DNA of 53,792 nt from a virus, in the IMG/VR virus record IMGVR_UViG_3300025300_000015, positions 1-53,792 of that record; one strand, given 5' to 3'. The translations under genes were made by a program, and so were the position numbers. A model generated the notes under the pieces. The model made no database searches and was not told where the DNA came from. It saw only the letters and a program-made list of their open reading frames with translations. How positions within the stretch are numbered: position 1 is the stretch's first letter; each line of letters opens with the position of its first letter. Shown one piece after another: positions 1 to 53,792 of this stretch.

Positions 1-150
1 GGTACGGGGGGTGTGGGGTGGCCTCAATCCCAAAATCCCCGCGACGAGACAACGCCGTCGATCCGCACGTCCACCGCGACGATCCGTGGAACCATTCGCC
101 TGATGTGTGCCGACCGTCAAGCATCGTGGTGAGATGTTGGAGGAGGGCGG

Positions 151-855
151 CTACTTCCCGCCCGGCTCAGGCAGCAGCTTGGCTGCACGTTCGCTCATAA
201 GGCGTGCCATATCCTGTAGCTTGCCGTCCTGCTGGATGCGTTGTGAACCATCGAGCGTGACCTTCATAAATCGCGACTCAAGGTCTACCTCGATCCTCTT
301 GTTGTCGCCGTACTGCTGGTTGAACTTCCCGGCACGCCATCGGTGCGACTCCAGAACGACTCGTGCTGCGCGATTGTGGACTTCACCGGACAGGACCGCT
401 TGCTCCAGTGTGATCATATCATCGACGACCGAATCCCCCGCCATGCTTTGGGCTTCCCGGTATGCCACGTCGAATGCGGGGCAATCCCTTCTCCACAACC
501 ACACAGTCGCTCTGCACGGCAGCCCCTCTTGCCTCGCCAGATTGGTCAGCGAATTGCCTTCAGCCACTCCCATCAGCACTCGTTCAGCGACTTCCGCTGT
601 GAATCCCTTCGCGGCCCAACCACCCCATCCTCTCAGCTTCTCCGCTTCGATCTCCCGTGTCTTCCGGTCATCGAGGATCATGTCGTTGACGGCAGCCGCC
701 TTGGTGTAGCAATCCCGGCCCTTGCTATCGATCACGTCATCCTCAGTCACCGTCACGACAGGCACGTCAGGCTCAGTCTCAGCAGTCTCAGCGGCCTCGT
801 CCTGCACCACTGTCTCAGCGATCACCTCGGCCAGCTTGTCCGTGAGATCGTCCAT
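151..855 (-). CDS. terS: Terminase small subunit (probable)
   Basis: Probable small terminase of 234 aa, the DNA-recognition subunit that loads the phage genome onto the large terminase. The first 40 residues are acidic and probably disordered. A helix-turn-helix-like segment follows at about residues 88-125 (AEVAERVLMGVAEG, then NSLTNLARQEGLP and a WLWRRD turn), as in small terminases of the Sf6 type. The C-terminal half is helical and basic. The ATG is preceded by a GAGGCG ribosome site. It is the first gene of the minus-strand block. If the ends of the window are joined, the large terminase (start 53398) lies about 540 bp downstream in the same direction, which is the usual order. The assignment rests on position and HTH pattern, not on a searched match. 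Confidence 0.7.
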   Translation of the reverse strand: MDDLTDKLAEVIAETVVQDEAAETAETEPDVPVVTVTEDDVIDSKGRDCYTKAAAVNDMILDDRKTREIEAEKLRGWGGWAAKGFTAEVAERVLMGVAEGNSLTNLARQEGLPCRATVWLWRRDCPAFDVAYREAQSMAGDSVVDDMITLEQAVLSGEVHNRAARVVLESHRWRAGKFNQQYGDNKRIEVDLESRFMKVTLDGSQRIQQDGKLQDMARLMSERAAKLLPEPGGK

Positions 856-877
856 GATTTCGCCTCAATTCAGCGTC

Positions 878-905
878 ATTAAAACTTTACACAAGAATAT
901 TTCAA
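878..905 (-). promoter_or_regulatory. Putative sigma70-like promoter of the small terminase
   Basis: On the minus strand, TTGAAA (905-900) and TTTAAT (883-878) are separated by 16 bp. Each matches the sigma70 consensus at five of six positions. The predicted start site lies about 15-20 bp before the terS ribosome site. Tandem repeats lie immediately upstream of the -35 box, so this is a candidate regulated promoter for the packaging and structural block. Confidence 0.45.
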
Positions 906-913
906 CTGTCCAT

Positions 914-943
914 CAGATAATTCCAGATAATTCCCAGATTCCC
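914..943. repeat. Tandem 10-bp repeats upstream of the terS promoter
   Basis: Two perfect tandem copies of CAGATAATTC (914-923 and 924-933) are followed by a degenerate third, CCAGATTCCC (934-943). The 10-bp period places the copies on one face of the helix. They lie just upstream of the minus-strand promoter at 878-905, which suits binding sites for an activator or repressor. Confidence 0.5.
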
Positions 944-1294
944 TAAAAAAACTTTTCCACCGCAACCTCCGTCCATATCACCAGTTGTGTGCATCCCTCA
1001 AGTTTATCTCCAGAACAACCGAACAACACGGTACACGATAGCGTATACTCTGATGGGGAGAGGAAGCATGACAAGTGAAGACGAGCGACCGGACAGGGCA
1101 ACTTTTGAAGGCCCCGTTTGAGCCACTGCGAGGCACTCCTCTGGAATGTGCCACGGGTAAACTGCCGACTCAACGTTCTGTCCCCGGAATCAACCGCTCG
1201 TCTGATATATCGGAAACAATCACGTCATCTGACGGGGAAACTTGTCAGGTGGCCTTTCAGCACATCCGCACCTTCAACAACAGGAGCATCAACC
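944..1294. other. Divergent intergenic region between terS and the early genes
   Basis: This stretch separates the minus-strand terS from the first plus-strand early gene. It holds a TATACT hexamer at 1044-1049 without a convincing -35 box, and a 17-codon ORF with a strong ribosome site (1068-1121, listed separately). Nothing else convincing is seen. Longer open frames here lack codon-like composition. The plus-strand early promoter is expected in this region but was not pinned down. Confidence 0.4.
1068..1121 (+). CDS. Possible 17-aa leader peptide
   Basis: ATG at 1068 follows a strong ribosome site (GGAGAGGAAGC) and opens a 17-codon frame, MTSEDERPDRATFEGPV. It lies downstream of a TATACT hexamer and about 170 bp before the first clear early gene. 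It could be a leader peptide or a chance frame. Support is the ribosome site and the hydrophilic peptide only; no function is assigned. Confidence 0.25.
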   Translation: MTSEDERPDRATFEGPV

Positions 1295-1528
1295 ATGAAC
1301 GATTTCAAAATCGGAGACGATCCAGAACGGCTGGCGCGTCCGCACTGGACAGTCGCACTGAAGGCCGAGAACGCAGCACTGAAGGCCGAGTTGTTGTGGG
1401 TGCGGCGTGTTTCTGCTTATGCCCGACAAGAGTGGAGTTCTTGCCAATGGAAAGCAGCCTTGATCGAGATCGAATTGCGGCTCCTAGAGGCCGAAGATCG
1501 AAGAAGTCACTCTAAAGGCCACGACTGA
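1295..1528 (+). CDS. Small early protein, charged helical
   Basis: 77-aa protein of unknown function. The start is fixed by the AACAACAGGAGCATC cassette 5' of ATG 1295, although the frame is open further upstream. The sequence is rich in Ala, Glu, Arg and Leu, with heptad-like stretches (AENAALKAELLW, then IEIELRLLEAEDRR), so it is probably a short helical or coiled-coil protein. It is the first of a run of about 25 small plus-strand early genes that share the same ribosome-site cassette. No enzyme motif is visible. Confidence 0.7.
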   Translation: MNDFKIGDDPERLARPHWTVALKAENAALKAELLWVRRVSAYARQEWSSCQWKAALIEIELRLLEAEDRRSHSKGHD

Positions 1529-1558
1529 ACCCCGCACCTTCAACTTAGGAGCATGACC

Positions 1559-1690
1559 ATGAACATCCTCGCGCCAGATACGCAGCAGATGATAGATATC
1601 GTCGCTGGACTCGTCACTCGCGGAATCACTTTTGAGGCGGCGGCACTCAACAACGGAACGTGGAACATCGAACTTACTGGCGGGTTCTGA
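1559..1690 (+). CDS. Tiny early protein (43 aa)
   Basis: 43-aa hypothetical protein, MNILAPDTQQMIDIVAGLVT continuing to an ELTGGF end. ATG 1559 follows the ACTTAGGAGCATGACC cassette used throughout this region, which is the main reason to accept so short a gene. It lies 30 bp after the previous gene and 29 bp before the next. No motif or membrane segment is visible. Confidence 0.6.
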   Translation: MNILAPDTQQMIDIVAGLVTRGITFEAAALNNGTWNIELTGGF

Positions 1691-1719
1691 TCACTCACCT
1701 CAAACGCAGGAGCAGGAAC

Positions 1720-1998
1720 ATGAAAACCATCACCAGCACGGACATTTACGGCGACATCTACAGACTCCGAGCCGACTGGACGCAGGCATCTAGCCAGATC
1801 GAGCGTGACACTGAGGACGGATGGGAGCCGACTGGATGGCAGGTAGCGGATTTCTCCCATGACTCTGCCGAGGCGATGAGACAGGAACTGCGCGATGCCG
1901 TGAGGGCTGGCGGAGACGATCCTGACGAAAGCGAGATCGCGGACGAGATCAGCAAGGCAACGCTGGATTGCACCGCCGCCCCCGAGGACTACGACTGA
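1720..1998 (+). CDS. Small acidic early protein, paralogue of the 3530 gene
   Basis: 92-aa acidic protein of unknown function. ATG 1720 is set by an AGGAGCAGGAAC cassette. It shares a clear pattern with the product at 3530-3859: YGDIYRLRADWTQASSQIER here against YGEIVSVRADWSDASSPVER there. Both continue with a (W)xPTG..VADF block and an acidic tail of similar spacing. The two are therefore diverged duplicates within one operon. Neither shows catalytic residues. They may be small host-takeover or inhibitor proteins, but nothing in the sequence proves it. Confidence 0.75.
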   Translation: MKTITSTDIYGDIYRLRADWTQASSQIERDTEDGWEPTGWQVADFSHDSAEAMRQELRDAVRAGGDDPDESEIADEISKATLDCTAAPEDYD

Positions 1999-2025
1999 CA
2001 CCCCCTAACAACAGGAGCATCGAAC

Positions 2026-2313
2026 ATGACGCAGCGAATCGGTAAACACAGGACGCGCATCGAGCAGGGATCGGGCGGGACGGAAGTCCGGTATCACGGG
2101 ACCGCCGTGGTATCGTTCAACGATAACGAAATCACCCTCCGCACTGGCGGGTGGAGGACCGCGACCACAAAAAAACGAATGAACCAGACATCGGACCAGT
2201 TCGATCTGGGATTCAACGTCTACCAGAAATCCTACCAGTGGTTCGTCGTCCACCGTGGACAGACTGTGGATTTCGACGGCGATAGCCTCACCTTGCAGCG
2301 TTTCGCCCCCTAA
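2026..2313 (+). CDS. Conserved small phage protein (TGGWRTATTKKRMNQ motif)
   Basis: 95-aa protein of unknown function. ATG 2026 follows an ACAACAGGAGCATCGAAC cassette. The block TGGWRTATTKKRMNQ, followed by the alternating pattern FNVYQKSYQWFVV, resembles a short beta-rich phage protein seen in many environmental phages. That recognition is from memory, not a search. The fold is probably a small all-beta domain. It sits in the early operon, 27 bp after the acidic paralogue and 16 bp before the next gene. Confidence 0.75.
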   Translation: MTQRIGKHRTRIEQGSGGTEVRYHGTAVVSFNDNEITLRTGGWRTATTKKRMNQTSDQFDLGFNVYQKSYQWFVVHRGQTVDFDGDSLTLQRFAP

Positions 2314-2329
2314 CAACAGGAGCAGGAAC

Positions 2330-2560
2330 ATGATCTCTGCCTACGCATCTCGCGACGACTTTCTTGCCGATCTGAATCGTGAACGACTGTCCTCGTCTGG
2401 GAGGTGGTACGGATTTGTCGGCACGGTGGAAGGCCACGAAATCCAGTTGAAATCATTCGGCACTTGGAACCAACGGTACGACCATGACGGACTGATGTGT
2501 GGCGGCATACACGACCTTAACGTGACCGAATGGAAGCGGGAGATTCTCTCGCCATTCTGA
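2330..2560 (+). CDS. Hypothetical early protein
   Basis: 76-aa hypothetical protein. The start is set by ACAACAGGAGCAGGAAC before ATG 2330; the frame is open upstream into the previous gene, but no other ribosome site exists. The N-terminus (SRDDFLADLNRERL) is helical and the rest is rich in Gly, Trp and Tyr (GRWYGFVGTVEGHE), suggesting a small alpha+beta domain. No known family is recognised. Confidence 0.7.
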   Translation: MISAYASRDDFLADLNRERLSSSGRWYGFVGTVEGHEIQLKSFGTWNQRYDHDGLMCGGIHDLNVTEWKREILSPF

Positions 2561-2590
2561 CCACTCACCCCAAACACAGGAGCAACGAAC

Positions 2591-2791
2591 ATGACTTTCG
2601 ACGCACTCAATGCAGAGGAACAGATCAGCGAGGAGATCTACGAGGCAGACTCACCGTTCACAGCGGACGAACCGCTTGCCCCGGTTGACTGCCCCCTGTG
2701 CAGTGGATCGTCCGCTTTTCTGGGGACACTTGGAAACTCCGACTGGTTCCGGTGCCGCGACTGTGGCGGCGAATATCACCGCGAACGGTGA
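2591..2791 (+). CDS. Small zinc-ribbon protein
   Basis: 66-aa protein ending in a probable zinc ribbon. It has an acidic N-terminal 30 residues, then CPLC at about 34-37 and CRDC at about 55-58, the CxxC-n17-CxxC spacing of a single treble-clef or ribbon. ATG 2591 follows ACAGGAGCAACGAAC. Similar short ribbons in phage early regions bind nucleic acid or a host protein; which applies here is not visible. The sequence just before this cassette is a near copy of that before the 1720 gene. Confidence 0.75.
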   Translation: MTFDALNAEEQISEEIYEADSPFTADEPLAPVDCPLCSGSSAFLGTLGNSDWFRCRDCGGEYHRER

Positions 2792-2816
2792 GGCCAGACT
2801 GAGACGATCCGCAACA

Positions 2817-2836
2817 CCACGCCTTGCGAGGCGTGG
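2817..2836 (+). terminator. GC hairpin before the tRNA-like gene
   Basis: Perfect 7-bp stem (CCACGCC/GGCGTGG) with a 6-nt loop TTGCGA, followed by CATTGTTG rather than a U run. It may be a terminator-like or RNA-processing hairpin. A related hairpin with the same 3' CATTGTTG flank lies at 14245-14273. Confidence 0.4.
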
Positions 2837-2858
2837 CATTGTTGACCGTCGAGAAACA

Positions 2859-2996
2859 ACAGGGATAGCTCAGAGGCAGAGCGTCCAGCCTAGCAGTGAA
2901 AACCGATGGGAGTGACTCTTCCAGAGGCAACACACTGCACCCGTCTAGTCAACGGGAACGGCTGGGAGGTCGCGGGTTCGACTCCCGCTCCCTGCA
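2859..2996 (+). tRNA. tRNA-like gene with a ~66-nt insertion in the anticodon arm
   Basis: Both ends look like a tRNA. ACAGGGA (2859-2865) pairs with TCCCTGC (2989-2995) except for the first pair (A-C). TA and the D arm GCTC/GAGC (2868-2882) follow. At the 3' side come a canonical AGGTC variable loop (2967-2971) and a T arm GCGGG-TTCGACT-CCCGC (2972-2988), then A and CC (no encoded CCA). Where a 17-nt anticodon arm belongs there are 83 nt. They form an outer stem TCCAGCC/GGCTGGG (2884-2890/2960-2966), a GCAGTG/CACTGC stem (2893-2898/2933-2938), and a 5-bp hairpin CCCGT-CTAGTCA-ACGGG (2940-2956) that itself looks like an anticodon arm. The identity and the functional anticodon cannot be assigned. 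It may be intron-containing, chimeric or degenerate. Confidence 0.5.
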
Positions 2997-3040
2997 CCGC
3001 ACTTGAACTGAACGATCACCCCCAACTTAGGAGCATCAAC

Positions 3041-3214
3041 ATGGTTACCAAAAACGAGGCGAATGAGACCGCGAGAAAATTGACTGAGGACGACGAGGAT
3101 GGGTGGATCTACGAGGCAGTTCACCCCGCACATCCGAAGAGCAGTTTTCTTCAGGTCTACGACGAGAACGGCGTATTTCTCGGGAAACTTTCCACCCTAA
3201 CCCAAGGCGCATGA
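3041..3214 (+). CDS. Hypothetical early protein (57 aa)
   Basis: 57-aa acidic protein of unknown function, starting MVTKNEANETARKL. ATG 3041 follows the AACTTAGGAGCATCAAC cassette, 43 bp after the tRNA-like gene. The middle (GWIYEAVHP, then FLQVYDENGVFLGKL) suggests a small beta hairpin. The stop overlaps an ATG of the following frame (ATGA), so the next gene may be translationally coupled. Confidence 0.7.
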   Translation: MVTKNEANETARKLTEDDEDGWIYEAVHPAHPKSSFLQVYDENGVFLGKLSTLTQGA

Positions 3215-3216
3215 CC

Positions 3217-3447
3217 ATGAGACTCGATGACCTGCTTGAAATCCTCCACGAGATCCAGCGTATCAATCAGGCAGCAGGAGAGACGGCAGTCAATCCCGCC
3301 GTCACGCAAATCGTCAAGGACGGCATAGCTACAGCACGCAAACGTGAACGCAGCAAGTTGGCTGATCTCATGGCGATTGCTGAAACAAAACGGATTCGCA
3401 ATGAAGACCCGCTCGTCTGGATCGATGACGATGGCACAAACCACTGA
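3217..3447 (+). CDS. Hypothetical early protein, helical
   Basis: 76-aa hypothetical protein, mostly helical (LDDLLEILHEIQRINQAAGE), with a basic middle (ARKRERSKLADLM) and an acidic end. Two ATGs are possible, 3211 and 3217. The second was chosen because its distance from the AAGG ribosome site matches the ATGACCATG layout of the 1559 and 8842 genes. No catalytic motif is seen. Confidence 0.65.
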   Translation: MRLDDLLEILHEIQRINQAAGETAVNPAVTQIVKDGIATARKRERSKLADLMAIAETKRIRNEDPLVWIDDDGTNH

Positions 3448-3467
3448 TCAGCTAACGATCCCGATCA

Positions 3468-3490
3468 CCCCGCCTGTCCGATGGGCGGGG
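3468..3490 (+). terminator. GC hairpin without U tract
   Basis: CCCCGCC (3468-3474) pairs perfectly with GGCGGGG (3484-3490) around a 9-nt loop. It lies in the gap between two early genes. No T run follows, so it is more likely an mRNA-stabilising or processing hairpin than a full terminator. Confidence 0.35.
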
Positions 3491-3529
3491 GCATCGCGAC
3501 CGTTTCACCCACAACATAGGAGATCCGCA

Positions 3530-3859
3530 ATGACAAAACACGCAGCATTCCTGTACGGCGAGATCGTCAGCGTCCGTGCCGACTGGTCAGACGCATCGTC
3601 TCCCGTCGAGCGTTCAGACGGCGGCGACTGGCAACCGACAGGTCTGGTCGCCGACTTTGCCAGTCCCCGCGAGGCATTGCGTCAGGCCCTTGAGCAGTTC
3701 GCCATCGACGGCGGCATGGACTCGCGAGACAACTCCCGCGATGACATTGACGAGGCAGTGGAGGATGCGTTCAAAAACGAGGCGGGACCGTCCGACCTCG
3801 CGATCATTCAGTACATGGATCGCGATCCGATGAGACGGTGCCACGCATGCGGAGAGTGA
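3530..3859 (+). CDS. Small acidic early protein, paralogue of the 1720 gene
   Basis: 109-aa acidic protein of unknown function. ATG 3530 follows ACATAGGAGATCCGCA. Residues about 8-45 parallel the 1720-1998 product (YGEIVSVRADW, ASSPVERSDGGDWQPTG, VADFASPREALRQAL). It differs by a longer C-terminal tail that ends in a lone CHAC motif. This is a probable in-operon duplication followed by divergence. Function unknown. Confidence 0.75.
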   Translation: MTKHAAFLYGEIVSVRADWSDASSPVERSDGGDWQPTGLVADFASPREALRQALEQFAIDGGMDSRDNSRDDIDEAVEDAFKNEAGPSDLAIIQYMDRDPMRRCHACGE

Positions 3860-3913
3860 CTGATCAACGGCACGATGACTTGCGGTGGTGCGGCCCAGAA
3901 AGCGAGGCACAAC

Positions 3914-4096
3914 ATGGTACGGATTACACTCGCACTGGCATTGGTGATTTCGCTGTCGGGCTGCGCCAACAGCATGCTTGGGGCAGTCGAGGCGGCACGT
4001 TCTCTAGGCGGCGGCATTCTTGATGACGCACAGGGAATGCTGGAAGGCGGCGCGGATCGTTACCAGCAACTGCATCAGCAGCAGCAGAACGACTAA
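3914..4096 (+). CDS. Small lipoprotein (entericidin-like size)
   Basis: 60-aa predicted lipoprotein. The N-terminus MVRITLALALVISLSGC is a short basic start, a hydrophobic core and an LSGC lipobox, with lipidated Cys at residue 17. The mature part is only about 44 residues, Gly/Ala-rich (AARSLGGGILDDAQGMLEGG), ending in a Gln-rich tail. Size and layout recall entericidin-type lipoproteins, which are host genes, so it may be an acquired superinfection or membrane factor. An outer-membrane spanin is another option, though no inner-membrane partner is adjacent. ATG 3914 has a GAGG ribosome site. Confidence 0.65.
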   Translation: MVRITLALALVISLSGCANSMLGAVEAARSLGGGILDDAQGMLEGGADRYQQLHQQQQND

Positions 4097-4153
4097 CTGA
4101 CTGCAACAACGGGCCGCGCCACCGCGAGTCATCACATCAACAGGAGCAACAGC

Positions 4154-4432
4154 ATGAACAACATGAGGAGCAGTCGGCGTTGGGTGAGACCGCCAGCCGA
4201 GGTTCTGACGGCAGAACGAGGCGACAGTCTGAGCCGGGCAACGACCGAGTCCGGGTACATCGCGACGACAACGAGCGGCGAGTGGTTTCAGGTCTCAGCC
4301 ACCGGGCATCTGGAGGCGTGGCTTCTGGCCGAGCAGCGGGTCCAGTATTTCTGGCGGACGCACAGCGAGTTGGCGAACATCGAGCGTCACGATCCGGGCG
4401 ATGAGTTGCCCCCATTTTTAGATCACATTTAG
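4154..4432 (+). CDS. Hypothetical early protein
   Basis: 92-aa hypothetical protein. ATG 4154 follows an ATCAACAGGAGCAACAGC cassette. The N-terminus is basic (MRSSRRWVRPP), followed by a probable beta region (SGYIATTTSGEWFQV) and a helical, acidic C-terminus (HLEAWLLAEQRVQYFWRTH). No family is recognised. Confidence 0.65.
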   Translation: MNNMRSSRRWVRPPAEVLTAERGDSLSRATTESGYIATTTSGEWFQVSATGHLEAWLLAEQRVQYFWRTHSELANIERHDPGDELPPFLDHI

Positions 4433-4543
4433 CAGCGATTCCGGTTGTCCGCCGGGGAACTGGCGGTCAACCTTTTCACGAGAGACCTCTCGCAAAATGA
4501 ACCAGTGCGCCGCCTTGTGCGTAGTACACTACACAGGACACTA

Positions 4544-4801
4544 ATGGATGACTTCAAATACAACCTGAGATTCGGCGGCAGGAAGTCGCCGCGAACCCTC
4601 ACCCGTGCCTATCAGATTCTTCTGGAGCATCACCCCGAGGTGCAGAGGGATGCGGAGATCGCCCGAAGATTCATGCCCGATGGCATGACCACTGAGGATC
4701 AGCTTGCCTTCTGGCAGGCGTGGCTCAAGGCAACTCAACGTGACCTACGAAAGGAGCAGCAGTATGAACCCAAACAGCAGGTTCGCGAGGATGAGTCCTG
4801 A
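4544..4801 (+). CDS. Hypothetical early protein
   Basis: 85-aa hypothetical protein beginning MDDFKYNLRFGGRKSPRTL. ATG 4544 was chosen because an AGGA ribosome site lies 7 bp upstream. The frame is open further back to a TTG at 4445, giving up to 118 aa, but without a ribosome site. The protein is helical and rich in Arg, Gln and Glu. Its end overlaps the next gene by 38 bp, in a different frame. Confidence 0.6.
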   Translation: MDDFKYNLRFGGRKSPRTLTRAYQILLEHHPEVQRDAEIARRFMPDGMTTEDQLAFWQAWLKATQRDLRKEQQYEPKQQVREDES

Positions 4802-5027
4802 CGCGATCAGGGATCTTGGAAAGCTGGCGTACCGATGCCGAGCCTACAAGGGCGCGAGGGCTTACGAGAGACTGGCACGACTCTGGAGTCGTCGCCGGGG
4901 AGAGGACGCAGCAGAGGGGACTGAGCGGCCCGGAATGCCCTGCTACATCTGCGGCAGGCACTTCGCACCCGAGAACGACAACCAGCGGCAGGCCCAGTTG
5001 TGCCAGCCGTGCATCTGGGGACGGTAA
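4764..5027 (+). CDS. Zinc-finger early protein
   Basis: 87-aa protein with a C-terminal zinc finger: CYIC at about 60-63 and CQPC at about 80-83, with spacing suitable for one Zn ion. The first 50 residues are strongly basic (YRCRAYKGARAYERLARLWSRRR), consistent with nucleic-acid binding. ATG 4764 follows AAAGGAGCAGCAGT and overlaps the end of the previous gene. The function is probably regulatory, inferred from composition only. Confidence 0.7.
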   Translation: MNPNSRFARMSPDAIRDLGKLAYRCRAYKGARAYERLARLWSRRRGEDAAEGTERPGMPCYICGRHFAPENDNQRQAQLCQPCIWGR

Positions 5028-5052
5028 ACATCCCTACAACAGGAGCAACAGC

Positions 5053-5535
5053 ATGAGCGATGTAAAACGGAAACGCAGACGGCGAGGTACGAAAGTTGAG
5101 CGAGACGGGCTGGCCTTGCTCAAGGCGTTGAGTGCCGATCCAGATCGATCAATGCCGACTGACTGGTTGACTTCCCACCTGTCAGGGGTCGTCGGCGGGG
5201 CAATCAGCGACCAGAGTCTCCAGCGTGTACGCAGGGCGATGGCGTGGCTTGCCGATCACCCAGAGCATTCACTGCGAGTCGAGCGTAAAAACAGAAGCCG
5301 CTGGCAGTACATCAGTCCTGAACGCGCCATCCGCCGTCAGGTACAGGACTTCACCAAACAGGAGAACAAGGCGGCAGCGGAGGGACTTGTCGAGGAGATT
5401 GGCAGGATCATCAACGACCCTGTCGCATTCCAGAATGTCTGGATGACGCCCAACGGTGGCGTTGAGTACGATGTGAGGGTAGGCAGTAAGGCCGCCGCCC
5501 TTCTGATCGAGTACCTGAAAAAGAAGTCTAGTTGA
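5053..5535 (+). CDS. Winged-helix-like DNA-binding protein
   Basis: 160-aa protein with a very basic N-terminus (KRKRRRRGTK). A probable winged-helix domain spans about residues 15-85: helices at DGLALLKALS and TDWLTSHL, a recognition-helix candidate SDQSLQRVRRAMAWL, then a wing-like WQYISPE. The C-terminal part is helical with a short beta end. ATG 5053 follows TACAACAGGAGCAACAGC. It ends immediately before the strong promoter at 5532, so it could regulate the downstream ATPase/peptidase module. That link is inference from position. Confidence 0.6.
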   Translation: MSDVKRKRRRRGTKVERDGLALLKALSADPDRSMPTDWLTSHLSGVVGGAISDQSLQRVRRAMAWLADHPEHSLRVERKNRSRWQYISPERAIRRQVQDFTKQENKAAAEGLVEEIGRIINDPVAFQNVWMTPNGGVEYDVRVGSKAAALLIEYLKKKSS

Positions 5536-5560
5536 CAGACCGCACCAGTACGACTATACT
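5532..5560 (+). promoter_or_regulatory. Strong sigma70-type promoter
   Basis: A perfect TTGACA (5532-5537), a 17-bp spacer and TATACT (5555-5560), five of six bases of TATAAT. It lies at the end of the winged-helix-like gene and about 40 bp before the MoxR-type ATPase, so the ATPase/coiled-coil/peptidase module probably has its own transcript from the host polymerase. It is the best promoter seen in the window. Confidence 0.8.
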
Positions 5561-5601
5561 GTGCCGTGTACCGCACAGCACCAACAACAGGAGCAACGAA
5601 C

Positions 5602-6630
5602 ATGAGACCTTCAGAACTTATCACCGCACTGAACTACTGGATTCCGACTGGCAGGAATATCTGGGTATCTGGCCCTCCCGGCGTGGGCAAGACGAGCGTG
5701 ATCGAGGCAGTGATCGACGGGCTGGATCTGGACATGGCGATGCTTCCGCCTGCCGTGACTCTCGATCCCGTTGACGTTCGCGGCATCCCGCACGTCACTC
5801 AGACCAACGGATCAGCGATCACGGCGTGGGCCGTCCCCGAGTTCTGGCCTACCGATCCCAACTGGAAGGGCGTGATCGTCCTTGACGAGTTTGGCAAGGC
5901 TGCCCCGGCAGTGCAGGCTGCGTTCCTTCAGATTTGCTACGCACCTCCCGGACGACCCCGGCAGTTGGGCAGCTACACCGTCCCCGAGGGGGCCTCCTTC
6001 GTCATCATGTCGAACAGGCAGGAGGACCGGGCAGGTGAGCATCGTGTCATCACTCCGATGCTCTCGCGTTTCGTTCATCTCGATTTTGAGGTGAGCCTTG
6101 AGGACTGGCAGAAGTGGGCCATCGGCAACGGCATCGATTCTCGCATCCGGTCCTTCTTGAATTTCAAACCCGCGATGCTCTTCACCTTCGACCCGAAGGC
6201 AAACCAACGGTCCTTCGCATCCCCACGCACATGGGAACTCGCGAACGATGCAGTGGACGCGCCCGAATCTGTCCGTCAGGCAAGCCTCGCTGGTTGCATC
6301 GGTGACGGGCCAGCCGCTGAGTTCGCCGGGTTCATGGAGATCGCTGATCGCCTGCCCGAGGCCCGAGAGATACTGGCCGATCCCGAGAATGCCACCGTGC
6401 CGAGTGAGCCGAGCATCAGCTACGCACTCGTCGGTGCGTTGGCCGAGGAGGCTCGTAAGGCCGAGGGCAGAGACAAGGTGCTGAAGGGCATCGGCATCTT
6501 CGCTGGTCGCATGAAGCCAGAGTTTGGCGTGCTTCTCATCCGCGACACAGCAGAGATCGATCCCCGGATCATCACTATTCCCGAGACGAGGGAATTCTTG
6601 AAAACCAACCGCCACCTGTTGGCGGACTGA
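5602..6630 (+). CDS. MoxR-type AAA+ ATPase
   Basis: 342-aa AAA+ ATPase of the MoxR type (COG0714-like). Walker A GPPGVGKTS is at residues 24-32, Walker B VIVLDE at 91-96, and a sensor-1 Asn in IMSN at about 138. An Arg-bearing LSRF segment follows, and the C-terminal part is a helical lid. MoxR ATPases act as chaperone-like remodellers paired with VWA proteins, and this gene is followed two genes later by a VWA-like metallopeptidase. ATG 5602 follows CAACAACAGGAGCAACGAAC, with a strong promoter directly upstream. CobS of phage cobalt-chelatase fame is a relative, but the partner here is not CobT. Confidence 0.85.
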   Translation: MRPSELITALNYWIPTGRNIWVSGPPGVGKTSVIEAVIDGLDLDMAMLPPAVTLDPVDVRGIPHVTQTNGSAITAWAVPEFWPTDPNWKGVIVLDEFGKAAPAVQAAFLQICYAPPGRPRQLGSYTVPEGASFVIMSNRQEDRAGEHRVITPMLSRFVHLDFEVSLEDWQKWAIGNGIDSRIRSFLNFKPAMLFTFDPKANQRSFASPRTWELANDAVDAPESVRQASLAGCIGDGPAAEFAGFMEIADRLPEAREILADPENATVPSEPSISYALVGALAEEARKAEGRDKVLKGIGIFAGRMKPEFGVLLIRDTAEIDPRIITIPETREFLKTNRHLLAD

Positions 6631-6677
6631 CCGCACCGCACCCCGCACCCATTCACCCTTAACTTAGGAGCAACGGC

Positions 6678-7517
6678 ATGAACATTCAGAACATCAGCGT
6701 GGCAGGAGCAGTCACCTATTGGAAGCTAGGCTGGGCCAACAGGCGGCAACTCATCCTTGAGAGCGAGGACCGTGGCATCAGTGGAAGCTGGGTTCCAGCG
6801 GCGAGAGCCGACATCGCAGTTCTCAAGTCGATCCTTGATCTGCACTTCGGCCAGAAGGAAGACCTCATCCGCCCCCTCAAAGGGCGGGTGGGGTACGAGG
6901 TCGTGCGTGAGACCCGAGGCGATGATCGCAACGGGTACGGACATGTCGTGACAATCACCGTGGAAAACGGCATCGTCGAACGTGATGACGGGCAACCAGA
7001 TGCCGTGTTGCAGAACCAGTTCGATGAGTACAAGGACTTGTTGAGCAACGAGGCACTGAGCGGCGGACTGGTCCGGTACGTTGCAGCGTTGGGCGGAGTT
7101 CCCCTTCGCCCGTCCGGAGCGGTGTACTGGATTCCAGAGGATCGGCTGGCCCAGTGGTCACAGGTTTCCAGTGCCGTGGAAGCGGCCACGGTTGTCGGTG
7201 AGCCATCGGTCTACATCCTGCGGACGCAGTTCGATGAGGCCCTTGTCCGAGCCGTGCGTGACGGCGTGACCTCCGAGGTCGAGTCGAAGATCGGTGATCT
7301 GGAAGACGACATGAACCGCACCGACTTAGGCGAACGTGCCTTCAAGGGCCGCATTGAAATGGCTCGGGAAGCACGGCAGAAACTGAAGCGTTACGAGCGT
7401 GACCTTGAGGTCTCACTGTCAACCCTGTCCGACCGTCTGGTCGAACTGGAAACACAAGCCGCACAAGCCGCGATCCTCGCCAGTGCTAGGGCAGCGGCAG
7501 AAAGGAAGGCATCGTGA
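6678..7517 (+). CDS. Coiled-coil protein of the ATPase/peptidase module
   Basis: 279-aa protein of unknown function between the MoxR-type ATPase and the VWA-type peptidase. Residues 1-150 look globular (GAVTYWKLGWANRRQLIL; a YVAALGGVPLRPSGAVYWIP block). Residues about 190-279 form a long charged coiled coil (VESKIGDLEDDMNRTDLGER to the end). ATG 6678 follows AACTTAGGAGCAACGGC. The stop overlaps the GTG of the peptidase by 4 bp, so the two are translationally coupled. It is probably an adaptor or substrate of the ATPase/peptidase pair. A link to DUF6744 came to mind but was not checked. Confidence 0.7.
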   Translation: MNIQNISVAGAVTYWKLGWANRRQLILESEDRGISGSWVPAARADIAVLKSILDLHFGQKEDLIRPLKGRVGYEVVRETRGDDRNGYGHVVTITVENGIVERDDGQPDAVLQNQFDEYKDLLSNEALSGGLVRYVAALGGVPLRPSGAVYWIPEDRLAQWSQVSSAVEAATVVGEPSVYILRTQFDEALVRAVRDGVTSEVESKIGDLEDDMNRTDLGERAFKGRIEMAREARQKLKRYERDLEVSLSTLSDRLVELETQAAQAAILASARAAAERKAS

Positions 7518-8782
7518 CCATCGCGACTGACAAGATGACAATTCTTGAGCAAGAGGTAGTACGGCTGGGCATGGAGGAAAAAGGCGAGGCGGCGATAGCC
7601 GGGGCGAAGTCCCGTCTCGTCCTCGTCAGCGATGCCCGGACAGTCTTCTTCAGTAATCTCGCACTCCACATGGATGAAAAGCCAAGCTGGCAAATACCAA
7701 CGGCAGCCACGGACGGCAAGAACATTCTTTATAACCCCGAGTGGATCAGTAGCCTGCCGCCAGCCGAGGTGCAGGGGGTGCTGGCCCACGAGGTGATGCA
7801 CTGTGTCCTTGAACACTTCGCACGTCTGGGCAATCGCGACATGCGTAAGGCAAACATCGCGATGGACCTAGCGATCAACCCCATGCTGATCGAAGCTGGC
7901 TTCAGCCTGCCGAGCAGCGTGTGCCTGCCAGACAGGGAGCCGTTCGACAAGTTGAATCTTCCCGCCGAGGCCAGCTTTGAGGAATACTACAGCCTCCTGC
8001 CTGACGAGGATGGCAACGATGGCGGCGAAGACGGCGGCGAAGATGGCGACGAGGGACGCCTTGTCGAGGGCGATGACCCCGGCGGATGCGGTGGAGTTCG
8101 ACCCGCCGCCGACGAGTCCGGGCGACAGGCTGATCAAGCTACGCAGCGGAAGTTGGCCGAGGACTGGAAGCGTCGAGCGACCCAAGCCCATCAGGTGGCA
8201 AAGATGCGTGGCGATCTGCCTGCCGGGATCGACCGTCTCATCGAGGGGATCGAGCGACCACAGGTTCCGTGGACCGAGGTGCTGACGCAGTTCGTAAACA
8301 CGACAGCGAAGAACGACTACGACTGGCGTAAGCCCAATCGTCGGTTCGCCTCGCAGGGTATGTACTTCCCGAGCCTACAGTCCCAAGAGTTGGGCGACTT
8401 GGTCCTCGCCGTGGACACGTCAGGTTCCATCGGCACGGCGGAACTCCGCCAGTTTGCGGGAGAACTCCAAGGAATCCTCGATGCCTTCGACGTTCGCCTG
8501 ACGATTCTGTATCACGACACCGAGGTCTCTCACGTTCAGCAGTGGGAGACAAGCGATGGCCCTCTGAAGCTGGAGGCACGGGGCGGTGGAGGCACCAGCC
8601 ACCACTGCGTGTTCGACTGGATCGAGAGGAACGCAACCGAGGTGACGGCGATGATCTCCCTGACTGACCTGTACACCTCTCTGCCTGACGAGGCTCCGAC
8701 ATACCCCGTGGTGTGGGTATGCACCAGCAACGAGGTAGCCCCGTGGGGACAGACGTTGCCGATAACGGTGAAGGGTGACTGA
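7514..8782 (+). CDS. Predicted metallopeptidase with VWA-like domain (COG3864/DUF2201 type)
   Basis: 422-aa protein. The N-terminal part is a predicted zinc metallopeptidase with HEVMH (HExxH) at residues 92-96 inside LAHEVMHCVLEH. A Gly/Asp/Glu-rich linker (about 163-195) follows. The C-terminal part is a von Willebrand A-like domain with a MIDAS signature DTSGS at 301-305 and a later GGGGTS. This matches the DUF2201/COG3864 peptidases that accompany MoxR ATPases in bacteria. GTG 7514 overlaps the previous stop. A perfect hairpin follows the gene. In a phage the pair could remodel or degrade a host or rival-phage complex; that role is inference. Confidence 0.85.
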   Translation: MTIATDKMTILEQEVVRLGMEEKGEAAIAGAKSRLVLVSDARTVFFSNLALHMDEKPSWQIPTAATDGKNILYNPEWISSLPPAEVQGVLAHEVMHCVLEHFARLGNRDMRKANIAMDLAINPMLIEAGFSLPSSVCLPDREPFDKLNLPAEASFEEYYSLLPDEDGNDGGEDGGEDGDEGRLVEGDDPGGCGGVRPAADESGRQADQATQRKLAEDWKRRATQAHQVAKMRGDLPAGIDRLIEGIERPQVPWTEVLTQFVNTTAKNDYDWRKPNRRFASQGMYFPSLQSQELGDLVLAVDTSGSIGTAELRQFAGELQGILDAFDVRLTILYHDTEVSHVQQWETSDGPLKLEARGGGGTSHHCVFDWIERNATEVTAMISLTDLYTSLPDEAPTYPVVWVCTSNEVAPWGQTLPITVKGD

Positions 8783-8789
8783 TGCACTC

Positions 8790-8815
8790 CCGCCAGCGGG
8801 AAACCGCTGGCGGGG
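8790..8815 (+). terminator. Perfect hairpin closing the ATPase/peptidase module
   Basis: CCCGCCAGCGG-GAAA-CCGCTGGCGGG is an 11-bp perfect stem with a stable GAAA tetraloop, 8 bp after the peptidase stop. The following bases (GGATTCTCAA) lack a clean U run, so termination may be partial. It marks the end of the three-gene module. Confidence 0.5.
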
Positions 8816-8841
8816 GATTCTCAACTACAAGGAGCATGACC

Positions 8842-9093
8842 ATGACCGAACACGCAAAATTCCGTGATCCCAATTGGATGCCGCCAAAACCAGAACCACT
8901 ACCAGCCGCAGACAAGGTAAAAGCCCTGCTTGATGCAGGAAAAAGGGATGAGGCGTACCGATACGCCAAAGCGTACAACGTCAACTGGTTTGAACTAGCG
9001 GAAAAGGGCGAACTATTAAACCTGACGGATCTTCTGGCAGTTAATGATGAAATCCTAGTAGACCACCACACAAGGAGCAACGATGACCAATAA
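8842..9093 (+). CDS. Hypothetical early protein
   Basis: 83-aa hypothetical protein, starting MTEHAKFRDPNWMPPKPEP. A Pro-rich N-terminus is followed by helices (ADKVKALLDAGKRDEAYRYA) and an acidic Leu-rich end. ATG 8842 follows AAGGAGCATGACC; a nearby ATG two codons earlier is less well spaced. The end overlaps the next gene by 11 bp. Confidence 0.65.
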   Translation: MTEHAKFRDPNWMPPKPEPLPAADKVKALLDAGKRDEAYRYAKAYNVNWFELAEKGELLNLTDLLAVNDEILVDHHTRSNDDQ

Positions 9094-9325
9094 GCCCACC
9101 CTTGTAATCGCATACGAAAGCCTTGGTAACGGACTCACTCACCAGCCTCCCGTTTCCCCCAAGAGGAGATCGGGCTACGAGTTCCTGATGCTTGTGGACG
9201 ATGGGACCAAGGACGGCGGCGCGGTGCTGATGATCCTGCCATCGAGTACCAGCGACGACCAACTCCATGCGGTGGCTGACACTATGGGTTGGGATATCAC
9301 GGCAATCGAGAGGCGGCAAAAATGA
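9083..9325 (+). CDS. Hypothetical early protein
   Basis: 80-aa hypothetical protein. ATG 9083 follows AAGGAGCAACG inside the end of the previous gene. The middle has a beta-strand pattern (YEFLMLVDDGTKDGGAVLMI) and the end is helical (DDQLHAVADTMGW). It overlaps the following small basic gene by 4 bp. No family recognised. Confidence 0.65.
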   Translation: MTNKPTLVIAYESLGNGLTHQPPVSPKRRSGYEFLMLVDDGTKDGGAVLMILPSSTSDDQLHAVADTMGWDITAIERRQK

Positions 9326-9456
9326 CTGACCGCAACAGAAAGAATCGACATCAACGTGGCAAGACATATCAGGCAAGGGGCAGGAACTTTAAGCGTGTCG
9401 GGAAGAAGGGACTCGTCAAGAAGAAACAGTTTCGCACTAAGGGAAAAGAAACATGA
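9322..9456 (+). CDS. Tiny very basic protein (44 aa)
   Basis: 44-aa protein, MTDRNRKNRHQRGKTYQARG and on to FRTKGKET, with about 18 Lys or Arg residues and only one acidic residue before the last three. It overlaps the preceding gene by 4 bp and the next gene by 4 bp (ATGA at both ends), so it looks like a coupled real gene despite its size. Such a composition suggests nucleic-acid or ribosome binding; function not known. Confidence 0.6.
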   Translation: MTDRNRKNRHQRGKTYQARGRNFKRVGKKGLVKKKQFRTKGKET

Positions 9457-9479
9457 AAACGAACGAAGTGGTTAACACA
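9439..9479 (+). repeat. 41-bp direct repeat, copy 1
   Basis: Exact copy of 9947-9987. It covers a ribosome-site region (AAGGGAAAAGAAAC), the ATG and the codons for MKTNEVVNT of the gene at 9453. Confidence 0.9.
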
Positions 9480-9869
9480 CAGCTTAAATACGCCGTGGGA
9501 ACGTGGGTTAGGGTCATCCCGGAGTACGAAGGGCATTGGTCTAATGCGTTCTACGATTGGATTAAGGGTCGCGTTGGATATGTGGCAGGACTCAACCCAA
9601 GCTCACGACGAGTGTATCTGATTCAGTTTGCTGGTTCTTATGTGTCCGGCAACAGCAGTGCGCACAACATACTTGAGTCAGATTTAATTTCCGCGCCCGT
9701 GGGCCTATCATTTGCGCCAAAGTGCCAAACTTGCGCCCTTCACCACATTTCGGAGATGTGCCATGCTGATGCGTGTAACCCCAGCAAGAACCCGCACTAC
9801 GCATGTACCGGGTGGTCCGGGATGTGTTGTTTCGGTGGTTCATATTGCAAAAGAACCGCTGACAGATGA
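9453..9869 (+). CDS. Cys-rich protein with duplicated N-terminus
   Basis: 138-aa protein. Its first nine residues, MKTNEVVNT, are identical to those of the gene at 9961 because of a 41-bp repeat. Residues about 13-75 look like a small beta domain (VGTWVRVIPEYEG; GRVGYVAGL), as in KOW or SH3-like folds. The last 50 residues hold eight Cys and several His (CQTCALHH, CHADAC, MCCFGGSYC), a likely metal-binding or disulfide-rich module. The start overlaps the tiny basic gene (ATGA). Function unknown. Confidence 0.7.
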   Translation: MKTNEVVNTQLKYAVGTWVRVIPEYEGHWSNAFYDWIKGRVGYVAGLNPSSRRVYLIQFAGSYVSGNSSAHNILESDLISAPVGLSFAPKCQTCALHHISEMCHADACNPSKNPHYACTGWSGMCCFGGSYCKRTADR

Positions 9870-9942
9870 TGCCGAGGCGAGAGAGGCCAAATGCCTAGAA
9901 GCTGTTCGAATCGCCAGAGACGCGATTCTGGAGGATGAATAA
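9763..9942 (+). CDS. Possible small overlapping protein
   Basis: 59-aa frame starting at ATG 9763, with GGAG 8 bp upstream. It overlaps the end of the Cys-rich gene by 107 bp in another frame. The last 30 residues (EPLTDDAEAREAKCLEAVRI onward) have clear protein-like composition, the first 25 less so. The true start may therefore be a later GTG near 9820. Reported with caution. Confidence 0.4.
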   Translation: MLMRVTPARTRTTHVPGGPGCVVSVVHIAKEPLTDDAEAREAKCLEAVRIARDAILEDE

Positions 9943-9946
9943 TGCC

Positions 9947-9987
9947 AAGGGAAAAGAAACATGAAAACGAACGAAGTGGTTAACACA
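9947..9987 (+). repeat. 41-bp direct repeat, copy 2
   Basis: Exact copy of 9439-9479. It carries the translation start and first nine codons of the gene at 9961. Confidence 0.9.
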
Positions 9988-10221
9988 ACGGTGCGCGATC
10001 TCGAAAACGAAATAGAATTATGGCGATATAGGGCGTGTGCGTGGAAAACAAAGGACGGCGTATTTGTCTCCGGGCACGACGTTGTAATGCATCGTTACGA
10101 GGACGGCAGTCACCTCAATTTCTTAGCCTGTGACCTAACGAAATCCCAGCAGCAGTTCGCCTATTTTGTGAATCGGAAGGGCGAAGGCAAAGCGGTTACC
10201 GAACTGAAGCATACTAGTTAA
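9961..10221 (+). CDS. Hypothetical early protein with duplicated N-terminus
   Basis: 86-aa hypothetical protein beginning with the same MKTNEVVNT as the 9453 gene, then unrelated sequence: VRDLENEIELWRYRACAW, a beta-like GVFVSGHDVVMH block and a mixed end. The 5' repeat includes the ribosome-site region. The two genes therefore share an expression cassette fused to different bodies. No known family. Confidence 0.65.
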   Translation: MKTNEVVNTTVRDLENEIELWRYRACAWKTKDGVFVSGHDVVMHRYEDGSHLNFLACDLTKSQQQFAYFVNRKGEGKAVTELKHTS

Positions 10222-10238
10222 CAGAAAGGAGAAAAACC

Positions 10239-10685
10239 ATGTCGAGCATGAATCTGTACACAGATATGAACAAGGTTTACTGTCAAGCGGGACAGGCGGA
10301 AATGATTATCAACAGAATCCCAACCGATGAGTGGAACAAGGAATCTGTTACAAAGATTCTCCGGCGTTATTCGTATCCGGTCCTAAGAAATCTATCAAAG
10401 ACTTATTGGATGAGCGGAACGCTATACGGTGCTGGGAAACAATTCAAAGAATGGGTCGATGCGGCCTTAGAGGAAGAAAAGCCTCGCTGGATAAAGAACC
10501 TTGTTGCAGAGTTTTGGAATGCCAGAGAGGCATGGCTATACGCTTCTAGGCATGGCTATACCAAAGACATAGAGAAAACCGGCAAAAGGGCGCATGAGGC
10601 GCAATGGGAGCTTGAATGTTTGGGATTCTTCAAAGAGCGGGTGAAAATGCCCACCCTAGATGAATTGGAGAAGGGGACATGTTGA
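10239..10685 (+). CDS. Hypothetical early protein, helical
   Basis: 148-aa helical protein of unknown function. ATG 10239 follows AGAAAGGAGAAAAACC, a strong ribosome site that differs from the AGGAGCA cassette. It is rich in Trp, Lys and Glu (DEWNKESVTKILRRYSYP; FKEWVDAALEEEKPRWIKNL). The segment encoding AWLYASRHGY contains a 20-bp-spaced repeat of GGCATGGCTATA. It overlaps the next gene by 7 bp. Confidence 0.65.
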   Translation: MSSMNLYTDMNKVYCQAGQAEMIINRIPTDEWNKESVTKILRRYSYPVLRNLSKTYWMSGTLYGAGKQFKEWVDAALEEEKPRWIKNLVAEFWNAREAWLYASRHGYTKDIEKTGKRAHEAQWELECLGFFKERVKMPTLDELEKGTC

Positions 10686-11068
10686 AAATGAATGAGACAG
10701 GTCTTGATTGGTCCTTCCTTGAACGCATCGAGGAGCATCTCGGCGAGGAAGAGGTTATCCGCGAGGGGTTGGCTCACGAGGGACCAGGACTCATCATGCG
10801 ATGTCTTGATGTGCCGGGCGACGCCCTGAGCCTCCGTCAATTGGCGAAAGACGTGAACTGCTCAGCCACCTACCTGAGCCGCATCCTGAATGGGCATTTG
10901 ATCTGCTCAAAGACTCTCTATGTGACGTTGAGTCGGAATTTACAAAATCGAACTCGGATTGAGCGGTTAACAGGCAGCAGAAACAGAAGCCAAGGACGAT
11001 GTAGACGCATTAGCAGAAAGGACTTACGCATTTGGGCATCTGCGCAGATGGGAAAAGCTCGAAAATGA
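10679..11068 (+). CDS. XRE-like HTH protein, possibly frameshifted at its end
   Basis: 129-aa frame. Residues about 45-85 form a helix-turn-helix of the XRE or Cro type (LSLRQLAKDVNCSATYLSRI, then a LNGHL turn), so it is a probable transcriptional regulator. The N-terminal 40 residues are acidic. ATG 10679 has AAGGGG 7 bp upstream and overlaps the previous gene. From about residue 95 the composition turns unlike a protein (RNRSQGRCRRISRK), while the +1 frame from about 10976 reads ETEAKDDVDALAERTYAFGH. The tail may therefore be a frameshift or a fused remnant. Confidence 0.6.
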   Translation: MLKMNETGLDWSFLERIEEHLGEEEVIREGLAHEGPGLIMRCLDVPGDALSLRQLAKDVNCSATYLSRILNGHLICSKTLYVTLSRNLQNRTRIERLTGSRNRSQGRCRRISRKDLRIWASAQMGKARK

Positions 11069-11093
11069 AATTAGGGAACCCAAAGGAGCAGAC

Positions 11094-11204
11094 ATGATTG
11101 ACGAACTAACCGGAGCGGTCATCACGGGTGCTTTGTTTCTGTGCTGCTGCGTGTTAAGCGTGGTGATCTGCATGGCTATAAGCGACAAGGAGCAAGACCG
11201 ATGA
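11094..11204 (+). CDS. Tiny single-span membrane protein (36 aa)
   Basis: 36-aa protein: MIDEL, a hydrophobic stretch of about 22 residues with three consecutive Cys (LTGAVITGALFLCCCVLSVV, then ICMAI), and a charged tail SDKEQDR. It is probably one transmembrane helix. ATG 11094 follows AAAGGAGCAGAC, a match to the early-gene cassette. The frame is open about 117 bp upstream with protein-like sequence but no start codon, so it may be the surviving end of a longer gene. A role as a small membrane effector is possible; unproven. Confidence 0.55.
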   Translation: MIDELTGAVITGALFLCCCVLSVVICMAISDKEQDR

Positions 11205-11211
11205 GCAGTGG

Positions 11212-11240
11212 TTGCTAAATAGTACCCCCTGTAGTATAAC
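11212..11240 (+). promoter_or_regulatory. Sigma70-like promoter before the recombinase operon
   Basis: TTGCTA (11212-11217), a 17-bp spacer and TATAAC (11235-11240). Each box differs from consensus at one or two positions. It lies 30 bp before the gene at 11270 and probably starts transcription of the recombinase, exonuclease and annealing-protein genes. Confidence 0.6.
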
Positions 11241-11269
11241 CGCTACACAACACAACCAAGGAGTAACCA

Positions 11270-11575
11270 ATGGAACCCACTAGACCCCCCACCCCGCTAG
11301 GGGTGGAGTACGCCAAGGAATCAAAGAACCCCCTGCCTGTCGTGCAACTGTACACAGTAGGGCAGATCGCTGACAGGCTTGACATTCGCCTCCACAACGT
11401 GCTGTACATGATCAAGAAGCTGGCGATCAAGGAACACGGCAGGGCTGGAGTAGCCCGTGTGTTCAGCCCGGACATTATCACAACCCTGCGGGGAGAACTC
11501 CGCAGGCGACGAAAGCTAGATAAAAGCAGGGAGAAGGCCCGCACGCTCCGAGAGGAAAAGGAGCAAGTGGCATGA
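11270..11575 (+). CDS. MerR/excisionase-like DNA-binding protein
   Basis: 101-aa protein with an HTH-like segment at about residues 25-65 (LYTVGQIADRLDIRLHNVLY, then MIKKLAIKEHGRAG). This matches MerR-type or excisionase-type winged helices that begin with a YTVGQIA motif. The C-terminus is a basic charged helix. ATG 11270 follows AAGGAGTAACCA. It overlaps the serine recombinase by 4 bp (GCATGA), so the pair may work together as a directionality factor or regulator of the recombinase. That role is inferred from linkage. Confidence 0.7.
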   Translation: MEPTRPPTPLGVEYAKESKNPLPVVQLYTVGQIADRLDIRLHNVLYMIKKLAIKEHGRAGVARVFSPDIITTLRGELRRRRKLDKSREKARTLREEKEQVA

Positions 11576-12270
11576 CTACGGCTACCGGATATGTGCGAGT
11601 ATCCACCGAGCAGCAGGCAGGCGAAGGCATATCTCTGGACGACCAGAGAACTCGCATCAAAGCCTTCTGCAAGGGGCGAGGCTGGGACTTGCTGAACATC
11701 TACGCCGACGAGGGACGCAGCGGAGGCCGTGCGGACAACAGGCCGGGGCTATGGGAGGCGGTGGAGAGTGCGGCTGGCGGTGTTCTTGTCGTGTATGACC
11801 TGTTCAGGCTCAGCCGCTCTGTGTCTGATGCCTGCAAGATTCTCAACAGGCTCCAAGACATCAAGGCCGACTGGGTCTCGATGACCGAGGGCAACATGAT
11901 CGACACGACCACGAGCGGCGGCAACCTCATGTTCCATGTCCTCTTGGCTATCGGCCAGTACCAGCGGCAGCAGACCAGTGAGCGTTGCAAGCAGGTTGTC
12001 AAGTGGAAGCGAGGCAGGGGAGAGCGGTGCGGCAAAGTCCCCTACGGATACCGCCTGAACCCGGACGGCAAGAGAATGGAGATCGACAGAGACGAGCAGG
12101 AGACTATCCGTATTGCCAGAGAACTCCGGACAAAAGGTATGTCGTGCAGGAAGATCGGGCGGCATCTGGAGGAGGACGGTCGCTTGCCACGGAACGGCAA
12201 GTCGTGGTGGCAAACCACGATACGGAAGTTCGTGGATTTTGACAGAGACTTTTACCCAACGGTGACGTGA
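11572..12270 (+). CDS. Small serine recombinase (resolvase/invertase family)
   Basis: 232-aa serine recombinase. The catalytic domain begins GYVRVSTEQQ with the nucleophile Ser at residue 11 and Arg at 9, and has the RLSRS motif in VYDLFRLSRSVSD at about residues 80-85. The long helix E region is followed by a short basic DNA-binding part with an HTH (GMSCRKIGRHLEEDGRLP, then a WWQTTIRKF wing). At 232 aa it is longer than Hin or Gin but much shorter than phage serine integrases. It is more likely a resolvase, for dimer resolution or inversion, than an integrase. It is coupled to the MerR-like gene upstream. Confidence 0.85.
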   Translation: MTTATGYVRVSTEQQAGEGISLDDQRTRIKAFCKGRGWDLLNIYADEGRSGGRADNRPGLWEAVESAAGGVLVVYDLFRLSRSVSDACKILNRLQDIKADWVSMTEGNMIDTTTSGGNLMFHVLLAIGQYQRQQTSERCKQVVKWKRGRGERCGKVPYGYRLNPDGKRMEIDRDEQETIRIARELRTKGMSCRKIGRHLEEDGRLPRNGKSWWQTTIRKFVDFDRDFYPTVT

Positions 12271-12271
12271 T

Positions 12272-13126
12272 ATGATAACCGAGCGACAGCGAAACAGGCA
12301 CCACCTGCACCTTGGCTCCTCCGATATGGCGGCGGTCCTTGGTCTCAACCCGTGGCGTTCGCCCGTGGATGTGTGGCTGGCGAAGACCCAGAGGGTTCCG
12401 CCCACCCCTGCCAACGGAGCCATGCTGTTTGGGACTTACTTTGAGCCGGGCGTAATCCAAGCCGCCGAGGATGGCATGATCGACGGCCTGCCCGAGATGG
12501 AAATCACCCAAGCCCACAACGAACGGAGAGTCCCTCTGTCTCCCATCTTGGATCACCATGACGGAAGAGTAGTGGAGACCGGAGAACCCGTTGAGATCAA
12601 GACTGTGGGCCTGCGTGGGCCTGTCTCGGACCAGTGGGGGGCCATCGGTACGGGCGAGGTTCCGCCAAGCGTCTATGTCCAGTGCCATGTGCATCTGATG
12701 GCACTGCCCAAGTCGCAAGCCTGCTGGGTGATCACGGCAGATGGCTCACGAGGGTTCGCGTGGTTCCGGGTGGACCGCAACGAGGAGGTTTGCGGCGGCA
12801 TCCTTCACGAGTCTCGCCGCTTCTGGAAGGAGAACGTGGAGGCTGACGTGTGTCCCGAGGGGTCCGCATCCCTTGATCTACTCAAGCAGGTAAAGCGTGA
12901 GCCGGGAAGTATAATGGAAGTTCCTGTCCACCTAATTCAAGACTGGATTTCTTCCAGAGAACTCCGCCTGAAAGCAGAGCGGGAAGAAGGTGAAGCCAAG
13001 GCTAGTCTCCTTCAAGTAATGGGGGACTGCGAGGCAGCCAAGGCGGGAGGCCAGATGGTTACCTATATGCCACCGGAGCGTCCGGTGCTGAGAGTGAAGC
13101 AGGTTAAACAAGGAGCAGTGATATGA
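12272..13126 (+). CDS. YqaJ-type phage recombination exonuclease
   Basis: 284-aa nuclease of the YqaJ/lambda-exonuclease type (PD-(D/E)XK fold). It trims double-stranded DNA ends 5'-3' to make single strands for annealing. Visible features are GSSD at residues 15-18, FGTYFEPG with Glu 58, a catalytic Asp near 94 in SPILDHHDG, the EIK motif at 109-111 and YVQCHVHLMAL with Gln 137. The C-terminal 90 residues are helical. It starts 2 bp after the recombinase stop. Its stop overlaps the next gene (ATGA), a probable annealing protein, so the two form a recombination pair. Confidence 0.85.
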   Translation: MITERQRNRHHLHLGSSDMAAVLGLNPWRSPVDVWLAKTQRVPPTPANGAMLFGTYFEPGVIQAAEDGMIDGLPEMEITQAHNERRVPLSPILDHHDGRVVETGEPVEIKTVGLRGPVSDQWGAIGTGEVPPSVYVQCHVHLMALPKSQACWVITADGSRGFAWFRVDRNEEVCGGILHESRRFWKENVEADVCPEGSASLDLLKQVKREPGSIMEVPVHLIQDWISSRELRLKAEREEGEAKASLLQVMGDCEAAKAGGQMVTYMPPERPVLRVKQVKQGAVI

Positions 13127-14232
13127 GCCAGATGACCAAGACGGACCCGGTAGAGGCCGAAATGATCCCGGCACCAGAGGCTGGGATGCCGAGAGACCTC
13201 GCCCTGATCAAGATGGAGAACGACACGATCATGCTGGCGGCGCAGGCCGCTGGCACTAGGGACTATCCAGCCATCAAGGCGGACATTATGAACCAGTTGG
13301 CTGCGTTCCCGTCATTCGCCAGAGCAGCAATGTACGACAAGCCTGTTGGCCGGGGCGACAACAACAACATGCGGTACGCCACGGGCCTGTCCATCCGGGC
13401 AGCCGAGGCTATCGCCAGTTCCTACGGATTCAACCGGGTCCGGGCGGATGTGGTCCCGGTGGACGAATCCACGGTCAAGATCGAGGCATCCTTCACCGAC
13501 TATGTGAGCGGACGGGTGTGGTCAGACTCAGTGCTGGTGTCCAAGTTCTACAAAGCCCGAGGCGGCGGAACCCGGAGGCACGACGATGACAGATTTTTTA
13601 ATGTCGTGGTCAAGGCCGAGAAGTCCAAGGTGATCCGCGAGGTTATACTGAGGAGCGTTCCGCCCGGACTTAGGTCTGAGTTGGAAGAGGCCGTGGGCAA
13701 CGCACTCACCCAGCTTCTTGACGAGTCCACAGTCAAGCGGATAATGACTCAGTTCAGCGGCAAGAACGTGACTCAGGAGATGCTGGAACAGCACCTAGGC
13801 AAGAAGATCGAGTCGTTTAATCAGGAGGATCGCAAGATGCTTCTGGGAATATGGAACGCGATAGACCAAGGCGAGACCACCGTTGCTGATATGTTCAGCG
13901 ATAACGGCGGCGCGGCCAAGGCCCTGCCTAGTGTCACGGCCCAGAAGGTAGTCGATCAGGTGAAGAAGCGTACTCCGACCAAGAAGAAAGCGGTCCCACA
14001 GGCTCCCGCAGCCTCTGAAACTTCAGCTTCGCCTGCCGCTGGCGAGGGTCCGACCGAGTTTGAGAAGCTGGTCATGGCCCTTGCCGACAGGGATTCTGCC
14101 CACGTTGACAAGGCCAAGGACAGGATCGTCGGCTTTGCCGCCACGGTTATGGGCAAGACCCCCGAGGAACTTGAAGATGGTGATCTGGCCTCGATTAAAA
14201 ATCAAATCGACACTGGCGGACTGAAGGTCTAG
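13123..14232 (+). CDS. Probable single-strand annealing protein
   Basis: 369-aa protein, coupled by 4 bp to the exonuclease; exonuclease-annealing pairs are standard in phage recombination. The core at about 25-215 has an FPSFARAAMYDKPVG block, GLSIRAAEAIASSYG, a beta region with FTDYVSGRVW and a KVIREVILRSVPPGL helix. Residues about 280-310 are a Lys/Ala/Pro linker (KKRTPTKKKAVPQAPAA), and the end is a small helical domain. No RecT, Erf or Bet signature is obvious, so the call rests on context and general layout. A strong terminator follows. Confidence 0.65.
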   Translation: MSQMTKTDPVEAEMIPAPEAGMPRDLALIKMENDTIMLAAQAAGTRDYPAIKADIMNQLAAFPSFARAAMYDKPVGRGDNNNMRYATGLSIRAAEAIASSYGFNRVRADVVPVDESTVKIEASFTDYVSGRVWSDSVLVSKFYKARGGGTRRHDDDRFFNVVVKAEKSKVIREVILRSVPPGLRSELEEAVGNALTQLLDESTVKRIMTQFSGKNVTQEMLEQHLGKKIESFNQEDRKMLLGIWNAIDQGETTVADMFSDNGGAAKALPSVTAQKVVDQVKKRTPTKKKAVPQAPAASETSASPAAGEGPTEFEKLVMALADRDSAHVDKAKDRIVGFAATVMGKTPEELEDGDLASIKNQIDTGGLKV

Positions 14233-14244
14233 TGCCATGTTCAT

Positions 14245-14273
14245 GTGCCGCCTTGTGCGGGGCGGCATTGTTG
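14245..14273 (+). repeat. Hairpin with CATTGTTG flank, related to the 2817-2844 element
   Basis: TGCCGCC pairs with GGCGGCA around a short loop. Aligned over 23 bp (14251-14273 against 2822-2844) the two elements share about 19 positions, including the 3' GGCATTGTTG. It lies between the annealing-protein stop and the intrinsic terminator. Confidence 0.5.
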
Positions 14274-14278
14274 CTCGT

Positions 14279-14311
14279 CTCCGGGGGCCGCTCCGCCCCC
14301 GGAGGCTTTTT
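14279..14311 (+). terminator. Strong intrinsic terminator
   Basis: A 10-bp perfect stem, CTCCGGGGGC (14279-14288) with GCCCCCGGAG (14295-14304), a 6-nt loop and a TTTTT run at 14307-14311. It ends the recombination operon and separates it from the replication genes. Confidence 0.9.
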
Positions 14312-14373
14312 ATACCGTCAAGTCAACCGATCAGCGGGACAACAACCTCCAACCGGGAAGGCAAGGATGCTGC

Positions 14374-15135
14374 ATGTCATTTGATCTGATGAGGAAGGTC
14401 ATGGGAGTGAATCTGGGGACCACTAGGAAGATGATCCTGATGAGTCTAGCCGACTCTGTGAATGGGAATCTCCGGGACTTGGTGTGCTGGCCCAGCCTAG
14501 CAAGGATAGCCAGACTGAGCGGGTGCAACAGAAAGACAGTGATGGTCAACCTCCAAGCCATGGAACGGGACGGGCTGATCCGGAGGATGCAACTCAAGAA
14601 CCAGACCACGAGATACTTCCTGCTCCCCGATAACTGGCCATCTGCTGGGGAACCTGATTCCCTAGGGAACGAGGTTCCCCAGAGTATTAAATTCCCTAGG
14701 GTAGGGAATGACGTTCCCCAAGGTAGGGAATCTGATTCCCCCAATCCAGTAAGGGAACCAGTAAAGGAAACAGTAATGCCCAAAATCGTCTGGAAGGTTG
14801 GCGATATGGAGGGCAAGGGAAAGATTATCAATCACATCTACCAGTCCTATCCCCGAAAGGTTGGGAGGGCGGCAGCACTTGCCGCTATCGAGAAAGCAAT
14901 ACGAAATATATATGCGAACGGACACACGGAGGATGCCTGCTCATGGTTGCTGTCGCGGGTCAGGGATTTCGCCAAGAGCGATTCCGGGAAGGCTGGGAAG
15001 TATTGCCCACACCCGGCAAGCTGGATGAACTCCGGGCGGTACGATGACGACAATCGTGAATGGCTGGATAATTCTCAGGGAACTCCAGTCAAACCAGATG
15101 CCACGGACTACACTAAACGTGTGGAGATATACTGA
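14374..15135 (+). CDS. HTH replication initiator (lambda O/DnaT-like role)
   Basis: 253-aa protein. A winged-helix domain at about 1-90 (SLADSVNGNLRDLVCWPSLA, then RIARLSGCNRKTVMVNLQAM) resembles the helix-turn-helix of phage replication initiators. Residues 92-130 are a Pro/Ser/Asp linker encoded by a palindrome array that looks like a replication origin. Residues about 150-225 form a helical domain (YQSYPRKVGRAAALAAIEKA) typical of helicase-loading C-termini. ATG 14374 follows AAGGATGCTGC. The stop overlaps the DnaB-type helicase start. It probably binds its own origin and loads the helicase. Confidence 0.75.
   Translation: MSFDLMRKVMGVNLGTTRKMILMSLADSVNGNLRDLVCWPSLARIARLSGCNRKTVMVNLQAMERDGLIRRMQLKNQTTRYFLLPDNWPSAGEPDSLGNEVPQSIKFPRVGNDVPQGRESDSPNPVREPVKETVMPKIVWKVGDMEGKGKIINHIYQSYPRKVGRAAALAAIEKAIRNIYANGHTEDACSWLLSRVRDFAKSDSGKAGKYCPHPASWMNSGRYDDDNREWLDNSQGTPVKPDATDYTKRVEIY
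14648..14740. repeat. Iteron-like array GGGAA-N5-TTCCC, probable replication origin
   Basis: Four 15-bp imperfect palindromes of the form GGGAA-N5-TTCCC occur at 14648-14662, 14665-14679, 14704-14718 and 14726-14740. TTCCCTAGGGAA (14658-14669) between the first two is itself a perfect 12-bp palindrome. An AT-rich patch (TATTAAATT, about 14685-14693) lies in the middle. The array sits in the linker of the initiator gene, the arrangement seen in lambda O. A variant with N6 spacing occurs at 37158-37173. Confidence 0.7.
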
Positions 15136-16511
15136 TGAACGGCAACATGCAGGCTATCATCGACATGACCATGGAGGAGGAGCGTCTCCTCTTGGGGTCC
15201 ATACTTCGCAAGACAGAGGACCTGCCCGAGTGCATGGAGTATGTGAAGAGCGAGGAGTTCTTCCTAGACCGCAGGCATCAGAACATCTGGCGATCTGTAT
15301 ACGACTTTGAGTCATCGTCCAAGATGATAGACCCCCAGAGATTCGTAGGGTGGATGGAATCGGAGGATAGGTGGGATGGCTGCGGCGGCAAAGCCTATGT
15401 GCTGGAGTTGATCCAGTCCATGCCACACAGCGAAGGCTCCCGGTATTACGCCAAGTGCGTAGCCGCCCGATCCAGATGGAGGTCTGCCTACGGATCGGTC
15501 GAGTCTTTCCAGACGCAACTTCTAAAGGCCATAAGCGACCCTACGGTGGAAGTCCCAGAGGCGATAGAGAGATTTGAGCAGAACGTGTACGCCCAGCTTG
15601 CCGAGGATCATGTATCCATAGCCAAGCCCATCGGGGCCGAGGTGCAGGAGGCCATCAAACGCGCCCGAAGACTGGCGAAGAACCCCGAGGAAAACAAAAG
15701 ACTCAAGACCGGGATACCGGAACTGGACACGATGGTCTATGACTTTGAGCCGGGAAGTCTGGTTGTCATAGGTGCCGACACATCAGCCGGGAAGACCTCA
15801 CTCGCCATGCAGATCGCCGAGAATCTCGCAATGAACAGCCATCCGGTGGCGTACTTCTCCGTCGAGATGACCAAGGAAAAGCTGGCTGACCGCTTCTTGA
15901 TGTCGAGGTCCAACCTGCCGCGAAGCAAGTTCAACCATCCCGGAAACATGTCCGACTATGAGTGGTCTGAACTGGATGACGTGTTCGCGATGTCCAAGGA
16001 CTGGCCCTTGTACCTCACCCATGCGTCCCCTCTGGACATATACACCCTCTCATCGTTCTCTAGGAGACTCAAAACTCAGGCCGGGATCGAGGCCATATTC
16101 GTTGACTACCTCCAGATCATGGAATACCCGGATGACAGGAGCGAGATCAACAGCATCCGTATCCTGTCCCGGTCTCTGAAGCAGTTGGCAACCAGCATGG
16201 GCGTGGCGGTTGTGTGTCTATCCCAGCTTCGCAAGCGTATGGCCGGGCAGCATGTGGCCCCGCCGGGGCTGGATGACTTGCACTCGTCCTCGTCCCTGTC
16301 GAAGGACGCCGATCTGGTATTTATGATCCACCGCGAGGAGATGTACCACTTGGGTGATCCGGAGTGGGCCGAGGAGAACCCCGACAAGGTAGGCAAGGCC
16401 AGTGTTTTCGTTCGCAAGCAGAGGAACGGCCCACGGGGCAAGGCCATACTTGATTGGAATGGGGAGAGGACAAGATTTGAGTCCGTTCAAGATCAAAGCT
16501 GGACGGCGTAG
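15135..16511 (+). CDS. dnaB: Replicative DNA helicase, DnaB type
   Basis: 458-aa DnaB-family helicase. The N-terminal domain (about 10-110) starts EEERLLLGSILR, as in DnaB. The RecA-like C-terminal domain has Walker A GADTSAGKTS at about 214-223, a Walker B region ending VDYLQIM at about 322-328, a QLRKRMAG motif and a late RKQRNGPRG basic patch. It unwinds the phage fork and is probably loaded by the initiator encoded immediately upstream, with which it overlaps by 1 bp. No primase domain is present, so host primase is probably recruited. Confidence 0.92.
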   Translation: MNGNMQAIIDMTMEEERLLLGSILRKTEDLPECMEYVKSEEFFLDRRHQNIWRSVYDFESSSKMIDPQRFVGWMESEDRWDGCGGKAYVLELIQSMPHSEGSRYYAKCVAARSRWRSAYGSVESFQTQLLKAISDPTVEVPEAIERFEQNVYAQLAEDHVSIAKPIGAEVQEAIKRARRLAKNPEENKRLKTGIPELDTMVYDFEPGSLVVIGADTSAGKTSLAMQIAENLAMNSHPVAYFSVEMTKEKLADRFLMSRSNLPRSKFNHPGNMSDYEWSELDDVFAMSKDWPLYLTHASPLDIYTLSSFSRRLKTQAGIEAIFVDYLQIMEYPDDRSEINSIRILSRSLKQLATSMGVAVVCLSQLRKRMAGQHVAPPGLDDLHSSSSLSKDADLVFMIHREEMYHLGDPEWAEENPDKVGKASVFVRKQRNGPRGKAILDWNGERTRFESVQDQSWTA

Positions 16512-16526
16512 GCATATTGTATATGC
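16512..16526. promoter_or_regulatory. Palindrome GCATAT-TGT-ATATGC directly after dnaB
   Basis: A perfect 6-bp inverted repeat around TGT starts the base after the dnaB stop codon, in an AT-rich gap before the holin-like gene. A TTGACT follows at 16529, but no matching -10 box is seen. It is a candidate operator for the 16.6-19.9 kb genes. Confidence 0.35.
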
Positions 16527-16604
16527 TGTTGACTTATACGCTCCCTGCTTCAACAAGACCTGTTGTCTGTTGAATTGGAACGAGATGATAGAAAGGATTC
16601 TACC

Positions 16605-16805
16605 ATGGCTGGAAACGAGACAAGTAAATTCGCACTTAAATCTGTCACCATCTTAGGGCTACTCATTCTTGTCCTCAATCACTTCCTACCCGATCTCCCG
16701 ACAGTTGAAATAGAGAACATCTCTGATGCCATCCTGAAGGTTGGTGGCGCGGTGATGGTTCTGGTTGGGCGATGGCGTAAGGGCGACCTGAAAATTTCAC
16801 CGTGA
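16605..16805 (+). CDS. Holin-like small membrane protein
   Basis: 66-aa protein with two hydrophobic segments: ALKSVTILGLLILVLNHFLP (about 8-27) and ILKVGGAVMVLVGRW (about 40-54), then a short basic tail RKGDLKIS. Size and layout suit a two-span holin or an accessory membrane protein. ATG 16605 follows AAAGGATTCTACC; a TTG further upstream lacks a ribosome site. No endolysin motif was recognised nearby, so the lysis role is inferred. Confidence 0.55.
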   Translation: MAGNETSKFALKSVTILGLLILVLNHFLPDLPTVEIENISDAILKVGGAVMVLVGRWRKGDLKISP

Positions 16806-16836
16806 TCCGTTAATACATATTCACAAGGGAAACTGA

Positions 16837-18318
16837 ATGTCCACTAATATTCCGTATGACCCCAACCTAGACTTGGGCAATATCGTTCCGCCATCACATC
16901 TCAAGGTTCTTGAAAACATCTCAGCACTGCAAACACCAATTGATGCGGCACAAGATGAACTCAATTCCCTGATCATGTTGAGAAGAAAACTCGATATGAC
17001 CAAGGAGGAACTGACGCTCATGGATGTGGATGTGGATGATCTTGAAAAGCCGATAGACGATGTCAACGCCGCCATCAAGACGGCGGCTGCGACATACGCG
17101 ACGACTTCCGCGACTAATCTGCCGAAGGTAGCGGAAGAGAGAAAGGCAATCCCGCAAATCAGTTCTGCCATCGAAAGCCCGATTGATTACAACAAGTCAG
17201 AGATCAAGCAGATGCCATTGGCGGCAGACACGATGACAATGGACGCTCAGTATTTTTCCTTTGATGAGGAAACCCAAAAGTCGAAGGACCAGATGACGGC
17301 GTTGAAGTCGTTTATCTCCGCCAGCACCTCATTCCTTGGAGACAAAGCCTCCACCCAGATGACCAACTCATCGGGAAGCCAGTTGGCTAATCAGGTAGAG
17401 ACTCACGACATACAAGGAACCCTTGTCATAACGTGCAATTGTACGCATCGACAGGCCGACTTGTTTGCGCCGTTTATCATAGATGTGGACAAAGGCATTC
17501 GCGCGTGGAACGAACTGATCGCGACTGGCGAATTGACCGGCGACATGATCAAAGTAAATGATGCCGGTAGCATCTCTAAAATTGCTGAACAGCAACAGAC
17601 AAAGGATGCCGCTTATTACAATCTGCTTTCTGGCATCACTACGGGAAGCAGTTTCGTCGGCATGGTTCATGTACTCAAGGATTCATCAACTGAAACTGAT
17701 CAGAAGATGCGATCCACTGCTGCAAGTTTGCAAGGCCAGATGGAAGTGGGCAGTTGGTTCTCGGATTTCAAGGGCGGGTTCGGTGTTGACGGTAGCTTCA
17801 GCAGTTCGGCGAAGAACCTGCTGAGTAGCCAGAACATCACATCACACATCAGTCTGGTGACGATGGGTATCATCCCGACAATCGAAGCGAACGATGTTGC
17901 CCTGACCGTGAAACAATTTACAGACTTCTCCCCTGATAAGATGATGGGGCAGTTGGCCGTGTTGCAAAACTCTACCGCTGACGCTCAGTCCAGCATTACA
18001 TCCGCCGCAGACAACGCAAGGACGGGTGGTCAGATGGTTGCGTTGGAAGCGTCGAAGATCAAAAGTGCGGTGTCTGCTGTTGGCGAACTCGATGATGGCA
18101 AAAATAAGATGTTGGATATCAATAGTCTTATGACTGCCTTCACTGACTTCGTGACCAAAGCCGCAAGTGGTGGCGGCGTGCCGATCAATTATTTCCTCAA
18201 GCCCATCACGGCATCGCAACTGGCTCAGATGTGGGTCGCGAAATACCTGCCCGGCGAATACGTTACCTCTGCTGGCGACGACCACACGCCCGATGAACCC
18301 AAGACGGATGGCAATTGA
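16837..18318 (+). CDS. Unusual 493-aa protein, cargo-like, function unknown
   Basis: 493-aa soluble protein with no signal peptide and no enzyme motif that I recognise. Residues 25-120 are helical, with a coiled-coil segment (LMDVDVDDLEKPIDDVNAAI). Residues 180-420 mix beta and helices: DIQGTLVITCNCTHRQADLF, GSWFSDFKGGFGVDGSF, and SHISLVTMGIIPTIEANDVA. The end reads PINYFLKPITASQLAQMWVA. From memory this resembles a family of uncharacterised proteins better known from fungi and some bacteria; unchecked. Base composition seems somewhat more AT-rich than the adjacent replication genes. ATG 16837 has AAGGGA upstream, not the AGGAGCA cassette. It looks like an acquired accessory gene. Confidence 0.6.
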   Translation: MSTNIPYDPNLDLGNIVPPSHLKVLENISALQTPIDAAQDELNSLIMLRRKLDMTKEELTLMDVDVDDLEKPIDDVNAAIKTAAATYATTSATNLPKVAEERKAIPQISSAIESPIDYNKSEIKQMPLAADTMTMDAQYFSFDEETQKSKDQMTALKSFISASTSFLGDKASTQMTNSSGSQLANQVETHDIQGTLVITCNCTHRQADLFAPFIIDVDKGIRAWNELIATGELTGDMIKVNDAGSISKIAEQQQTKDAAYYNLLSGITTGSSFVGMVHVLKDSSTETDQKMRSTAASLQGQMEVGSWFSDFKGGFGVDGSFSSSAKNLLSSQNITSHISLVTMGIIPTIEANDVALTVKQFTDFSPDKMMGQLAVLQNSTADAQSSITSAADNARTGGQMVALEASKIKSAVSAVGELDDGKNKMLDINSLMTAFTDFVTKAASGGGVPINYFLKPITASQLAQMWVAKYLPGEYVTSAGDDHTPDEPKTDGN

Positions 18319-18342
18319 TTGAAATTTAATAGGAGTCTTATT

Positions 18343-18594
18343 ATGAAGTTGATATTAGCTGCATTGACCACGGTGACGCTGTTGTTTGCCTTGTCCATGT
18401 TGAGTGGTTGCGAGACTGGGTACAAAATTATCTACGGCCCAGCATCACTGACAATGGGAGCAACCCCAATCACCCCCGGAGTCAGCGTGACGATTGAAGA
18501 AAATGGAGTTGCTTGGTTCGGTGACGACAAACCGACTGGCGAGGAGTTAGGCTACCTGATAGCCATAGAAGAAGACGAAGAAGAAGCGGAATAA
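18343..18594 (+). CDS. Small lipoprotein
   Basis: 83-aa predicted lipoprotein. MKLILAALTTVTLLFALSM forms the signal, followed by an LSGC lipobox with Cys at about 22. The mature part is short and beta-like (YKIIYGPASLTMGATPITPG), with an acidic tail of Glu and Asp. ATG 18343 follows AATAGGAGTCTTATT; the frame extends to a TTG at 18319 without support. It follows the 493-aa gene by 24 bp. It could be an outer-membrane spanin or an exclusion lipoprotein; no inner spanin is visible next to it. Confidence 0.65.
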   Translation: MKLILAALTTVTLLFALSMLSGCETGYKIIYGPASLTMGATPITPGVSVTIEENGVAWFGDDKPTGEELGYLIAIEEDEEEAE

Positions 18595-18595
18595 C

Positions 18596-19537
18596 ATGAT
18601 CATAAATGCCGATGTGGTTGAAGGGCTGGCCAGTCTGGACGACGGATCGGCCCAGACCTGTATCACCTCGCCTCCATATTGGGGACTGCGTGACTATGGC
18701 GAGGCGGGGCAGATCGGGCTGGAACCCACGCCGGAGGAGTACGTCGCCAAGCTGGTAGAGGTGTTCCGCGAGGCCCGGCGAGTGCTGCGAGATGACGGGA
18801 CGCTGTGGCTGAACTTGGGGGATAGTTATGCGAGTTCGCCAAGGGGGGATAAGACCGGATGCGGCCTTAAACCCAAGGACCTGTGCGGCATACCGTGGCG
18901 TGTGGCCTTGGCCCTTCAAGCGGAAGGCTGGTATCTCCGCTCTGACATCATCTGGAGCAAGCCAAACCCCATGCCCGAGAGCGTGACGGATAGGCCGACG
19001 AAGGCGCATGAGTACATCTTCCTACTGACCAAGCGATCCCGGTATTACTTCGATGCGGATGCGGTAAGGGAGAAGGATGCTGGTGTGATGCCGTATGGCG
19101 GCAGCAAAACACCAAAGCGACTGGACGCGCGCGGCACCGGCGCGCACGGATCGACGGGAATCGTCCGCGCAATGACGCGCGATGAAAAAATGAAATACTA
19201 CGGCAATGGCCGCAACACCCGCACGGTCTGGAACATCACGACGCAGCCCTACCCGGACGCCCACTTTGCCACGTTCCCTATGGAAATCCCCGTCCGCTGC
19301 ATTAAGGCGGGCAGCCGAAATGGCGATACCGTCCTCGACCCCTTCTGCGGCAGCGGCACGACCGGAGTTGCCGCCCTGCTGCTAGGCCGCAGGTTCGTTG
19401 GCATAGAACTGAACGAGGACTATGCCGCAATGGCCGAGCGGAGAATCGAGAAGGCGGCAAAAGGCACCGCATACCGAGACGAACATGCGGATGCAGAGGC
19501 ACCTCTGTTCGCCACGGCGAAGAACTGGGTTATTTAA
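18596..19537 (+). CDS. Site-specific DNA methyltransferase (DNA N4-cytosine or N6-adenine)
   Basis: 313-aa methyltransferase of the beta class. Motif IV TSPPYW is at residues 24-29, followed by GLRDYG. The AdoMet motif DPFCGSGTTG is near residue 248 and is followed by GRRFVGIELNEDY. Motif order (IV before I) defines the beta group, which methylates exocyclic amines of C or A. The target is not predictable by eye. No restriction enzyme partner is recognised, although the next gene may encode a nuclease-like protein. Likely role: protecting phage DNA from host restriction. It starts 1 bp after the lipoprotein stop. Confidence 0.88.
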   Translation: MIINADVVEGLASLDDGSAQTCITSPPYWGLRDYGEAGQIGLEPTPEEYVAKLVEVFREARRVLRDDGTLWLNLGDSYASSPRGDKTGCGLKPKDLCGIPWRVALALQAEGWYLRSDIIWSKPNPMPESVTDRPTKAHEYIFLLTKRSRYYFDADAVREKDAGVMPYGGSKTPKRLDARGTGAHGSTGIVRAMTRDEKMKYYGNGRNTRTVWNITTQPYPDAHFATFPMEIPVRCIKAGSRNGDTVLDPFCGSGTTGVAALLLGRRFVGIELNEDYAAMAERRIEKAAKGTAYRDEHADAEAPLFATAKNWVI

Positions 19538-19542
19538 TATCC

Positions 19543-19899
19543 ATGCGAACTTCAAGCATGAGTCCAACGGCAAGGACTCTCCGACATCTCCGAGAACACA
19601 GCATCGCTGCCCAAGTGGTGGAGCGGTGGTGTGCATACAGCAAGAGGCGTATCGACCTGTTCGGCTGCATTGACATTGTCGCGTTGGACTCGCAGTTCCC
19701 CGGAGTGCTTGGCATACAGGCTACCACCGTTACCAACCAAACCGCTAGGATGAAGAAAATTCTGGAGACTCCCGAGGCAAAGGTTTGGATGTCATGCGGC
19801 AACAGGCTGGAAGTCTGGGGCTGGGGCCAGAAGAAGTCGGGCAAGCGTAGCGTATGGACAGTGACGGTCAGGCCAGTGACCGGATTTGATCAGGGATGA
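19543..19899 (+). CDS. Possible PD-(D/E)XK-type nuclease
   Basis: 118-aa protein. The pattern RIDLFGCIDIVALD (about 36-49), then GVLGIQATTV (about 54-63), resembles the D...(E/Q)xK-type core of small nuclease-fold proteins, here with Q-x-T in place of E-x-K. The first 35 residues have a helix and the end is rich in Trp and Arg. Because key residues differ, activity is uncertain. It lies 5 bp after the methyltransferase. ATG 19543 has no good ribosome site; ATG 19558 is an alternative. Confidence 0.5.
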   Translation: MRTSSMSPTARTLRHLREHSIAAQVVERWCAYSKRRIDLFGCIDIVALDSQFPGVLGIQATTVTNQTARMKKILETPEAKVWMSCGNRLEVWGWGQKKSGKRSVWTVTVRPVTGFDQG

Positions 19900-20062
19900 T
19901 GGCCCGGTTAAGTGGAAGCCAAGCGACGCTCGAAAAAGAAACTTCAACAAGCAGTGGCGATTGCCGCTTGGGGATCGAGTTAGTTGACTTTAGTTCCCTG
20001 GCGTTCGTCTTGGGCTTCAACAACTGGGAGTTGATGTTAATTCCCTGGGCCAGCGTTAGACA
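19900..20062. other. Convergent junction of the two transcription arms
   Basis: Short region where plus-strand and minus-strand operons meet. It contains weak inverted repeats (AAGC...GCTT around GGC-GATT-GCC, about 19950-19975) and two similar direct elements, TTAGTTCCCTGG and TTAATTCCCTGG. No clean terminator with a U run was found on either strand. Confidence 0.4.
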
Positions 20063-23000
20063 TCAATAGTAAAGGTTGACCTCGTTCTTCAACCAGTCCG
20101 CAGTATCCCCATCCATCATCCCGTTCTTCTTCCTGTTTTTAATAGATGAGTACAGTTGGCTCCTAGACGCACCCATTTTCTTCAAGGCTGCGATCCTACT
20201 CCTCACTGACTTCTTGTCTCGCCGCTTCGCCGCCTTTGCCATATTGCCATACAGCGACACCCGAGTCGGCTTTGTATGCGGCATGAATTTGCGGGCATGG
20301 GCCATTATTCCGGGCGTAGGAACGCCGAGCATCCCTGTGCCGGTAAGGATTTGATCTATTTTCTTTGAAAGGTATGCCCCGTTAGCCAGCTTTTTCTTCT
20401 CCTTATCGGTCAGGTTTTCTTGGTCGGTAAAACTTCGGATAAGCATGTCCGCATTCCACAGCATGCTCGCAGTTTCGCCAACCGTACCAACCACGAATCT
20501 ATCCACGGACTCTGCCAGTATGTTCCGCCTCAAACCCTTGGCCAGATCGCGTGCTTCTCCAGTCTCCAAGAACGCCTTGACTCCGGTGTACGCATAGCCA
20601 ACCCAGTCCCCAACCCCAATCCACGATCCGCCGAGTGTTCTGGTAATGGAGTCGTGAAACACGTCGGCCCAGAAGTCGTCGTCGTCGTCACCGAACCCGA
20701 TGGCTGCGAGGCCGAGTCCAAACATCCACCAGTACGCCCTCCTTATCAGGGCCACAGAAAATCCAGAAACAAAACTGGTATGGGCTACGTTGTAGGCAAA
20801 CTTGGAATATGCGGCGCGAGGGTCCTTGCCTTCTCGAACCTCCTGCCTCGCAGTCAAGGCCGCGTCGAAGTTCATGTTGAAGTTCTTGTCACGTTGCGAC
20901 GAGTAAAACAACCCGAAGACCAAGGCCACTGCTTGGTTCTGTCTGGCATAATTGATTTGCTCGCTTGATGTCAGCGTGTCCCAAGTGGGCTGGGAATAGT
21001 TGATCACAAACTCGGCCTTCTTCTTGGTGTAGTCCATGAGTTCCTGCCCACTCAACCCCTTGTCCCGCCCCTCCATCTTGGCCGCACCCCAGATAGCCCT
21101 GATGACAATGAGGTCTGCCTCTAGGATTCCCTGCATACTCTTCCGGACAAAGATGTTGTCGTTCTCTCCGCCGAGGAACTGTCGAAGTGCATTGGTGCGG
21201 GCAAACGCGGTAATAATCTGATGGCCTCCGCCTTCCACACGGTCCCGTATCAATGGAGAATTGGCAACCATCTCCTCCTTGATCCTGTTAGGGTGCAGGC
21301 GACCTTCGTTCTTGGGGTTATACAGGTGCTTGCGACCGATGTATTGCCCGGCGGTATTCATGGATACCATCTGGTAAAACCAGATGTACGGCTTCAAGCC
21401 GAGGTTCGCGACGTGCAAGGGCCTGATCAATTTACCGATCAAGGCCGACAGTACGCCGGGCTGCGTGGTATCAACGCCGCCAAATTTGCGAAGGTGGTCC
21501 TCCATTGACTTGAAGTATGTGTCCGCCCTCTGGAGCCTGTCTCTTACCGTCTGCTTGAAACTTTCGCCCGACTTGCCCGGAGCCTTGTAGTTAAGAATAC
21601 GCATGGCGTTGGCGATAGGCTCTGACTTTGCCGCCATAGCCGCAGTCCTTTGCACATACATGAAATACTCGCCCAACGCATCGTCGATAACGAACGGGTC
21701 ATTACTGGCTCCACGTTCCAAGAAAATCCCCTGCTGATCTAGGCGTTCAGATACATACCCGCCAAGCAGGCTCTCTGGTTGTGCTGCATAGTCCACGTCA
21801 TCTCGCCCACCACGGTATCTTCGCCGTGGCATATATATGGATTCTCCTGTCACCAACGGGTAACCGAAGATTCGCTGCCACACCTCGTTAAGCTGATTGC
21901 GAAGCCTCCCGTTGATGTCGAACTGGATCGCATCGGCCACGGCAACCACGTCCGCCGGGGCGTTACGCATGATCTCCCGCATGTCTCCCTCTCTCAGCTT
22001 GATCGGCCTTTTGGCAGAGGTGGCCTGAGAGCGGATGCGAAGACCCTGCTGGGGGTTCCGTAACAGTTCGCGCCGTGTGCTGGGGTCGGCAAGATGCAAC
22101 AGGAGTGATGCGTATTCCATCGGGGTCAACGACAACTCGCCTACTCTCGTTCCAGTCGGACCCCATGTCGCAGTAGGCAGGATGATCTTGATCTTGTTCT
22201 TCTCTAGGAATGGCTTGGCCTTCCGGACTATGCGTCCTTTTGCGTAGGCCCCACTCACCGCCTCCAGCTTTTCGGGAGAGTAACCTATCCTCTTCAATGC
22301 TCTTTGCAGATAGGTTTGTGCCTCATGCACATACTCCCTCCTCAGATTTTCAGCTTCCAGTAAATCATCTACGAGAATCTTGTGCGTCTCGTTGTTATCC
22401 CCCACAAGCAACTTCACCTTGTTCATCCAGTTTGTCTTGGAGAACCACGCAAACCACTTGAGCGAATTCAGTTTCGGCATTTCCTCTGACGTGGCCTTGG
22501 AACCCAGCTTCGTCGGGTGGGCAATCTCCGCGTTCCTCATGGCTGCGCGGCCAGCCTCGCTCTTATTTCTCTCGCGGATAGCCGTCCTCAGTACCTGCCG
22601 ATCAGCGTTTTGGCGGAGAAGAGTATTTATAGCGGCTCCTAGGGACTTGACCTCGTCAACCGACAGTTGAGATATGGTCCTGTCCTTGGACAGGATTTCT
22701 TTGGCCCGAGTGTACATGGCATCCGGAATGTTCAAGGCGTTGGAGTCAACAATGCCATCAAGCGGAGAGTCCGAGACCTGCTGGCGGACGGCATCCATGA
22801 GTTTTCTGAGTCTGGTAAGAGTTTTCGGAGTCCTCTTGACAAGGTCAATTCCGTCCATCAACGCATCTATCCTGTTCTCAATGTCAGACTCAAGACGATG
22901 TTTACGCCCCTTCCTCTTGAAGGACTTCAACTGCTGTTTCAAGAACGAGATCGCCTCTTGTTTCTCAAACCGCTCTACCATCCTGTTTACGGCGACGACG

Positions 23001-26000
23001 AATCGCTTCCGACTTGATGGAGTTCTGGCGTTGACGATAATCGACTTCATCACTCTGGAGCGAAGATGTTTTGGAAGGTGTTCGTTGGCAAATTCAAGTA
23101 GCTGTATCTGGCTGGCATTCAGGTCTACCCGACCAGACCGGTATCCTTGGTGAGAGCCTGTGGACTCGCTCCTCTTGGCCAGACGCAGGGCCTCCATTGC
23201 GGTCATCACCATCTCGCCGGGGGCCTCGCCTCTGGTCAGGGCCTGCATGTACTTCCTGTTCATGCTCTTGGCCACGGCCTCCAGTTGTCCGGGGGTCCTA
23301 GCATTCGCCAGCCGTTCCAGAAGTTTCTTGTGTTCCTTGGGATTGATCAGCTTAATCTGCTTGATCAATTTCTGGAGTTCTCTGGTAACAGCCTCTGCCA
23401 CGCCCTTCCCTTCGGCCTTGCCGCTACGCCATGCGGCCTCGGCCCCCTTTCTCTGCCCCCTCAGAGCGATAGCCAGAGCATCACTGCCTGTGAGGACCGC
23501 TACGGGTTCACTCACATGGCCTTGGAGCCAATACTTGTTCATCCTCTTGGCAATGCGGGAGAGGTCAGCCTTGGACTTGGCCTTGTGTATGTCGGCCTTG
23601 AGTTTGGAATGGAGTCTAGGGTGCAGGGCATCGACCTGATCAAAGAGTTCCTCGCGGGTGGATGTCAGGGCTACGAAGTCCTTGGCCTGCTTGGTCACCG
23701 CCTTCTGGCCAGACTTGAACGCCGACTCCTTGGCGTACTTCAACTCGGCCTTGCTGACCTGCTGGGCGTAAAACTCCGCCAAGTCCTCGATGTCAGGATC
23801 GGGACGGATTCCGGTGGCTTCCTCGATGAAGGTGCGTATCGCCTTGGAGGGACCTCTAGTCTTCGACCTCCTGACAGCCTTCTCGATCTGTCCACTCTCG
23901 ACACCCGGCTCACCCGGCGCGTACTTGTAGGCTTCGGCTCGGCGGCGAAGTGGCTTGGTTATCCTGATCGGGGTCTCTTCAAACTGGACCTCGACCGCCG
24001 CATGGGGCGTGGCCTCGCCAACGGTGAACTCTGTGTTGGTATCCCCGATGTTCGCGACCAGACGGTCCACAGCGATCCGGCTGTCGCTGGCAGCGTAGCC
24101 CTTGAAGTTACCGGCTTCCCAGAACATGACTACATGCTTGAAGTGCTTGCGGAGAGTTGCCTCCAGTTCACCCTGCGGCACCATAAGTTCGTGCATTCCC
24201 TCGACCTCTCGCTCCAGAACATCACGCTCCTTCTTCTTCAAGGTCTCAAGGTCGAAGTATTTCTCCTTGTACTCGTTCTTGTGGTTCTCGTTGCTGTCCC
24301 ACTTCACACGATCCTTTACATTCAGCGGATTGAACGACACCTTCTCCTCGACAACAGCCACCCCGTCAGGCTTGAGTATCCGCTTCATCTCCCTTATCTG
24401 GGCGTTGCGAGTGTTTGATATGAACTGGAAGACCATGGCCTCATGGGCCACGTCATACTTCTCGGTGGGCTGCCACGGGGTGATCACAGTCCCGTCGTCC
24501 TCGACCCAGCCCTCGTCGGTGGCAAAAGCCTGCATGGCATAGGATGATCCGGGAACGGTACTGTGATCCCGGAAGAACGAAGCCATGGCCACGTTCGGGT
24601 CCACCCCCAACGTCCTCACATTGCCATCGGATCGCTGTGTGATGGTCTTGACGAGAGACCCCTCGGATGCACCGATGTCCACCATGGAAGAGTCACGGTC
24701 GCCGTAGGTGCGTGCTATGGCATCGCCAACCATCACCTGCACATCTGCGAATCCGGGAATAGACTTGGCGATGTGATCGTCGAAGTTCCCCCGGTGTTCA
24801 TCGTAGTCGTCACTGAAAGATTTCCGCTTGCCGAGTGGTATCACCCGGTCATACGGCACCTTGGATTTGTCTCGCTTGCCTTCAGTTACATCAGAAAAGA
24901 AGTTTGTGTACCCGCGTCCATCGCCTTCCAGAGTCTCTCCGCGAATTCTCTCTCGGCGTTGTCCTGCCCGCTCTCTAACATCCTCTGGTACGCCTGTCTC
25001 TTGGAATTCTCCGGTAAGTTCTCCAATTCTGATTCTGTCAGCTTCTTCAACGATGTCACTGACAAATTGTCCGGGGTTTCCCCATCCGTGCTTGGAGGAG
25101 TAGACGGTGTTGACCCCCGTGACCGCTTCGGAAAGTTCACCGTGAAGCCCTCGGAGAACATTCGGTCGTCCGGATCGCCGAATCCTCTTGATATAACTTT
25201 CGCCATTGGTGTCTACCTTCCAGTCATTGGCAATGTACCCGCCGTTTACGTTGCGGAACATTGCTATGTCAACGGAGCCTTCTGGGAAGGCTATATTGTA
25301 CGCTTTTTCTACGAGATTATGAAACACTGGGTTCGATGTATTTGAAAAATTCAATAACCGGACGCCATCTGCGGCTGGTACGATGGCTACGTCATTCCCA
25401 GACTTCTCCCCGAATACCTTGATCACGGCATCGTAGAGCCGATCCATCTCCGCGTCGTTGATTACGCGACCGGATTCAAACTTGCTGGTCTCCGTTATCT
25501 TCCCGGTCTTCTTGTCCTTTTTTCGCTTCACCTTGTACTGAGGATCGATGCGGAACTCAGACCCGTCCGCCCTCTTCTTCGTAGTGGTGTAAAACGGTCG
25601 GTGAAATGCGACTGCCTCCTGACGAAGGTAATAGCCGAGGAACGCACTGAGATCACGGAGAGCCTTGTGGTGCGTCGGGGATAGCTTCCGGCTCAGGGTA
25701 GAGCGGCCTTCCGCCCTAGTTTTGAATACCAGTTGGAATCCGGGATTACGGTCGCCAAGGAACAGTCCGGGGCCTGAGAACTCCAGCGTCATATTCAGGC
25801 CAAGGTCCTCTATGTATCTATCCACATGAGGTTTGATCGCCGCTCGTATGTCGTCGGTGTATTCCTGCCTTTGCTCATAGGTCGCGTCCGCCATGCCCGG
25901 CAGTACACCCGTGGTCGCATTCGGAGTTGCCTCTACTGCTACTTGGGCGGGGCCGTATATCTTTCTCTCCGGGTTGGTCTCGGTGAGCAGGCCATACGAC

Positions 26001-29000
26001 TCCCAGAATGCGATGCGGAGATGCTGGCCCTTGAGCCGCTTGCCGTACAGCTTCTCGATGCGGTCGCTGATGTCGTGTACATAATCCACCAGAGCATCGC
26101 CCTCGCGGATTTGATGCTCTCCCTTGTGCGTTGTCCATATTGCGGACTGAACCTGCACGGGAGTCGCGCCTGTGCGGCGTGCGATCTGGCGGATATACGC
26201 CTCGATGAACTGGTACTGTTGCATCGTAGCGGAGTTAATCGCTGCCTTTGGGTTGTCTTCTGAAATAGTAAAACCAAATGCGCGAAGCATCCATCGGTCT
26301 ATGACGACGGCTTCAGTATCTCCCATCAATGCCCGGTAGAAGTTGTACAGCTTGTTGCCGCCGAACCTCTTGCCCTGCATTGCATCCCGAAGCATGTTGG
26401 CGACCGTGTTCATCAACCCTTGCGGGTCACGACCCTTGATGACGGCATCAATGGACCTCAGACCCAAGCTGGTATTGGCCTTGATCGTGGTATTGGTGCT
26501 GGTGACGGTCAATGCTTGCAGAACGAAATCAATTAACTTCTTGCCAAACAGGTTCAAGAACCCCGGATATTGATCTGTATACCAGTCCTTCGCATATTCG
26601 CCTCTCTCGTATGAACCAGTCATCTCCTTCATCTCTGGGATGGTCGCGCCAACATCCGTCATTCTTTTAAGCAGGGCGTTGGACATTCCGTAGAGTTCTG
26701 CGTCCACGAACTTCTTGCCGTGCTTACGCTGCATCGCCCTCTGCCACTTATCAAACGGCATTTTGTGTTCGCCGCTGGCCGCGAGATGAGCCGCACCCTC
26801 GGCAGCAAGAACGACACGCCTGTAATACTCGTATGTCTCTGGCGCGTATTCACCGGCCAGTTTCTTGGCCAGTTCTCTAACCTCGGAATCCGGTACGGGT
26901 CGGGAGTGAAACGTCTTGTATATGCTCTCGGCGGCAGTGTTGATCTTGCTCTTCACGGAAGCCTTGTTCCGTTTGCCTCCTAACCTAGCGGCAGCCTCTT
27001 CCCCAAGACGACCGCGCGCCCCGTCATAAGCCTCTATGGCCTTGCCCTCCTCGAAACTGATACCACTGTCGGATGCCGTGGTGAGAACACGGGCGGAGTT
27101 CTCCGGGGTATCTCCGCGAGCGTGCCTTCCGATGTAATCCTCAAGCAGCGATTCAACATCCCTGCGGGGCATGCCTGCGGCATCGGCAACCTTCTGCAAC
27201 CATGTATCCAACGGCATCGTCGGCTTGCTCTCCGGGATGCCGCCCATGACTACCGAGTCCCCTTGCTTGTTTTTGGCATCGACCTTCCGAATAAATCTTG
27301 CACTGACGCCAGCTTCCTTCTCTGTCCCCTTCGGTTCCTCCATAGCCTTCTGAAGTATTTCGTAAGAAGGTTCTCCCGTGGGAACAACTCGATCTCCATA
27401 TTCAATATCCTCGGATCTTGTGTAAACGGTATTGCCTATGGATATTGCATCGGTGCCTGACTTGACTTCTCTTCCCGATCTTTTGTCGTAATAGAATGTA
27501 GCCTTGTGCGGATTAAATCCGACAGGAACCCAAGAGTCGATATCTGGAATATCTGCAACGTCTTCCGGGTTTATTGGCGTCTTATCTAACACGCCTGTGA
27601 CTACTGCAAATGGGCTTTTTATCTGTCCCCCAAACAGAACACCCCTAGCCTTTGCGTCTATGGCGGGAGTGCTGAATGTAACTGGACCCTTTAGCCTAGC
27701 TATAAAGTCGTAACTGTTTGGAGTAGGACGGGGAGCATGTATTGCTATAACGTATTTCCCTGTGCGTAAAAAGAACGGTATATCTATACGCAACCCTACC
27801 CGCGTGCCTTTATCCAGCTTCCGATTCTTCCAGATTCCTTTCTTTTTACCCTCATCCAGACCTTCAAGTTCTTCTCTACTAGGCACCAGCGATAACAGTT
27901 CTTCTCTTAAAAAGACGGAGTTTAGCCTATCTCCGATGGGAAAGAACTGCCCATCTGGCCAAGTCTTTGTCTCTTCATCAAACTTAACCTTGCGTGGACG
28001 GCCAACTTCCTCAAGGTCGGCGGGCGGTGTCAACGTCTCCTCAAAGGAGGCTGGCTCGCTCTTGCTAATAAATCTCACGTCGGCACCAGCGGCAGAGGTC
28101 AACTCCCTGTTCAGGCGATGCTTTGCGCGAGACATGGATACATCGCGAACAGCCTCCTCTCGCACATTGCCAAACTCATCCGTCACCTCAAATATGTAGG
28201 TGGAGGCTTGACCGCCAGCCTCAAACTTTGATCCAGATGGCGCGCGGTCAACAGACTCGACTCGCCTGAATATGCGACCGCTCTCAATGTCACGCATGAG
28301 GTTCCGGGCGGCTGCTGCTTCAGTCGGCATGGCCGTATCGATAAGCCTGCTGAAGAACTCCACGACCTTCCGCCAGAGAGGATCATTCTGAAATGCCTCG
28401 GCCCGATTGCCAATAGCAGTGGCGAGTCCTTCTTCGGGATTAGCCGCTTCTGGCGCGTATCTTCTGGCCAGTGTGTCAAGTTCCGACTCCGACAGAACAG
28501 TCGCTGCTGCGAGGTGTACAATTTCGTGCGGTATGGTTGAGACCTCCGCATTGCTGCCGATGGCAATGACGAAGTCAGACTCTATAACTTCACCTGTGTC
28601 CGCCATCCTCATGGACACGCCGGGCAATGCCACCCCCCTCGGGGCATTCGGCGCACGCCCATAGCGTCTAAAGAAACTGTCCCACGCCCTCTGCACATGA
28701 GGACCCATGCCACGGCCACTGATCTCCTCAACCATCGCGATATGAACCGTTTTGGCGGTCCCATCCGACCGCTTCAGGCGGAAGGTGGCGACTCCGCGTT
28801 CCCTGTCAACCTTTGCGTCGGGGTCTATGACCTTCAAAAGAGTCTCAAGTTGGTCATGCTCCCGATCCAGCATTCCTCGGCTAGATATGTCTACCGGCGT
28901 GACGACTGTGTCCGGCTCGGCTTCTCCTGCCTCTGTGGCTTTCTGGGCATCTATCTGCTCTTGTGATAGTGGCGGTGGTGTGACCTTGGCGGTGGGCAGT

Positions 29001-32000
29001 GGCGGTGGTGTGGCCTTGGCGGCGGGGACAACCTTGGCGGCAGCAGCCACTGCATCTCTGCGAGCGACAGCCCTTGCCTCGCGAGCGTTCGCATACTCCA
29101 GACCAGCGTCTGCTGCTGCTGGATCGCTTTCCCGGACGGAAGCAAGAAGCTCTTCTACATTGCGGAATGGCGCGGGAGCGGGAGCGGCCTCGGGGACAGC
29201 CTCTGCTTCCGGCATCACCTCCTTGCCGTCACGCAAGTGCCGCTTGATGTCTATGGGTTGAATCCCGAGTTGTCGGCCCGTATGCTCCACTACATACGGC
29301 ATGCCGCTCTCTTCGTCTATCCGAACCACTTCTCCCTGATCGGCCCTAAACCCCACTCGTCCCTCTCCACCATAATCAAGAACATCTCCAACCCTCACGT
29401 CAGCAGTATCCACTACGGGCCTGAACGTGGAGGTGTCCAAGGGGAACGCAAGCAACTTGCCGTCAGTCTCCGTCCTGACAACCGCTTGTCCGCCCTCGGC
29501 TTTCACCAAGGTTCCGACGTGAGAGTTGCCATCAGCGTCGGTAACGCGAATCAGGCTTTTGCGGGGGGCCTCTTTATGTTGCTTGGCAATCGCCCTCACG
29601 CCCCCTTCGGTGACACGGTCGGTGGGAGCAAGTGGTTCAGTTTCTACAGGGGCGGTCTGATCTGACACCTCTTCGGGCAGTGCATCGATTTCCGCTTGAA
29701 GTCCGAGAGGAAGACCAACGGACAGCCTGTCAAGTTCCTCCGTAGAGACAACATCTTCGGCAGCGGCATCGCCAGCGGCCTCTATATCTTCAGCGGAGGG
29801 AGCGAGAGCGGTGGATGGAGTGGTTATATCCGAGACCACGACATCCGGTTCTATCCCGGTTTGCCCTGCTTTACCCGCTCTCGCCTTCTCCGCGTCTAGT
29901 CTGGCTTGTTCGTCCGCTTGTTGCTGTTGCTTTGCTTGTGCTTCTGCGTCCAGTTTGGCTTGTTCCGCTTCGGACGGCTCTCCCAATTCATACAACTCTA
30001 TTTCTTTTTTTAATTTATTTGCCCCCTCCTCTGGGTTGGCAAGGGCGTCTTCTCCACGTCTATTCAAATCTTCCAAGACAAGGGAAAGAACTTCCCGGTG
30101 CTTGGGCGAAGTCTTGGGATCATCAATACGCTTTTGAAGTGTCTTGCGAGTCCTCTCAACATCAACAGGAGTAGGACGGAATAATTTCTCCAGACCCATA
30201 GCAGTCGTCTGGATAGCAACACCGGGGATCATGAACCCGATCAATTCTGTCAGGAGTTGCTTCCCCTCTGGCCTGTTATAGCCATCAATCGGGGCCATCA
30301 TAAACTCGTTGAGTCGCTCCTCCCCCATCTCCACAGCCGCTCCATCCCAACCGGCAAATTCCACCAATTTCTTAAATCTGGAGGCTTTGGGAACCTTCCC
30401 TTGCGCCTTCTGGGCTTCTGCCCAACCACGGAATATGCCAATCTTCACAAGTCTCTCTCTAGTTTCTTTAGGCAGTTTCGCCCAGACCACGCCCAAGACA
30501 TTCTTGGCACCTTTGCCAGAGAACTCGGACAAAATCTCGGACACCGTGGAAGTGTAGCCTTCTCCAAACGCCCGCAGAATCGACTTGTCTGGCTTTATTA
30601 TTAGTGCGCGCAGGTTTCCGGCATCATCCTCGGTAAACGACATCGCTGGCATCAGGCGTTGCAGTCCGTTTTGTATAGTGCGAACGGACATTACCGTTGC
30701 TGCGCCCTTGGCACTCAAAGCTACCGTTTTGGCCAAGGCAGACCCCAATGTTGCGATGACTCGCTTTTGTTTTACTAAAAGTGAAGGCTTGAGAGAACGC
30801 CCCCTTGCTCCTCTCCCTCTTAATGCCGCGATCTCTAGCCCGAATGCCGGAAGCATAGCCAGAAGGTCTACAACCCCCGCCCCAAATCCCTTGCCCCGGA
30901 CAACCTCCTCTGTCAGTTCCTCGTAACGGTTTCGCAAGTCTTTTAGTTCTGACTGGGTGGGTTCGTAGCCTTCATGAATTCTCTCAGCCAACACAATGGT
31001 GTCTGCCATACTCGCAGCCAGATCAACCTGACCCACAATGGGCAGCATCCTCTTCCAATTCCTTCCCCACCGTCCCATTTGTTCCACCGTGCCTATTTCA
31101 GGCTTGTCGAAATCGCCATGCAGTCCCATTGCGCGATTTAACGCACGCATCTGGTTGTCGGTCATAACGTCGGCGTCATCCTCCGAATGCCCTAACGTGC
31201 GAAGCTGATCGAATATATTTTGCCTTACATCCCGAAGTTGTACTTTTAACTTGCTCTCCTGTTCGGGATCAGATTTGCCAGTAACCGACCGGTAAATCGC
31301 TTTCGGGTCAATTTTTTCTAAACTTGGTCCCAAGCCAGCAAGCTTGGCAACTCCGGGGAACCTGCTCCAAATGTCCGGATCAGATTTGGCCTGGCGCACC
31401 TTTCTAAAAGTGTCACGGGCTGTTATCGGCTTCTCCGCCTCGGCAACCTCTGGAGCCACTGGAGGCTTCTCCGCCTCGGCAACCTCTGGAGCCACTGGAG
31501 GCTTCTCCGCCTCGGCAACCTCTGGAGCCACTGGAGGCTTCTCCGCCTCGACAACCTCTGGAAGTTTCTTCCCCATCACTTCCTCGTAGGAGTACACCTC
31601 CTTCTCGACGGAAGGCTCCGGGAGTTTCTTTCCCATTACCTCCTCGTAAGTGAACGTCTCCCTTTCAGCGGGTTCAACAGCTACGGCCTCCTCGACGGGA
31701 GGCTTGCGTAAAAGTTCTGGTGGAGGTTCAACAGCAGGCGGTTCGCGAAGACGCTCTGGCGGAGGCACGACGGCGGGGGGCTTGCGAAGAAGTTCCGATG
31801 GAGGCGGAACAGCCGGAGGTTTGCGAAGGGGTTTCGGCGGAGGCGGAGGCGCGGCTATTGCGGCAGCCGCTGCGGGCGGCTCAACCATTGGTCTCCCCAT
31901 CACCTCTTCAAAAGAAAACGTCTCCTTCTTCTTCTTCTTCTTCTTCTTGGTCCCCATCACCTCTTCAAATGTGAAGGTTTCTTTCTCTTCCTCGGGAACG

Positions 32001-32080
32001 GCAACATCAACTGACGGGTCCGACAGCAAACCCGTATAGGGAACTCTCTCCGAATATGGATCGAAGATGCCATTAGCCAC
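20063..32080 (-). CDS. Giant polyvalent internal virion protein (4005 aa)
   Basis: 4005-aa protein, more than a fifth of the window. Residues 1-220: four copies of an F-[FY]-EEVMG motif, a run of eight Lys, Pro-rich repeats and a 12-residue tandem repeat. About 390-480: hydrophobic helices. About 1185: HEIVH (HExxH) in a zinc-peptidase context. About 1510-1535: a VGFNPHKATFYYDK module typical of polyvalent proteins. About 1927: DRWMLRAFG module. About 2420-2650: class I SAM methyltransferase with MVDIGASEG at 2466. About 2700-3300: long helical repeats. About 3775-3800: hydrophobic span followed by five Asp. GTG 32080 overlaps the preceding stop. It is probably packaged and ejected into the host. 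Confidence 0.85.
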   Translation of the reverse strand: MANGIFDPYSERVPYTGLLSDPSVDVAVPEEEKETFTFEEVMGTKKKKKKKKETFSFEEVMGRPMVEPPAAAAAIAAPPPPPKPLRKPPAVPPPSELLRKPPAVVPPPERLREPPAVEPPPELLRKPPVEEAVAVEPAERETFTYEEVMGKKLPEPSVEKEVYSYEEVMGKKLPEVVEAEKPPVAPEVAEAEKPPVAPEVAEAEKPPVAPEVAEAEKPITARDTFRKVRQAKSDPDIWSRFPGVAKLAGLGPSLEKIDPKAIYRSVTGKSDPEQESKLKVQLRDVRQNIFDQLRTLGHSEDDADVMTDNQMRALNRAMGLHGDFDKPEIGTVEQMGRWGRNWKRMLPIVGQVDLAASMADTIVLAERIHEGYEPTQSELKDLRNRYEELTEEVVRGKGFGAGVVDLLAMLPAFGLEIAALRGRGARGRSLKPSLLVKQKRVIATLGSALAKTVALSAKGAATVMSVRTIQNGLQRLMPAMSFTEDDAGNLRALIIKPDKSILRAFGEGYTSTVSEILSEFSGKGAKNVLGVVWAKLPKETRERLVKIGIFRGWAEAQKAQGKVPKASRFKKLVEFAGWDGAAVEMGEERLNEFMMAPIDGYNRPEGKQLLTELIGFMIPGVAIQTTAMGLEKLFRPTPVDVERTRKTLQKRIDDPKTSPKHREVLSLVLEDLNRRGEDALANPEEGANKLKKEIELYELGEPSEAEQAKLDAEAQAKQQQQADEQARLDAEKARAGKAGQTGIEPDVVVSDITTPSTALAPSAEDIEAAGDAAAEDVVSTEELDRLSVGLPLGLQAEIDALPEEVSDQTAPVETEPLAPTDRVTEGGVRAIAKQHKEAPRKSLIRVTDADGNSHVGTLVKAEGGQAVVRTETDGKLLAFPLDTSTFRPVVDTADVRVGDVLDYGGEGRVGFRADQGEVVRIDEESGMPYVVEHTGRQLGIQPIDIKRHLRDGKEVMPEAEAVPEAAPAPAPFRNVEELLASVRESDPAAADAGLEYANAREARAVARRDAVAAAAKVVPAAKATPPPLPTAKVTPPPLSQEQIDAQKATEAGEAEPDTVVTPVDISSRGMLDREHDQLETLLKVIDPDAKVDRERGVATFRLKRSDGTAKTVHIAMVEEISGRGMGPHVQRAWDSFFRRYGRAPNAPRGVALPGVSMRMADTGEVIESDFVIAIGSNAEVSTIPHEIVHLAAATVLSESELDTLARRYAPEAANPEEGLATAIGNRAEAFQNDPLWRKVVEFFSRLIDTAMPTEAAAARNLMRDIESGRIFRRVESVDRAPSGSKFEAGGQASTYIFEVTDEFGNVREEAVRDVSMSRAKHRLNRELTSAAGADVRFISKSEPASFEETLTPPADLEEVGRPRKVKFDEETKTWPDGQFFPIGDRLNSVFLREELLSLVPSREELEGLDEGKKKGIWKNRKLDKGTRVGLRIDIPFFLRTGKYVIAIHAPRPTPNSYDFIARLKGPVTFSTPAIDAKARGVLFGGQIKSPFAVVTGVLDKTPINPEDVADIPDIDSWVPVGFNPHKATFYYDKRSGREVKSGTDAISIGNTVYTRSEDIEYGDRVVPTGEPSYEILQKAMEEPKGTEKEAGVSARFIRKVDAKNKQGDSVVMGGIPESKPTMPLDTWLQKVADAAGMPRRDVESLLEDYIGRHARGDTPENSARVLTTASDSGISFEEGKAIEAYDGARGRLGEEAAARLGGKRNKASVKSKINTAAESIYKTFHSRPVPDSEVRELAKKLAGEYAPETYEYYRRVVLAAEGAAHLAASGEHKMPFDKWQRAMQRKHGKKFVDAELYGMSNALLKRMTDVGATIPEMKEMTGSYERGEYAKDWYTDQYPGFLNLFGKKLIDFVLQALTVTSTNTTIKANTSLGLRSIDAVIKGRDPQGLMNTVANMLRDAMQGKRFGGNKLYNFYRALMGDTEAVVIDRWMLRAFGFTISEDNPKAAINSATMQQYQFIEAYIRQIARRTGATPVQVQSAIWTTHKGEHQIREGDALVDYVHDISDRIEKLYGKRLKGQHLRIAFWESYGLLTETNPERKIYGPAQVAVEATPNATTGVLPGMADATYEQRQEYTDDIRAAIKPHVDRYIEDLGLNMTLEFSGPGLFLGDRNPGFQLVFKTRAEGRSTLSRKLSPTHHKALRDLSAFLGYYLRQEAVAFHRPFYTTTKKRADGSEFRIDPQYKVKRKKDKKTGKITETSKFESGRVINDAEMDRLYDAVIKVFGEKSGNDVAIVPAADGVRLLNFSNTSNPVFHNLVEKAYNIAFPEGSVDIAMFRNVNGGYIANDWKVDTNGESYIKRIRRSGRPNVLRGLHGELSEAVTGVNTVYSSKHGWGNPGQFVSDIVEEADRIRIGELTGEFQETGVPEDVRERAGQRRERIRGETLEGDGRGYTNFFSDVTEGKRDKSKVPYDRVIPLGKRKSFSDDYDEHRGNFDDHIAKSIPGFADVQVMVGDAIARTYGDRDSSMVDIGASEGSLVKTITQRSDGNVRTLGVDPNVAMASFFRDHSTVPGSSYAMQAFATDEGWVEDDGTVITPWQPTEKYDVAHEAMVFQFISNTRNAQIREMKRILKPDGVAVVEEKVSFNPLNVKDRVKWDSNENHKNEYKEKYFDLETLKKKERDVLEREVEGMHELMVPQGELEATLRKHFKHVVMFWEAGNFKGYAASDSRIAVDRLVANIGDTNTEFTVGEATPHAAVEVQFEETPIRITKPLRRRAEAYKYAPGEPGVESGQIEKAVRRSKTRGPSKAIRTFIEEATGIRPDPDIEDLAEFYAQQVSKAELKYAKESAFKSGQKAVTKQAKDFVALTSTREELFDQVDALHPRLHSKLKADIHKAKSKADLSRIAKRMNKYWLQGHVSEPVAVLTGSDALAIALRGQRKGAEAAWRSGKAEGKGVAEAVTRELQKLIKQIKLINPKEHKKLLERLANARTPGQLEAVAKSMNRKYMQALTRGEAPGEMVMTAMEALRLAKRSESTGSHQGYRSGRVDLNASQIQLLEFANEHLPKHLRSRVMKSIIVNARTPSSRKRFVVAVNRMVERFEKQEAISFLKQQLKSFKRKGRKHRLESDIENRIDALMDGIDLVKRTPKTLTRLRKLMDAVRQQVSDSPLDGIVDSNALNIPDAMYTRAKEILSKDRTISQLSVDEVKSLGAAINTLLRQNADRQVLRTAIRERNKSEAGRAAMRNAEIAHPTKLGSKATSEEMPKLNSLKWFAWFSKTNWMNKVKLLVGDNNETHKILVDDLLEAENLRREYVHEAQTYLQRALKRIGYSPEKLEAVSGAYAKGRIVRKAKPFLEKNKIKIILPTATWGPTGTRVGELSLTPMEYASLLLHLADPSTRRELLRNPQQGLRIRSQATSAKRPIKLREGDMREIMRNAPADVVAVADAIQFDINGRLRNQLNEVWQRIFGYPLVTGESIYMPRRRYRGGRDDVDYAAQPESLLGGYVSERLDQQGIFLERGASNDPFVIDDALGEYFMYVQRTAAMAAKSEPIANAMRILNYKAPGKSGESFKQTVRDRLQRADTYFKSMEDHLRKFGGVDTTQPGVLSALIGKLIRPLHVANLGLKPYIWFYQMVSMNTAGQYIGRKHLYNPKNEGRLHPNRIKEEMVANSPLIRDRVEGGGHQIITAFARTNALRQFLGGENDNIFVRKSMQGILEADLIVIRAIWGAAKMEGRDKGLSGQELMDYTKKKAEFVINYSQPTWDTLTSSEQINYARQNQAVALVFGLFYSSQRDKNFNMNFDAALTARQEVREGKDPRAAYSKFAYNVAHTSFVSGFSVALIRRAYWWMFGLGLAAIGFGDDDDDFWADVFHDSITRTLGGSWIGVGDWVGYAYTGVKAFLETGEARDLAKGLRRNILAESVDRFVVGTVGETASMLWNADMLIRSFTDQENLTDKEKKKLANGAYLSKKIDQILTGTGMLGVPTPGIMAHARKFMPHTKPTRVSLYGNMAKAAKRRDKKSVRSRIAALKKMGASRSQLYSSIKNRKKNGMMDGDTADWLKNEVNLYY
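31428..31560 (-). repeat. 36-bp in-frame tandem repeat in the giant gene
   Basis: Three full copies and one partial copy of a 36-bp unit encode EAEKPPVAPEVA-type 12-residue repeats. The copies are almost identical at DNA level, so the expansion is recent. The repeat is in frame and coding. Confidence 0.9.
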
Positions 32081-34164
32081 TAGACAGTCTCAAATTGATT
32101 GGTATTGGAATTCCACCGGACCCTTTTGCCGTTGTACATCTTCTCGGCTCCATGAGTAATTCCGCTTTGGCCTCTATCCGGCACTTGCCCTGCTGGCTGC
32201 CGTCCTTGTGGCAACGCGAGTGACGAAGGAGGCTGCGATACGGATGCAGGCTCCCTAGCAAGAGGAGGCTCCCCTGTAGCCCCCGCTCCCCTAAGCAGGG
32301 CCGTAACTCCGGGAATAGGCGGCAGTCCGGTCTGATTCCCAATTTCTTGGTCCTTACTTACTGTTGCCGGGCTTATAGGTTGCCTGTCAGGTGGCCTGTC
32401 ATCGGTCTCGGCAGCAGCTTCCCCAGTAGGACGGACGTGCCGTAGAAAGCCCAAGAACTTCTGGACTTCTTCCGACTGGTCTCCATGCTCTAGGCTTTCA
32501 AAATTTTGTATCTCTCGGGTAATAACCCTGAGAATCCTTCTCTTATCGTTCTCATCGGTAGCCGAAGAAAGTTGATTGGCCCACCCTTGCAGGTCTTCCA
32601 TCTTCGCGGCTAATCCAGGATTCTCCGCTTCAACTTTTTTAATGGAAGATTCTCCCTCGATTCTCAATACAGTCTGGTTGTACAAGTCGGGGTACAATTC
32701 CCTGATACTCTGTCGCATTACAGCTTGCGCCTTTGGGTTATCTTCTTTTTCTATCGCTACATAGGCGTCCGTAAAACCCCTGAGCCTTGCAATTTTGTCT
32801 TTGGTCTTACTACTATCGATCAGATTGATTGCTGTGGTGCCTTCCTTTAACTGTTTCTGCAACGCTGCAATAGTCTTCTCCGCGTTGGGGAGGGCTACCC
32901 CTACGGCGTCCTTAAATACCTGATACTTAGCCTTTTCTTCTCTTTGTATTTGCTCCCATCTCTGGGCTGCCGCCTCACTAGTTTCCCTGTTTTGAGATTT
33001 CATTGCTTGCGCGACGGCATTTTTTTCGTCCAGCAACCTGTCGTAGCTTTGCTTCTCCATCTCAAGCCACTTCTGCCAGTGTTCAGGCCCAGCCTTTATC
33101 GTCGCCATCTCCCTTTCATGCGTCCGCCTGCCCGCAATCGCCTTGTCCACATTCGCTTGGTCCTCCACCATCGCCACATACTCGCCATACCGCATGCCTC
33201 TTTGCTTGGCGGTTTTGATGTCAAGCCTGCGTTGCTCAAGCTGTTCCGGCGTCTCTCTACCTGCCCCGGACCATCGTTTAACGCGACCGGAATCAGGAAG
33301 ACCAAAGGCTTGATCGGGGGGAACTTCCGCCAAACCCGGCCTCGCCTCGAAAATGCTTTGTCCGGCCTGTGGCTCGCCCTCAAACAGTCCACCCTCTGGC
33401 GCATCGGATCGTGGAATGCCTTCAAAAATGCTGGGGCCAGCTTCTACCTGTGCCGCAGCCTGCTGTTGCTGTTCCGGAGTTCTGTACAAACTCTCGCGGG
33501 AGAATGGCGTACCGGCTAGAGGCTCTGCCCCCGCCACCTCGCCGCCGGGAGGAGGGAATTGGACGCCAGTGCCGGGGCCAGTGCCGGGGAGTGGAGCCGG
33601 TGTGACGGCAGCGTCAGCCTGTTGTTGTATACCGGACTGCGGGACGACAGCGTCAGCCTGTTGCTGGGGTGGCTCACCGCGTAATGCTGCGAGCCTCTCC
33701 TTTACAGGGATTGATTGATCGACCTTTAGATGCTCCCATGTAGCCGCCGTATCACGCCCAGGCACTCCGATTGGGTTTGAATAGAATTTCTCCCTAGCGG
33801 TCTGTGGCTGCCCCGTCGGCACGGCAGCAGCACCAGCTTGGGGAGGTGTCCTGACCGGAGTCCTGTACAAATTCTCGCGGGCGGTAAGTTGCGGGCCTTG
33901 GGCTGTTGCTGCGGTTGGGGCAGCTATTGCTGCCGGGGGCTTCGTCTCCCTCTTGCGGAGCATCGGGGGAGGCCCACCTGCCGCTGACACACCCGGCCTC
34001 GGCGGGCCGACAGCCCGTTTAGCGACCTTTTTCGTAGCCTTGGGCGGGGTCTTTTTCTTTTTCTTGGCCAACAAGGATGACGCAACGCCCGTGGGTGGCA
34101 GGTCGAAGGCCCGGTTTCTTGGGGGCTGTTGATTGCTGCCGTAACGTGAATTATTGATTGCCAC
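32080..34164 (-). CDS. Disordered internal virion protein
   Basis: 694-aa protein directly upstream of the giant gene. The N-terminal 290 residues are low-complexity (Pro, Ala, Gln, Lys). They carry repeated short motifs: TARENLYRTP, TAREKFYSNP and SRESLYRTP, plus SIFEG/LFEGE/SIFEA. Residues about 300-560 are a long charged helical or coiled-coil region. The last 120 are Pro-rich and disordered again. Repeated linear motifs and the position next to the giant protein suggest a partner that binds or chaperones it inside the capsid. No enzyme motif. The stop overlaps the giant gene's GTG by 1 bp. Confidence 0.7.
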   Translation of the reverse strand: MAINNSRYGSNQQPPRNRAFDLPPTGVASSLLAKKKKKTPPKATKKVAKRAVGPPRPGVSAAGGPPPMLRKRETKPPAAIAAPTAATAQGPQLTARENLYRTPVRTPPQAGAAAVPTGQPQTAREKFYSNPIGVPGRDTAATWEHLKVDQSIPVKERLAALRGEPPQQQADAVVPQSGIQQQADAAVTPAPLPGTGPGTGVQFPPPGGEVAGAEPLAGTPFSRESLYRTPEQQQQAAAQVEAGPSIFEGIPRSDAPEGGLFEGEPQAGQSIFEARPGLAEVPPDQAFGLPDSGRVKRWSGAGRETPEQLEQRRLDIKTAKQRGMRYGEYVAMVEDQANVDKAIAGRRTHEREMATIKAGPEHWQKWLEMEKQSYDRLLDEKNAVAQAMKSQNRETSEAAAQRWEQIQREEKAKYQVFKDAVGVALPNAEKTIAALQKQLKEGTTAINLIDSSKTKDKIARLRGFTDAYVAIEKEDNPKAQAVMRQSIRELYPDLYNQTVLRIEGESSIKKVEAENPGLAAKMEDLQGWANQLSSATDENDKRRILRVITREIQNFESLEHGDQSEEVQKFLGFLRHVRPTGEAAAETDDRPPDRQPISPATVSKDQEIGNQTGLPPIPGVTALLRGAGATGEPPLAREPASVSQPPSSLALPQGRQPAGQVPDRGQSGITHGAEKMYNGKRVRWNSNTNQFETV

Positions 34165-34175
34165 GAGAGTACTCC

Positions 34176-35474
34176 TTAACTGGCACCGATGACCAGAGTT
34201 ATATTTCTGCCTAGATTTAGCGTCACATCCGCCATGTTGATCTGATCCAAGTCGATGTCAGGGGTAGCGGAATAAGTGAACTTGGCGTTCGGGTCGTTGA
34301 TAGTAACCGGACCCTTCACGGTAATCTTTTTGCTTATCGTCTTCGTACCCATGGTCCGGCTGTTGTCCAAGACGGCTTCGTCCGCCATGGTGATAAGGGC
34401 ATCGGTGCCGTGAGCATAAGAAGCCACCGAGTCCGTATTCAACCGCCCGGTGCCACGGAGAAGAATCGAAGAGGTGATGCCCCCGACCTTCTGGGTATAG
34501 ACTCCGGCATCAACGGTCACTCCGATGGTGCAAGTATGAGCGGTGCAGTAGCCTCCGGTCTGGACGACATTCGGCCCCTTAGTGGTTGTAGTTTGCACCG
34601 TGTCGCCCCCGATGGTCACATACGCATCACTGGCCTGATTGTCCAGATAGTTGATATTTATGTTGTCCACGCGGGATGTTCCGGTATTGCCGGGTTCAAC
34701 CCCAAGGCCGACGTTGCCCTTGTTGATGTATATGTCGGAAATTGCGGTCCCCTTCAAGGAAAGGCCGTATTGGCCCGTAGTGGGGGTGAATGTCCTATTG
34801 ATCTCCGGGTCCACATTGCTGCTGCCGATGTCGATCCAAGCCTGACCGGCTCCGGCAAAACGGAACACCTTGCCACTGGCTAGGGCAATCTTGAAATAAG
34901 CGTTGTCGGTCCCGCCGATTTGGCCGCTATAGCCCTCATCGACGACAAACTGAGTGTGTGCAGTGGTTTGGGCGGCACCGGTTCCGCTGCTGGTAAGTCC
35001 ATACAGTATTGACCCGGCACCGGCGGCAACGGTAACGGAGTCGGTGTCTGCGGCAATGACCTCGCCATCCCAGTTTTCTGCCTGATGCCAGACATTCGGA
35101 CCCGAGTTGCTGGTCGTAGCGGTGGAGGTCCCCCAAGTCGGGGTACTCGATCCGCTAGACGTGGTTGCGGCGACCCGGAACGGCACGCCAGCAGTTTTGG
35201 CGGTCAGGGTAAGGGCGATTGAAGTGTGGGACGCCGTAACCCGCTGCACAACCTCGCTGGGATCGTTGTTCCAGAGACTGGTGAAGTTGGCGAGAAGAAG
35301 AGATGTCGCGGGATCACTGGTTCCAACTTGCGTGTAAACCACTCGGCTGATCGACCCGTCCTCTCCTGTAGCCGAGATGTACCACTTTACTGCGCCTGAT
35401 CCGCGAGCAACTCCGGACCATGTATTAACCTGCTTTATCGCAGGAGCGTTACCTACAAACTTTTTAACAGCCAT
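34176..35474 (-). CDS. Beta-rich virion surface protein
   Basis: 432-aa Ser/Thr/Gly-rich protein with alternating hydrophobic residues throughout and very few Lys or Glu, as in tail-fibre or capsid-decorating beta proteins. An N-terminal region of about 110 residues carries a TASHTSIALTLTAKTAGVPF segment, common in environmental phage and planctomycete surface proteins (recognition from memory). The rest reads like a beta-helix or stacked repeats (GPNVVQTGGYCTAHTCTIGV). ATG 35474 has AAGGCAAGGATG upstream. It lies 11 bp before the internal virion protein gene. Confidence 0.65.
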   Translation of the reverse strand: MAVKKFVGNAPAIKQVNTWSGVARGSGAVKWYISATGEDGSISRVVYTQVGTSDPATSLLLANFTSLWNNDPSEVVQRVTASHTSIALTLTAKTAGVPFRVAATTSSGSSTPTWGTSTATTSNSGPNVWHQAENWDGEVIAADTDSVTVAAGAGSILYGLTSSGTGAAQTTAHTQFVVDEGYSGQIGGTDNAYFKIALASGKVFRFAGAGQAWIDIGSSNVDPEINRTFTPTTGQYGLSLKGTAISDIYINKGNVGLGVEPGNTGTSRVDNININYLDNQASDAYVTIGGDTVQTTTTKGPNVVQTGGYCTAHTCTIGVTVDAGVYTQKVGGITSSILLRGTGRLNTDSVASYAHGTDALITMADEAVLDNSRTMGTKTISKKITVKGPVTINDPNAKFTYSATPDIDLDQINMADVTLNLGRNITLVIGAS

Positions 35475-35550
35475 TATTAGGCATCCTTGCCTTGAATTTT
35501 GAGTTCCCTATTGCATAGTAGCATCACAACATCGTGGTTGTCGCCGTTAT

Positions 35551-35868
35551 TCACCGATACGGCAAAAGTCGGTTCAGCTTCTTTTGCCGCTTGCGGCATC
35601 CGCCGCACTTCTTGATCCCCATTTTCGACGTGACCTTGGCTATGCTGTCGCCAAGACCTCTGGATGGCACGTCTGGCACAGAAATCTTAGACTGCCCCGC
35701 ATCCCCAATCCAGTGCTTGGCACTGACCTTCTCAAAATCCTCTTGGGTCATCCAGAACCAGTCCCCGGCGGAATCGAATGCCTTGTCTCGTACATCGGAC
35801 AAGAAGTCCGAGCGGTGCCGAGGTGCTGCTTCGACGTGAGCCTTCCACGATAATCGGATCTTGTCCAT
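35551..35868 (-). CDS. Conserved small protein with C-terminal CGGC motif
   Basis: 105-aa protein. The N-terminal half is helical; the end is GLGDSIAKVTSKMGIKKCGG followed by CRKRQKKLNRLLP. This C-terminal CxxC module (GxGDxIAKxxxxxGIKxCGGCxxR) is familiar from small proteins in the tail region of many phages; that is recollection, not a search. It may bind metal or form a disulfide. ATG 35868 follows ATAGGAGATATA. Function unknown. Confidence 0.75.
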   Translation of the reverse strand: MDKIRLSWKAHVEAAPRHRSDFLSDVRDKAFDSAGDWFWMTQEDFEKVSAKHWIGDAGQSKISVPDVPSRGLGDSIAKVTSKMGIKKCGGCRKRQKKLNRLLPYR

Positions 35869-35876
35869 TATATCTC

Positions 35877-36284
35877 CTATCTGAACGGATCTTCCCCTTT
35901 CTCTACAATACCCTTGACATCTATGGTCGATACCAGCATATTACCGCCACAGGCATACAGAACGCGGTAAACCCCCTGCGGCTCCCAATGCGGGCCAAAT
36001 CCAGCCCAGATGTAGTCGTCTAAAGCACAGTGGTCGCATGCAATCTGGAGTATCCATCCGCATTCGTGCTGGTTTGACCTCCGGACGCGAGTGAAGAAGT
36101 GGTTAAGACCCTTGCTATCGAACCTGTTTTGGCTCGGGTTATCGATACGGTATGTGCATCTGGTTTCGTCGTAGTCCCGGAGAATGCCGTTCCAGTCATG
36201 ATTCCCACCCCCGTCGCAATCGGAACAGGTAGACAGCCCGGAAATGTCAACCAAGAGCCGCAGGGGGAAATCGCAACATGCCAT
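35877..36284 (-). CDS. Cys-rich structural protein
   Basis: 135-aa protein with nine Cys in pairs (CC at 3-4, CSDC at about 20-23, CDHC at about 83-86) and many aromatic residues. It has no signal peptide. It follows a larger Cys-rich gene with similar composition, and may be a separate knob or lid of the same surface structure. ATG 36284 has GAGG upstream. The two Cys-rich genes stand out against the neighbouring structural genes, which have few Cys. Confidence 0.6.
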   Translation of the reverse strand: MACCDFPLRLLVDISGLSTCSDCDGGGNHDWNGILRDYDETRCTYRIDNPSQNRFDSKGLNHFFTRVRRSNQHECGWILQIACDHCALDDYIWAGFGPHWEPQGVYRVLYACGGNMLVSTIDVKGIVEKGEDPFR

Positions 36285-36325
36285 CGGTAAATCGCCTCAG
36301 TCGCTGCTACACGCACGCCCGGTGT

Positions 36326-37378
36326 TCAGTCGTCGCACACTACCTTTCCGCTGCCTGAGTCGGGCCTGAAATCGGTGGTATATCTGAACGAGACGTTGCC
36401 AGAATGTCCAGCACAATTGCAGATCCCCACGATATTTACAGATGTCCAATTTGATGGCTTGGGGGGGCAGTTTGAGTGACCTGCACAAGCACTATCAGAT
36501 GGGTAAAAAGGTTCGTCGTCGTCGTCACTGAGTACCGGCCCCAACTCTGCCGCTGCGGGGTAAGTGACTCCATCTCTGTAAAACCACCTGCCGTCCCCGT
36601 TTCCCAAATCTACGCAGAGTATATGTGCTTCAGGGCTGACACTGAATGCTGGGTCCCTAGTGAGGTCTTTGGTTGGGTTGGTTGCCCATATACAATCGAC
36701 CCCATGCGAGTCCACGACCGCCATCACGCCGTTGAGTGTTGCGCACGAACCGCTAAAGCCCGATACCTCGAATATCCAGCCCGCATAGGTGGATGTGGGG
36801 AGGCTGCCGCATGCTTCACATTCCGCCGCAGTCGGACAGGCAGACGCGACGTACTCGTTGCAGATGCACCCTTGGGGGGATAGCTTGGTTAGTGTTATTT
36901 CCGCCGGGCCAGTGGCGCATCCTCCAGTCCTCCGTATCGGACTCGCTTCGGGAATACTGCTGTTGCTCTCTCCTTCCCATAACACAATATTGTCCCCGGA
37001 CGTTGCACATTCAAGCCTGACGAAGGTTTGGAACGTGGTTATAGACATGTCTCCGCCTGCACCCGGCGTAGACCCAGCCAAAGCCTTGCCATGGGTAGTA
37101 AACCCCGAGATTTCCCCTCCGTTACGACCGAGTGTGTAGCTGCAATGATCCCAGTAAGGGAACCTGAGTTCCCCTACTACCGGAATCACCTCGGGAATAT
37201 CCGGCCTGAAAACTCCGTCCCAAGCGTTGAGGGTTTTTGTGTTAACGGTGGGGCCAGCGGTACAGCTACCGCAACCCGTTACAGGAAAAAGCGTGTTGTG
37301 AAAGTCGTCTATCGAGTAGCACGGGTGAATACACCCGACCGGCGGATGCCCGTATGTGAATGACTGGGTTAATGTCAA
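36326..37378 (-). CDS. Cys-rich virion surface protein
   Basis: 350-aa protein, Gly/Ser/Asp-rich with more than 20 Cys, often in close pairs (CGSC, CNEYVASAC, CEAC, CNC). Disulfides or metal sites probably stabilise an exposed beta structure, such as a tail fibre or adhesin. The likely start is TTG 37378 with GAGGTGAAAA upstream, 8 bp after the preceding stop. A copy of the GGGAA...TTCCC palindrome (37158-37173) lies within the coding region. No enzymatic motif is seen. Confidence 0.6.
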   Translation of the reverse strand: MTLTQSFTYGHPPVGCIHPCYSIDDFHNTLFPVTGCGSCTAGPTVNTKTLNAWDGVFRPDIPEVIPVVGELRFPYWDHCSYTLGRNGGEISGFTTHGKALAGSTPGAGGDMSITTFQTFVRLECATSGDNIVLWEGESNSSIPEASPIRRTGGCATGPAEITLTKLSPQGCICNEYVASACPTAAECEACGSLPTSTYAGWIFEVSGFSGSCATLNGVMAVVDSHGVDCIWATNPTKDLTRDPAFSVSPEAHILCVDLGNGDGRWFYRDGVTYPAAAELGPVLSDDDDEPFYPSDSACAGHSNCPPKPSNWTSVNIVGICNCAGHSGNVSFRYTTDFRPDSGSGKVVCDD

Positions 37379-37386
37379 TTTTCACC

Positions 37387-38142
37387 TCAACCGTGACATG
37401 TGCCGAGATGATATCCGGGCATATTAAAGCAATAAAGCACTGTACCTAGTTGAACAAGCTTGTTCATCAACACTATGGAGTTTTGTTCCGACTGGGGATT
37501 ATTGGGATTTTCTGTCCCCACATGACCATGATCATCCATGGGACCCCAGCCAACAGGCTGGTAGTTCGGAGGATACTGATTCTGCTTGATATTGGCCCCG
37601 AAAATCCAGTGCTGCTCGGCCTCGCATACTTCTGAGTCTTGCTTGTGTAGCAATTCCCGCACATTGAAAGCCGCGCCGAACGCCAAGTTCATGTTTCCTT
37701 CTGATGGTACTTGATATTCGCGGCCATGTTCCATATCAAGTACCGCTAGGTACGACCCGGCACCTAAATCCCCCTCGGGGTCGTCTTCGCCCGTCCCAGA
37801 ATCGAATGATTCGGCTTTCAACTGCACTTCTTCCCACGCATAAAGCCATTGGTAATTGTGTACCCTGCCACCAACTTTTATATACCGGTCGCACTTGCCG
37901 TCAGGTCCGGGAATGCCTTCAAGTCCGGGAACAACTGCCTTCTGGGAGCCGATTATTTTGGCCGGGAAAACTTCCGGCTGTTCAGGCGTAAAATCTTCAG
38001 CAGTATCTTTAGCAATGGTTACCCATCCCGGACCCTGACTCACCCCCGGACCATTAAATGCGCGGGGAACAGTAGAGAGCATTTCTCTCAGGTAATCTCG
38101 AAGAGTCTCGCCAGATTCTGGTTCTCGATAGAAGTCGGCCAT
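37387..38142 (-). CDS. Structural protein of the tail region, unknown
   Basis: 251-aa protein in the minus-strand structural block. It has a helical N-terminus (GETLRDYLREMLSTV), a beta-rich middle (YIKVGGRVHNYQWLYAWEEV), and a C-terminal helix preceded by a GPMDDHGHVGTENP loop. Its start overlaps the preceding stop (TAATG). Layout and position suggest a baseplate, stopper or fibre-attachment protein, but no family is recognised. Confidence 0.6.
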   Translation of the reverse strand: MADFYREPESGETLRDYLREMLSTVPRAFNGPGVSQGPGWVTIAKDTAEDFTPEQPEVFPAKIIGSQKAVVPGLEGIPGPDGKCDRYIKVGGRVHNYQWLYAWEEVQLKAESFDSGTGEDDPEGDLGAGSYLAVLDMEHGREYQVPSEGNMNLAFGAAFNVRELLHKQDSEVCEAEQHWIFGANIKQNQYPPNYQPVGWGPMDDHGHVGTENPNNPQSEQNSIVLMNKLVQLGTVLYCFNMPGYHLGTCHG

Positions 38143-38936
38143 TATGAAGGGTTACTCGACTGCTCAGTAGGTTCATTCCAACTTTTAGCCTCATACTGGA
38201 GTATCTTGTAGAATCTCGGAACCACTTTCCCAGTGTATTTGTCTTCCCTTTCCGTTCTCACTATCTTCCAAAACCCGTCCGGTCGGTAATGGTACTGATA
38301 CCAGCCATGGTAAGTCACGTCGCCATCTTCGTCCATGTCCATTGTCATATGGAAGCCAGCGTATCTCAACGTGAATTTAGCTAATGCGATTTCTACCCCT
38401 GTCGTAGTTTTTAGTATCCCTTCCTTCTCGTTTATCGTGTTCAAATTTCTTATATGGTCTTGAGACAGAGGTGTGCGGGAAAGGCTAAACGGAACGTCAA
38501 GCTGGACGCCCATAAAATTCTTTTCATACCCCGCGTTAGTGTGCTTGACATCAGGCATAATGTGGGTCTCTTGGGCCTGGTCGTCAGGAATTTTGAGATC
38601 GTACCACCTCGCCGTCAGACCAATCGAATTGATCTTCATGATGGTCTGCGAAGCGGCTGGGTTATTAGGAGACGAAGAGCCTGATCTGATTCCGTAGTTC
38701 TCGGTGACAATGGCCTGCCCGCCGTCAAGTTTCTTGACAGTCCGAGACATTATGGGAAGAGATGTTCCGGGAAACGTAATGTCGCCCAGTTGTGCCAATG
38801 CCTTCAACTCGGCAGCCGAATCCGCACCGCTGTCTATGAAGTGGGTTCGTGTTGCCCGCGTCTGTTTCCTCTTGGCAAAGTTCTGGGTATACGATGACCC
38901 GCTGCCTATGTTATTGATATCGGTCTTTTTTGCCAT
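38142..38936 (-). CDS. Structural protein of the tail region, unknown
   Basis: 264-aa protein, basic N-terminus (YTQNFAKRKQTRATRTHF), then beta-rich. There is no signal peptide or catalytic motif. It overlaps the next gene by the TAATG arrangement and the previous one by 1 bp, so it belongs to one translationally coupled chain. It may be an adhesin or tail component; the sequence gives no more. Confidence 0.55.
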   Translation of the reverse strand: MAKKTDINNIGSGSSYTQNFAKRKQTRATRTHFIDSGADSAAELKALAQLGDITFPGTSLPIMSRTVKKLDGGQAIVTENYGIRSGSSSPNNPAASQTIMKINSIGLTARWYDLKIPDDQAQETHIMPDVKHTNAGYEKNFMGVQLDVPFSLSRTPLSQDHIRNLNTINEKEGILKTTTGVEIALAKFTLRYAGFHMTMDMDEDGDVTYHGWYQYHYRPDGFWKIVRTEREDKYTGKVVPRFYKILQYEAKSWNEPTEQSSNPS

Positions 38937-39169
38937 CAGAAAGCTACCGTAATTCCACCCGAGTTAAGGGAATCTATATTCGCGTCGATAGTCTGTAAAA
39001 ACTGCCGTATCAACCGCAGTTCCTCCAAAATTTCCATGTCCTTGTTGCCTGCTTCGACCCCGGTGTTTGGCGATCCTCCGAATACTGACGACCCTGTCGT
39101 CTCCATGCCGAAGAGCGGAAGCCCGCCTCCGCCAAGATTTGGTACTGATGGTTGTCCTAAGATTCCCAC
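38936..39169 (-). CDS. Small Gly-rich protein with coiled-coil end
   Basis: 77-aa protein: Gly/Pro-rich first 35 residues, then a helix of heptad type (EILEELRLIRQFLQTIDANI). It begins at GTG 39169 with an AGGGG ribosome site. Small Gly-rich plus coiled-coil proteins in this position are often trimerising pieces of tail fibres. Function not proven. Confidence 0.55.
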   Translation of the reverse strand: MGILGQPSVPNLGGGGLPLFGMETTGSSVFGGSPNTGVEAGNKDMEILEELRLIRQFLQTIDANIDSLNSGGITVAF

Positions 39170-39184
39170 GTCTGTTACCCCCTA

Positions 39185-40003
39185 TCAATCAAATCTGAAT
39201 CTGGCCTGGAATTTAACTTCCCCGCCTGCCGCCGCGTTGGACATAATCGTGCAGTCGTAAAGTAGGGCTGGCTGGGCAATATTAGCGGTGGCCCCTATAT
39301 CAAGGGTCAGTGTATTTCTAGGCGGCTCCCCGCCCAGTGTGTCCACGCCGGAAGGGAAGAGCCATATGTAGTAGTTGCCCGGATCAGGAGTCCAGCTAGA
39401 CGCCGCCCCATCAGTCTTAAAGGCAAAGGACATCTCTATCGGGCCACCCTCGCCGAACCTAGCCGACAGCTTTTTCTCTTCGATCACGACCGCTGTGGCC
39501 AAGGTTCCGAAGTTGTCTATCACGAAGGTGGCAGTCGTGCTTATGGGATGGTTTGAGCTATAGGTCATGTCGCTGTCAAACTGTCCTCCAGCCGCAGCGG
39601 TTGCATTCCCGGACACGCTTCCGGTGACTGACGGCACGGCGTGCAACCACTGTTTCTTCTTGTCGCCTGACCCGGTCACGTCTTTAAGAGGACCCCAAGA
39701 TTTCCTCAAGGTCCACGCTTGAGGGTTGATGGCAATCTCGGTATCTGAGGTCGATAGGGAGTTATCTTGGGATAAGGACGAGACTCCGGTAGAATCTATC
39801 ATCACCGTTCCTTCGGCATAAATTTCACCAGTGGTCAACCCCTGAATCCAATTTTTCTGAGCGTCAGACCTCCCGTCCTGTGATCCAGTAACGTCATGCG
39901 TGGCCGACTGCTCCACAAGTGCCGCACGCTGTATCGACAAGTTCACGCTTGCGCCTACGTTGAACGATCCGGACTGAGCGATGGGGAATGTAGTAGAAGC
40001 CAC
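39185..40003 (-). CDS. Beta-rich structural protein (tail or decoration)
   Basis: 272-aa protein rich in Ser, Thr, Gly and Ala, with beta-strand patterning across its length (SFNVGASVNLSIQRAALVEQ; TATFVIDNFGTLATAVVIEE). It follows two head-tail connector candidates, the place of a tail tube, nozzle or major tail component in many phages. The start is GTG 40003 with AAAGGG upstream. Family not recognised. Confidence 0.6.
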   Translation of the reverse strand: MASTTFPIAQSGSFNVGASVNLSIQRAALVEQSATHDVTGSQDGRSDAQKNWIQGLTTGEIYAEGTVMIDSTGVSSLSQDNSLSTSDTEIAINPQAWTLRKSWGPLKDVTGSGDKKKQWLHAVPSVTGSVSGNATAAAGGQFDSDMTYSSNHPISTTATFVIDNFGTLATAVVIEEKKLSARFGEGGPIEMSFAFKTDGAASSWTPDPGNYYIWLFPSGVDTLGGEPPRNTLTLDIGATANIAQPALLYDCTIMSNAAAGGEVKFQARFRFD

Positions 40004-40008
40004 TTGCG

Positions 40009-40659
40009 TTAGCCCTTTGATGCCATCGGCAATTCCATTGCCGGTAATGTGTTGTAGGCATAGTACCTTCTTCCACGCTCGATCTCCTGCTCAAATTTCT
40101 CCATGGCAGCAGGAGCGTCCGGATGCCCCGGCGCGCCATAGAGTAGAAACGCCCTCACCCCCCATCGGACTACATTGCCCACGAACTCCTCGTTTATCCT
40201 CAATGTCACGCTATCTGGAGAAGATGTACCAAGAGTCCATGCCTGCTCACCGACCCAATGCGTTATCGAGATGTTGTACTGCTGGTCCGCCTGCTTGTCG
40301 AACTTAGCCAAGTTGTCCCTCTCAAAGGCGATCATGACCGGCTTGCCCACCGGGGTCTCCCCCTGAAACCTCCTTCGCACAGTCTCGTATGGGACCAGTT
40401 TCATCGGAGAACCGGATATCTCAGCCCGGATGAATCTTGGAATGGTGAAGTCGCCGATGGAGGAGACTGGATTCAGCGTGCTGTCAGTAGATGCCAAGGC
40501 GCATACGGTCGTGAGAGTGTAGGCTCGCGTTTCCTTCAAGAACCGGTCGCAAGCATCCCTTATGGCCCTGTCGATCTTGGCAAGGCTGAACTGGGTGGTC
40601 GTTATGTGAAGAGCCGATTGGGTTGCGGTCAACCGGGCTTCAGTCAAAGTCATAGCCAT
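40009..40659 (-). CDS. Head-tail connector-like protein
   Basis: 216-aa protein starting with a helical segment (ARLTATQSALHITTTQFSLA), followed by KIDRAIRDACDRFLKETRAY. The rest alternates beta and helix and ends in a helical EKFEQEIERGRRYYAYNTLP. The N-terminal helical bundle resembles adaptor proteins that bind the portal ring. It is coupled by TAATG to the preceding connector-like gene. Call based on order and helical pattern. Confidence 0.55.
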   Translation of the reverse strand: MAMTLTEARLTATQSALHITTTQFSLAKIDRAIRDACDRFLKETRAYTLTTVCALASTDSTLNPVSSIGDFTIPRFIRAEISGSPMKLVPYETVRRRFQGETPVGKPVMIAFERDNLAKFDKQADQQYNISITHWVGEQAWTLGTSSPDSVTLRINEEFVGNVVRWGVRAFLLYGAPGHPDAPAAMEKFEQEIERGRRYYAYNTLPAMELPMASKG

Positions 40660-41381
40660 TACGAGACTCCCGCATGGGACCAGTTGTAGTTCGTGCTTCC
40701 CGTGGGCTTGCCGACCTGAAGTATGCCGCCACGGGACTGACCCATTATTCTCTGCTGTCCGGAATCCGCCCTCTTCATCGACTGTATCTCGGGAGATGTG
40801 ACAAGCCTGTCAACATGCCCGTGATCATTGGTCCGGTAGTAGGCCCCAAAGGCTCGCACGCACTGGATCAGGGCCATCTCTGCCCACGGCGGCACATTCG
40901 CCACAGCAGACCCCATGGTCATGGTCACCCAACCGGCGATATAGGCAAAGCGTATAGCCCCCTCCTGATCCGTGGCCGGAGTCGGATTAATCTCCAGACG
41001 TGGAAGACCAAGCGGGGACACGGTGTCCGATTGGCTGGGGTAGGCCAAGGCGACGTGATACATGGACGGCGTAGAAACAGCCGAACGCCCCAATAAATCC
41101 AGTTCCTGAAGCGTACTCAGAGCTACATCAAATGTCAGTGCGCCCTCCCTAGTCACGCCCAAGATCGTGCCATTGCCAAAGTCCGGAGGCATTCTCACCC
41201 AAGACTGACCCGCGACGAAGTCCAAGAGAACCGATGGCCTAGCCAGCCATCTCCATGGATGCAGTCCAGCTAGGAACTGACCAGCCTGATTAACGATCTG
41301 GTTCTCGTCCAGCCGCCCGTCGTGTTCCTCTCCAATAACAATATTGAGTTGGTCAACGAGTTGCGCGTATGTGATGGCCAT
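40659..41381 (-). CDS. Head-tail adaptor-like protein
   Basis: 240-aa protein. The N-terminus (TYAQLVDQLNIVIGEEHDGR, then LDENQIVNQAGQFL and an HPWRWL turn) is characteristic of podovirus-type adaptor or gp6-like proteins that begin with two or three helices and a W-rich turn. A beta part with PPDFGNGTILGV follows, then a helical segment ending in a disordered Gly/Ser tail. ATG 41381 has AGCGAGGAC upstream. The adaptor call is inference from pattern and position. Confidence 0.6.
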   Translation of the reverse strand: MAITYAQLVDQLNIVIGEEHDGRLDENQIVNQAGQFLAGLHPWRWLARPSVLLDFVAGQSWVRMPPDFGNGTILGVTREGALTFDVALSTLQELDLLGRSAVSTPSMYHVALAYPSQSDTVSPLGLPRLEINPTPATDQEGAIRFAYIAGWVTMTMGSAVANVPPWAEMALIQCVRAFGAYYRTNDHGHVDRLVTSPEIQSMKRADSGQQRIMGQSRGGILQVGKPTGSTNYNWSHAGVS

Positions 41382-41421
41382 GTCAATAGTCCTCGCTGGA
41401 TTCTATCACTTGGTAGCAAGC

Positions 41422-41670
41422 TCATCCAGTAGCCGTGGCGTCCAGCCTGGCCTCAAGCCTTGACACTCTGTCCGCCAAAGCGTGATGATCGGTTGTCATC
41501 GAGTGGCAAACGCCCTGCAACGACTCGATGGCTTTCCCGAGTTGTTCTATTTTTGAGGACAGCACGGCAGTCGTAGTCTTGATTGACCCCACTACCCACA
41601 CCCCGCCAATAGCAATAGTCACGAGCGTGATAATCAACTGCACCCATTGCGAGACGCTGAAGCTGTCCAT
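41422..41670 (-). CDS. Membrane-anchored coiled-coil protein
   Basis: 82-aa protein: one transmembrane helix at about 7-28 (QWVQLIITLVTIAIGGVWVV), then a coiled coil (VLSSKIEQLGKAIESLQGV) and a second heptad stretch. This resembles the layout of haemolysin XhlA-like or lysis-accessory proteins, with the order reversed, or of an inner-membrane spanin. ATG 41670 follows AAGGAAGATAGAC. It could be a lysis-timing protein placed in the late operon. Confidence 0.55.
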   Translation of the reverse strand: MDSFSVSQWVQLIITLVTIAIGGVWVVGSIKTTTAVLSSKIEQLGKAIESLQGVCHSMTTDHHALADRVSRLEARLDATATG

Positions 41671-41703
41671 GTCTATCTTCCTTGAATAATAATAGCTACT
41701 GTT

Positions 41704-42450
41704 TCACAATACCCCTCGTCTCGGAGTGTTATCGCGGCGATAGGCCGCGTAAAGACCATGAATCTCGGCAGCGGTAAGGACCTTACCGAACACTGCAACT
41801 TCCGATATGTGGCCAGAGAAGAACGCGGTGGTATTATTCTCCGATCCTATAAACATGCTGGTGGACGCATCATTTGATCTTGATCCAACACCATTAACGG
41901 CGTTCTCCATGGCAACAGCAACGCCATTAAAGTACACCAATGCGTTTGCAGCAGTAGTTGACCCGTCCCATGTGCATGTAACCATCGTCCACACACTCTG
42001 GGTCGAACTGGTGGACAAGGGCAAAGATACGGCAGAGTCATTCCTCAGATTGGTGCTGCCGTGATCAACGAATATGCGAATTTTGCCGGTGCTGGTGAGA
42101 ACCACTATCTTGACCAAGGCTCCCTTTGTGAGAAGACGAGTAGCTACAGCAGTTGGCTTTGCCCAGAAGTTGTAGGAGAAGGTCGTCAGGTTGTCGATAT
42201 TGGTTGCCGATCCCAAGGACACAGTGTCATTGCTGGCATCGAACAACACTCCCGAAGTTGACGGGCGAATCCTTCCTATGCCCTCGTTCGCATTTGTTAT
42301 AGGCCCTCCGGTATAGGTTGCGTTTACGGGGGTCGCGCCTGCGGCTGAAGGCATTGACCTGTCAATAGCGACAGTCTCCCCGGAAGGCTCGTCCATGGGG
42401 TAATACCGAAGAGGAATAAGATTGCCGAGTTTGCCTCGTATATTTTGCAT
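41704..42450 (-). CDS. LamG/concanavalin-like lectin domain protein
   Basis: 248-aa protein containing a LamG-like jelly roll at about residues 55-235. Markers are YYPMDEPSG near the start, NLTTFSYNFWAKP, VWTMVTCTWDGSTTAANALV, YFNGV, SMFIGSENN and the ending SEVAVFGKVLTAAEIHGLYA. Such domains in phages bind carbohydrate on capsids or tail fibres. ATG 42450 overlaps the previous stop (ATGA); an ORF start 21 bp upstream lacks a ribosome site. It probably contributes to host-surface or mucus binding. Confidence 0.8.
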   Translation of the reverse strand: MQNIRGKLGNLIPLRYYPMDEPSGETVAIDRSMPSAAGATPVNATYTGGPITNANEGIGRIRPSTSGVLFDASNDTVSLGSATNIDNLTTFSYNFWAKPTAVATRLLTKGALVKIVVLTSTGKIRIFVDHGSTNLRNDSAVSLPLSTSSTQSVWTMVTCTWDGSTTAANALVYFNGVAVAMENAVNGVGSRSNDASTSMFIGSENNTTAFFSGHISEVAVFGKVLTAAEIHGLYAAYRRDNTPRRGVL

Positions 42451-42692
42451 CAGTCGTCTGGAACCTCCCACTTGCTTGGTTCCGCCTTCATGATTGCTAT
42501 CGACTCGCTCAGTGGTTTAAGTTTGCCTTCTAGTTCACTCGGAACAGTCTGTGGTTGCCCGCCCACAAACGGCTCAAACTCAACAATAGCAGTCTGGTTA
42601 TCCAGAGATATCCGCAGATTTTCGCCTCCATGCGCATCAAGTTCATCCAAGCCGGATTGATTGGGCATGAATGCGTACAGGTATCTGGACAT
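42450..42692 (-). CDS. Small structural protein, unknown
   Basis: 80-aa acidic protein starting MSRYLYAFMPNQSGLDELDA. ATG 42692 overlaps the preceding stop (TAATG), and its own stop overlaps the LamG gene. The sequence has a short beta part (NLRISLDNQTAIVEFEPFVG) and a helical end. Coupled position suggests a partner of the neighbouring surface proteins. No family recognised. Confidence 0.6.
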   Translation of the reverse strand: MSRYLYAFMPNQSGLDELDAHGGENLRISLDNQTAIVEFEPFVGGQPQTVPSELEGKLKPLSESIAIMKAEPSKWEVPDD

Positions 42693-43243
42693 TACAAGTT
42701 TCTCCAGGCGACGTTGCATCCAGTACCGGCGGTTGAGCCTGCATCCATGTCGAACCACACGTCCAACTTCTCGAATCCCTTATTGCGGATAATCAAGGCC
42801 GCGTTTCCATTATCTGCTGGCGAAATTATCTCGTAATCCGATGTGCCGATATTGGTGGTGTCAAGAACGATAGTGTCGCACCAGAATTCACTGTCTGTTA
42901 CGATACCGCCAGAGAGGCCATTTCGAGACCCCATCGTGGCCGCAACTCTTATCAGAAACGTAGCCGTCCATTGGTGCGTACTGCTGGTCAAAGAGACAAA
43001 CCTAGACCAGCCGTACACATAAGCATGGAAATCATCGTTCGCGGTGTCCGTCCCGAAAAAGTGCATCAGAGTGTCTTGATCTGATGTGGGAATGACCACA
43101 TGATTTGCGGTTGGGGTCCCTGAATCAGTGGTTGACGGTTCCGTAGTCGTATCGGCTGGGAACGATACGGCTGTATCGGTAGAGTTATTGGTCAGGCCCC
43201 GCCTTAGAATGTTTCTCTGGGTGTAGAGAGAACTGCTTGACAT
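42692..43243 (-). CDS. Beta-rich surface protein
   Basis: 183-aa protein. A Thr/Ser-rich N-terminal 50 residues precede a probable jelly-roll beta domain (DDFHAYVYGWSRFVSLTSST, TATFLIRVAATMGSRNG, WFDMDAGSTAGTGC). ATG 43243 follows AAGGAGTCTTCC. It is the first of a coupled trio with the 80-aa and LamG genes, so the three may form one surface appendage. Confidence 0.6.
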   Translation of the reverse strand: MSSSSLYTQRNILRRGLTNNSTDTAVSFPADTTTEPSTTDSGTPTANHVVIPTSDQDTLMHFFGTDTANDDFHAYVYGWSRFVSLTSSTHQWTATFLIRVAATMGSRNGLSGGIVTDSEFWCDTIVLDTTNIGTSDYEIISPADNGNAALIIRNKGFEKLDVWFDMDAGSTAGTGCNVAWRNL

Positions 43244-43296
43244 GGAAGACTCCTTTCTTCGTTAGTCGGTCTTGAAGTCCGTGTTGTGATGACGGT

Positions 43297-43758
43297 TCAG
43301 GTAAACAGCATCAGCGTGACATCCGCATCTCCTTGACCATTGGCTACGTTTCTCTGCACGACGATACGGTCAAGCAGGGTGGTCGTAGTCTGGACGGTAG
43401 TTGAGACGATAGCCGACGTATTCGCCACGAAATCGTCACTGGAAAATATAAACGGCACGTTAGCGGTAATGCCGATAGCGGCGTAGTCGGGAGTGGTTGC
43501 GGTTGATCGGAACTCAGCGAGAACTGCCTGATCGGACAAGATTATTCCCACGTCAAAATTAGATACCCCGGAATCTCCGGCGGTCCACATAGTCACGGCG
43601 GTGTAATTGTCGGCCACGATAGCTCTAGCGGAAAAATGCTCATCGTCCGTTGCCTTGATAGTCCTTGGCGCAGCCGTGGACAGGTCACCGATTTGCACAA
43701 CTTGGCCGTTGGGAAATACAGCTTCGACGGAACTCCATATATTTACGTTGGTTGACAT
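43297..43758 (-). CDS. Beta-rich structural protein
   Basis: 153-aa protein of beta-sandwich type, very low in Lys and Cys (VEAVFPNGQVVQIGDLSTAA; SVAR-like strands; TTTLLDRIVVQRNVANGQGD). ATG 43758 follows GGAGGACCGCC and overlaps the end of the MptE-like gene by 16 bp. It is probably a minor capsid or fibre protein. No known family. Confidence 0.6.
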   Translation of the reverse strand: MSTNVNIWSSVEAVFPNGQVVQIGDLSTAAPRTIKATDDEHFSARAIVADNYTAVTMWTAGDSGVSNFDVGIILSDQAVLAEFRSTATTPDYAAIGITANVPFIFSSDDFVANTSAIVSTTVQTTTTLLDRIVVQRNVANGQGDADVTLMLFT

Positions 43759-44513
43759 TGGCGGTCCTCCGTGACCTTTTTAGACATCATAGCATCCTTT
43801 TGCTCTTGGGAAACAGCAAAATGATCTGCATGACTTGATACGACTGCCGTGGCCATTCGCCTGAAGTGTTCTCGCATCGCAGGTGTATCCGCCTGTTCTG
43901 GTGTCATGAAGCTGATTGGGAACGCCAAGCAGGCCCGGTACGCTGCGGCCAATACTTGATTCGCCAGGGTCTCGTTCTGCTGATAGGCATAGCCGTAGAA
44001 GGGCGGCGACCACGGGAACGGCTTGGTAAGTTGAGTGTCTCCAAGAATATCCACACGCCTTCTAAGTCCCATGGCGACCCCAAGCCAGAACTCCATGCAC
44101 GCCTTGTGCTGGAAGTATTCAATACTGTCGTGTAGATGGTACATGCCACACAGCACGATATGCTCAAGGCCCTCCGTGAGGGCATGGGCCAGCATGTACG
44201 CCCCGGTACACTGGAAATACTGGATATTAGTATTGAATGCCGAGACGACCTCATTCAGGGGAAACGCTTCTGATCTCGGAACTTCAGGCCATGGCTCTCG
44301 GCAAATAACCCGCACGTCTTCGGGCAGGTCGTTAAGTCCATCTATAAATTCTTGGTCGAACTGGTGAATGTTGTCGAAGAAGTAGACTCTGGTCACGCCC
44401 GGCTGCCTCATGAAAGCCCGGTTGATGCACCATATTTCGATGTCGCCAGCATCGTCCTCGTTATAAGCCTCGATCATTCCGACCAGAACGACTTTTTTAG
44501 ACTTGCATGGCAT
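43743..44513 (-). CDS. MptE/DUF115-like protein (glycan or pterin-type transferase fold)
   Basis: 256-aa protein. It opens KSKKVVLVGMIEAYNEDDAG, a Rossmann-like strand-loop, followed by EIWCINRAFM. It later has LEHIVLCGMYHLHDSIEY, FQHKACMEFWLGVAMG and a final PFYGYAYQQN. This order (lvG...eiWg.N, then GvDm...eY..q....E..lG.A, then YGY) is that of MptE/DUF115-like phage proteins, related to pterin pyrophosphokinases and motility-linked glycosyltransferases. ATG 44513 preferred over a TTG at 44546. Adjacent to a cytidylyltransferase, so both may act on nucleotide sugars; activity unproven. Confidence 0.65.
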   Translation of the reverse strand: MPCKSKKVVLVGMIEAYNEDDAGDIEIWCINRAFMRQPGVTRVYFFDNIHQFDQEFIDGLNDLPEDVRVICREPWPEVPRSEAFPLNEVVSAFNTNIQYFQCTGAYMLAHALTEGLEHIVLCGMYHLHDSIEYFQHKACMEFWLGVAMGLRRRVDILGDTQLTKPFPWSPPFYGYAYQQNETLANQVLAAAYRACLAFPISFMTPEQADTPAMREHFRRMATAVVSSHADHFAVSQEQKDAMMSKKVTEDRQCQPT

Positions 44514-45189
44514 ATCGGGATTCCCATAGGCCCTTGGCCAGTGCAAAAGAATTAGAGTCGTGAATCTCCATCACATCACCCTTCTGGCTTACAACCGGCA
44601 CGAACGAGTTGGCCACGCCACCAGAGACCCGCTCGGCCAGCGGGCCTCCGTCCACGATATACCTGTCCGGCATCTCTTCAGACCGTATCGGCATGTCGTC
44701 TTCATCGTACCTCGCGACCCCATCTTTATCTATATAACAGGCATAGAATGGGTGTTCTTGGTCCGCCTTGAACATGGTCCTGGCCCTTGCCGCCCCGCCC
44801 TCCATGGCCATGATAGTCTCGTCGATCAGCTTGGGCTTCATGATCAGGCAACATCCCATCAGGCGTACAGACACGAAGTCTTCAACTTGACCGTTACGCG
44901 ACCTCCACTGCAAAGAATTCCACTCCACGATCTTCTCGTTCTGACCATCAAGATCGTCTTCCTCCTGACACAAGCGGTCATCCCGGTCGTAGAATTCCAC
45001 GCCAGCCTCTACCGCTATCTGCTGGATGTCCGGGCAATTAGTGGACACGACGACATCCGCAGCCAGAGAACTCCCCTTGGCAGCGTCCATAACGTGACGG
45101 ATGACGGGATATCCGTCTATCAGAAGCAGGTGCTTCTTCGGGAGCCTCGTGGACCCGGCCCTAGCCTCGATGAATATCACGCTGGTCAA
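44497..45189 (-). CDS. Cytidylyltransferase (SpsF/NeuA/KdsB-type)
   Basis: 230-aa nucleotidyltransferase. The N-terminal IFIEARAGSTRLPKKHLLLI contains the RxGSxRLPxK nucleotide-binding loop of CMP-sugar synthetases (PF02348). An AADVVVSTNCPDIQQIA segment and an Asp-rich DDRLCQEEDDLDG loop follow. These enzymes activate sialic acid, KDO or related acids as CMP-sugars. Its position inside the structural block suggests it helps decorate the virion or modify host surface glycans. The protein is slightly short for NeuA but right for SpsF-type enzymes. Overlaps the MptE-like gene. The sugar cannot be named. Confidence 0.8.
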   Translation of the reverse strand: MTSVIFIEARAGSTRLPKKHLLLIDGYPVIRHVMDAAKGSSLAADVVVSTNCPDIQQIAVEAGVEFYDRDDRLCQEEDDLDGQNEKIVEWNSLQWRSRNGQVEDFVSVRLMGCCLIMKPKLIDETIMAMEGGAARARTMFKADQEHPFYACYIDKDGVARYDEDDMPIRSEEMPDRYIVDGGPLAERVSGGVANSFVPVVSQKGDVMEIHDSNSFALAKGLWESRYAMQV

Positions 45190-45258
45190 TTATCATTCAC
45201 CATTCCAATTACGCGGACGTAGCGGCGGTCACTGTGCCGGTGGCATAGGTCACTCCCG

Positions 45259-45292
45259 AAAAGTACGGGGGCCACCGTATGCAGCCCCCGTA
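45259..45292 (-). terminator. Intrinsic terminator after the THTG-repeat gene
   Basis: On the minus strand a 9-bp stem, TACGGGGGC (45292-45284) with GCCCCCGTA (45272-45264), has an 11-nt loop and is followed by C then TTTT (45262-45259). It lies directly after the 45302-45838 gene and before the cytidylyltransferase, so transcription into the downstream genes is probably reduced here. Confidence 0.8.
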
Positions 45293-45301
45293 ACAGCGTC
45301 T

Positions 45302-45838
45302 TTAAGCAACGCGGTAGACGATAAACGTATTCGCCGCAGATCGCCGGTAGAAGAACATGCCGGTCGCAACGTTACCGTCCGCATCCTGAGCATCAACAAC
45401 CGGGTCTCCAACGACGGTCACGCCAGAGCCAGCGGTTAAGGTGATGTCACGGCCCGCCCCAGTTGCCAGATTTAAGATGCTCTGAAAGAAACCGTCACCA
45501 TTAGCAACAGTTCCGGGCAAAGCAGCTTCAATCTGCGTACCCGTTCGCGTAGTAAACGCTGCCGCAGAGGTAGGAGTAGCCTCGATAATGCGGGCGATCT
45601 GCTCGGCAGCACTAAACGTCGCACTATCATCAAGACCAGTCTCAGCAGCAGCGATAGAATACATCTGCGGTACCTGCGCCGAGTCCATGTGCTGAAACGT
45701 CTCGCGTCCGGTGTGCGTTTCCGCTCCCGTATGCGTTTCCGCGCCAGTGTGGGTCTCCACACCAGTGTGCGTGTGTGCTACAGTGCTTTTGATAATTTCA
45801 GAACCGACAAGTCGTTTTGTTTCAGTTCTATTAGGCAT
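45302..45838 (-). CDS. Structural protein with THTGxE repeats
   Basis: 178-aa protein. Residues about 18-50 contain a hexapeptide repeat, THTG(V/A)E, four times in tandem (HTHTGVETHTGAETHTGAET). The rest is Ala/Thr-rich with beta patterning, ending GMFFYRRSAANTFIVYRVA, a beta C-terminus common in phage structural proteins. The His at fixed spacing could bind metal ions, as in fibre shafts with HxH sites. ATG 45838 follows AAAGGTCCAAGTT; an upstream start lacks support. Flanked by terminators on both sides, so it is probably highly expressed. Confidence 0.65.
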   Translation of the reverse strand: MPNRTETKRLVGSEIIKSTVAHTHTGVETHTGAETHTGAETHTGRETFQHMDSAQVPQMYSIAAAETGLDDSATFSAAEQIARIIEATPTSAAAFTTRTGTQIEAALPGTVANGDGFFQSILNLATGAGRDITLTAGSGVTVVGDPVVDAQDADGNVATGMFFYRRSAANTFIVYRVA

Positions 45839-46014
45839 AACTTGGACCTTTCGCGGGGTGATTTCTAAGCAGCAGTTCCCGACCCCATCGCGGGTGCTGC
45901 CATGACCACATGTACAAGCGGCCATAGTCTGATAAAACCACCACTCGCCACGCAGCGGGTGGTGGCTGACGCAGGTGAATATAGACGCACAAATAATCCT
46001 GCGGACAAAGTAGT
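45839..46014 (-). other. Gap between decoration and THTG-repeat genes
   Basis: 176 bp holding the terminator at 45934-45965 and, downstream of it on the minus strand, space for a secondary promoter before the gene at 45838. No clear promoter boxes were found. A short GCGGG/CCCGC inverted repeat lies near 45885-45895. Confidence 0.35.
45934..45965 (-). terminator. Intrinsic terminator after the decoration-protein gene
   Basis: On the minus strand, CCACCAC (45965-45959) pairs with GTGGTGG (45944-45938), followed by TTTT (45937-45934). It is about 50 bp after the decoration-protein stop. Confidence 0.75.
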
Positions 46015-46497
46015 TTATCCTGAAGCCGAACCGGAGGAGTTAAACGCCCATCCGTCGAACAGGACCTTTATCACGGTTGCCGACCCACCTGTGGTCCCGG
46101 CCTCCAACGCAAATCCGATCCCAGCATTCCCGTCCGTTCGCTTTGTGGCTATAGCGGAAGCCTGGGGCATAATACTGTCTGTAATAGCCACCGCAGTAGA
46201 GGGGGCGACCAAGCATCCGTGGATGCCGCGAATCAGGAATTTGCCCTGCTTGTCATTGGCCGTTGCCTCCATGGCCAAGCAGAATAGCCAGCCTTCCAGA
46301 TGGGCCGTGACGGGTTCGATGACGTTGGCGAAGGGATCGTTCGCGGTGGTCGTGTAAGCGTCCACGTCGCCGTCCGTGCCGCCAAGATCGAAGGCGCACA
46401 CGTCACCGATGTCCAGTGTGGCTCCAGTTCTGTTCGTGGCGAAAGTGGTAATCGTCTGAGCTTCCACCCACGAACCCGGTACAGTAAAAAGAGGCAT
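46015..46497 (-). CDS. Capsid decoration/cement protein (probable)
   Basis: 160-aa protein immediately after the major capsid gene. ATG 46497 follows TAAGGAGATCACAG; an ORF start at 46584 has no ribosome site. All beta: MPLFTVPGSWVEAQTITTFA, TLDIGDVCAFDLGGTDGDVD, then FLIRGIHGCLVAPSTAVAIT, and GFALEAGTTGGSATVIKVLF near the end. The GIGFALEA block and length are like small capsid cement proteins of the DUF2190 sort. Terminators before and after it suggest expression matched to the capsid protein. Confidence 0.65.
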   Translation of the reverse strand: MPLFTVPGSWVEAQTITTFATNRTGATLDIGDVCAFDLGGTDGDVDAYTTTANDPFANVIEPVTAHLEGWLFCLAMEATANDKQGKFLIRGIHGCLVAPSTAVAITDSIMPQASAIATKRTDGNAGIGFALEAGTTGGSATVIKVLFDGWAFNSSGSASG

Positions 46498-46593
46498 CTG
46501 TGATCTCCTTATGCTGCCCCTGCCTGCTCCGGAGCAGTCCCCGGCCAGTAAGGCTGCAACACTCAGGTTGTTGCGGACATCCATGCCCGCGTG

Positions 46594-46621
46594 AAAAAGG
46601 CAACTAGGCGGTTAAGCCTAG
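46594..46621 (-). terminator. Intrinsic terminator after the capsid gene
   Basis: On the minus strand, CTAGGC (46621-46616) pairs with GCCTAG (46609-46604) around a 6-nt loop. An extended lower stem with a small internal loop and TTTTT (46598-46594) follow. It starts 12 bp after the capsid stop. Confidence 0.75.
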
Positions 46622-46632
46622 CCGCCCGTGGC

Positions 46633-47715
46633 TTAACTAGCCTGCAAGTAACCCTGACGCTGCCTCGACAGGCAGACCAAGTTGCAGTAAGTATCGACCC
46701 ACGCCACCATCGTGTCCGGCTGATCCGGGAACACTTGCGGAGTTCCGACCTGCATGAACTTCTGGCGGTGGAACACCAACTTGATGTGGCTCATGTTCAG
46801 GAAGATGTAATCCGGGCTTCCTGAAGAGAACGAAGTGGCATCGTCCATACCCTCGTTGTTCACGACGGGGATATTCAGGAACACGGGGTTCCCGTAGGCG
46901 GGGTCCTGTGGACCCGCTCTGGTGATGTCGTTGTTCGCCCGCACGGCCTTCATGTAATCCTTTCGGCCTTCGCGGTTGGTGAAGATAACCATCCGGCGGA
47001 AGTCGTCGTCGGAGAAATACTCCTGCGAGGATGGCGGACGTTTGAACACGACCAACTGGCTGATCGTGTCGAACCCGGCGATGATGCCGTTGTCGGTATC
47101 AAACGGTGTCGAAGCCGTGTAGGTGGTATTTTGGTTCTGCCACGCAGACTTCGACGACGGGTTGATTCCCAAAACATTCGTGAATCCGGAAGGCGCGAGG
47201 CCGTCCGAAGTAACGAAAGCAAAGATGGAATACGGATCAGTACCGGTGGCCGCTTCCATGTTTGCGTTGCTGGCGGCGGCTGTCATAAACCGCTCCATCT
47301 TGTTGAAGAGCGAGGTGTACGCCTGCTGGTACTTGAACCTCTTGATTCTCTTGTACTGCTGGAACATGGCGTTCTCGCCGCCACCTTCATTGAGCAGGAC
47401 TTCCTGCTCGTTCCAAGTTATGGGAACACGGACGAATCGCCAGTTGGCGGTGAGCGTCGTCGCTCCCTGTATGTTAGACACGCTGGCCTTTTCGCCGGGG
47501 AGATAGGCCCCTGCCGTCAGCGGGTCGTCCAGAAGAATCACATCCTTGATCTGCGAACCGCCTTGCACTTCTTTCTTGGCGGCATAGAACGCAGACAGGG
47601 ATGCGAAGTTACGAAGTTGCGCATCATTGATCACATCGTCGGGACCCGACAGGTACGCGGGACCCGTTCCATCGGTAAAAAAATCAGTAAATAGACTTAG
47701 GGCTGCACCGGCCAT
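46633..47715 (-). CDS. Major capsid protein
   Basis: 360-aa protein, probable major capsid subunit of HK97 fold. A helical N-terminus (LFTDFFTDGTGPAYLSGPDD) is followed by an E-loop-like region with SNIQGATTLTANWRFVRVPI, a spine helix (FQQYKRIKRFKYQQAYTSLF) and a C-terminal domain with NPVFLNIPVVNNEGMDDATS and PDYIFLNMSHIKLVFH. ATG 47715 has AAGGAGTTAAATA. Evidence is mainly position: scaffold upstream, decoration protein downstream, and a terminator right after the stop. Length fits. Confidence 0.8.
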   Translation of the reverse strand: MAGAALSLFTDFFTDGTGPAYLSGPDDVINDAQLRNFASLSAFYAAKKEVQGGSQIKDVILLDDPLTAGAYLPGEKASVSNIQGATTLTANWRFVRVPITWNEQEVLLNEGGGENAMFQQYKRIKRFKYQQAYTSLFNKMERFMTAAASNANMEAATGTDPYSIFAFVTSDGLAPSGFTNVLGINPSSKSAWQNQNTTYTASTPFDTDNGIIAGFDTISQLVVFKRPPSSQEYFSDDDFRRMVIFTNREGRKDYMKAVRANNDITRAGPQDPAYGNPVFLNIPVVNNEGMDDATSFSSGSPDYIFLNMSHIKLVFHRQKFMQVGTPQVFPDQPDTMVAWVDTYCNLVCLSRQRQGYLQAS

Positions 47716-47726
47716 TATTTAACTCC

Positions 47727-48830
47727 TTATCCCTCGGCGGTCTGTCCGAATACCTGACGATACATCTTGCCGAAGTCCAGACGTTCCTGTTCCTCAGACG
47801 TGAGATTTCGTTCTCGGGACCCGGTAGTTGTCGCACGAGGTTGCCCGTTCCTTCTGGAATGGGCGCGTTTTAGCATTGAAGATTTCAGGTCATCAAGTCT
47901 TGAGTCAGCCAACGTCCACTTCACGGCCTCCCGGTAAACTCCACCTACCGTGTCGAACGCATTGCCGGGGGACTGCACAATGGTGTCGTACCGCTTCAAG
48001 ACTTCCTCTTGAACTTTCCCGTCTTCCAATTGCGGAAACTCTGAGGACATAAGGCTCCTAGCCGCCTCAATCTGATCTGCTACGCGAGCGATCTGAAGAC
48101 TGTTGATCTTGTCGTCACGCTCTTTGAGTTCGGTAGAGAACCTGTTAGCTATGTCCGCAGTGAGATGCTCCGCAAGGCCCGACAACGCCTTGGCAATCGG
48201 GTCTTTAGCTTCACCCAAGAGATCGAGGTTCTCCTCATTCACGAGTGGAGAGAGAGCCTCATCGATCATCTCCTGAACGGATGAAGCATCGACAGCTTCG
48301 CTAACCGCAGCCTGCTGCCGACGAAGGGTGTCGGACTGTTCCGAGCCTTGGCCCTTGAGCCAGTCCCGGTACTCGTTACCGAAGCGGTCTTGATCTGCCT
48401 GAGCCTTTGCCCGCTTTTGGCCATGGGACAAAAACTCTTCAGGCTTATCGTTGTACCACCTCTGTATACGTTCTTCGGGCAGTCCATCCCGAACGAGGGC
48501 CGCTATGGCCTGATCGAAACCTTCGGGTTGTTCCTCGGTCTTGTCGTCCGACGCTTCGGGTTCGACCGGTTCCTTGGAATCCGAGTCTTCGGCTTCACTA
48601 ACCTCTTCTTCTTCCGCTTCTGCCTCCCCGTCTTTTGACTCTTCCTCCGTCTCCTTTGCTTCCTCCGCTACCGTATCATCGCCAGACTCCTGAGAAGCAA
48701 CCGTTCGGCGATACAGTTCATCAAAAACGGCTCGCTCTTGATCGTCATTAGATTCAACGGGCGCAGCGTCCGCGTTTGATGCCTGATCGCCGGTTACGAC
48801 TTGTTCTTCTGCTACAGAGGTCTCTGCCAT
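47727..48830 (-). CDS. Scaffolding protein
   Basis: 367-aa acidic protein. Residues 1-110 are Glu/Asp-rich and disordered (EAKETEEESKDGEAEAEEEE). Residues 110-330 are helical and charged (RIQRWYNDKPEEFLSHGQKR; IANRFSTELKERDDKINSLQ). A basic end (KRAHSRRNGQPRATT) is followed by a short helix, the usual capsid-binding module of scaffolds. It lies directly upstream of the capsid gene. ATG 48830 follows GCAAGGAGGCCGACAAC, one of the strongest ribosome sites in the window, as expected for a protein needed in bulk. Confidence 0.8.
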   Translation of the reverse strand: MAETSVAEEQVVTGDQASNADAAPVESNDDQERAVFDELYRRTVASQESGDDTVAEEAKETEEESKDGEAEAEEEEVSEAEDSDSKEPVEPEASDDKTEEQPEGFDQAIAALVRDGLPEERIQRWYNDKPEEFLSHGQKRAKAQADQDRFGNEYRDWLKGQGSEQSDTLRRQQAAVSEAVDASSVQEMIDEALSPLVNEENLDLLGEAKDPIAKALSGLAEHLTADIANRFSTELKERDDKINSLQIARVADQIEAARSLMSSEFPQLEDGKVQEEVLKRYDTIVQSPGNAFDTVGGVYREAVKWTLADSRLDDLKSSMLKRAHSRRNGQPRATTTGSRERNLTSEEQERLDFGKMYRQVFGQTAEG

Positions 48831-48902
48831 GTTGTCGGCCTCCTTGCCGTGCCGGGGTTAGAGTCGTCCTAACTCATCCCTGGAAAGGTATATGGATGAT
48901 TA

Positions 48903-49088
48903 TTACTCGTCAAAAATCATCTTGTCAAATCGATTATCGAGTTCTGCTTTCAATATCTTGTCATGCTGGCCCAGTTCCTTGCAGGAAAGCTCGCCCGCGT
49001 CGGTCGCCTTTAGCAGTCCATTGCCCGTGGCTGGCCTTGATCGACGCGGGCGAGTTCCCCCGATTCCGGCATCACAGGTCATTTGCAT
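48903..49088 (-). CDS. Small hypothetical protein
   Basis: 61-aa frame. ATG 49088 has GAGGG 8 bp upstream and overlaps the end of the preceding gene by 17 bp. It has a basic N-terminal part (GTRPRRSRPATGNG) and a helical acidic end (ELGQHDKILKAELDNRFDKM). It probably fills the space between the FmdB-like gene and the scaffold. The function is unknown, and a chance frame cannot be excluded. Confidence 0.5.
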   Translation of the reverse strand: MQMTCDAGIGGTRPRRSRPATGNGLLKATDAGELSCKELGQHDKILKAELDNRFDKMIFDE

Positions 49089-49425
49089 TGTAATCCCTCG
49101 TGAATCCGTATCTGCGGCACAGGTCCCTCTCTTCGTGCTGGCTGCGGATGATAACCTTGCCGTAATCCCGCCCCTCCTCTTTTACCCACTCCACATTATT
49201 ATTTTGCGGCTTGTTGGGGTCCTGACCGCCGAACTGCGGGAGAGTGGACGATATTTTCGGGTACGACGACAGGTCATAGGCACTGCCGTCAGCAATATTC
49301 CTAGACATGACCCGGCGATACACCTTCCCGCTCCGATTCACGGGCGTGCCGATATCCGGTGCCTTGCTCATGGGTCGGTCAACCTCGATCACCTCTCCGT
49401 CATCAGCCATGAATTCGTAAATCAT
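49072..49425 (-). CDS. FmdB-like small protein lacking the zinc cysteines
   Basis: 117-aa protein. The first 40 residues, MIYEFMADDGEVIEVDRPMS then KAPDIGTPVNRSGKVYRRVM, follow the pattern of FmdB-type zinc ribbons, but every metal-binding Cys is replaced. The fold may persist without zinc. The rest is polar, ending in RDLCRRYGFTRDYNANDL. It lies between portal and scaffold, where phages often have a small zinc-ribbon gene. ATG 49425 has AGGACCAGTA. Confidence 0.65.
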   Translation of the reverse strand: MIYEFMADDGEVIEVDRPMSKAPDIGTPVNRSGKVYRRVMSRNIADGSAYDLSSYPKISSTLPQFGGQDPNKPQNNNVEWVKEEGRDYGKVIIRSQHEERDLCRRYGFTRDYNANDL

Positions 49426-49433
49426 TACTGGTC

Positions 49434-51275
49434 CTATGATCCAAAAGCCTCGGCGTTCATTCCGCCAGATTCCCTAGCAAGGGCAATGTGGGCGCGTCCT
49501 GTCATTGACGAAGGTATGTTGGCCCTGTCTCCGGGCAATCTCGGGGACGATGCCGAAGCCACTCGGGCCGCTTGGCTTTCCATCTGCTGCTGGGCCGCGC
49601 CCGGATTGGCCTGTTGCATAAGGGCATTGCTCTGGGCTTCCGCAAGTTTCTGGAAATCTATCCAGTCGTCTGCATCGCCCACGTTAAGCGACTGAAACAG
49701 TGTTCTGACCGGCTCCCGCCACTTGATCCACGGTGTCTGCGACATGACTTGGGACAGGCTGGACACCGTCTCGAATGCCAACTGGACTCTTCTCTGGAAC
49801 ATGGCCTGATCGGTATGCTCCATACTGAGAGGGTCTATCGAAAGACTAAGATCGAAGAAGTTGAAATGCTCGCGTCCGCCTTCAATTCCGCCTTGGAACT
49901 CGCTGACGCCAAGACGCTTGCCTTCCTCTCCTAAACTGGCCGAGAAGTCTTCGCCATAAAACCCGTACCACGCGGCAGTTTTGAATATTGTTGCCACAGC
50001 CATGCGGAACTGACGCTTGATGCCGCCAATCCGGGCCTTTACGCCGGTATCCGCTATGCTGGCTTCCGTTGCGGTAACACCGCTCGTCTCGCCGCGATAA
50101 GCGTCCGAGAGTCCAGAGACACGGTTCAACCTTTCTCGGGAGAACGATACGAATTTGTACTCGGCCTCAGAGGTTCCGCCGATCTCCATCTGCCCTATCT
50201 TATCAGTGTCGTCCAAAAGGATCACGTCCCCGTTGCTGGCGTGCTTGATCGTCTCCATGTCAGCCGTATTGGACTTCTCTCCATAAGCAAACTTCTTGAA
50301 CCCTGCGGCATTTTCAGCAGCCGCTGTGGTATGCGCGTTCAATTCCTCCCACTGCTCTGCCGTTGCCGCCAGAGGAGAGAGCGGATACGGCGAGTTCATG
50401 ACTTTCATGGACCCGTGCATCACATAGGGACCCCATGGCGGCGCGTAGGCTGGCCTCGGGTCCCTAATCATGTACGCTTTCTTGGAGGTTCCCGCCGGGG
50501 TATTGGCGACAGCCACGGTGTATATGGTCCCGTTGTATTCGGGGGCATCGGAAAGCTCGTTCATCTCCGGGACCCAGATGTCCCAAGCCACTATCTCGTT
50601 CCTCGTCGGTATCGACAGGTGCTTGCGTTCTGCAAGGTAAACCTCAACATCCGCATCAACCGACAGCTTTTCTATCACGTCGGAGTTGTAATCCGGATCA
50701 TCTACAAGGTCGTCCTTGTCCGCTATCCACATGTGTCCCATGTACCTAGGGCCATTGGATTGCATCGGATTCCAAGTCATGGCGGCTGGATCGAGAATGA
50801 AATGCTGCGGTGCGATCCTGATGATGTAGGGCTGCTGCGGGGTCATCTCGACCCCTTGGTATCCCGGCTGGTTTCCTATGGTCACCAAGGCCACCATGTG
50901 GGCGAACATGAAGTCCACGGCCATATCGCTCAGTGGCTGGGCCACATTGGAATCTTCGGACCACCTGTTCAGGAACAACTCCAACCCCTGGGCCATGTCG
51001 CCCATGGTGGTCATGCCGAACGCATCGGTCATGTCCGGCCTGGCTGCCCTTATCTTGCAACGGGGGTTGTCGTAAACAAGTGTCGGCAACATCACCGACT
51101 GGTACTCGTAGCCGTGATTCTCGGTAACGGGCGACCCCGGCTTGCGATCCACCCGATAGAACCGGCCATACGAGCGTCGGATGAGGTCATCCAGACGGTC
51201 TAAAAACTTTTCGCGAAACTCGGTGGCCGCGAGAATTTCCTGCCTCAGGCTATCGGCATCGACTTTAAGCGACAT
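49434..51275 (-). CDS. Portal protein
   Basis: 613-aa protein, probable portal, the 12-subunit ring at the capsid vertex through which DNA is packaged and ejected. The N-terminus starts RQEILAATEFREKFLDRLDD, as in podovirus portals. A wing and stem region contains the NSPYPLSPLAATAEQWEELN stretch, then helical repeats with FVSFSRERLNRVSGLSDAYR and GIKRQFRMAVATIFKTAAWY. The C-terminus is Gln/Ala/Arg-rich, likely barrel or disordered. The length is in the podovirus range. ATG 51275 follows GGAGGCAGTCATAG and overlaps the previous gene by 11 bp. Confidence 0.8.
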   Translation of the reverse strand: MSLKVDADSLRQEILAATEFREKFLDRLDDLIRRSYGRFYRVDRKPGSPVTENHGYEYQSVMLPTLVYDNPRCKIRAARPDMTDAFGMTTMGDMAQGLELFLNRWSEDSNVAQPLSDMAVDFMFAHMVALVTIGNQPGYQGVEMTPQQPYIIRIAPQHFILDPAAMTWNPMQSNGPRYMGHMWIADKDDLVDDPDYNSDVIEKLSVDADVEVYLAERKHLSIPTRNEIVAWDIWVPEMNELSDAPEYNGTIYTVAVANTPAGTSKKAYMIRDPRPAYAPPWGPYVMHGSMKVMNSPYPLSPLAATAEQWEELNAHTTAAAENAAGFKKFAYGEKSNTADMETIKHASNGDVILLDDTDKIGQMEIGGTSEAEYKFVSFSRERLNRVSGLSDAYRGETSGVTATEASIADTGVKARIGGIKRQFRMAVATIFKTAAWYGFYGEDFSASLGEEGKRLGVSEFQGGIEGGREHFNFFDLSLSIDPLSMEHTDQAMFQRRVQLAFETVSSLSQVMSQTPWIKWREPVRTLFQSLNVGDADDWIDFQKLAEAQSNALMQQANPGAAQQQMESQAARVASASSPRLPGDRANIPSSMTGRAHIALARESGGMNAEAFGS

Positions 51276-51804
51276 CTATGACTGCCTCCTGAGGAGACTC
51301 CGTGATTGTCTTCATGGCTGACTGGCGGTTAATGGCTTCCATCGTGTCCGCAACCTTGTCCTTGGGTATGAACTTGAAGTTGGGGCCTTCGCCGATCACC
51401 CGCCTGCGATCATCCGTCACCACAATCGGAGTGGCGGTATCGCCCCATTCCTGAACATGCGGAAACAAAGCCCGCCACTCGGGATTTACAAGCATCAGGC
51501 CCGGACCTTCCTTGTTTGGGAACTCGGCAGTCGGCATGGTCTTCTCGTATTCCTCGATAATCCTCTTCATGGTCTTTCGCCGAATGTCTGGGTCAAAGGG
51601 AATAGACCCGAACATCTTGGGCGGAAGCGGCCACAACTGAACAGTGCCATTATCCATCGTAATCATCTGCCATCCCTCTGGCGGCTGGGTTCCGATAGGG
51701 ACCGTCATTCCAGAATGAACAGATGTCCGGGTCGGCTGAATGTTGGCCTCTGACTCGGGTACGCTTTTAACCCCAGAAGGGGGTTGCTTCTTCCGTGAAG
51801 GCAT
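51265..51804 (-). CDS. Protein between terminase and portal, unknown
   Basis: 179-aa protein. The N-terminal 40 residues are polar and disordered. A middle with PEGWQMITMDNGTVQLWPLP and a helical segment IRRKTMKRIIEEYEKTMPTA follow. Its stop lies 11 bp inside the portal gene, so it is translationally coupled to portal. ATG 51804 has AAAAGGAGTTACTCATT. Genes in this slot vary among phages; a portal-binding or capsid-internal role is possible. Confidence 0.65.
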   Translation of the reverse strand: MPSRKKQPPSGVKSVPESEANIQPTRTSVHSGMTVPIGTQPPEGWQMITMDNGTVQLWPLPPKMFGSIPFDPDIRRKTMKRIIEEYEKTMPTAEFPNKEGPGLMLVNPEWRALFPHVQEWGDTATPIVVTDDRRRVIGEGPNFKFIPKDKVADTMEAINRQSAMKTITESPQEAVIDVA

Positions 51805-51829
51805 AATGAGTAACTCCTTTTACTCTGTT

Positions 51830-53398
51830 TCAAATGCGATCTGTAGACCATATTGGCGGGCTTGGCTGTGGCCCGAAAATCTTGTCCATTCCAAGCATAG
51901 CCCCAAATGAATCCTTCGGCAAGCCTGGAACGCCCGGCTCTTGCCATAAGTTTCTATTATTAGAGAACCCGGCGGCGTAGGCGAGAGCGTCCACCTGATC
52001 GTCGTGGGACCCGTGAGGGAAACTAATCAGTTCAGATTCCAATTCATTGAGCCACGATATCCTCTTTGGGAAAAATATCTTGCCATTTTCGATCCAGATC
52101 GATCCGATCAAGGCTCTGGTAATCTTCTGCCTGTCGGCTTTCATGGACTTTACGGTAATTCCGTCCCGCTTGAACCTCTGAATGGCAGCAGTTCCCGTAG
52201 TTCTGTCCTCGATTCCGATGAACAGCGGATGCCACAGTTCCTCCATGATCCGCATTTGCTTTTCCACGTCCGGGGCTTGAAGCTGATCCCGGAACTGCTC
52301 CACCAGAATCATATCGTTTTCGTTCTTGTCAACGTCCCAGACCTGAATAACCGTGTAATCCGACTGGGTTTTGTCCGTGAAAGCCAGATCGCAGGTCATA
52401 AACCGCCAGCAATGGTCTTTTTGAATTCTACGGTCAGCCTGGTCTCCCCGCTTCAAGATGTAGTAGTTGTCCTGCTCTTCGTAATACCGGAACCAAGACC
52501 GGTTGAACATGCCGCCACCGGCTGGAACCGGTCTTTGTTGGTACAGGGCGTTCCACGATCTGGTCCCCTCGACCCTCTTGATACGCTCCAAGTCTTCCTT
52601 GGTGTAACGCTCAGGCCAAAGAGGATCGCCAGCTTCCCGCTTCAGTGGATCATCCTCCTCGGCCATGGCTGGCAAGTTCACCAGCCTCCACTTCTCGCCG
52701 CCAGCCCTCTCTTCTGACAGAAGTCTCCCGATAAGATCGTCCTCGTGCCAGCGTGTACTTACCACCACCATGCTGGCCCCCGGCTCAAGACGGGTATACA
52801 TGACCGACCTGTACCAGTCCCATATCTTGTCCCGGACAACTTGGGACTCCGCCTCTTCCTGATTCTTGATCGGGTCGTCGATGATCCCTATATCGCAACC
52901 GCGACCGGCGATGGGGCCTCCGACACCGGCGGTCATCATGGCCCCGCCTTCCGTAGTCTCCCATCTCTGGGCTGCCTTGGTATCCGTCCGGACATCTATG
53001 CCCAGTTTCTTGGCGTGAAGAACGATGGCGTCACGAACCTTCCGGCCCCACATGGACGCGGTATCAGCTTCGTATGAAGCCAATATGATCCTTTTGCCGG
53101 GGAATATCTGGAAAAACCACACCGGAAACCAGTGGCTTATCAAGTGGCTTTTACCATGACGCGGAGGCAGGGTTATGATCAGACGCCTGTGTGGGTAGTT
53201 GCTGGCGTCTTGAAGTTCCTGCGCCATCAATTCCACATGAGGGGGAATCTTGAATTCGTAATCCGTGAGATACTGCGCGGTGAGAGCGGGATTCAGTCGC
53301 CAGTAATTTTCCTGCATCCACGTCGCATCGAAAGCCACCCCGTCTATGGTGACCGGATCGGATGTGTACATCCGATTTGCGACTTGCGAGGTATCCAT
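51830..53398 (-). CDS. terL: Terminase large subunit
   Basis: 522-aa packaging motor. The ATPase domain has a Walker A variant PPRHGKS at residues 78-84 and Walker B DIGIIDD at about 169-175, followed by STRWHEDD. The RNase H-type nuclease domain begins FMTCDLAFTDKTQSDYT with catalytic Asp near 337 and ends with the SHDDQVDALAYA motif. Start 53398 (MDTSQVANRMY) was chosen because AAGGAG lies 7 bp upstream; an in-frame start 33 bp earlier lacks one. The order TerL, small gene, portal, scaffold, capsid is canonical. Confidence 0.95.
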   Translation of the reverse strand: MDTSQVANRMYTSDPVTIDGVAFDATWMQENYWRLNPALTAQYLTDYEFKIPPHVELMAQELQDASNYPHRRLIITLPPRHGKSHLISHWFPVWFFQIFPGKRIILASYEADTASMWGRKVRDAIVLHAKKLGIDVRTDTKAAQRWETTEGGAMMTAGVGGPIAGRGCDIGIIDDPIKNQEEAESQVVRDKIWDWYRSVMYTRLEPGASMVVVSTRWHEDDLIGRLLSEERAGGEKWRLVNLPAMAEEDDPLKREAGDPLWPERYTKEDLERIKRVEGTRSWNALYQQRPVPAGGGMFNRSWFRYYEEQDNYYILKRGDQADRRIQKDHCWRFMTCDLAFTDKTQSDYTVIQVWDVDKNENDMILVEQFRDQLQAPDVEKQMRIMEELWHPLFIGIEDRTTGTAAIQRFKRDGITVKSMKADRQKITRALIGSIWIENGKIFFPKRISWLNELESELISFPHGSHDDQVDALAYAAGFSNNRNLWQEPGVPGLPKDSFGAMLGMDKIFGPQPSPPIWSTDRI

Positions 53399-53569
53399 AC
53401 ATGAACTCCTTGACCCGTGTAGCGAACACAATACACTGTAAGGCTGATGCGGCGAGGTATCAATTGTCGCGTCTTATAACTTTTGACAGGCGAATGAGTC
53501 CCTGCGTGTCTGGTGAAAGCCAGACTCGTGGGTTATCCAAAACGAATGGCCAAGAAAAAGGACTCCTAA
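53399..53569. other. Gap between terL and the right-end gene
   Basis: 171 bp of mostly non-coding sequence upstream of terL on the minus strand and upstream of the 53570 gene on the plus strand. It contains a 6-bp stem hairpin GTCTGG-TGAAAG-CCAGAC near 53507-53526. A TTGATA with a weak TACAGT box stands at 17 bp on the minus strand (about 53460-53430), a possible terL promoter. Open frames on the minus strand here look like shadows. Confidence 0.4.
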
Positions 53570-53792
53570 ATGATTCACGCACTGTACGGGACGAGGGCGG
53601 GAGCAAAGCGAATAAAGAACACGGATCGCGCCGCAAGACCAGCTTCTCTCTGGCCGGACTTGAGGAAAAACGAGTGGCGGAGGCATCAGGACTGGTTTCA
53701 CGAAGCGGGGCAGCCCTTTCGACCGCACCTGCACAATCCATTCGGACACAGGATAGAGAGTATTCTGCCCAACGATAAACTCAAATTGGCCG
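53570..53792 (+). CDS. Partial small protein running off the right end
   Basis: Open frame of 74 codons from ATG 53570 with an AAGGA ribosome site, beginning MIHALYGTRAGAKRIKNTDR and ending in NPFGHRIESILPNDKLKLA at the window edge. Basic and Trp-rich, with no known motif. If the two window ends are joined directly, the frame stays open to the TAA at 198-200, making 141 residues. However, the frame from position 3 overlaps the terS 3' end, and its tail is less protein-like, so the true end is uncertain. Confidence 0.45.
   Translation, partial: MIHALYGTRAGAKRIKNTDRAARPASLWPDLRKNEWRRHQDWFHEAGQPFRPHLHNPFGHRIESILPNDKLKLA

What the first reader, a model, noticed from the sequence alone, without database searches (positions are those of the whole stretch)
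5532..8815. Promoter-driven MoxR ATPase / coiled-coil / VWA metallopeptidase module in a phage early region
A perfect -35 and a near-perfect -10 box drive three adjacent genes closed by an 11-bp hairpin: a MoxR-type AAA+ ATPase, a coiled-coil protein and an HExxH peptidase with a MIDAS-bearing VWA-like domain. In bacteria such pairs remodel or degrade protein complexes and occur in conflict systems. A complete self-contained unit in a phage suggests a host-takeover, anti-defence or anti-rival machine. The middle gene is a candidate adaptor or toxin and appears undescribed.
Basis: partly seen in the sequence, partly recalled or inferred. Interest (0 to 1): 0.72.

Follow-up and report, generated by a model that had tools for sequence, protein, structure and literature searches.

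The report
Phage MoxR–peptidase machine with DUF6744-like partner
A bacterial virus carries a three-gene protein-remodelling machine: two genes are a pair already known from many phages, and the "undescribed" middle gene turns out to be a distant relative of a protein of unknown function that sits beside this kind of pair on large plasmids and viruses across bacteria and in haloarchaeal viruses, which points to an overlooked three-part system.

Summary
A near-consensus promoter (5532-5560) precedes a MoxR-type AAA+ ATPase (5602-6630), a 279-aa protein (6678-7517) and an HExxH metallopeptidase fused to a VWA/MIDAS domain (7514-8782). An 11-bp hairpin follows, but without a T-run. The ATPase/peptidase pair is not new: it is PHROG 1297/1314, matches hundreds of phage records, corresponds to the core genes gp24/gp25 of N4-like phages, and was described in jumbo phages as a chaperone-cochaperone pair. 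The middle gene is the interesting part. It is a divergent DUF6744-like protein: profile E=3.9e-14, full-length HHalign E=3e-11, a confident AlphaFold model without a PDB match, and viral structural relatives that include halovirus HVTV-1. DUF6744 is linked to MoxR-VWA pairs: 19/19 plasmid records, 8/8 viral contigs, Moorella phage MTATph1, haloviruses (same genome) and 8 bacterial loci, with one clear counterexample. Most use RavA/ViaA-type engines; the window and one Bacillota locus use the distinct phage MoxR/DUF2201 engine, so DUF6744 has changed engines. Best reading: an ATP-driven remodelling or proteolysis machine with DUF6744 as dedicated adaptor or client, acting early, near replication. 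The toxin and anti-defence ideas have no support here. No paper linking DUF6744 to MoxR-VWA was found.

The parts
5532..5560 (+). sigma-70-type promoter-like site TTGACA-17-TATACT
   Evidence: 11/12 match; 0.33 sites of this quality expected per shuffled window
5602..6630 (+). MoxR-type AAA+ ATPase, 342 aa, phage subfamily (phrog_1297)
   Evidence: phrog_1297 E=2.8e-72; groups with phage MoxR, not RavA type, 100/100 support
5671..5694 (+). Walker A GPPGVGKT
   Evidence: sequence; G29 and K30 invariant in 8 phages
6678..7517 (+). DUF6744-like protein, 279 aa: alpha/beta N-terminal domain and C-terminal helical/coiled-coil arm
   Evidence: profile of 24 DUF6744 proteins 48.6 bits E=3.9e-14, HHalign residues 21-262 E=3.2e-11; model pLDDT 85.7
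7110..7136 (+). conserved DUF6744 motif PSGAVYWIP (family: RPSGGVYFVP)
   Evidence: alignments A6 and A7: G147 and Y150 nearly invariant in A6
7514..8782 (+). zincin-like metallopeptidase domain fused to VWA/MIDAS domain (DUF2201_N + DUF2201; phrog_1314, mislabelled HNH endonuclease), overlaps the DUF6744-like gene by 4 bp
   Evidence: PF13203 E=1.8e-49, PF09967 E=3.8e-26; phrog_1314 E=1.2e-96
7787..7801 (+). HEVMH zinc-binding motif (HExxH), third His at residue 101
   Evidence: H92, H96, H101 invariant in A1
8414..8428 (+). MIDAS motif DTSGS (with T361 and D385 downstream)
   Evidence: invariant in A1
8789..8814 (+). 11-bp perfect hairpin with GAAA loop, no T-run; possible RNA stability or processing element, not a canonical terminator
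   Evidence: one of two perfect stems of 10 bp or more in the window; not called as terminator

Best explanation
A three-part ATP-driven protein-remodelling machine. The MoxR ATPase forms the motor ring; the peptidase-VWA protein docks on it through its MIDAS domain and adds zinc-dependent cleavage; the DUF6744-like middle protein is the dedicated third component, an adaptor that delivers a target or the client whose activation needs the machine. It is expressed from one early promoter and probably acts on a replication- or transcription-associated complex early in infection. Shown: the three families, operon layout, catalytic motifs, and the linkage of DUF6744 with MoxR-VWA pairs of two separate subfamilies. 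Inferred: physical complex, adaptor/client role, early replication-linked target, proteolysis.
For: Families and motifs. Middle protein homologous to DUF6744 along residues 21-262, N-terminal half alone E=7e-8, fold shared with viral DUF6744 proteins, TM up to 0.81. DUF6744 beside MoxR+VWA: 12/12 plasmids read and the other 7 of 19 have the MoxR by coordinates; 8/8 IMG/VR records (one across contig ends); Moorella phage MTATph1; HCTV-1 and HVTV-1 in the same genome; 7 Bacillota and 1 Chloroflexota loci. Control: 389 kb of unrelated loci give no hit. Engine swap: window and L090 use phage MoxR+DUF2201, the rest RavA/ViaA type; MoxR trees separate 100/100 while L090's DUF6744 nests among RavA-type partners 97/94. 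L122 has the same order MoxR-DUF6744-VWA. Replication-linked neighbours: RecE-like exonuclease, replication initiator, DnaB in the window; dnaN, RNR, DNA polymerase elsewhere; N4 gp24/25 are middle genes (PMC4193335).
Against: No experiment. A locus with DUF6744 but no MoxR/VWA in about 90 kb exists (L093). MoxR-VWA without DUF6744 exists (L138, L140), and 0/12 phages with the window's own pair type carry it. Atu_ph07's peptidase has HQ instead of HE, so cleavage may not be universal. Published proposals favour virion assembly. The host is unknown, and the window's DUF6744-like protein sits on a long branch.
Confidence: 0.5

Rival explanations
1. Virion assembly chaperone/protease: the MoxR-VWA-peptidase trio matures or processes structural proteins such as tail or head subunits.
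For: Proposed for the homologous pair of Agrobacterium phage Atu_ph07 (PMC7824862); archaeal virus ATV MoxR/VWA proteins act in tail development (cited there); in an N4-like roseophage, virion genes lie next to the gp24/25 homologues (PMC4193335).
Against: In the window and most relatives the genes sit in the early/replication region, apart from the late structural block; the related RavA-type triad is carried by plasmids.
Confidence: 0.22
2. Host-takeover, anti-defence or anti-rival device: the machine unfolds or cleaves host or competitor proteins.
For: Early position; phage- and plasmid-borne; MoxR-vWA ternary systems in bacteria are predicted conflict systems (PMC7159879).
Against: No meaningful PADLOC match; no known effector domain; catalytic and core motifs conserved rather than diversifying.
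Confidence: 0.18
3. Two known genes plus a bystander: the DUF6744-like gene lies between them but works alone.
For: Absent from 12/12 other phages with this pair type; a DUF6744 locus without MoxR-VWA exists.
Against: Linkage in 19/19 plasmids, 8/8 viral contigs and 8 bacterial loci; 4-bp overlap with the peptidase gene in the window.
Confidence: 0.1

Closest known systems
MoxR-vWA/metallopeptidase pair of jumbo phages (Iyer et al. 2021, PMC7824862; Atu_ph07 gp264/gp263)
   Same: homologous ATPase and peptidase-VWA proteins, adjacent genes
   Different: no DUF6744 in that genome; proposed there to act in virion assembly; its HExxH reads HQILH
N4-like phage core genes gp24/gp25 (PHROG 1297/1314)
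   Same: same two protein families; middle-expressed, function unknown in N4 (PMC4193335)
   Different: adjacent or separated by unrelated small genes; no DUF6744 in the two Schitoviridae tested
Plasmid and phage RavA/ViaA-type MoxR-VWA-DUF6744 clusters (for example Brevibacillus, Nocardia and Pseudanabaena plasmids, Moorella phage MTATph1)
   Same: MoxR ATPase + VWA protein + DUF6744 protein in one cluster
   Different: the MoxR belongs to another subfamily (PF20030+PF17868) and the VWA protein shows no DUF2201 peptidase domain
MoxR-vWA ternary conflict systems (Kaur et al. 2020, PMC7159879)
   Same: MoxR and vWA with a specific third protein
   Different: third component there is VMAP, iSTAND, FtsH or beta-propeller; mainly in multicellular bacteria; DUF6744 not named
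E. coli RavA-ViaA
   Same: chaperone and VWA cochaperone logic
   Different: chromosomal, respiratory targets, no DUF6744 or peptidase domain known to me

Membership tests
Phage MoxR ATPase (phrog_1297) | full-length profile match, Walker A/B, sensor, arginine finger | tested here: met
   E=2.8e-72 over residues 1-340; motifs in A2
RavA-type MoxR (PF20030/PF17868) | match to the RavA-type profile | tested here: not met
   2.2 bits with the RavA-type profile against 441 with the phage profile
DUF2201 metallopeptidase-VWA (PF13203+PF09967, phrog_1314) | both domains above curated cut-off, HExxH, MIDAS | tested here: met
   169 and 92 bits against cut-offs 23 and 26; motifs
HNH endonuclease (name given to phrog_1314) | HNH nuclease domain | tested here: not met
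   Pfam shows only peptidase and VWA domains
DUF6744 (PF20529) | score above Pfam's cut-off of 27 bits | tested here: not met
   22.2 bits, E=7.6e-5
DUF6744 (PF20529) | homology by a broader profile and by fold | tested here: met
   48.6 bits E=3.9e-14, HHalign E=3.2e-11; BFVD match to HVTV-1 L7TK87 E=7e-13, and HVTV-1 gp25 is DUF6744 at 69.5 bits. The gene is therefore called DUF6744-like, not a Pfam member
MoxR-vWA ternary conflict systems (PMC7159879) | VMAP, iSTAND, FtsH or beta-propeller third component | tested here: not met
   no such domain in Pfam scans of the three proteins
Physical MoxR-VWA-DUF6744 complex | binding and ATP-dependent remodelling | not testable with these tools
   needs biochemistry; only single-chain prediction available

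The most novel reading that the evidence does not exclude
DUF6744 defines an undescribed class of MoxR-vWA ternary system that belongs to phages and large plasmids of bacteria and to haloarchaeal viruses. DUF6744 is the constant, function-giving part and the ATPase/VWA engine is exchangeable: RavA/ViaA type in most, the N4 gp24/gp25-type peptidase engine in this phage and in a Bacillota element. This would tie the orphan core pair of N4-like phages to a common replication- or establishment-linked function.
Probability: 0.4. Interest if true: 0.75.

Novelty: new variant of a known kind. Interest (0 to 1): 0.57.

Why it matters
The ATPase/peptidase pair is a core feature of N4-like phages with no known function. 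Linking this type of machine to a constant third protein on plasmids and viruses gives a handle: find what DUF6744 binds. It also flags a wrong annotation (HNH endonuclease for a peptidase-VWA protein) seen on many phage records.

Tried and rejected
Middle protein as toxin: no toxin or effector domain, and it belongs to a broadly conserved family. Middle gene as orphan: tblastn in phages, plasmids and IMG/VR found nothing, a false negative overturned by profiles. Direct conserved-peptide searches with broad alignments of the pair failed. Genome-contig search with the ATPase found nothing; the terminase gave only distant, mixed hosts, so the host is unresolved. Pfam PF20529 in 398 Pseudomonadota: none. 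The peptidase structure model was too poor to use (pLDDT 37). The apparent VWA near counterexample L093 was a DNA ligase motif. The coiled-coil-only explanation of the DUF6744 match was rejected: bias 0, and the N-terminal half alone matches.

Full report
WHAT IS THERE. The promoter TTGACA-17-TATACT (5532-5560) matches 11 of 12 consensus bases and is rare in this sequence. The ATPase most likely starts at ATG 5602 behind AGGAG, the middle gene at ATG 6678 behind AGGAG, and the third gene at GTG 7514, overlapping the middle gene's stop as GTGA. The ending hairpin (8789-8814) is real, one of two perfect stems of at least 10 bp in the window, but lacks a T-run, so calling it a terminator goes too far. 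The module lies in a rightward early block that continues into a RecE-like exonuclease, replication initiator and DnaB helicase, opposite a leftward structural block with terminase, portal and capsid genes.

THE PAIR IS KNOWN. The ATPase is phrog_1297 and the third protein phrog_1314. The latter carries the name HNH endonuclease, but Pfam and the motifs show a metallopeptidase domain fused to a VWA/MIDAS domain. By tblastn, 773 phage records match the ATPase and 654 the peptidase, many of them N4-like phages. In the 12 phage records read in detail the two genes always lie within 5 kb of each other. Iyer and colleagues named this pair in jumbo phages a chaperone-cochaperone couple with a fused peptidase and proposed virion assembly (PMC7824862). 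In N4-like phages gp24/gp25 are core genes of the middle class, gene 24 unknown and gene 25 a vWFA protein (PMC4193335).

THE MIDDLE GENE. Simple searches found nothing, but Pfam gave a sub-threshold hit to DUF6744 (22.2 bits). I collected DUF6744 proteins from Bacillota genomes, plasmids and phages and IMG/VR. A profile of 24 of them, built without the window protein, finds the middle gene and no other of 1,035 window ORFs (48.6 bits, E=3.9e-14); HHalign aligns residues 21-262 (E=3.2e-11), and residues 1-175 alone, without most of the coiled coil, give E=7.2e-8. The shared motif is RPSGGVYFVP (window: RPSGAVYWIP). AlphaFold gives a confident model (pLDDT 85.7): an alpha/beta domain and three long C-terminal helices. 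It has no PDB relative at E<=0.001 but four viral ones, including HVTV-1 L7TK87; HVTV-1 gp25 is itself a DUF6744 protein. The window protein stays below Pfam's cut-off, so I call it DUF6744-like.

DUF6744 TRAVELS WITH MoxR-VWA. All 12 plasmid loci read carry an AAA/MoxR gene and a VWA gene next to DUF6744: Brevibacillus, Alicyclobacillus, Streptomyces, Rubrobacter, Nocardia, Pseudanabaena. The remaining seven of the 19 plasmid records have the MoxR match within about 3 kb by coordinates; their VWA gene was not read. All eight IMG/VR records have both partners (for L125 across the contig ends, which assumes a circular record). Moorella phage MTATph1 has the triad. Haloviruses HCTV-1 and HVTV-1 have all three in one genome, 15-18 kb apart. 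Seven Bacillota loci and one Chloroflexota locus have it. Exceptions: one Bacillota element (L093/L094) shows neither partner in about 90 kb, and a broken DUF6744 gene (L095) has none; two contigs were too short, and two sub-cut-off partial matches were not counted. The converse does not hold: MoxR-VWA pairs without DUF6744 exist, and none of 12 phages with the window's own pair type carries DUF6744. Unrelated loci totalling 389 kb gave no hit to any of the five profiles.

TWO ENGINES, ONE PARTNER. The MoxR proteins beside DUF6744 fall into two subfamilies that do not recognise each other's profiles (441 against 2 bits) and separate with 100/100 support. Most are RavA type with a ViaA-like VWA protein. 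The window and Bacillota locus L090 have the phage type with the DUF2201 peptidase. L090's DUF6744 nests among partners of the RavA type (97/94), so at least there the engine was exchanged while DUF6744 stayed. The window's long branch prevents placing its own exchange. This suggests that DUF6744, not the engine, carries the specific function.

HOW IT MAY WORK. From established MoxR biology (RavA-ViaA, midasin, CbbQ-CbbO; my general knowledge and PMC7159879) the ATPase ring uses ATP to remodel a target that the VWA partner positions through its MIDAS. Here the VWA partner also has an intact HExxH motif, so cleavage is plausible. DUF6744 would be adaptor or client. The gene neighbourhood (dnaN, ribonucleotide reductase, DNA polymerase, and ORFs that read like ParB and SSB) points to replication or establishment of the element rather than the capsid. 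The complex, the target and the cleavage are inferences.

VERDICT. Observation confirmed. The pair is known; the identification of the middle gene and its conserved linkage is the added value. I found no paper in the library that mentions DUF6744, and Kaur et al. list other third components, but the library lacks most subscription journals.

Noticed in passing
window 1-53792; G003 (L061-L063): The window is not the whole genome: sister contig G003 is about 99.98% identical over 9720-53792, adds 3.6 kb after the window's end and then joins window 1-178 at 91% identity, implying a circular or permuted genome of about 57.4 kb.
   Followed up: partly
window 179-9719: This stretch, which includes the module, is absent from the 47.8-kb sister contig; it may be a contig break or a strain-variable early region.
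   Followed up: no
window 20063-32080, minus strand: A single 4,005-aa reading frame in the late block with only one weak PHROG hit in the part scanned, and a 36-bp-period tandem repeat at 31428-31562.
   Followed up: no
window 9439-9479 and 9947-9987: An exact 41-bp repeat gives two early genes the same start (MKTNEVVNT).
   Followed up: no
window 48892-49695, plus strand: A 267-aa frame against the direction of the late block, no family match.
   Followed up: no
phage records under phrog_1314: Many public phage records name this peptidase-VWA protein 'HNH endonuclease', apparently a propagated mislabel.
   Followed up: yes
L087:10746-11783: An IscB-like or RRXRR-type reading frame appears to lie between DUF6744 and its MoxR gene in one Bacillota locus (read from the sequence start only).
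   Followed up: no
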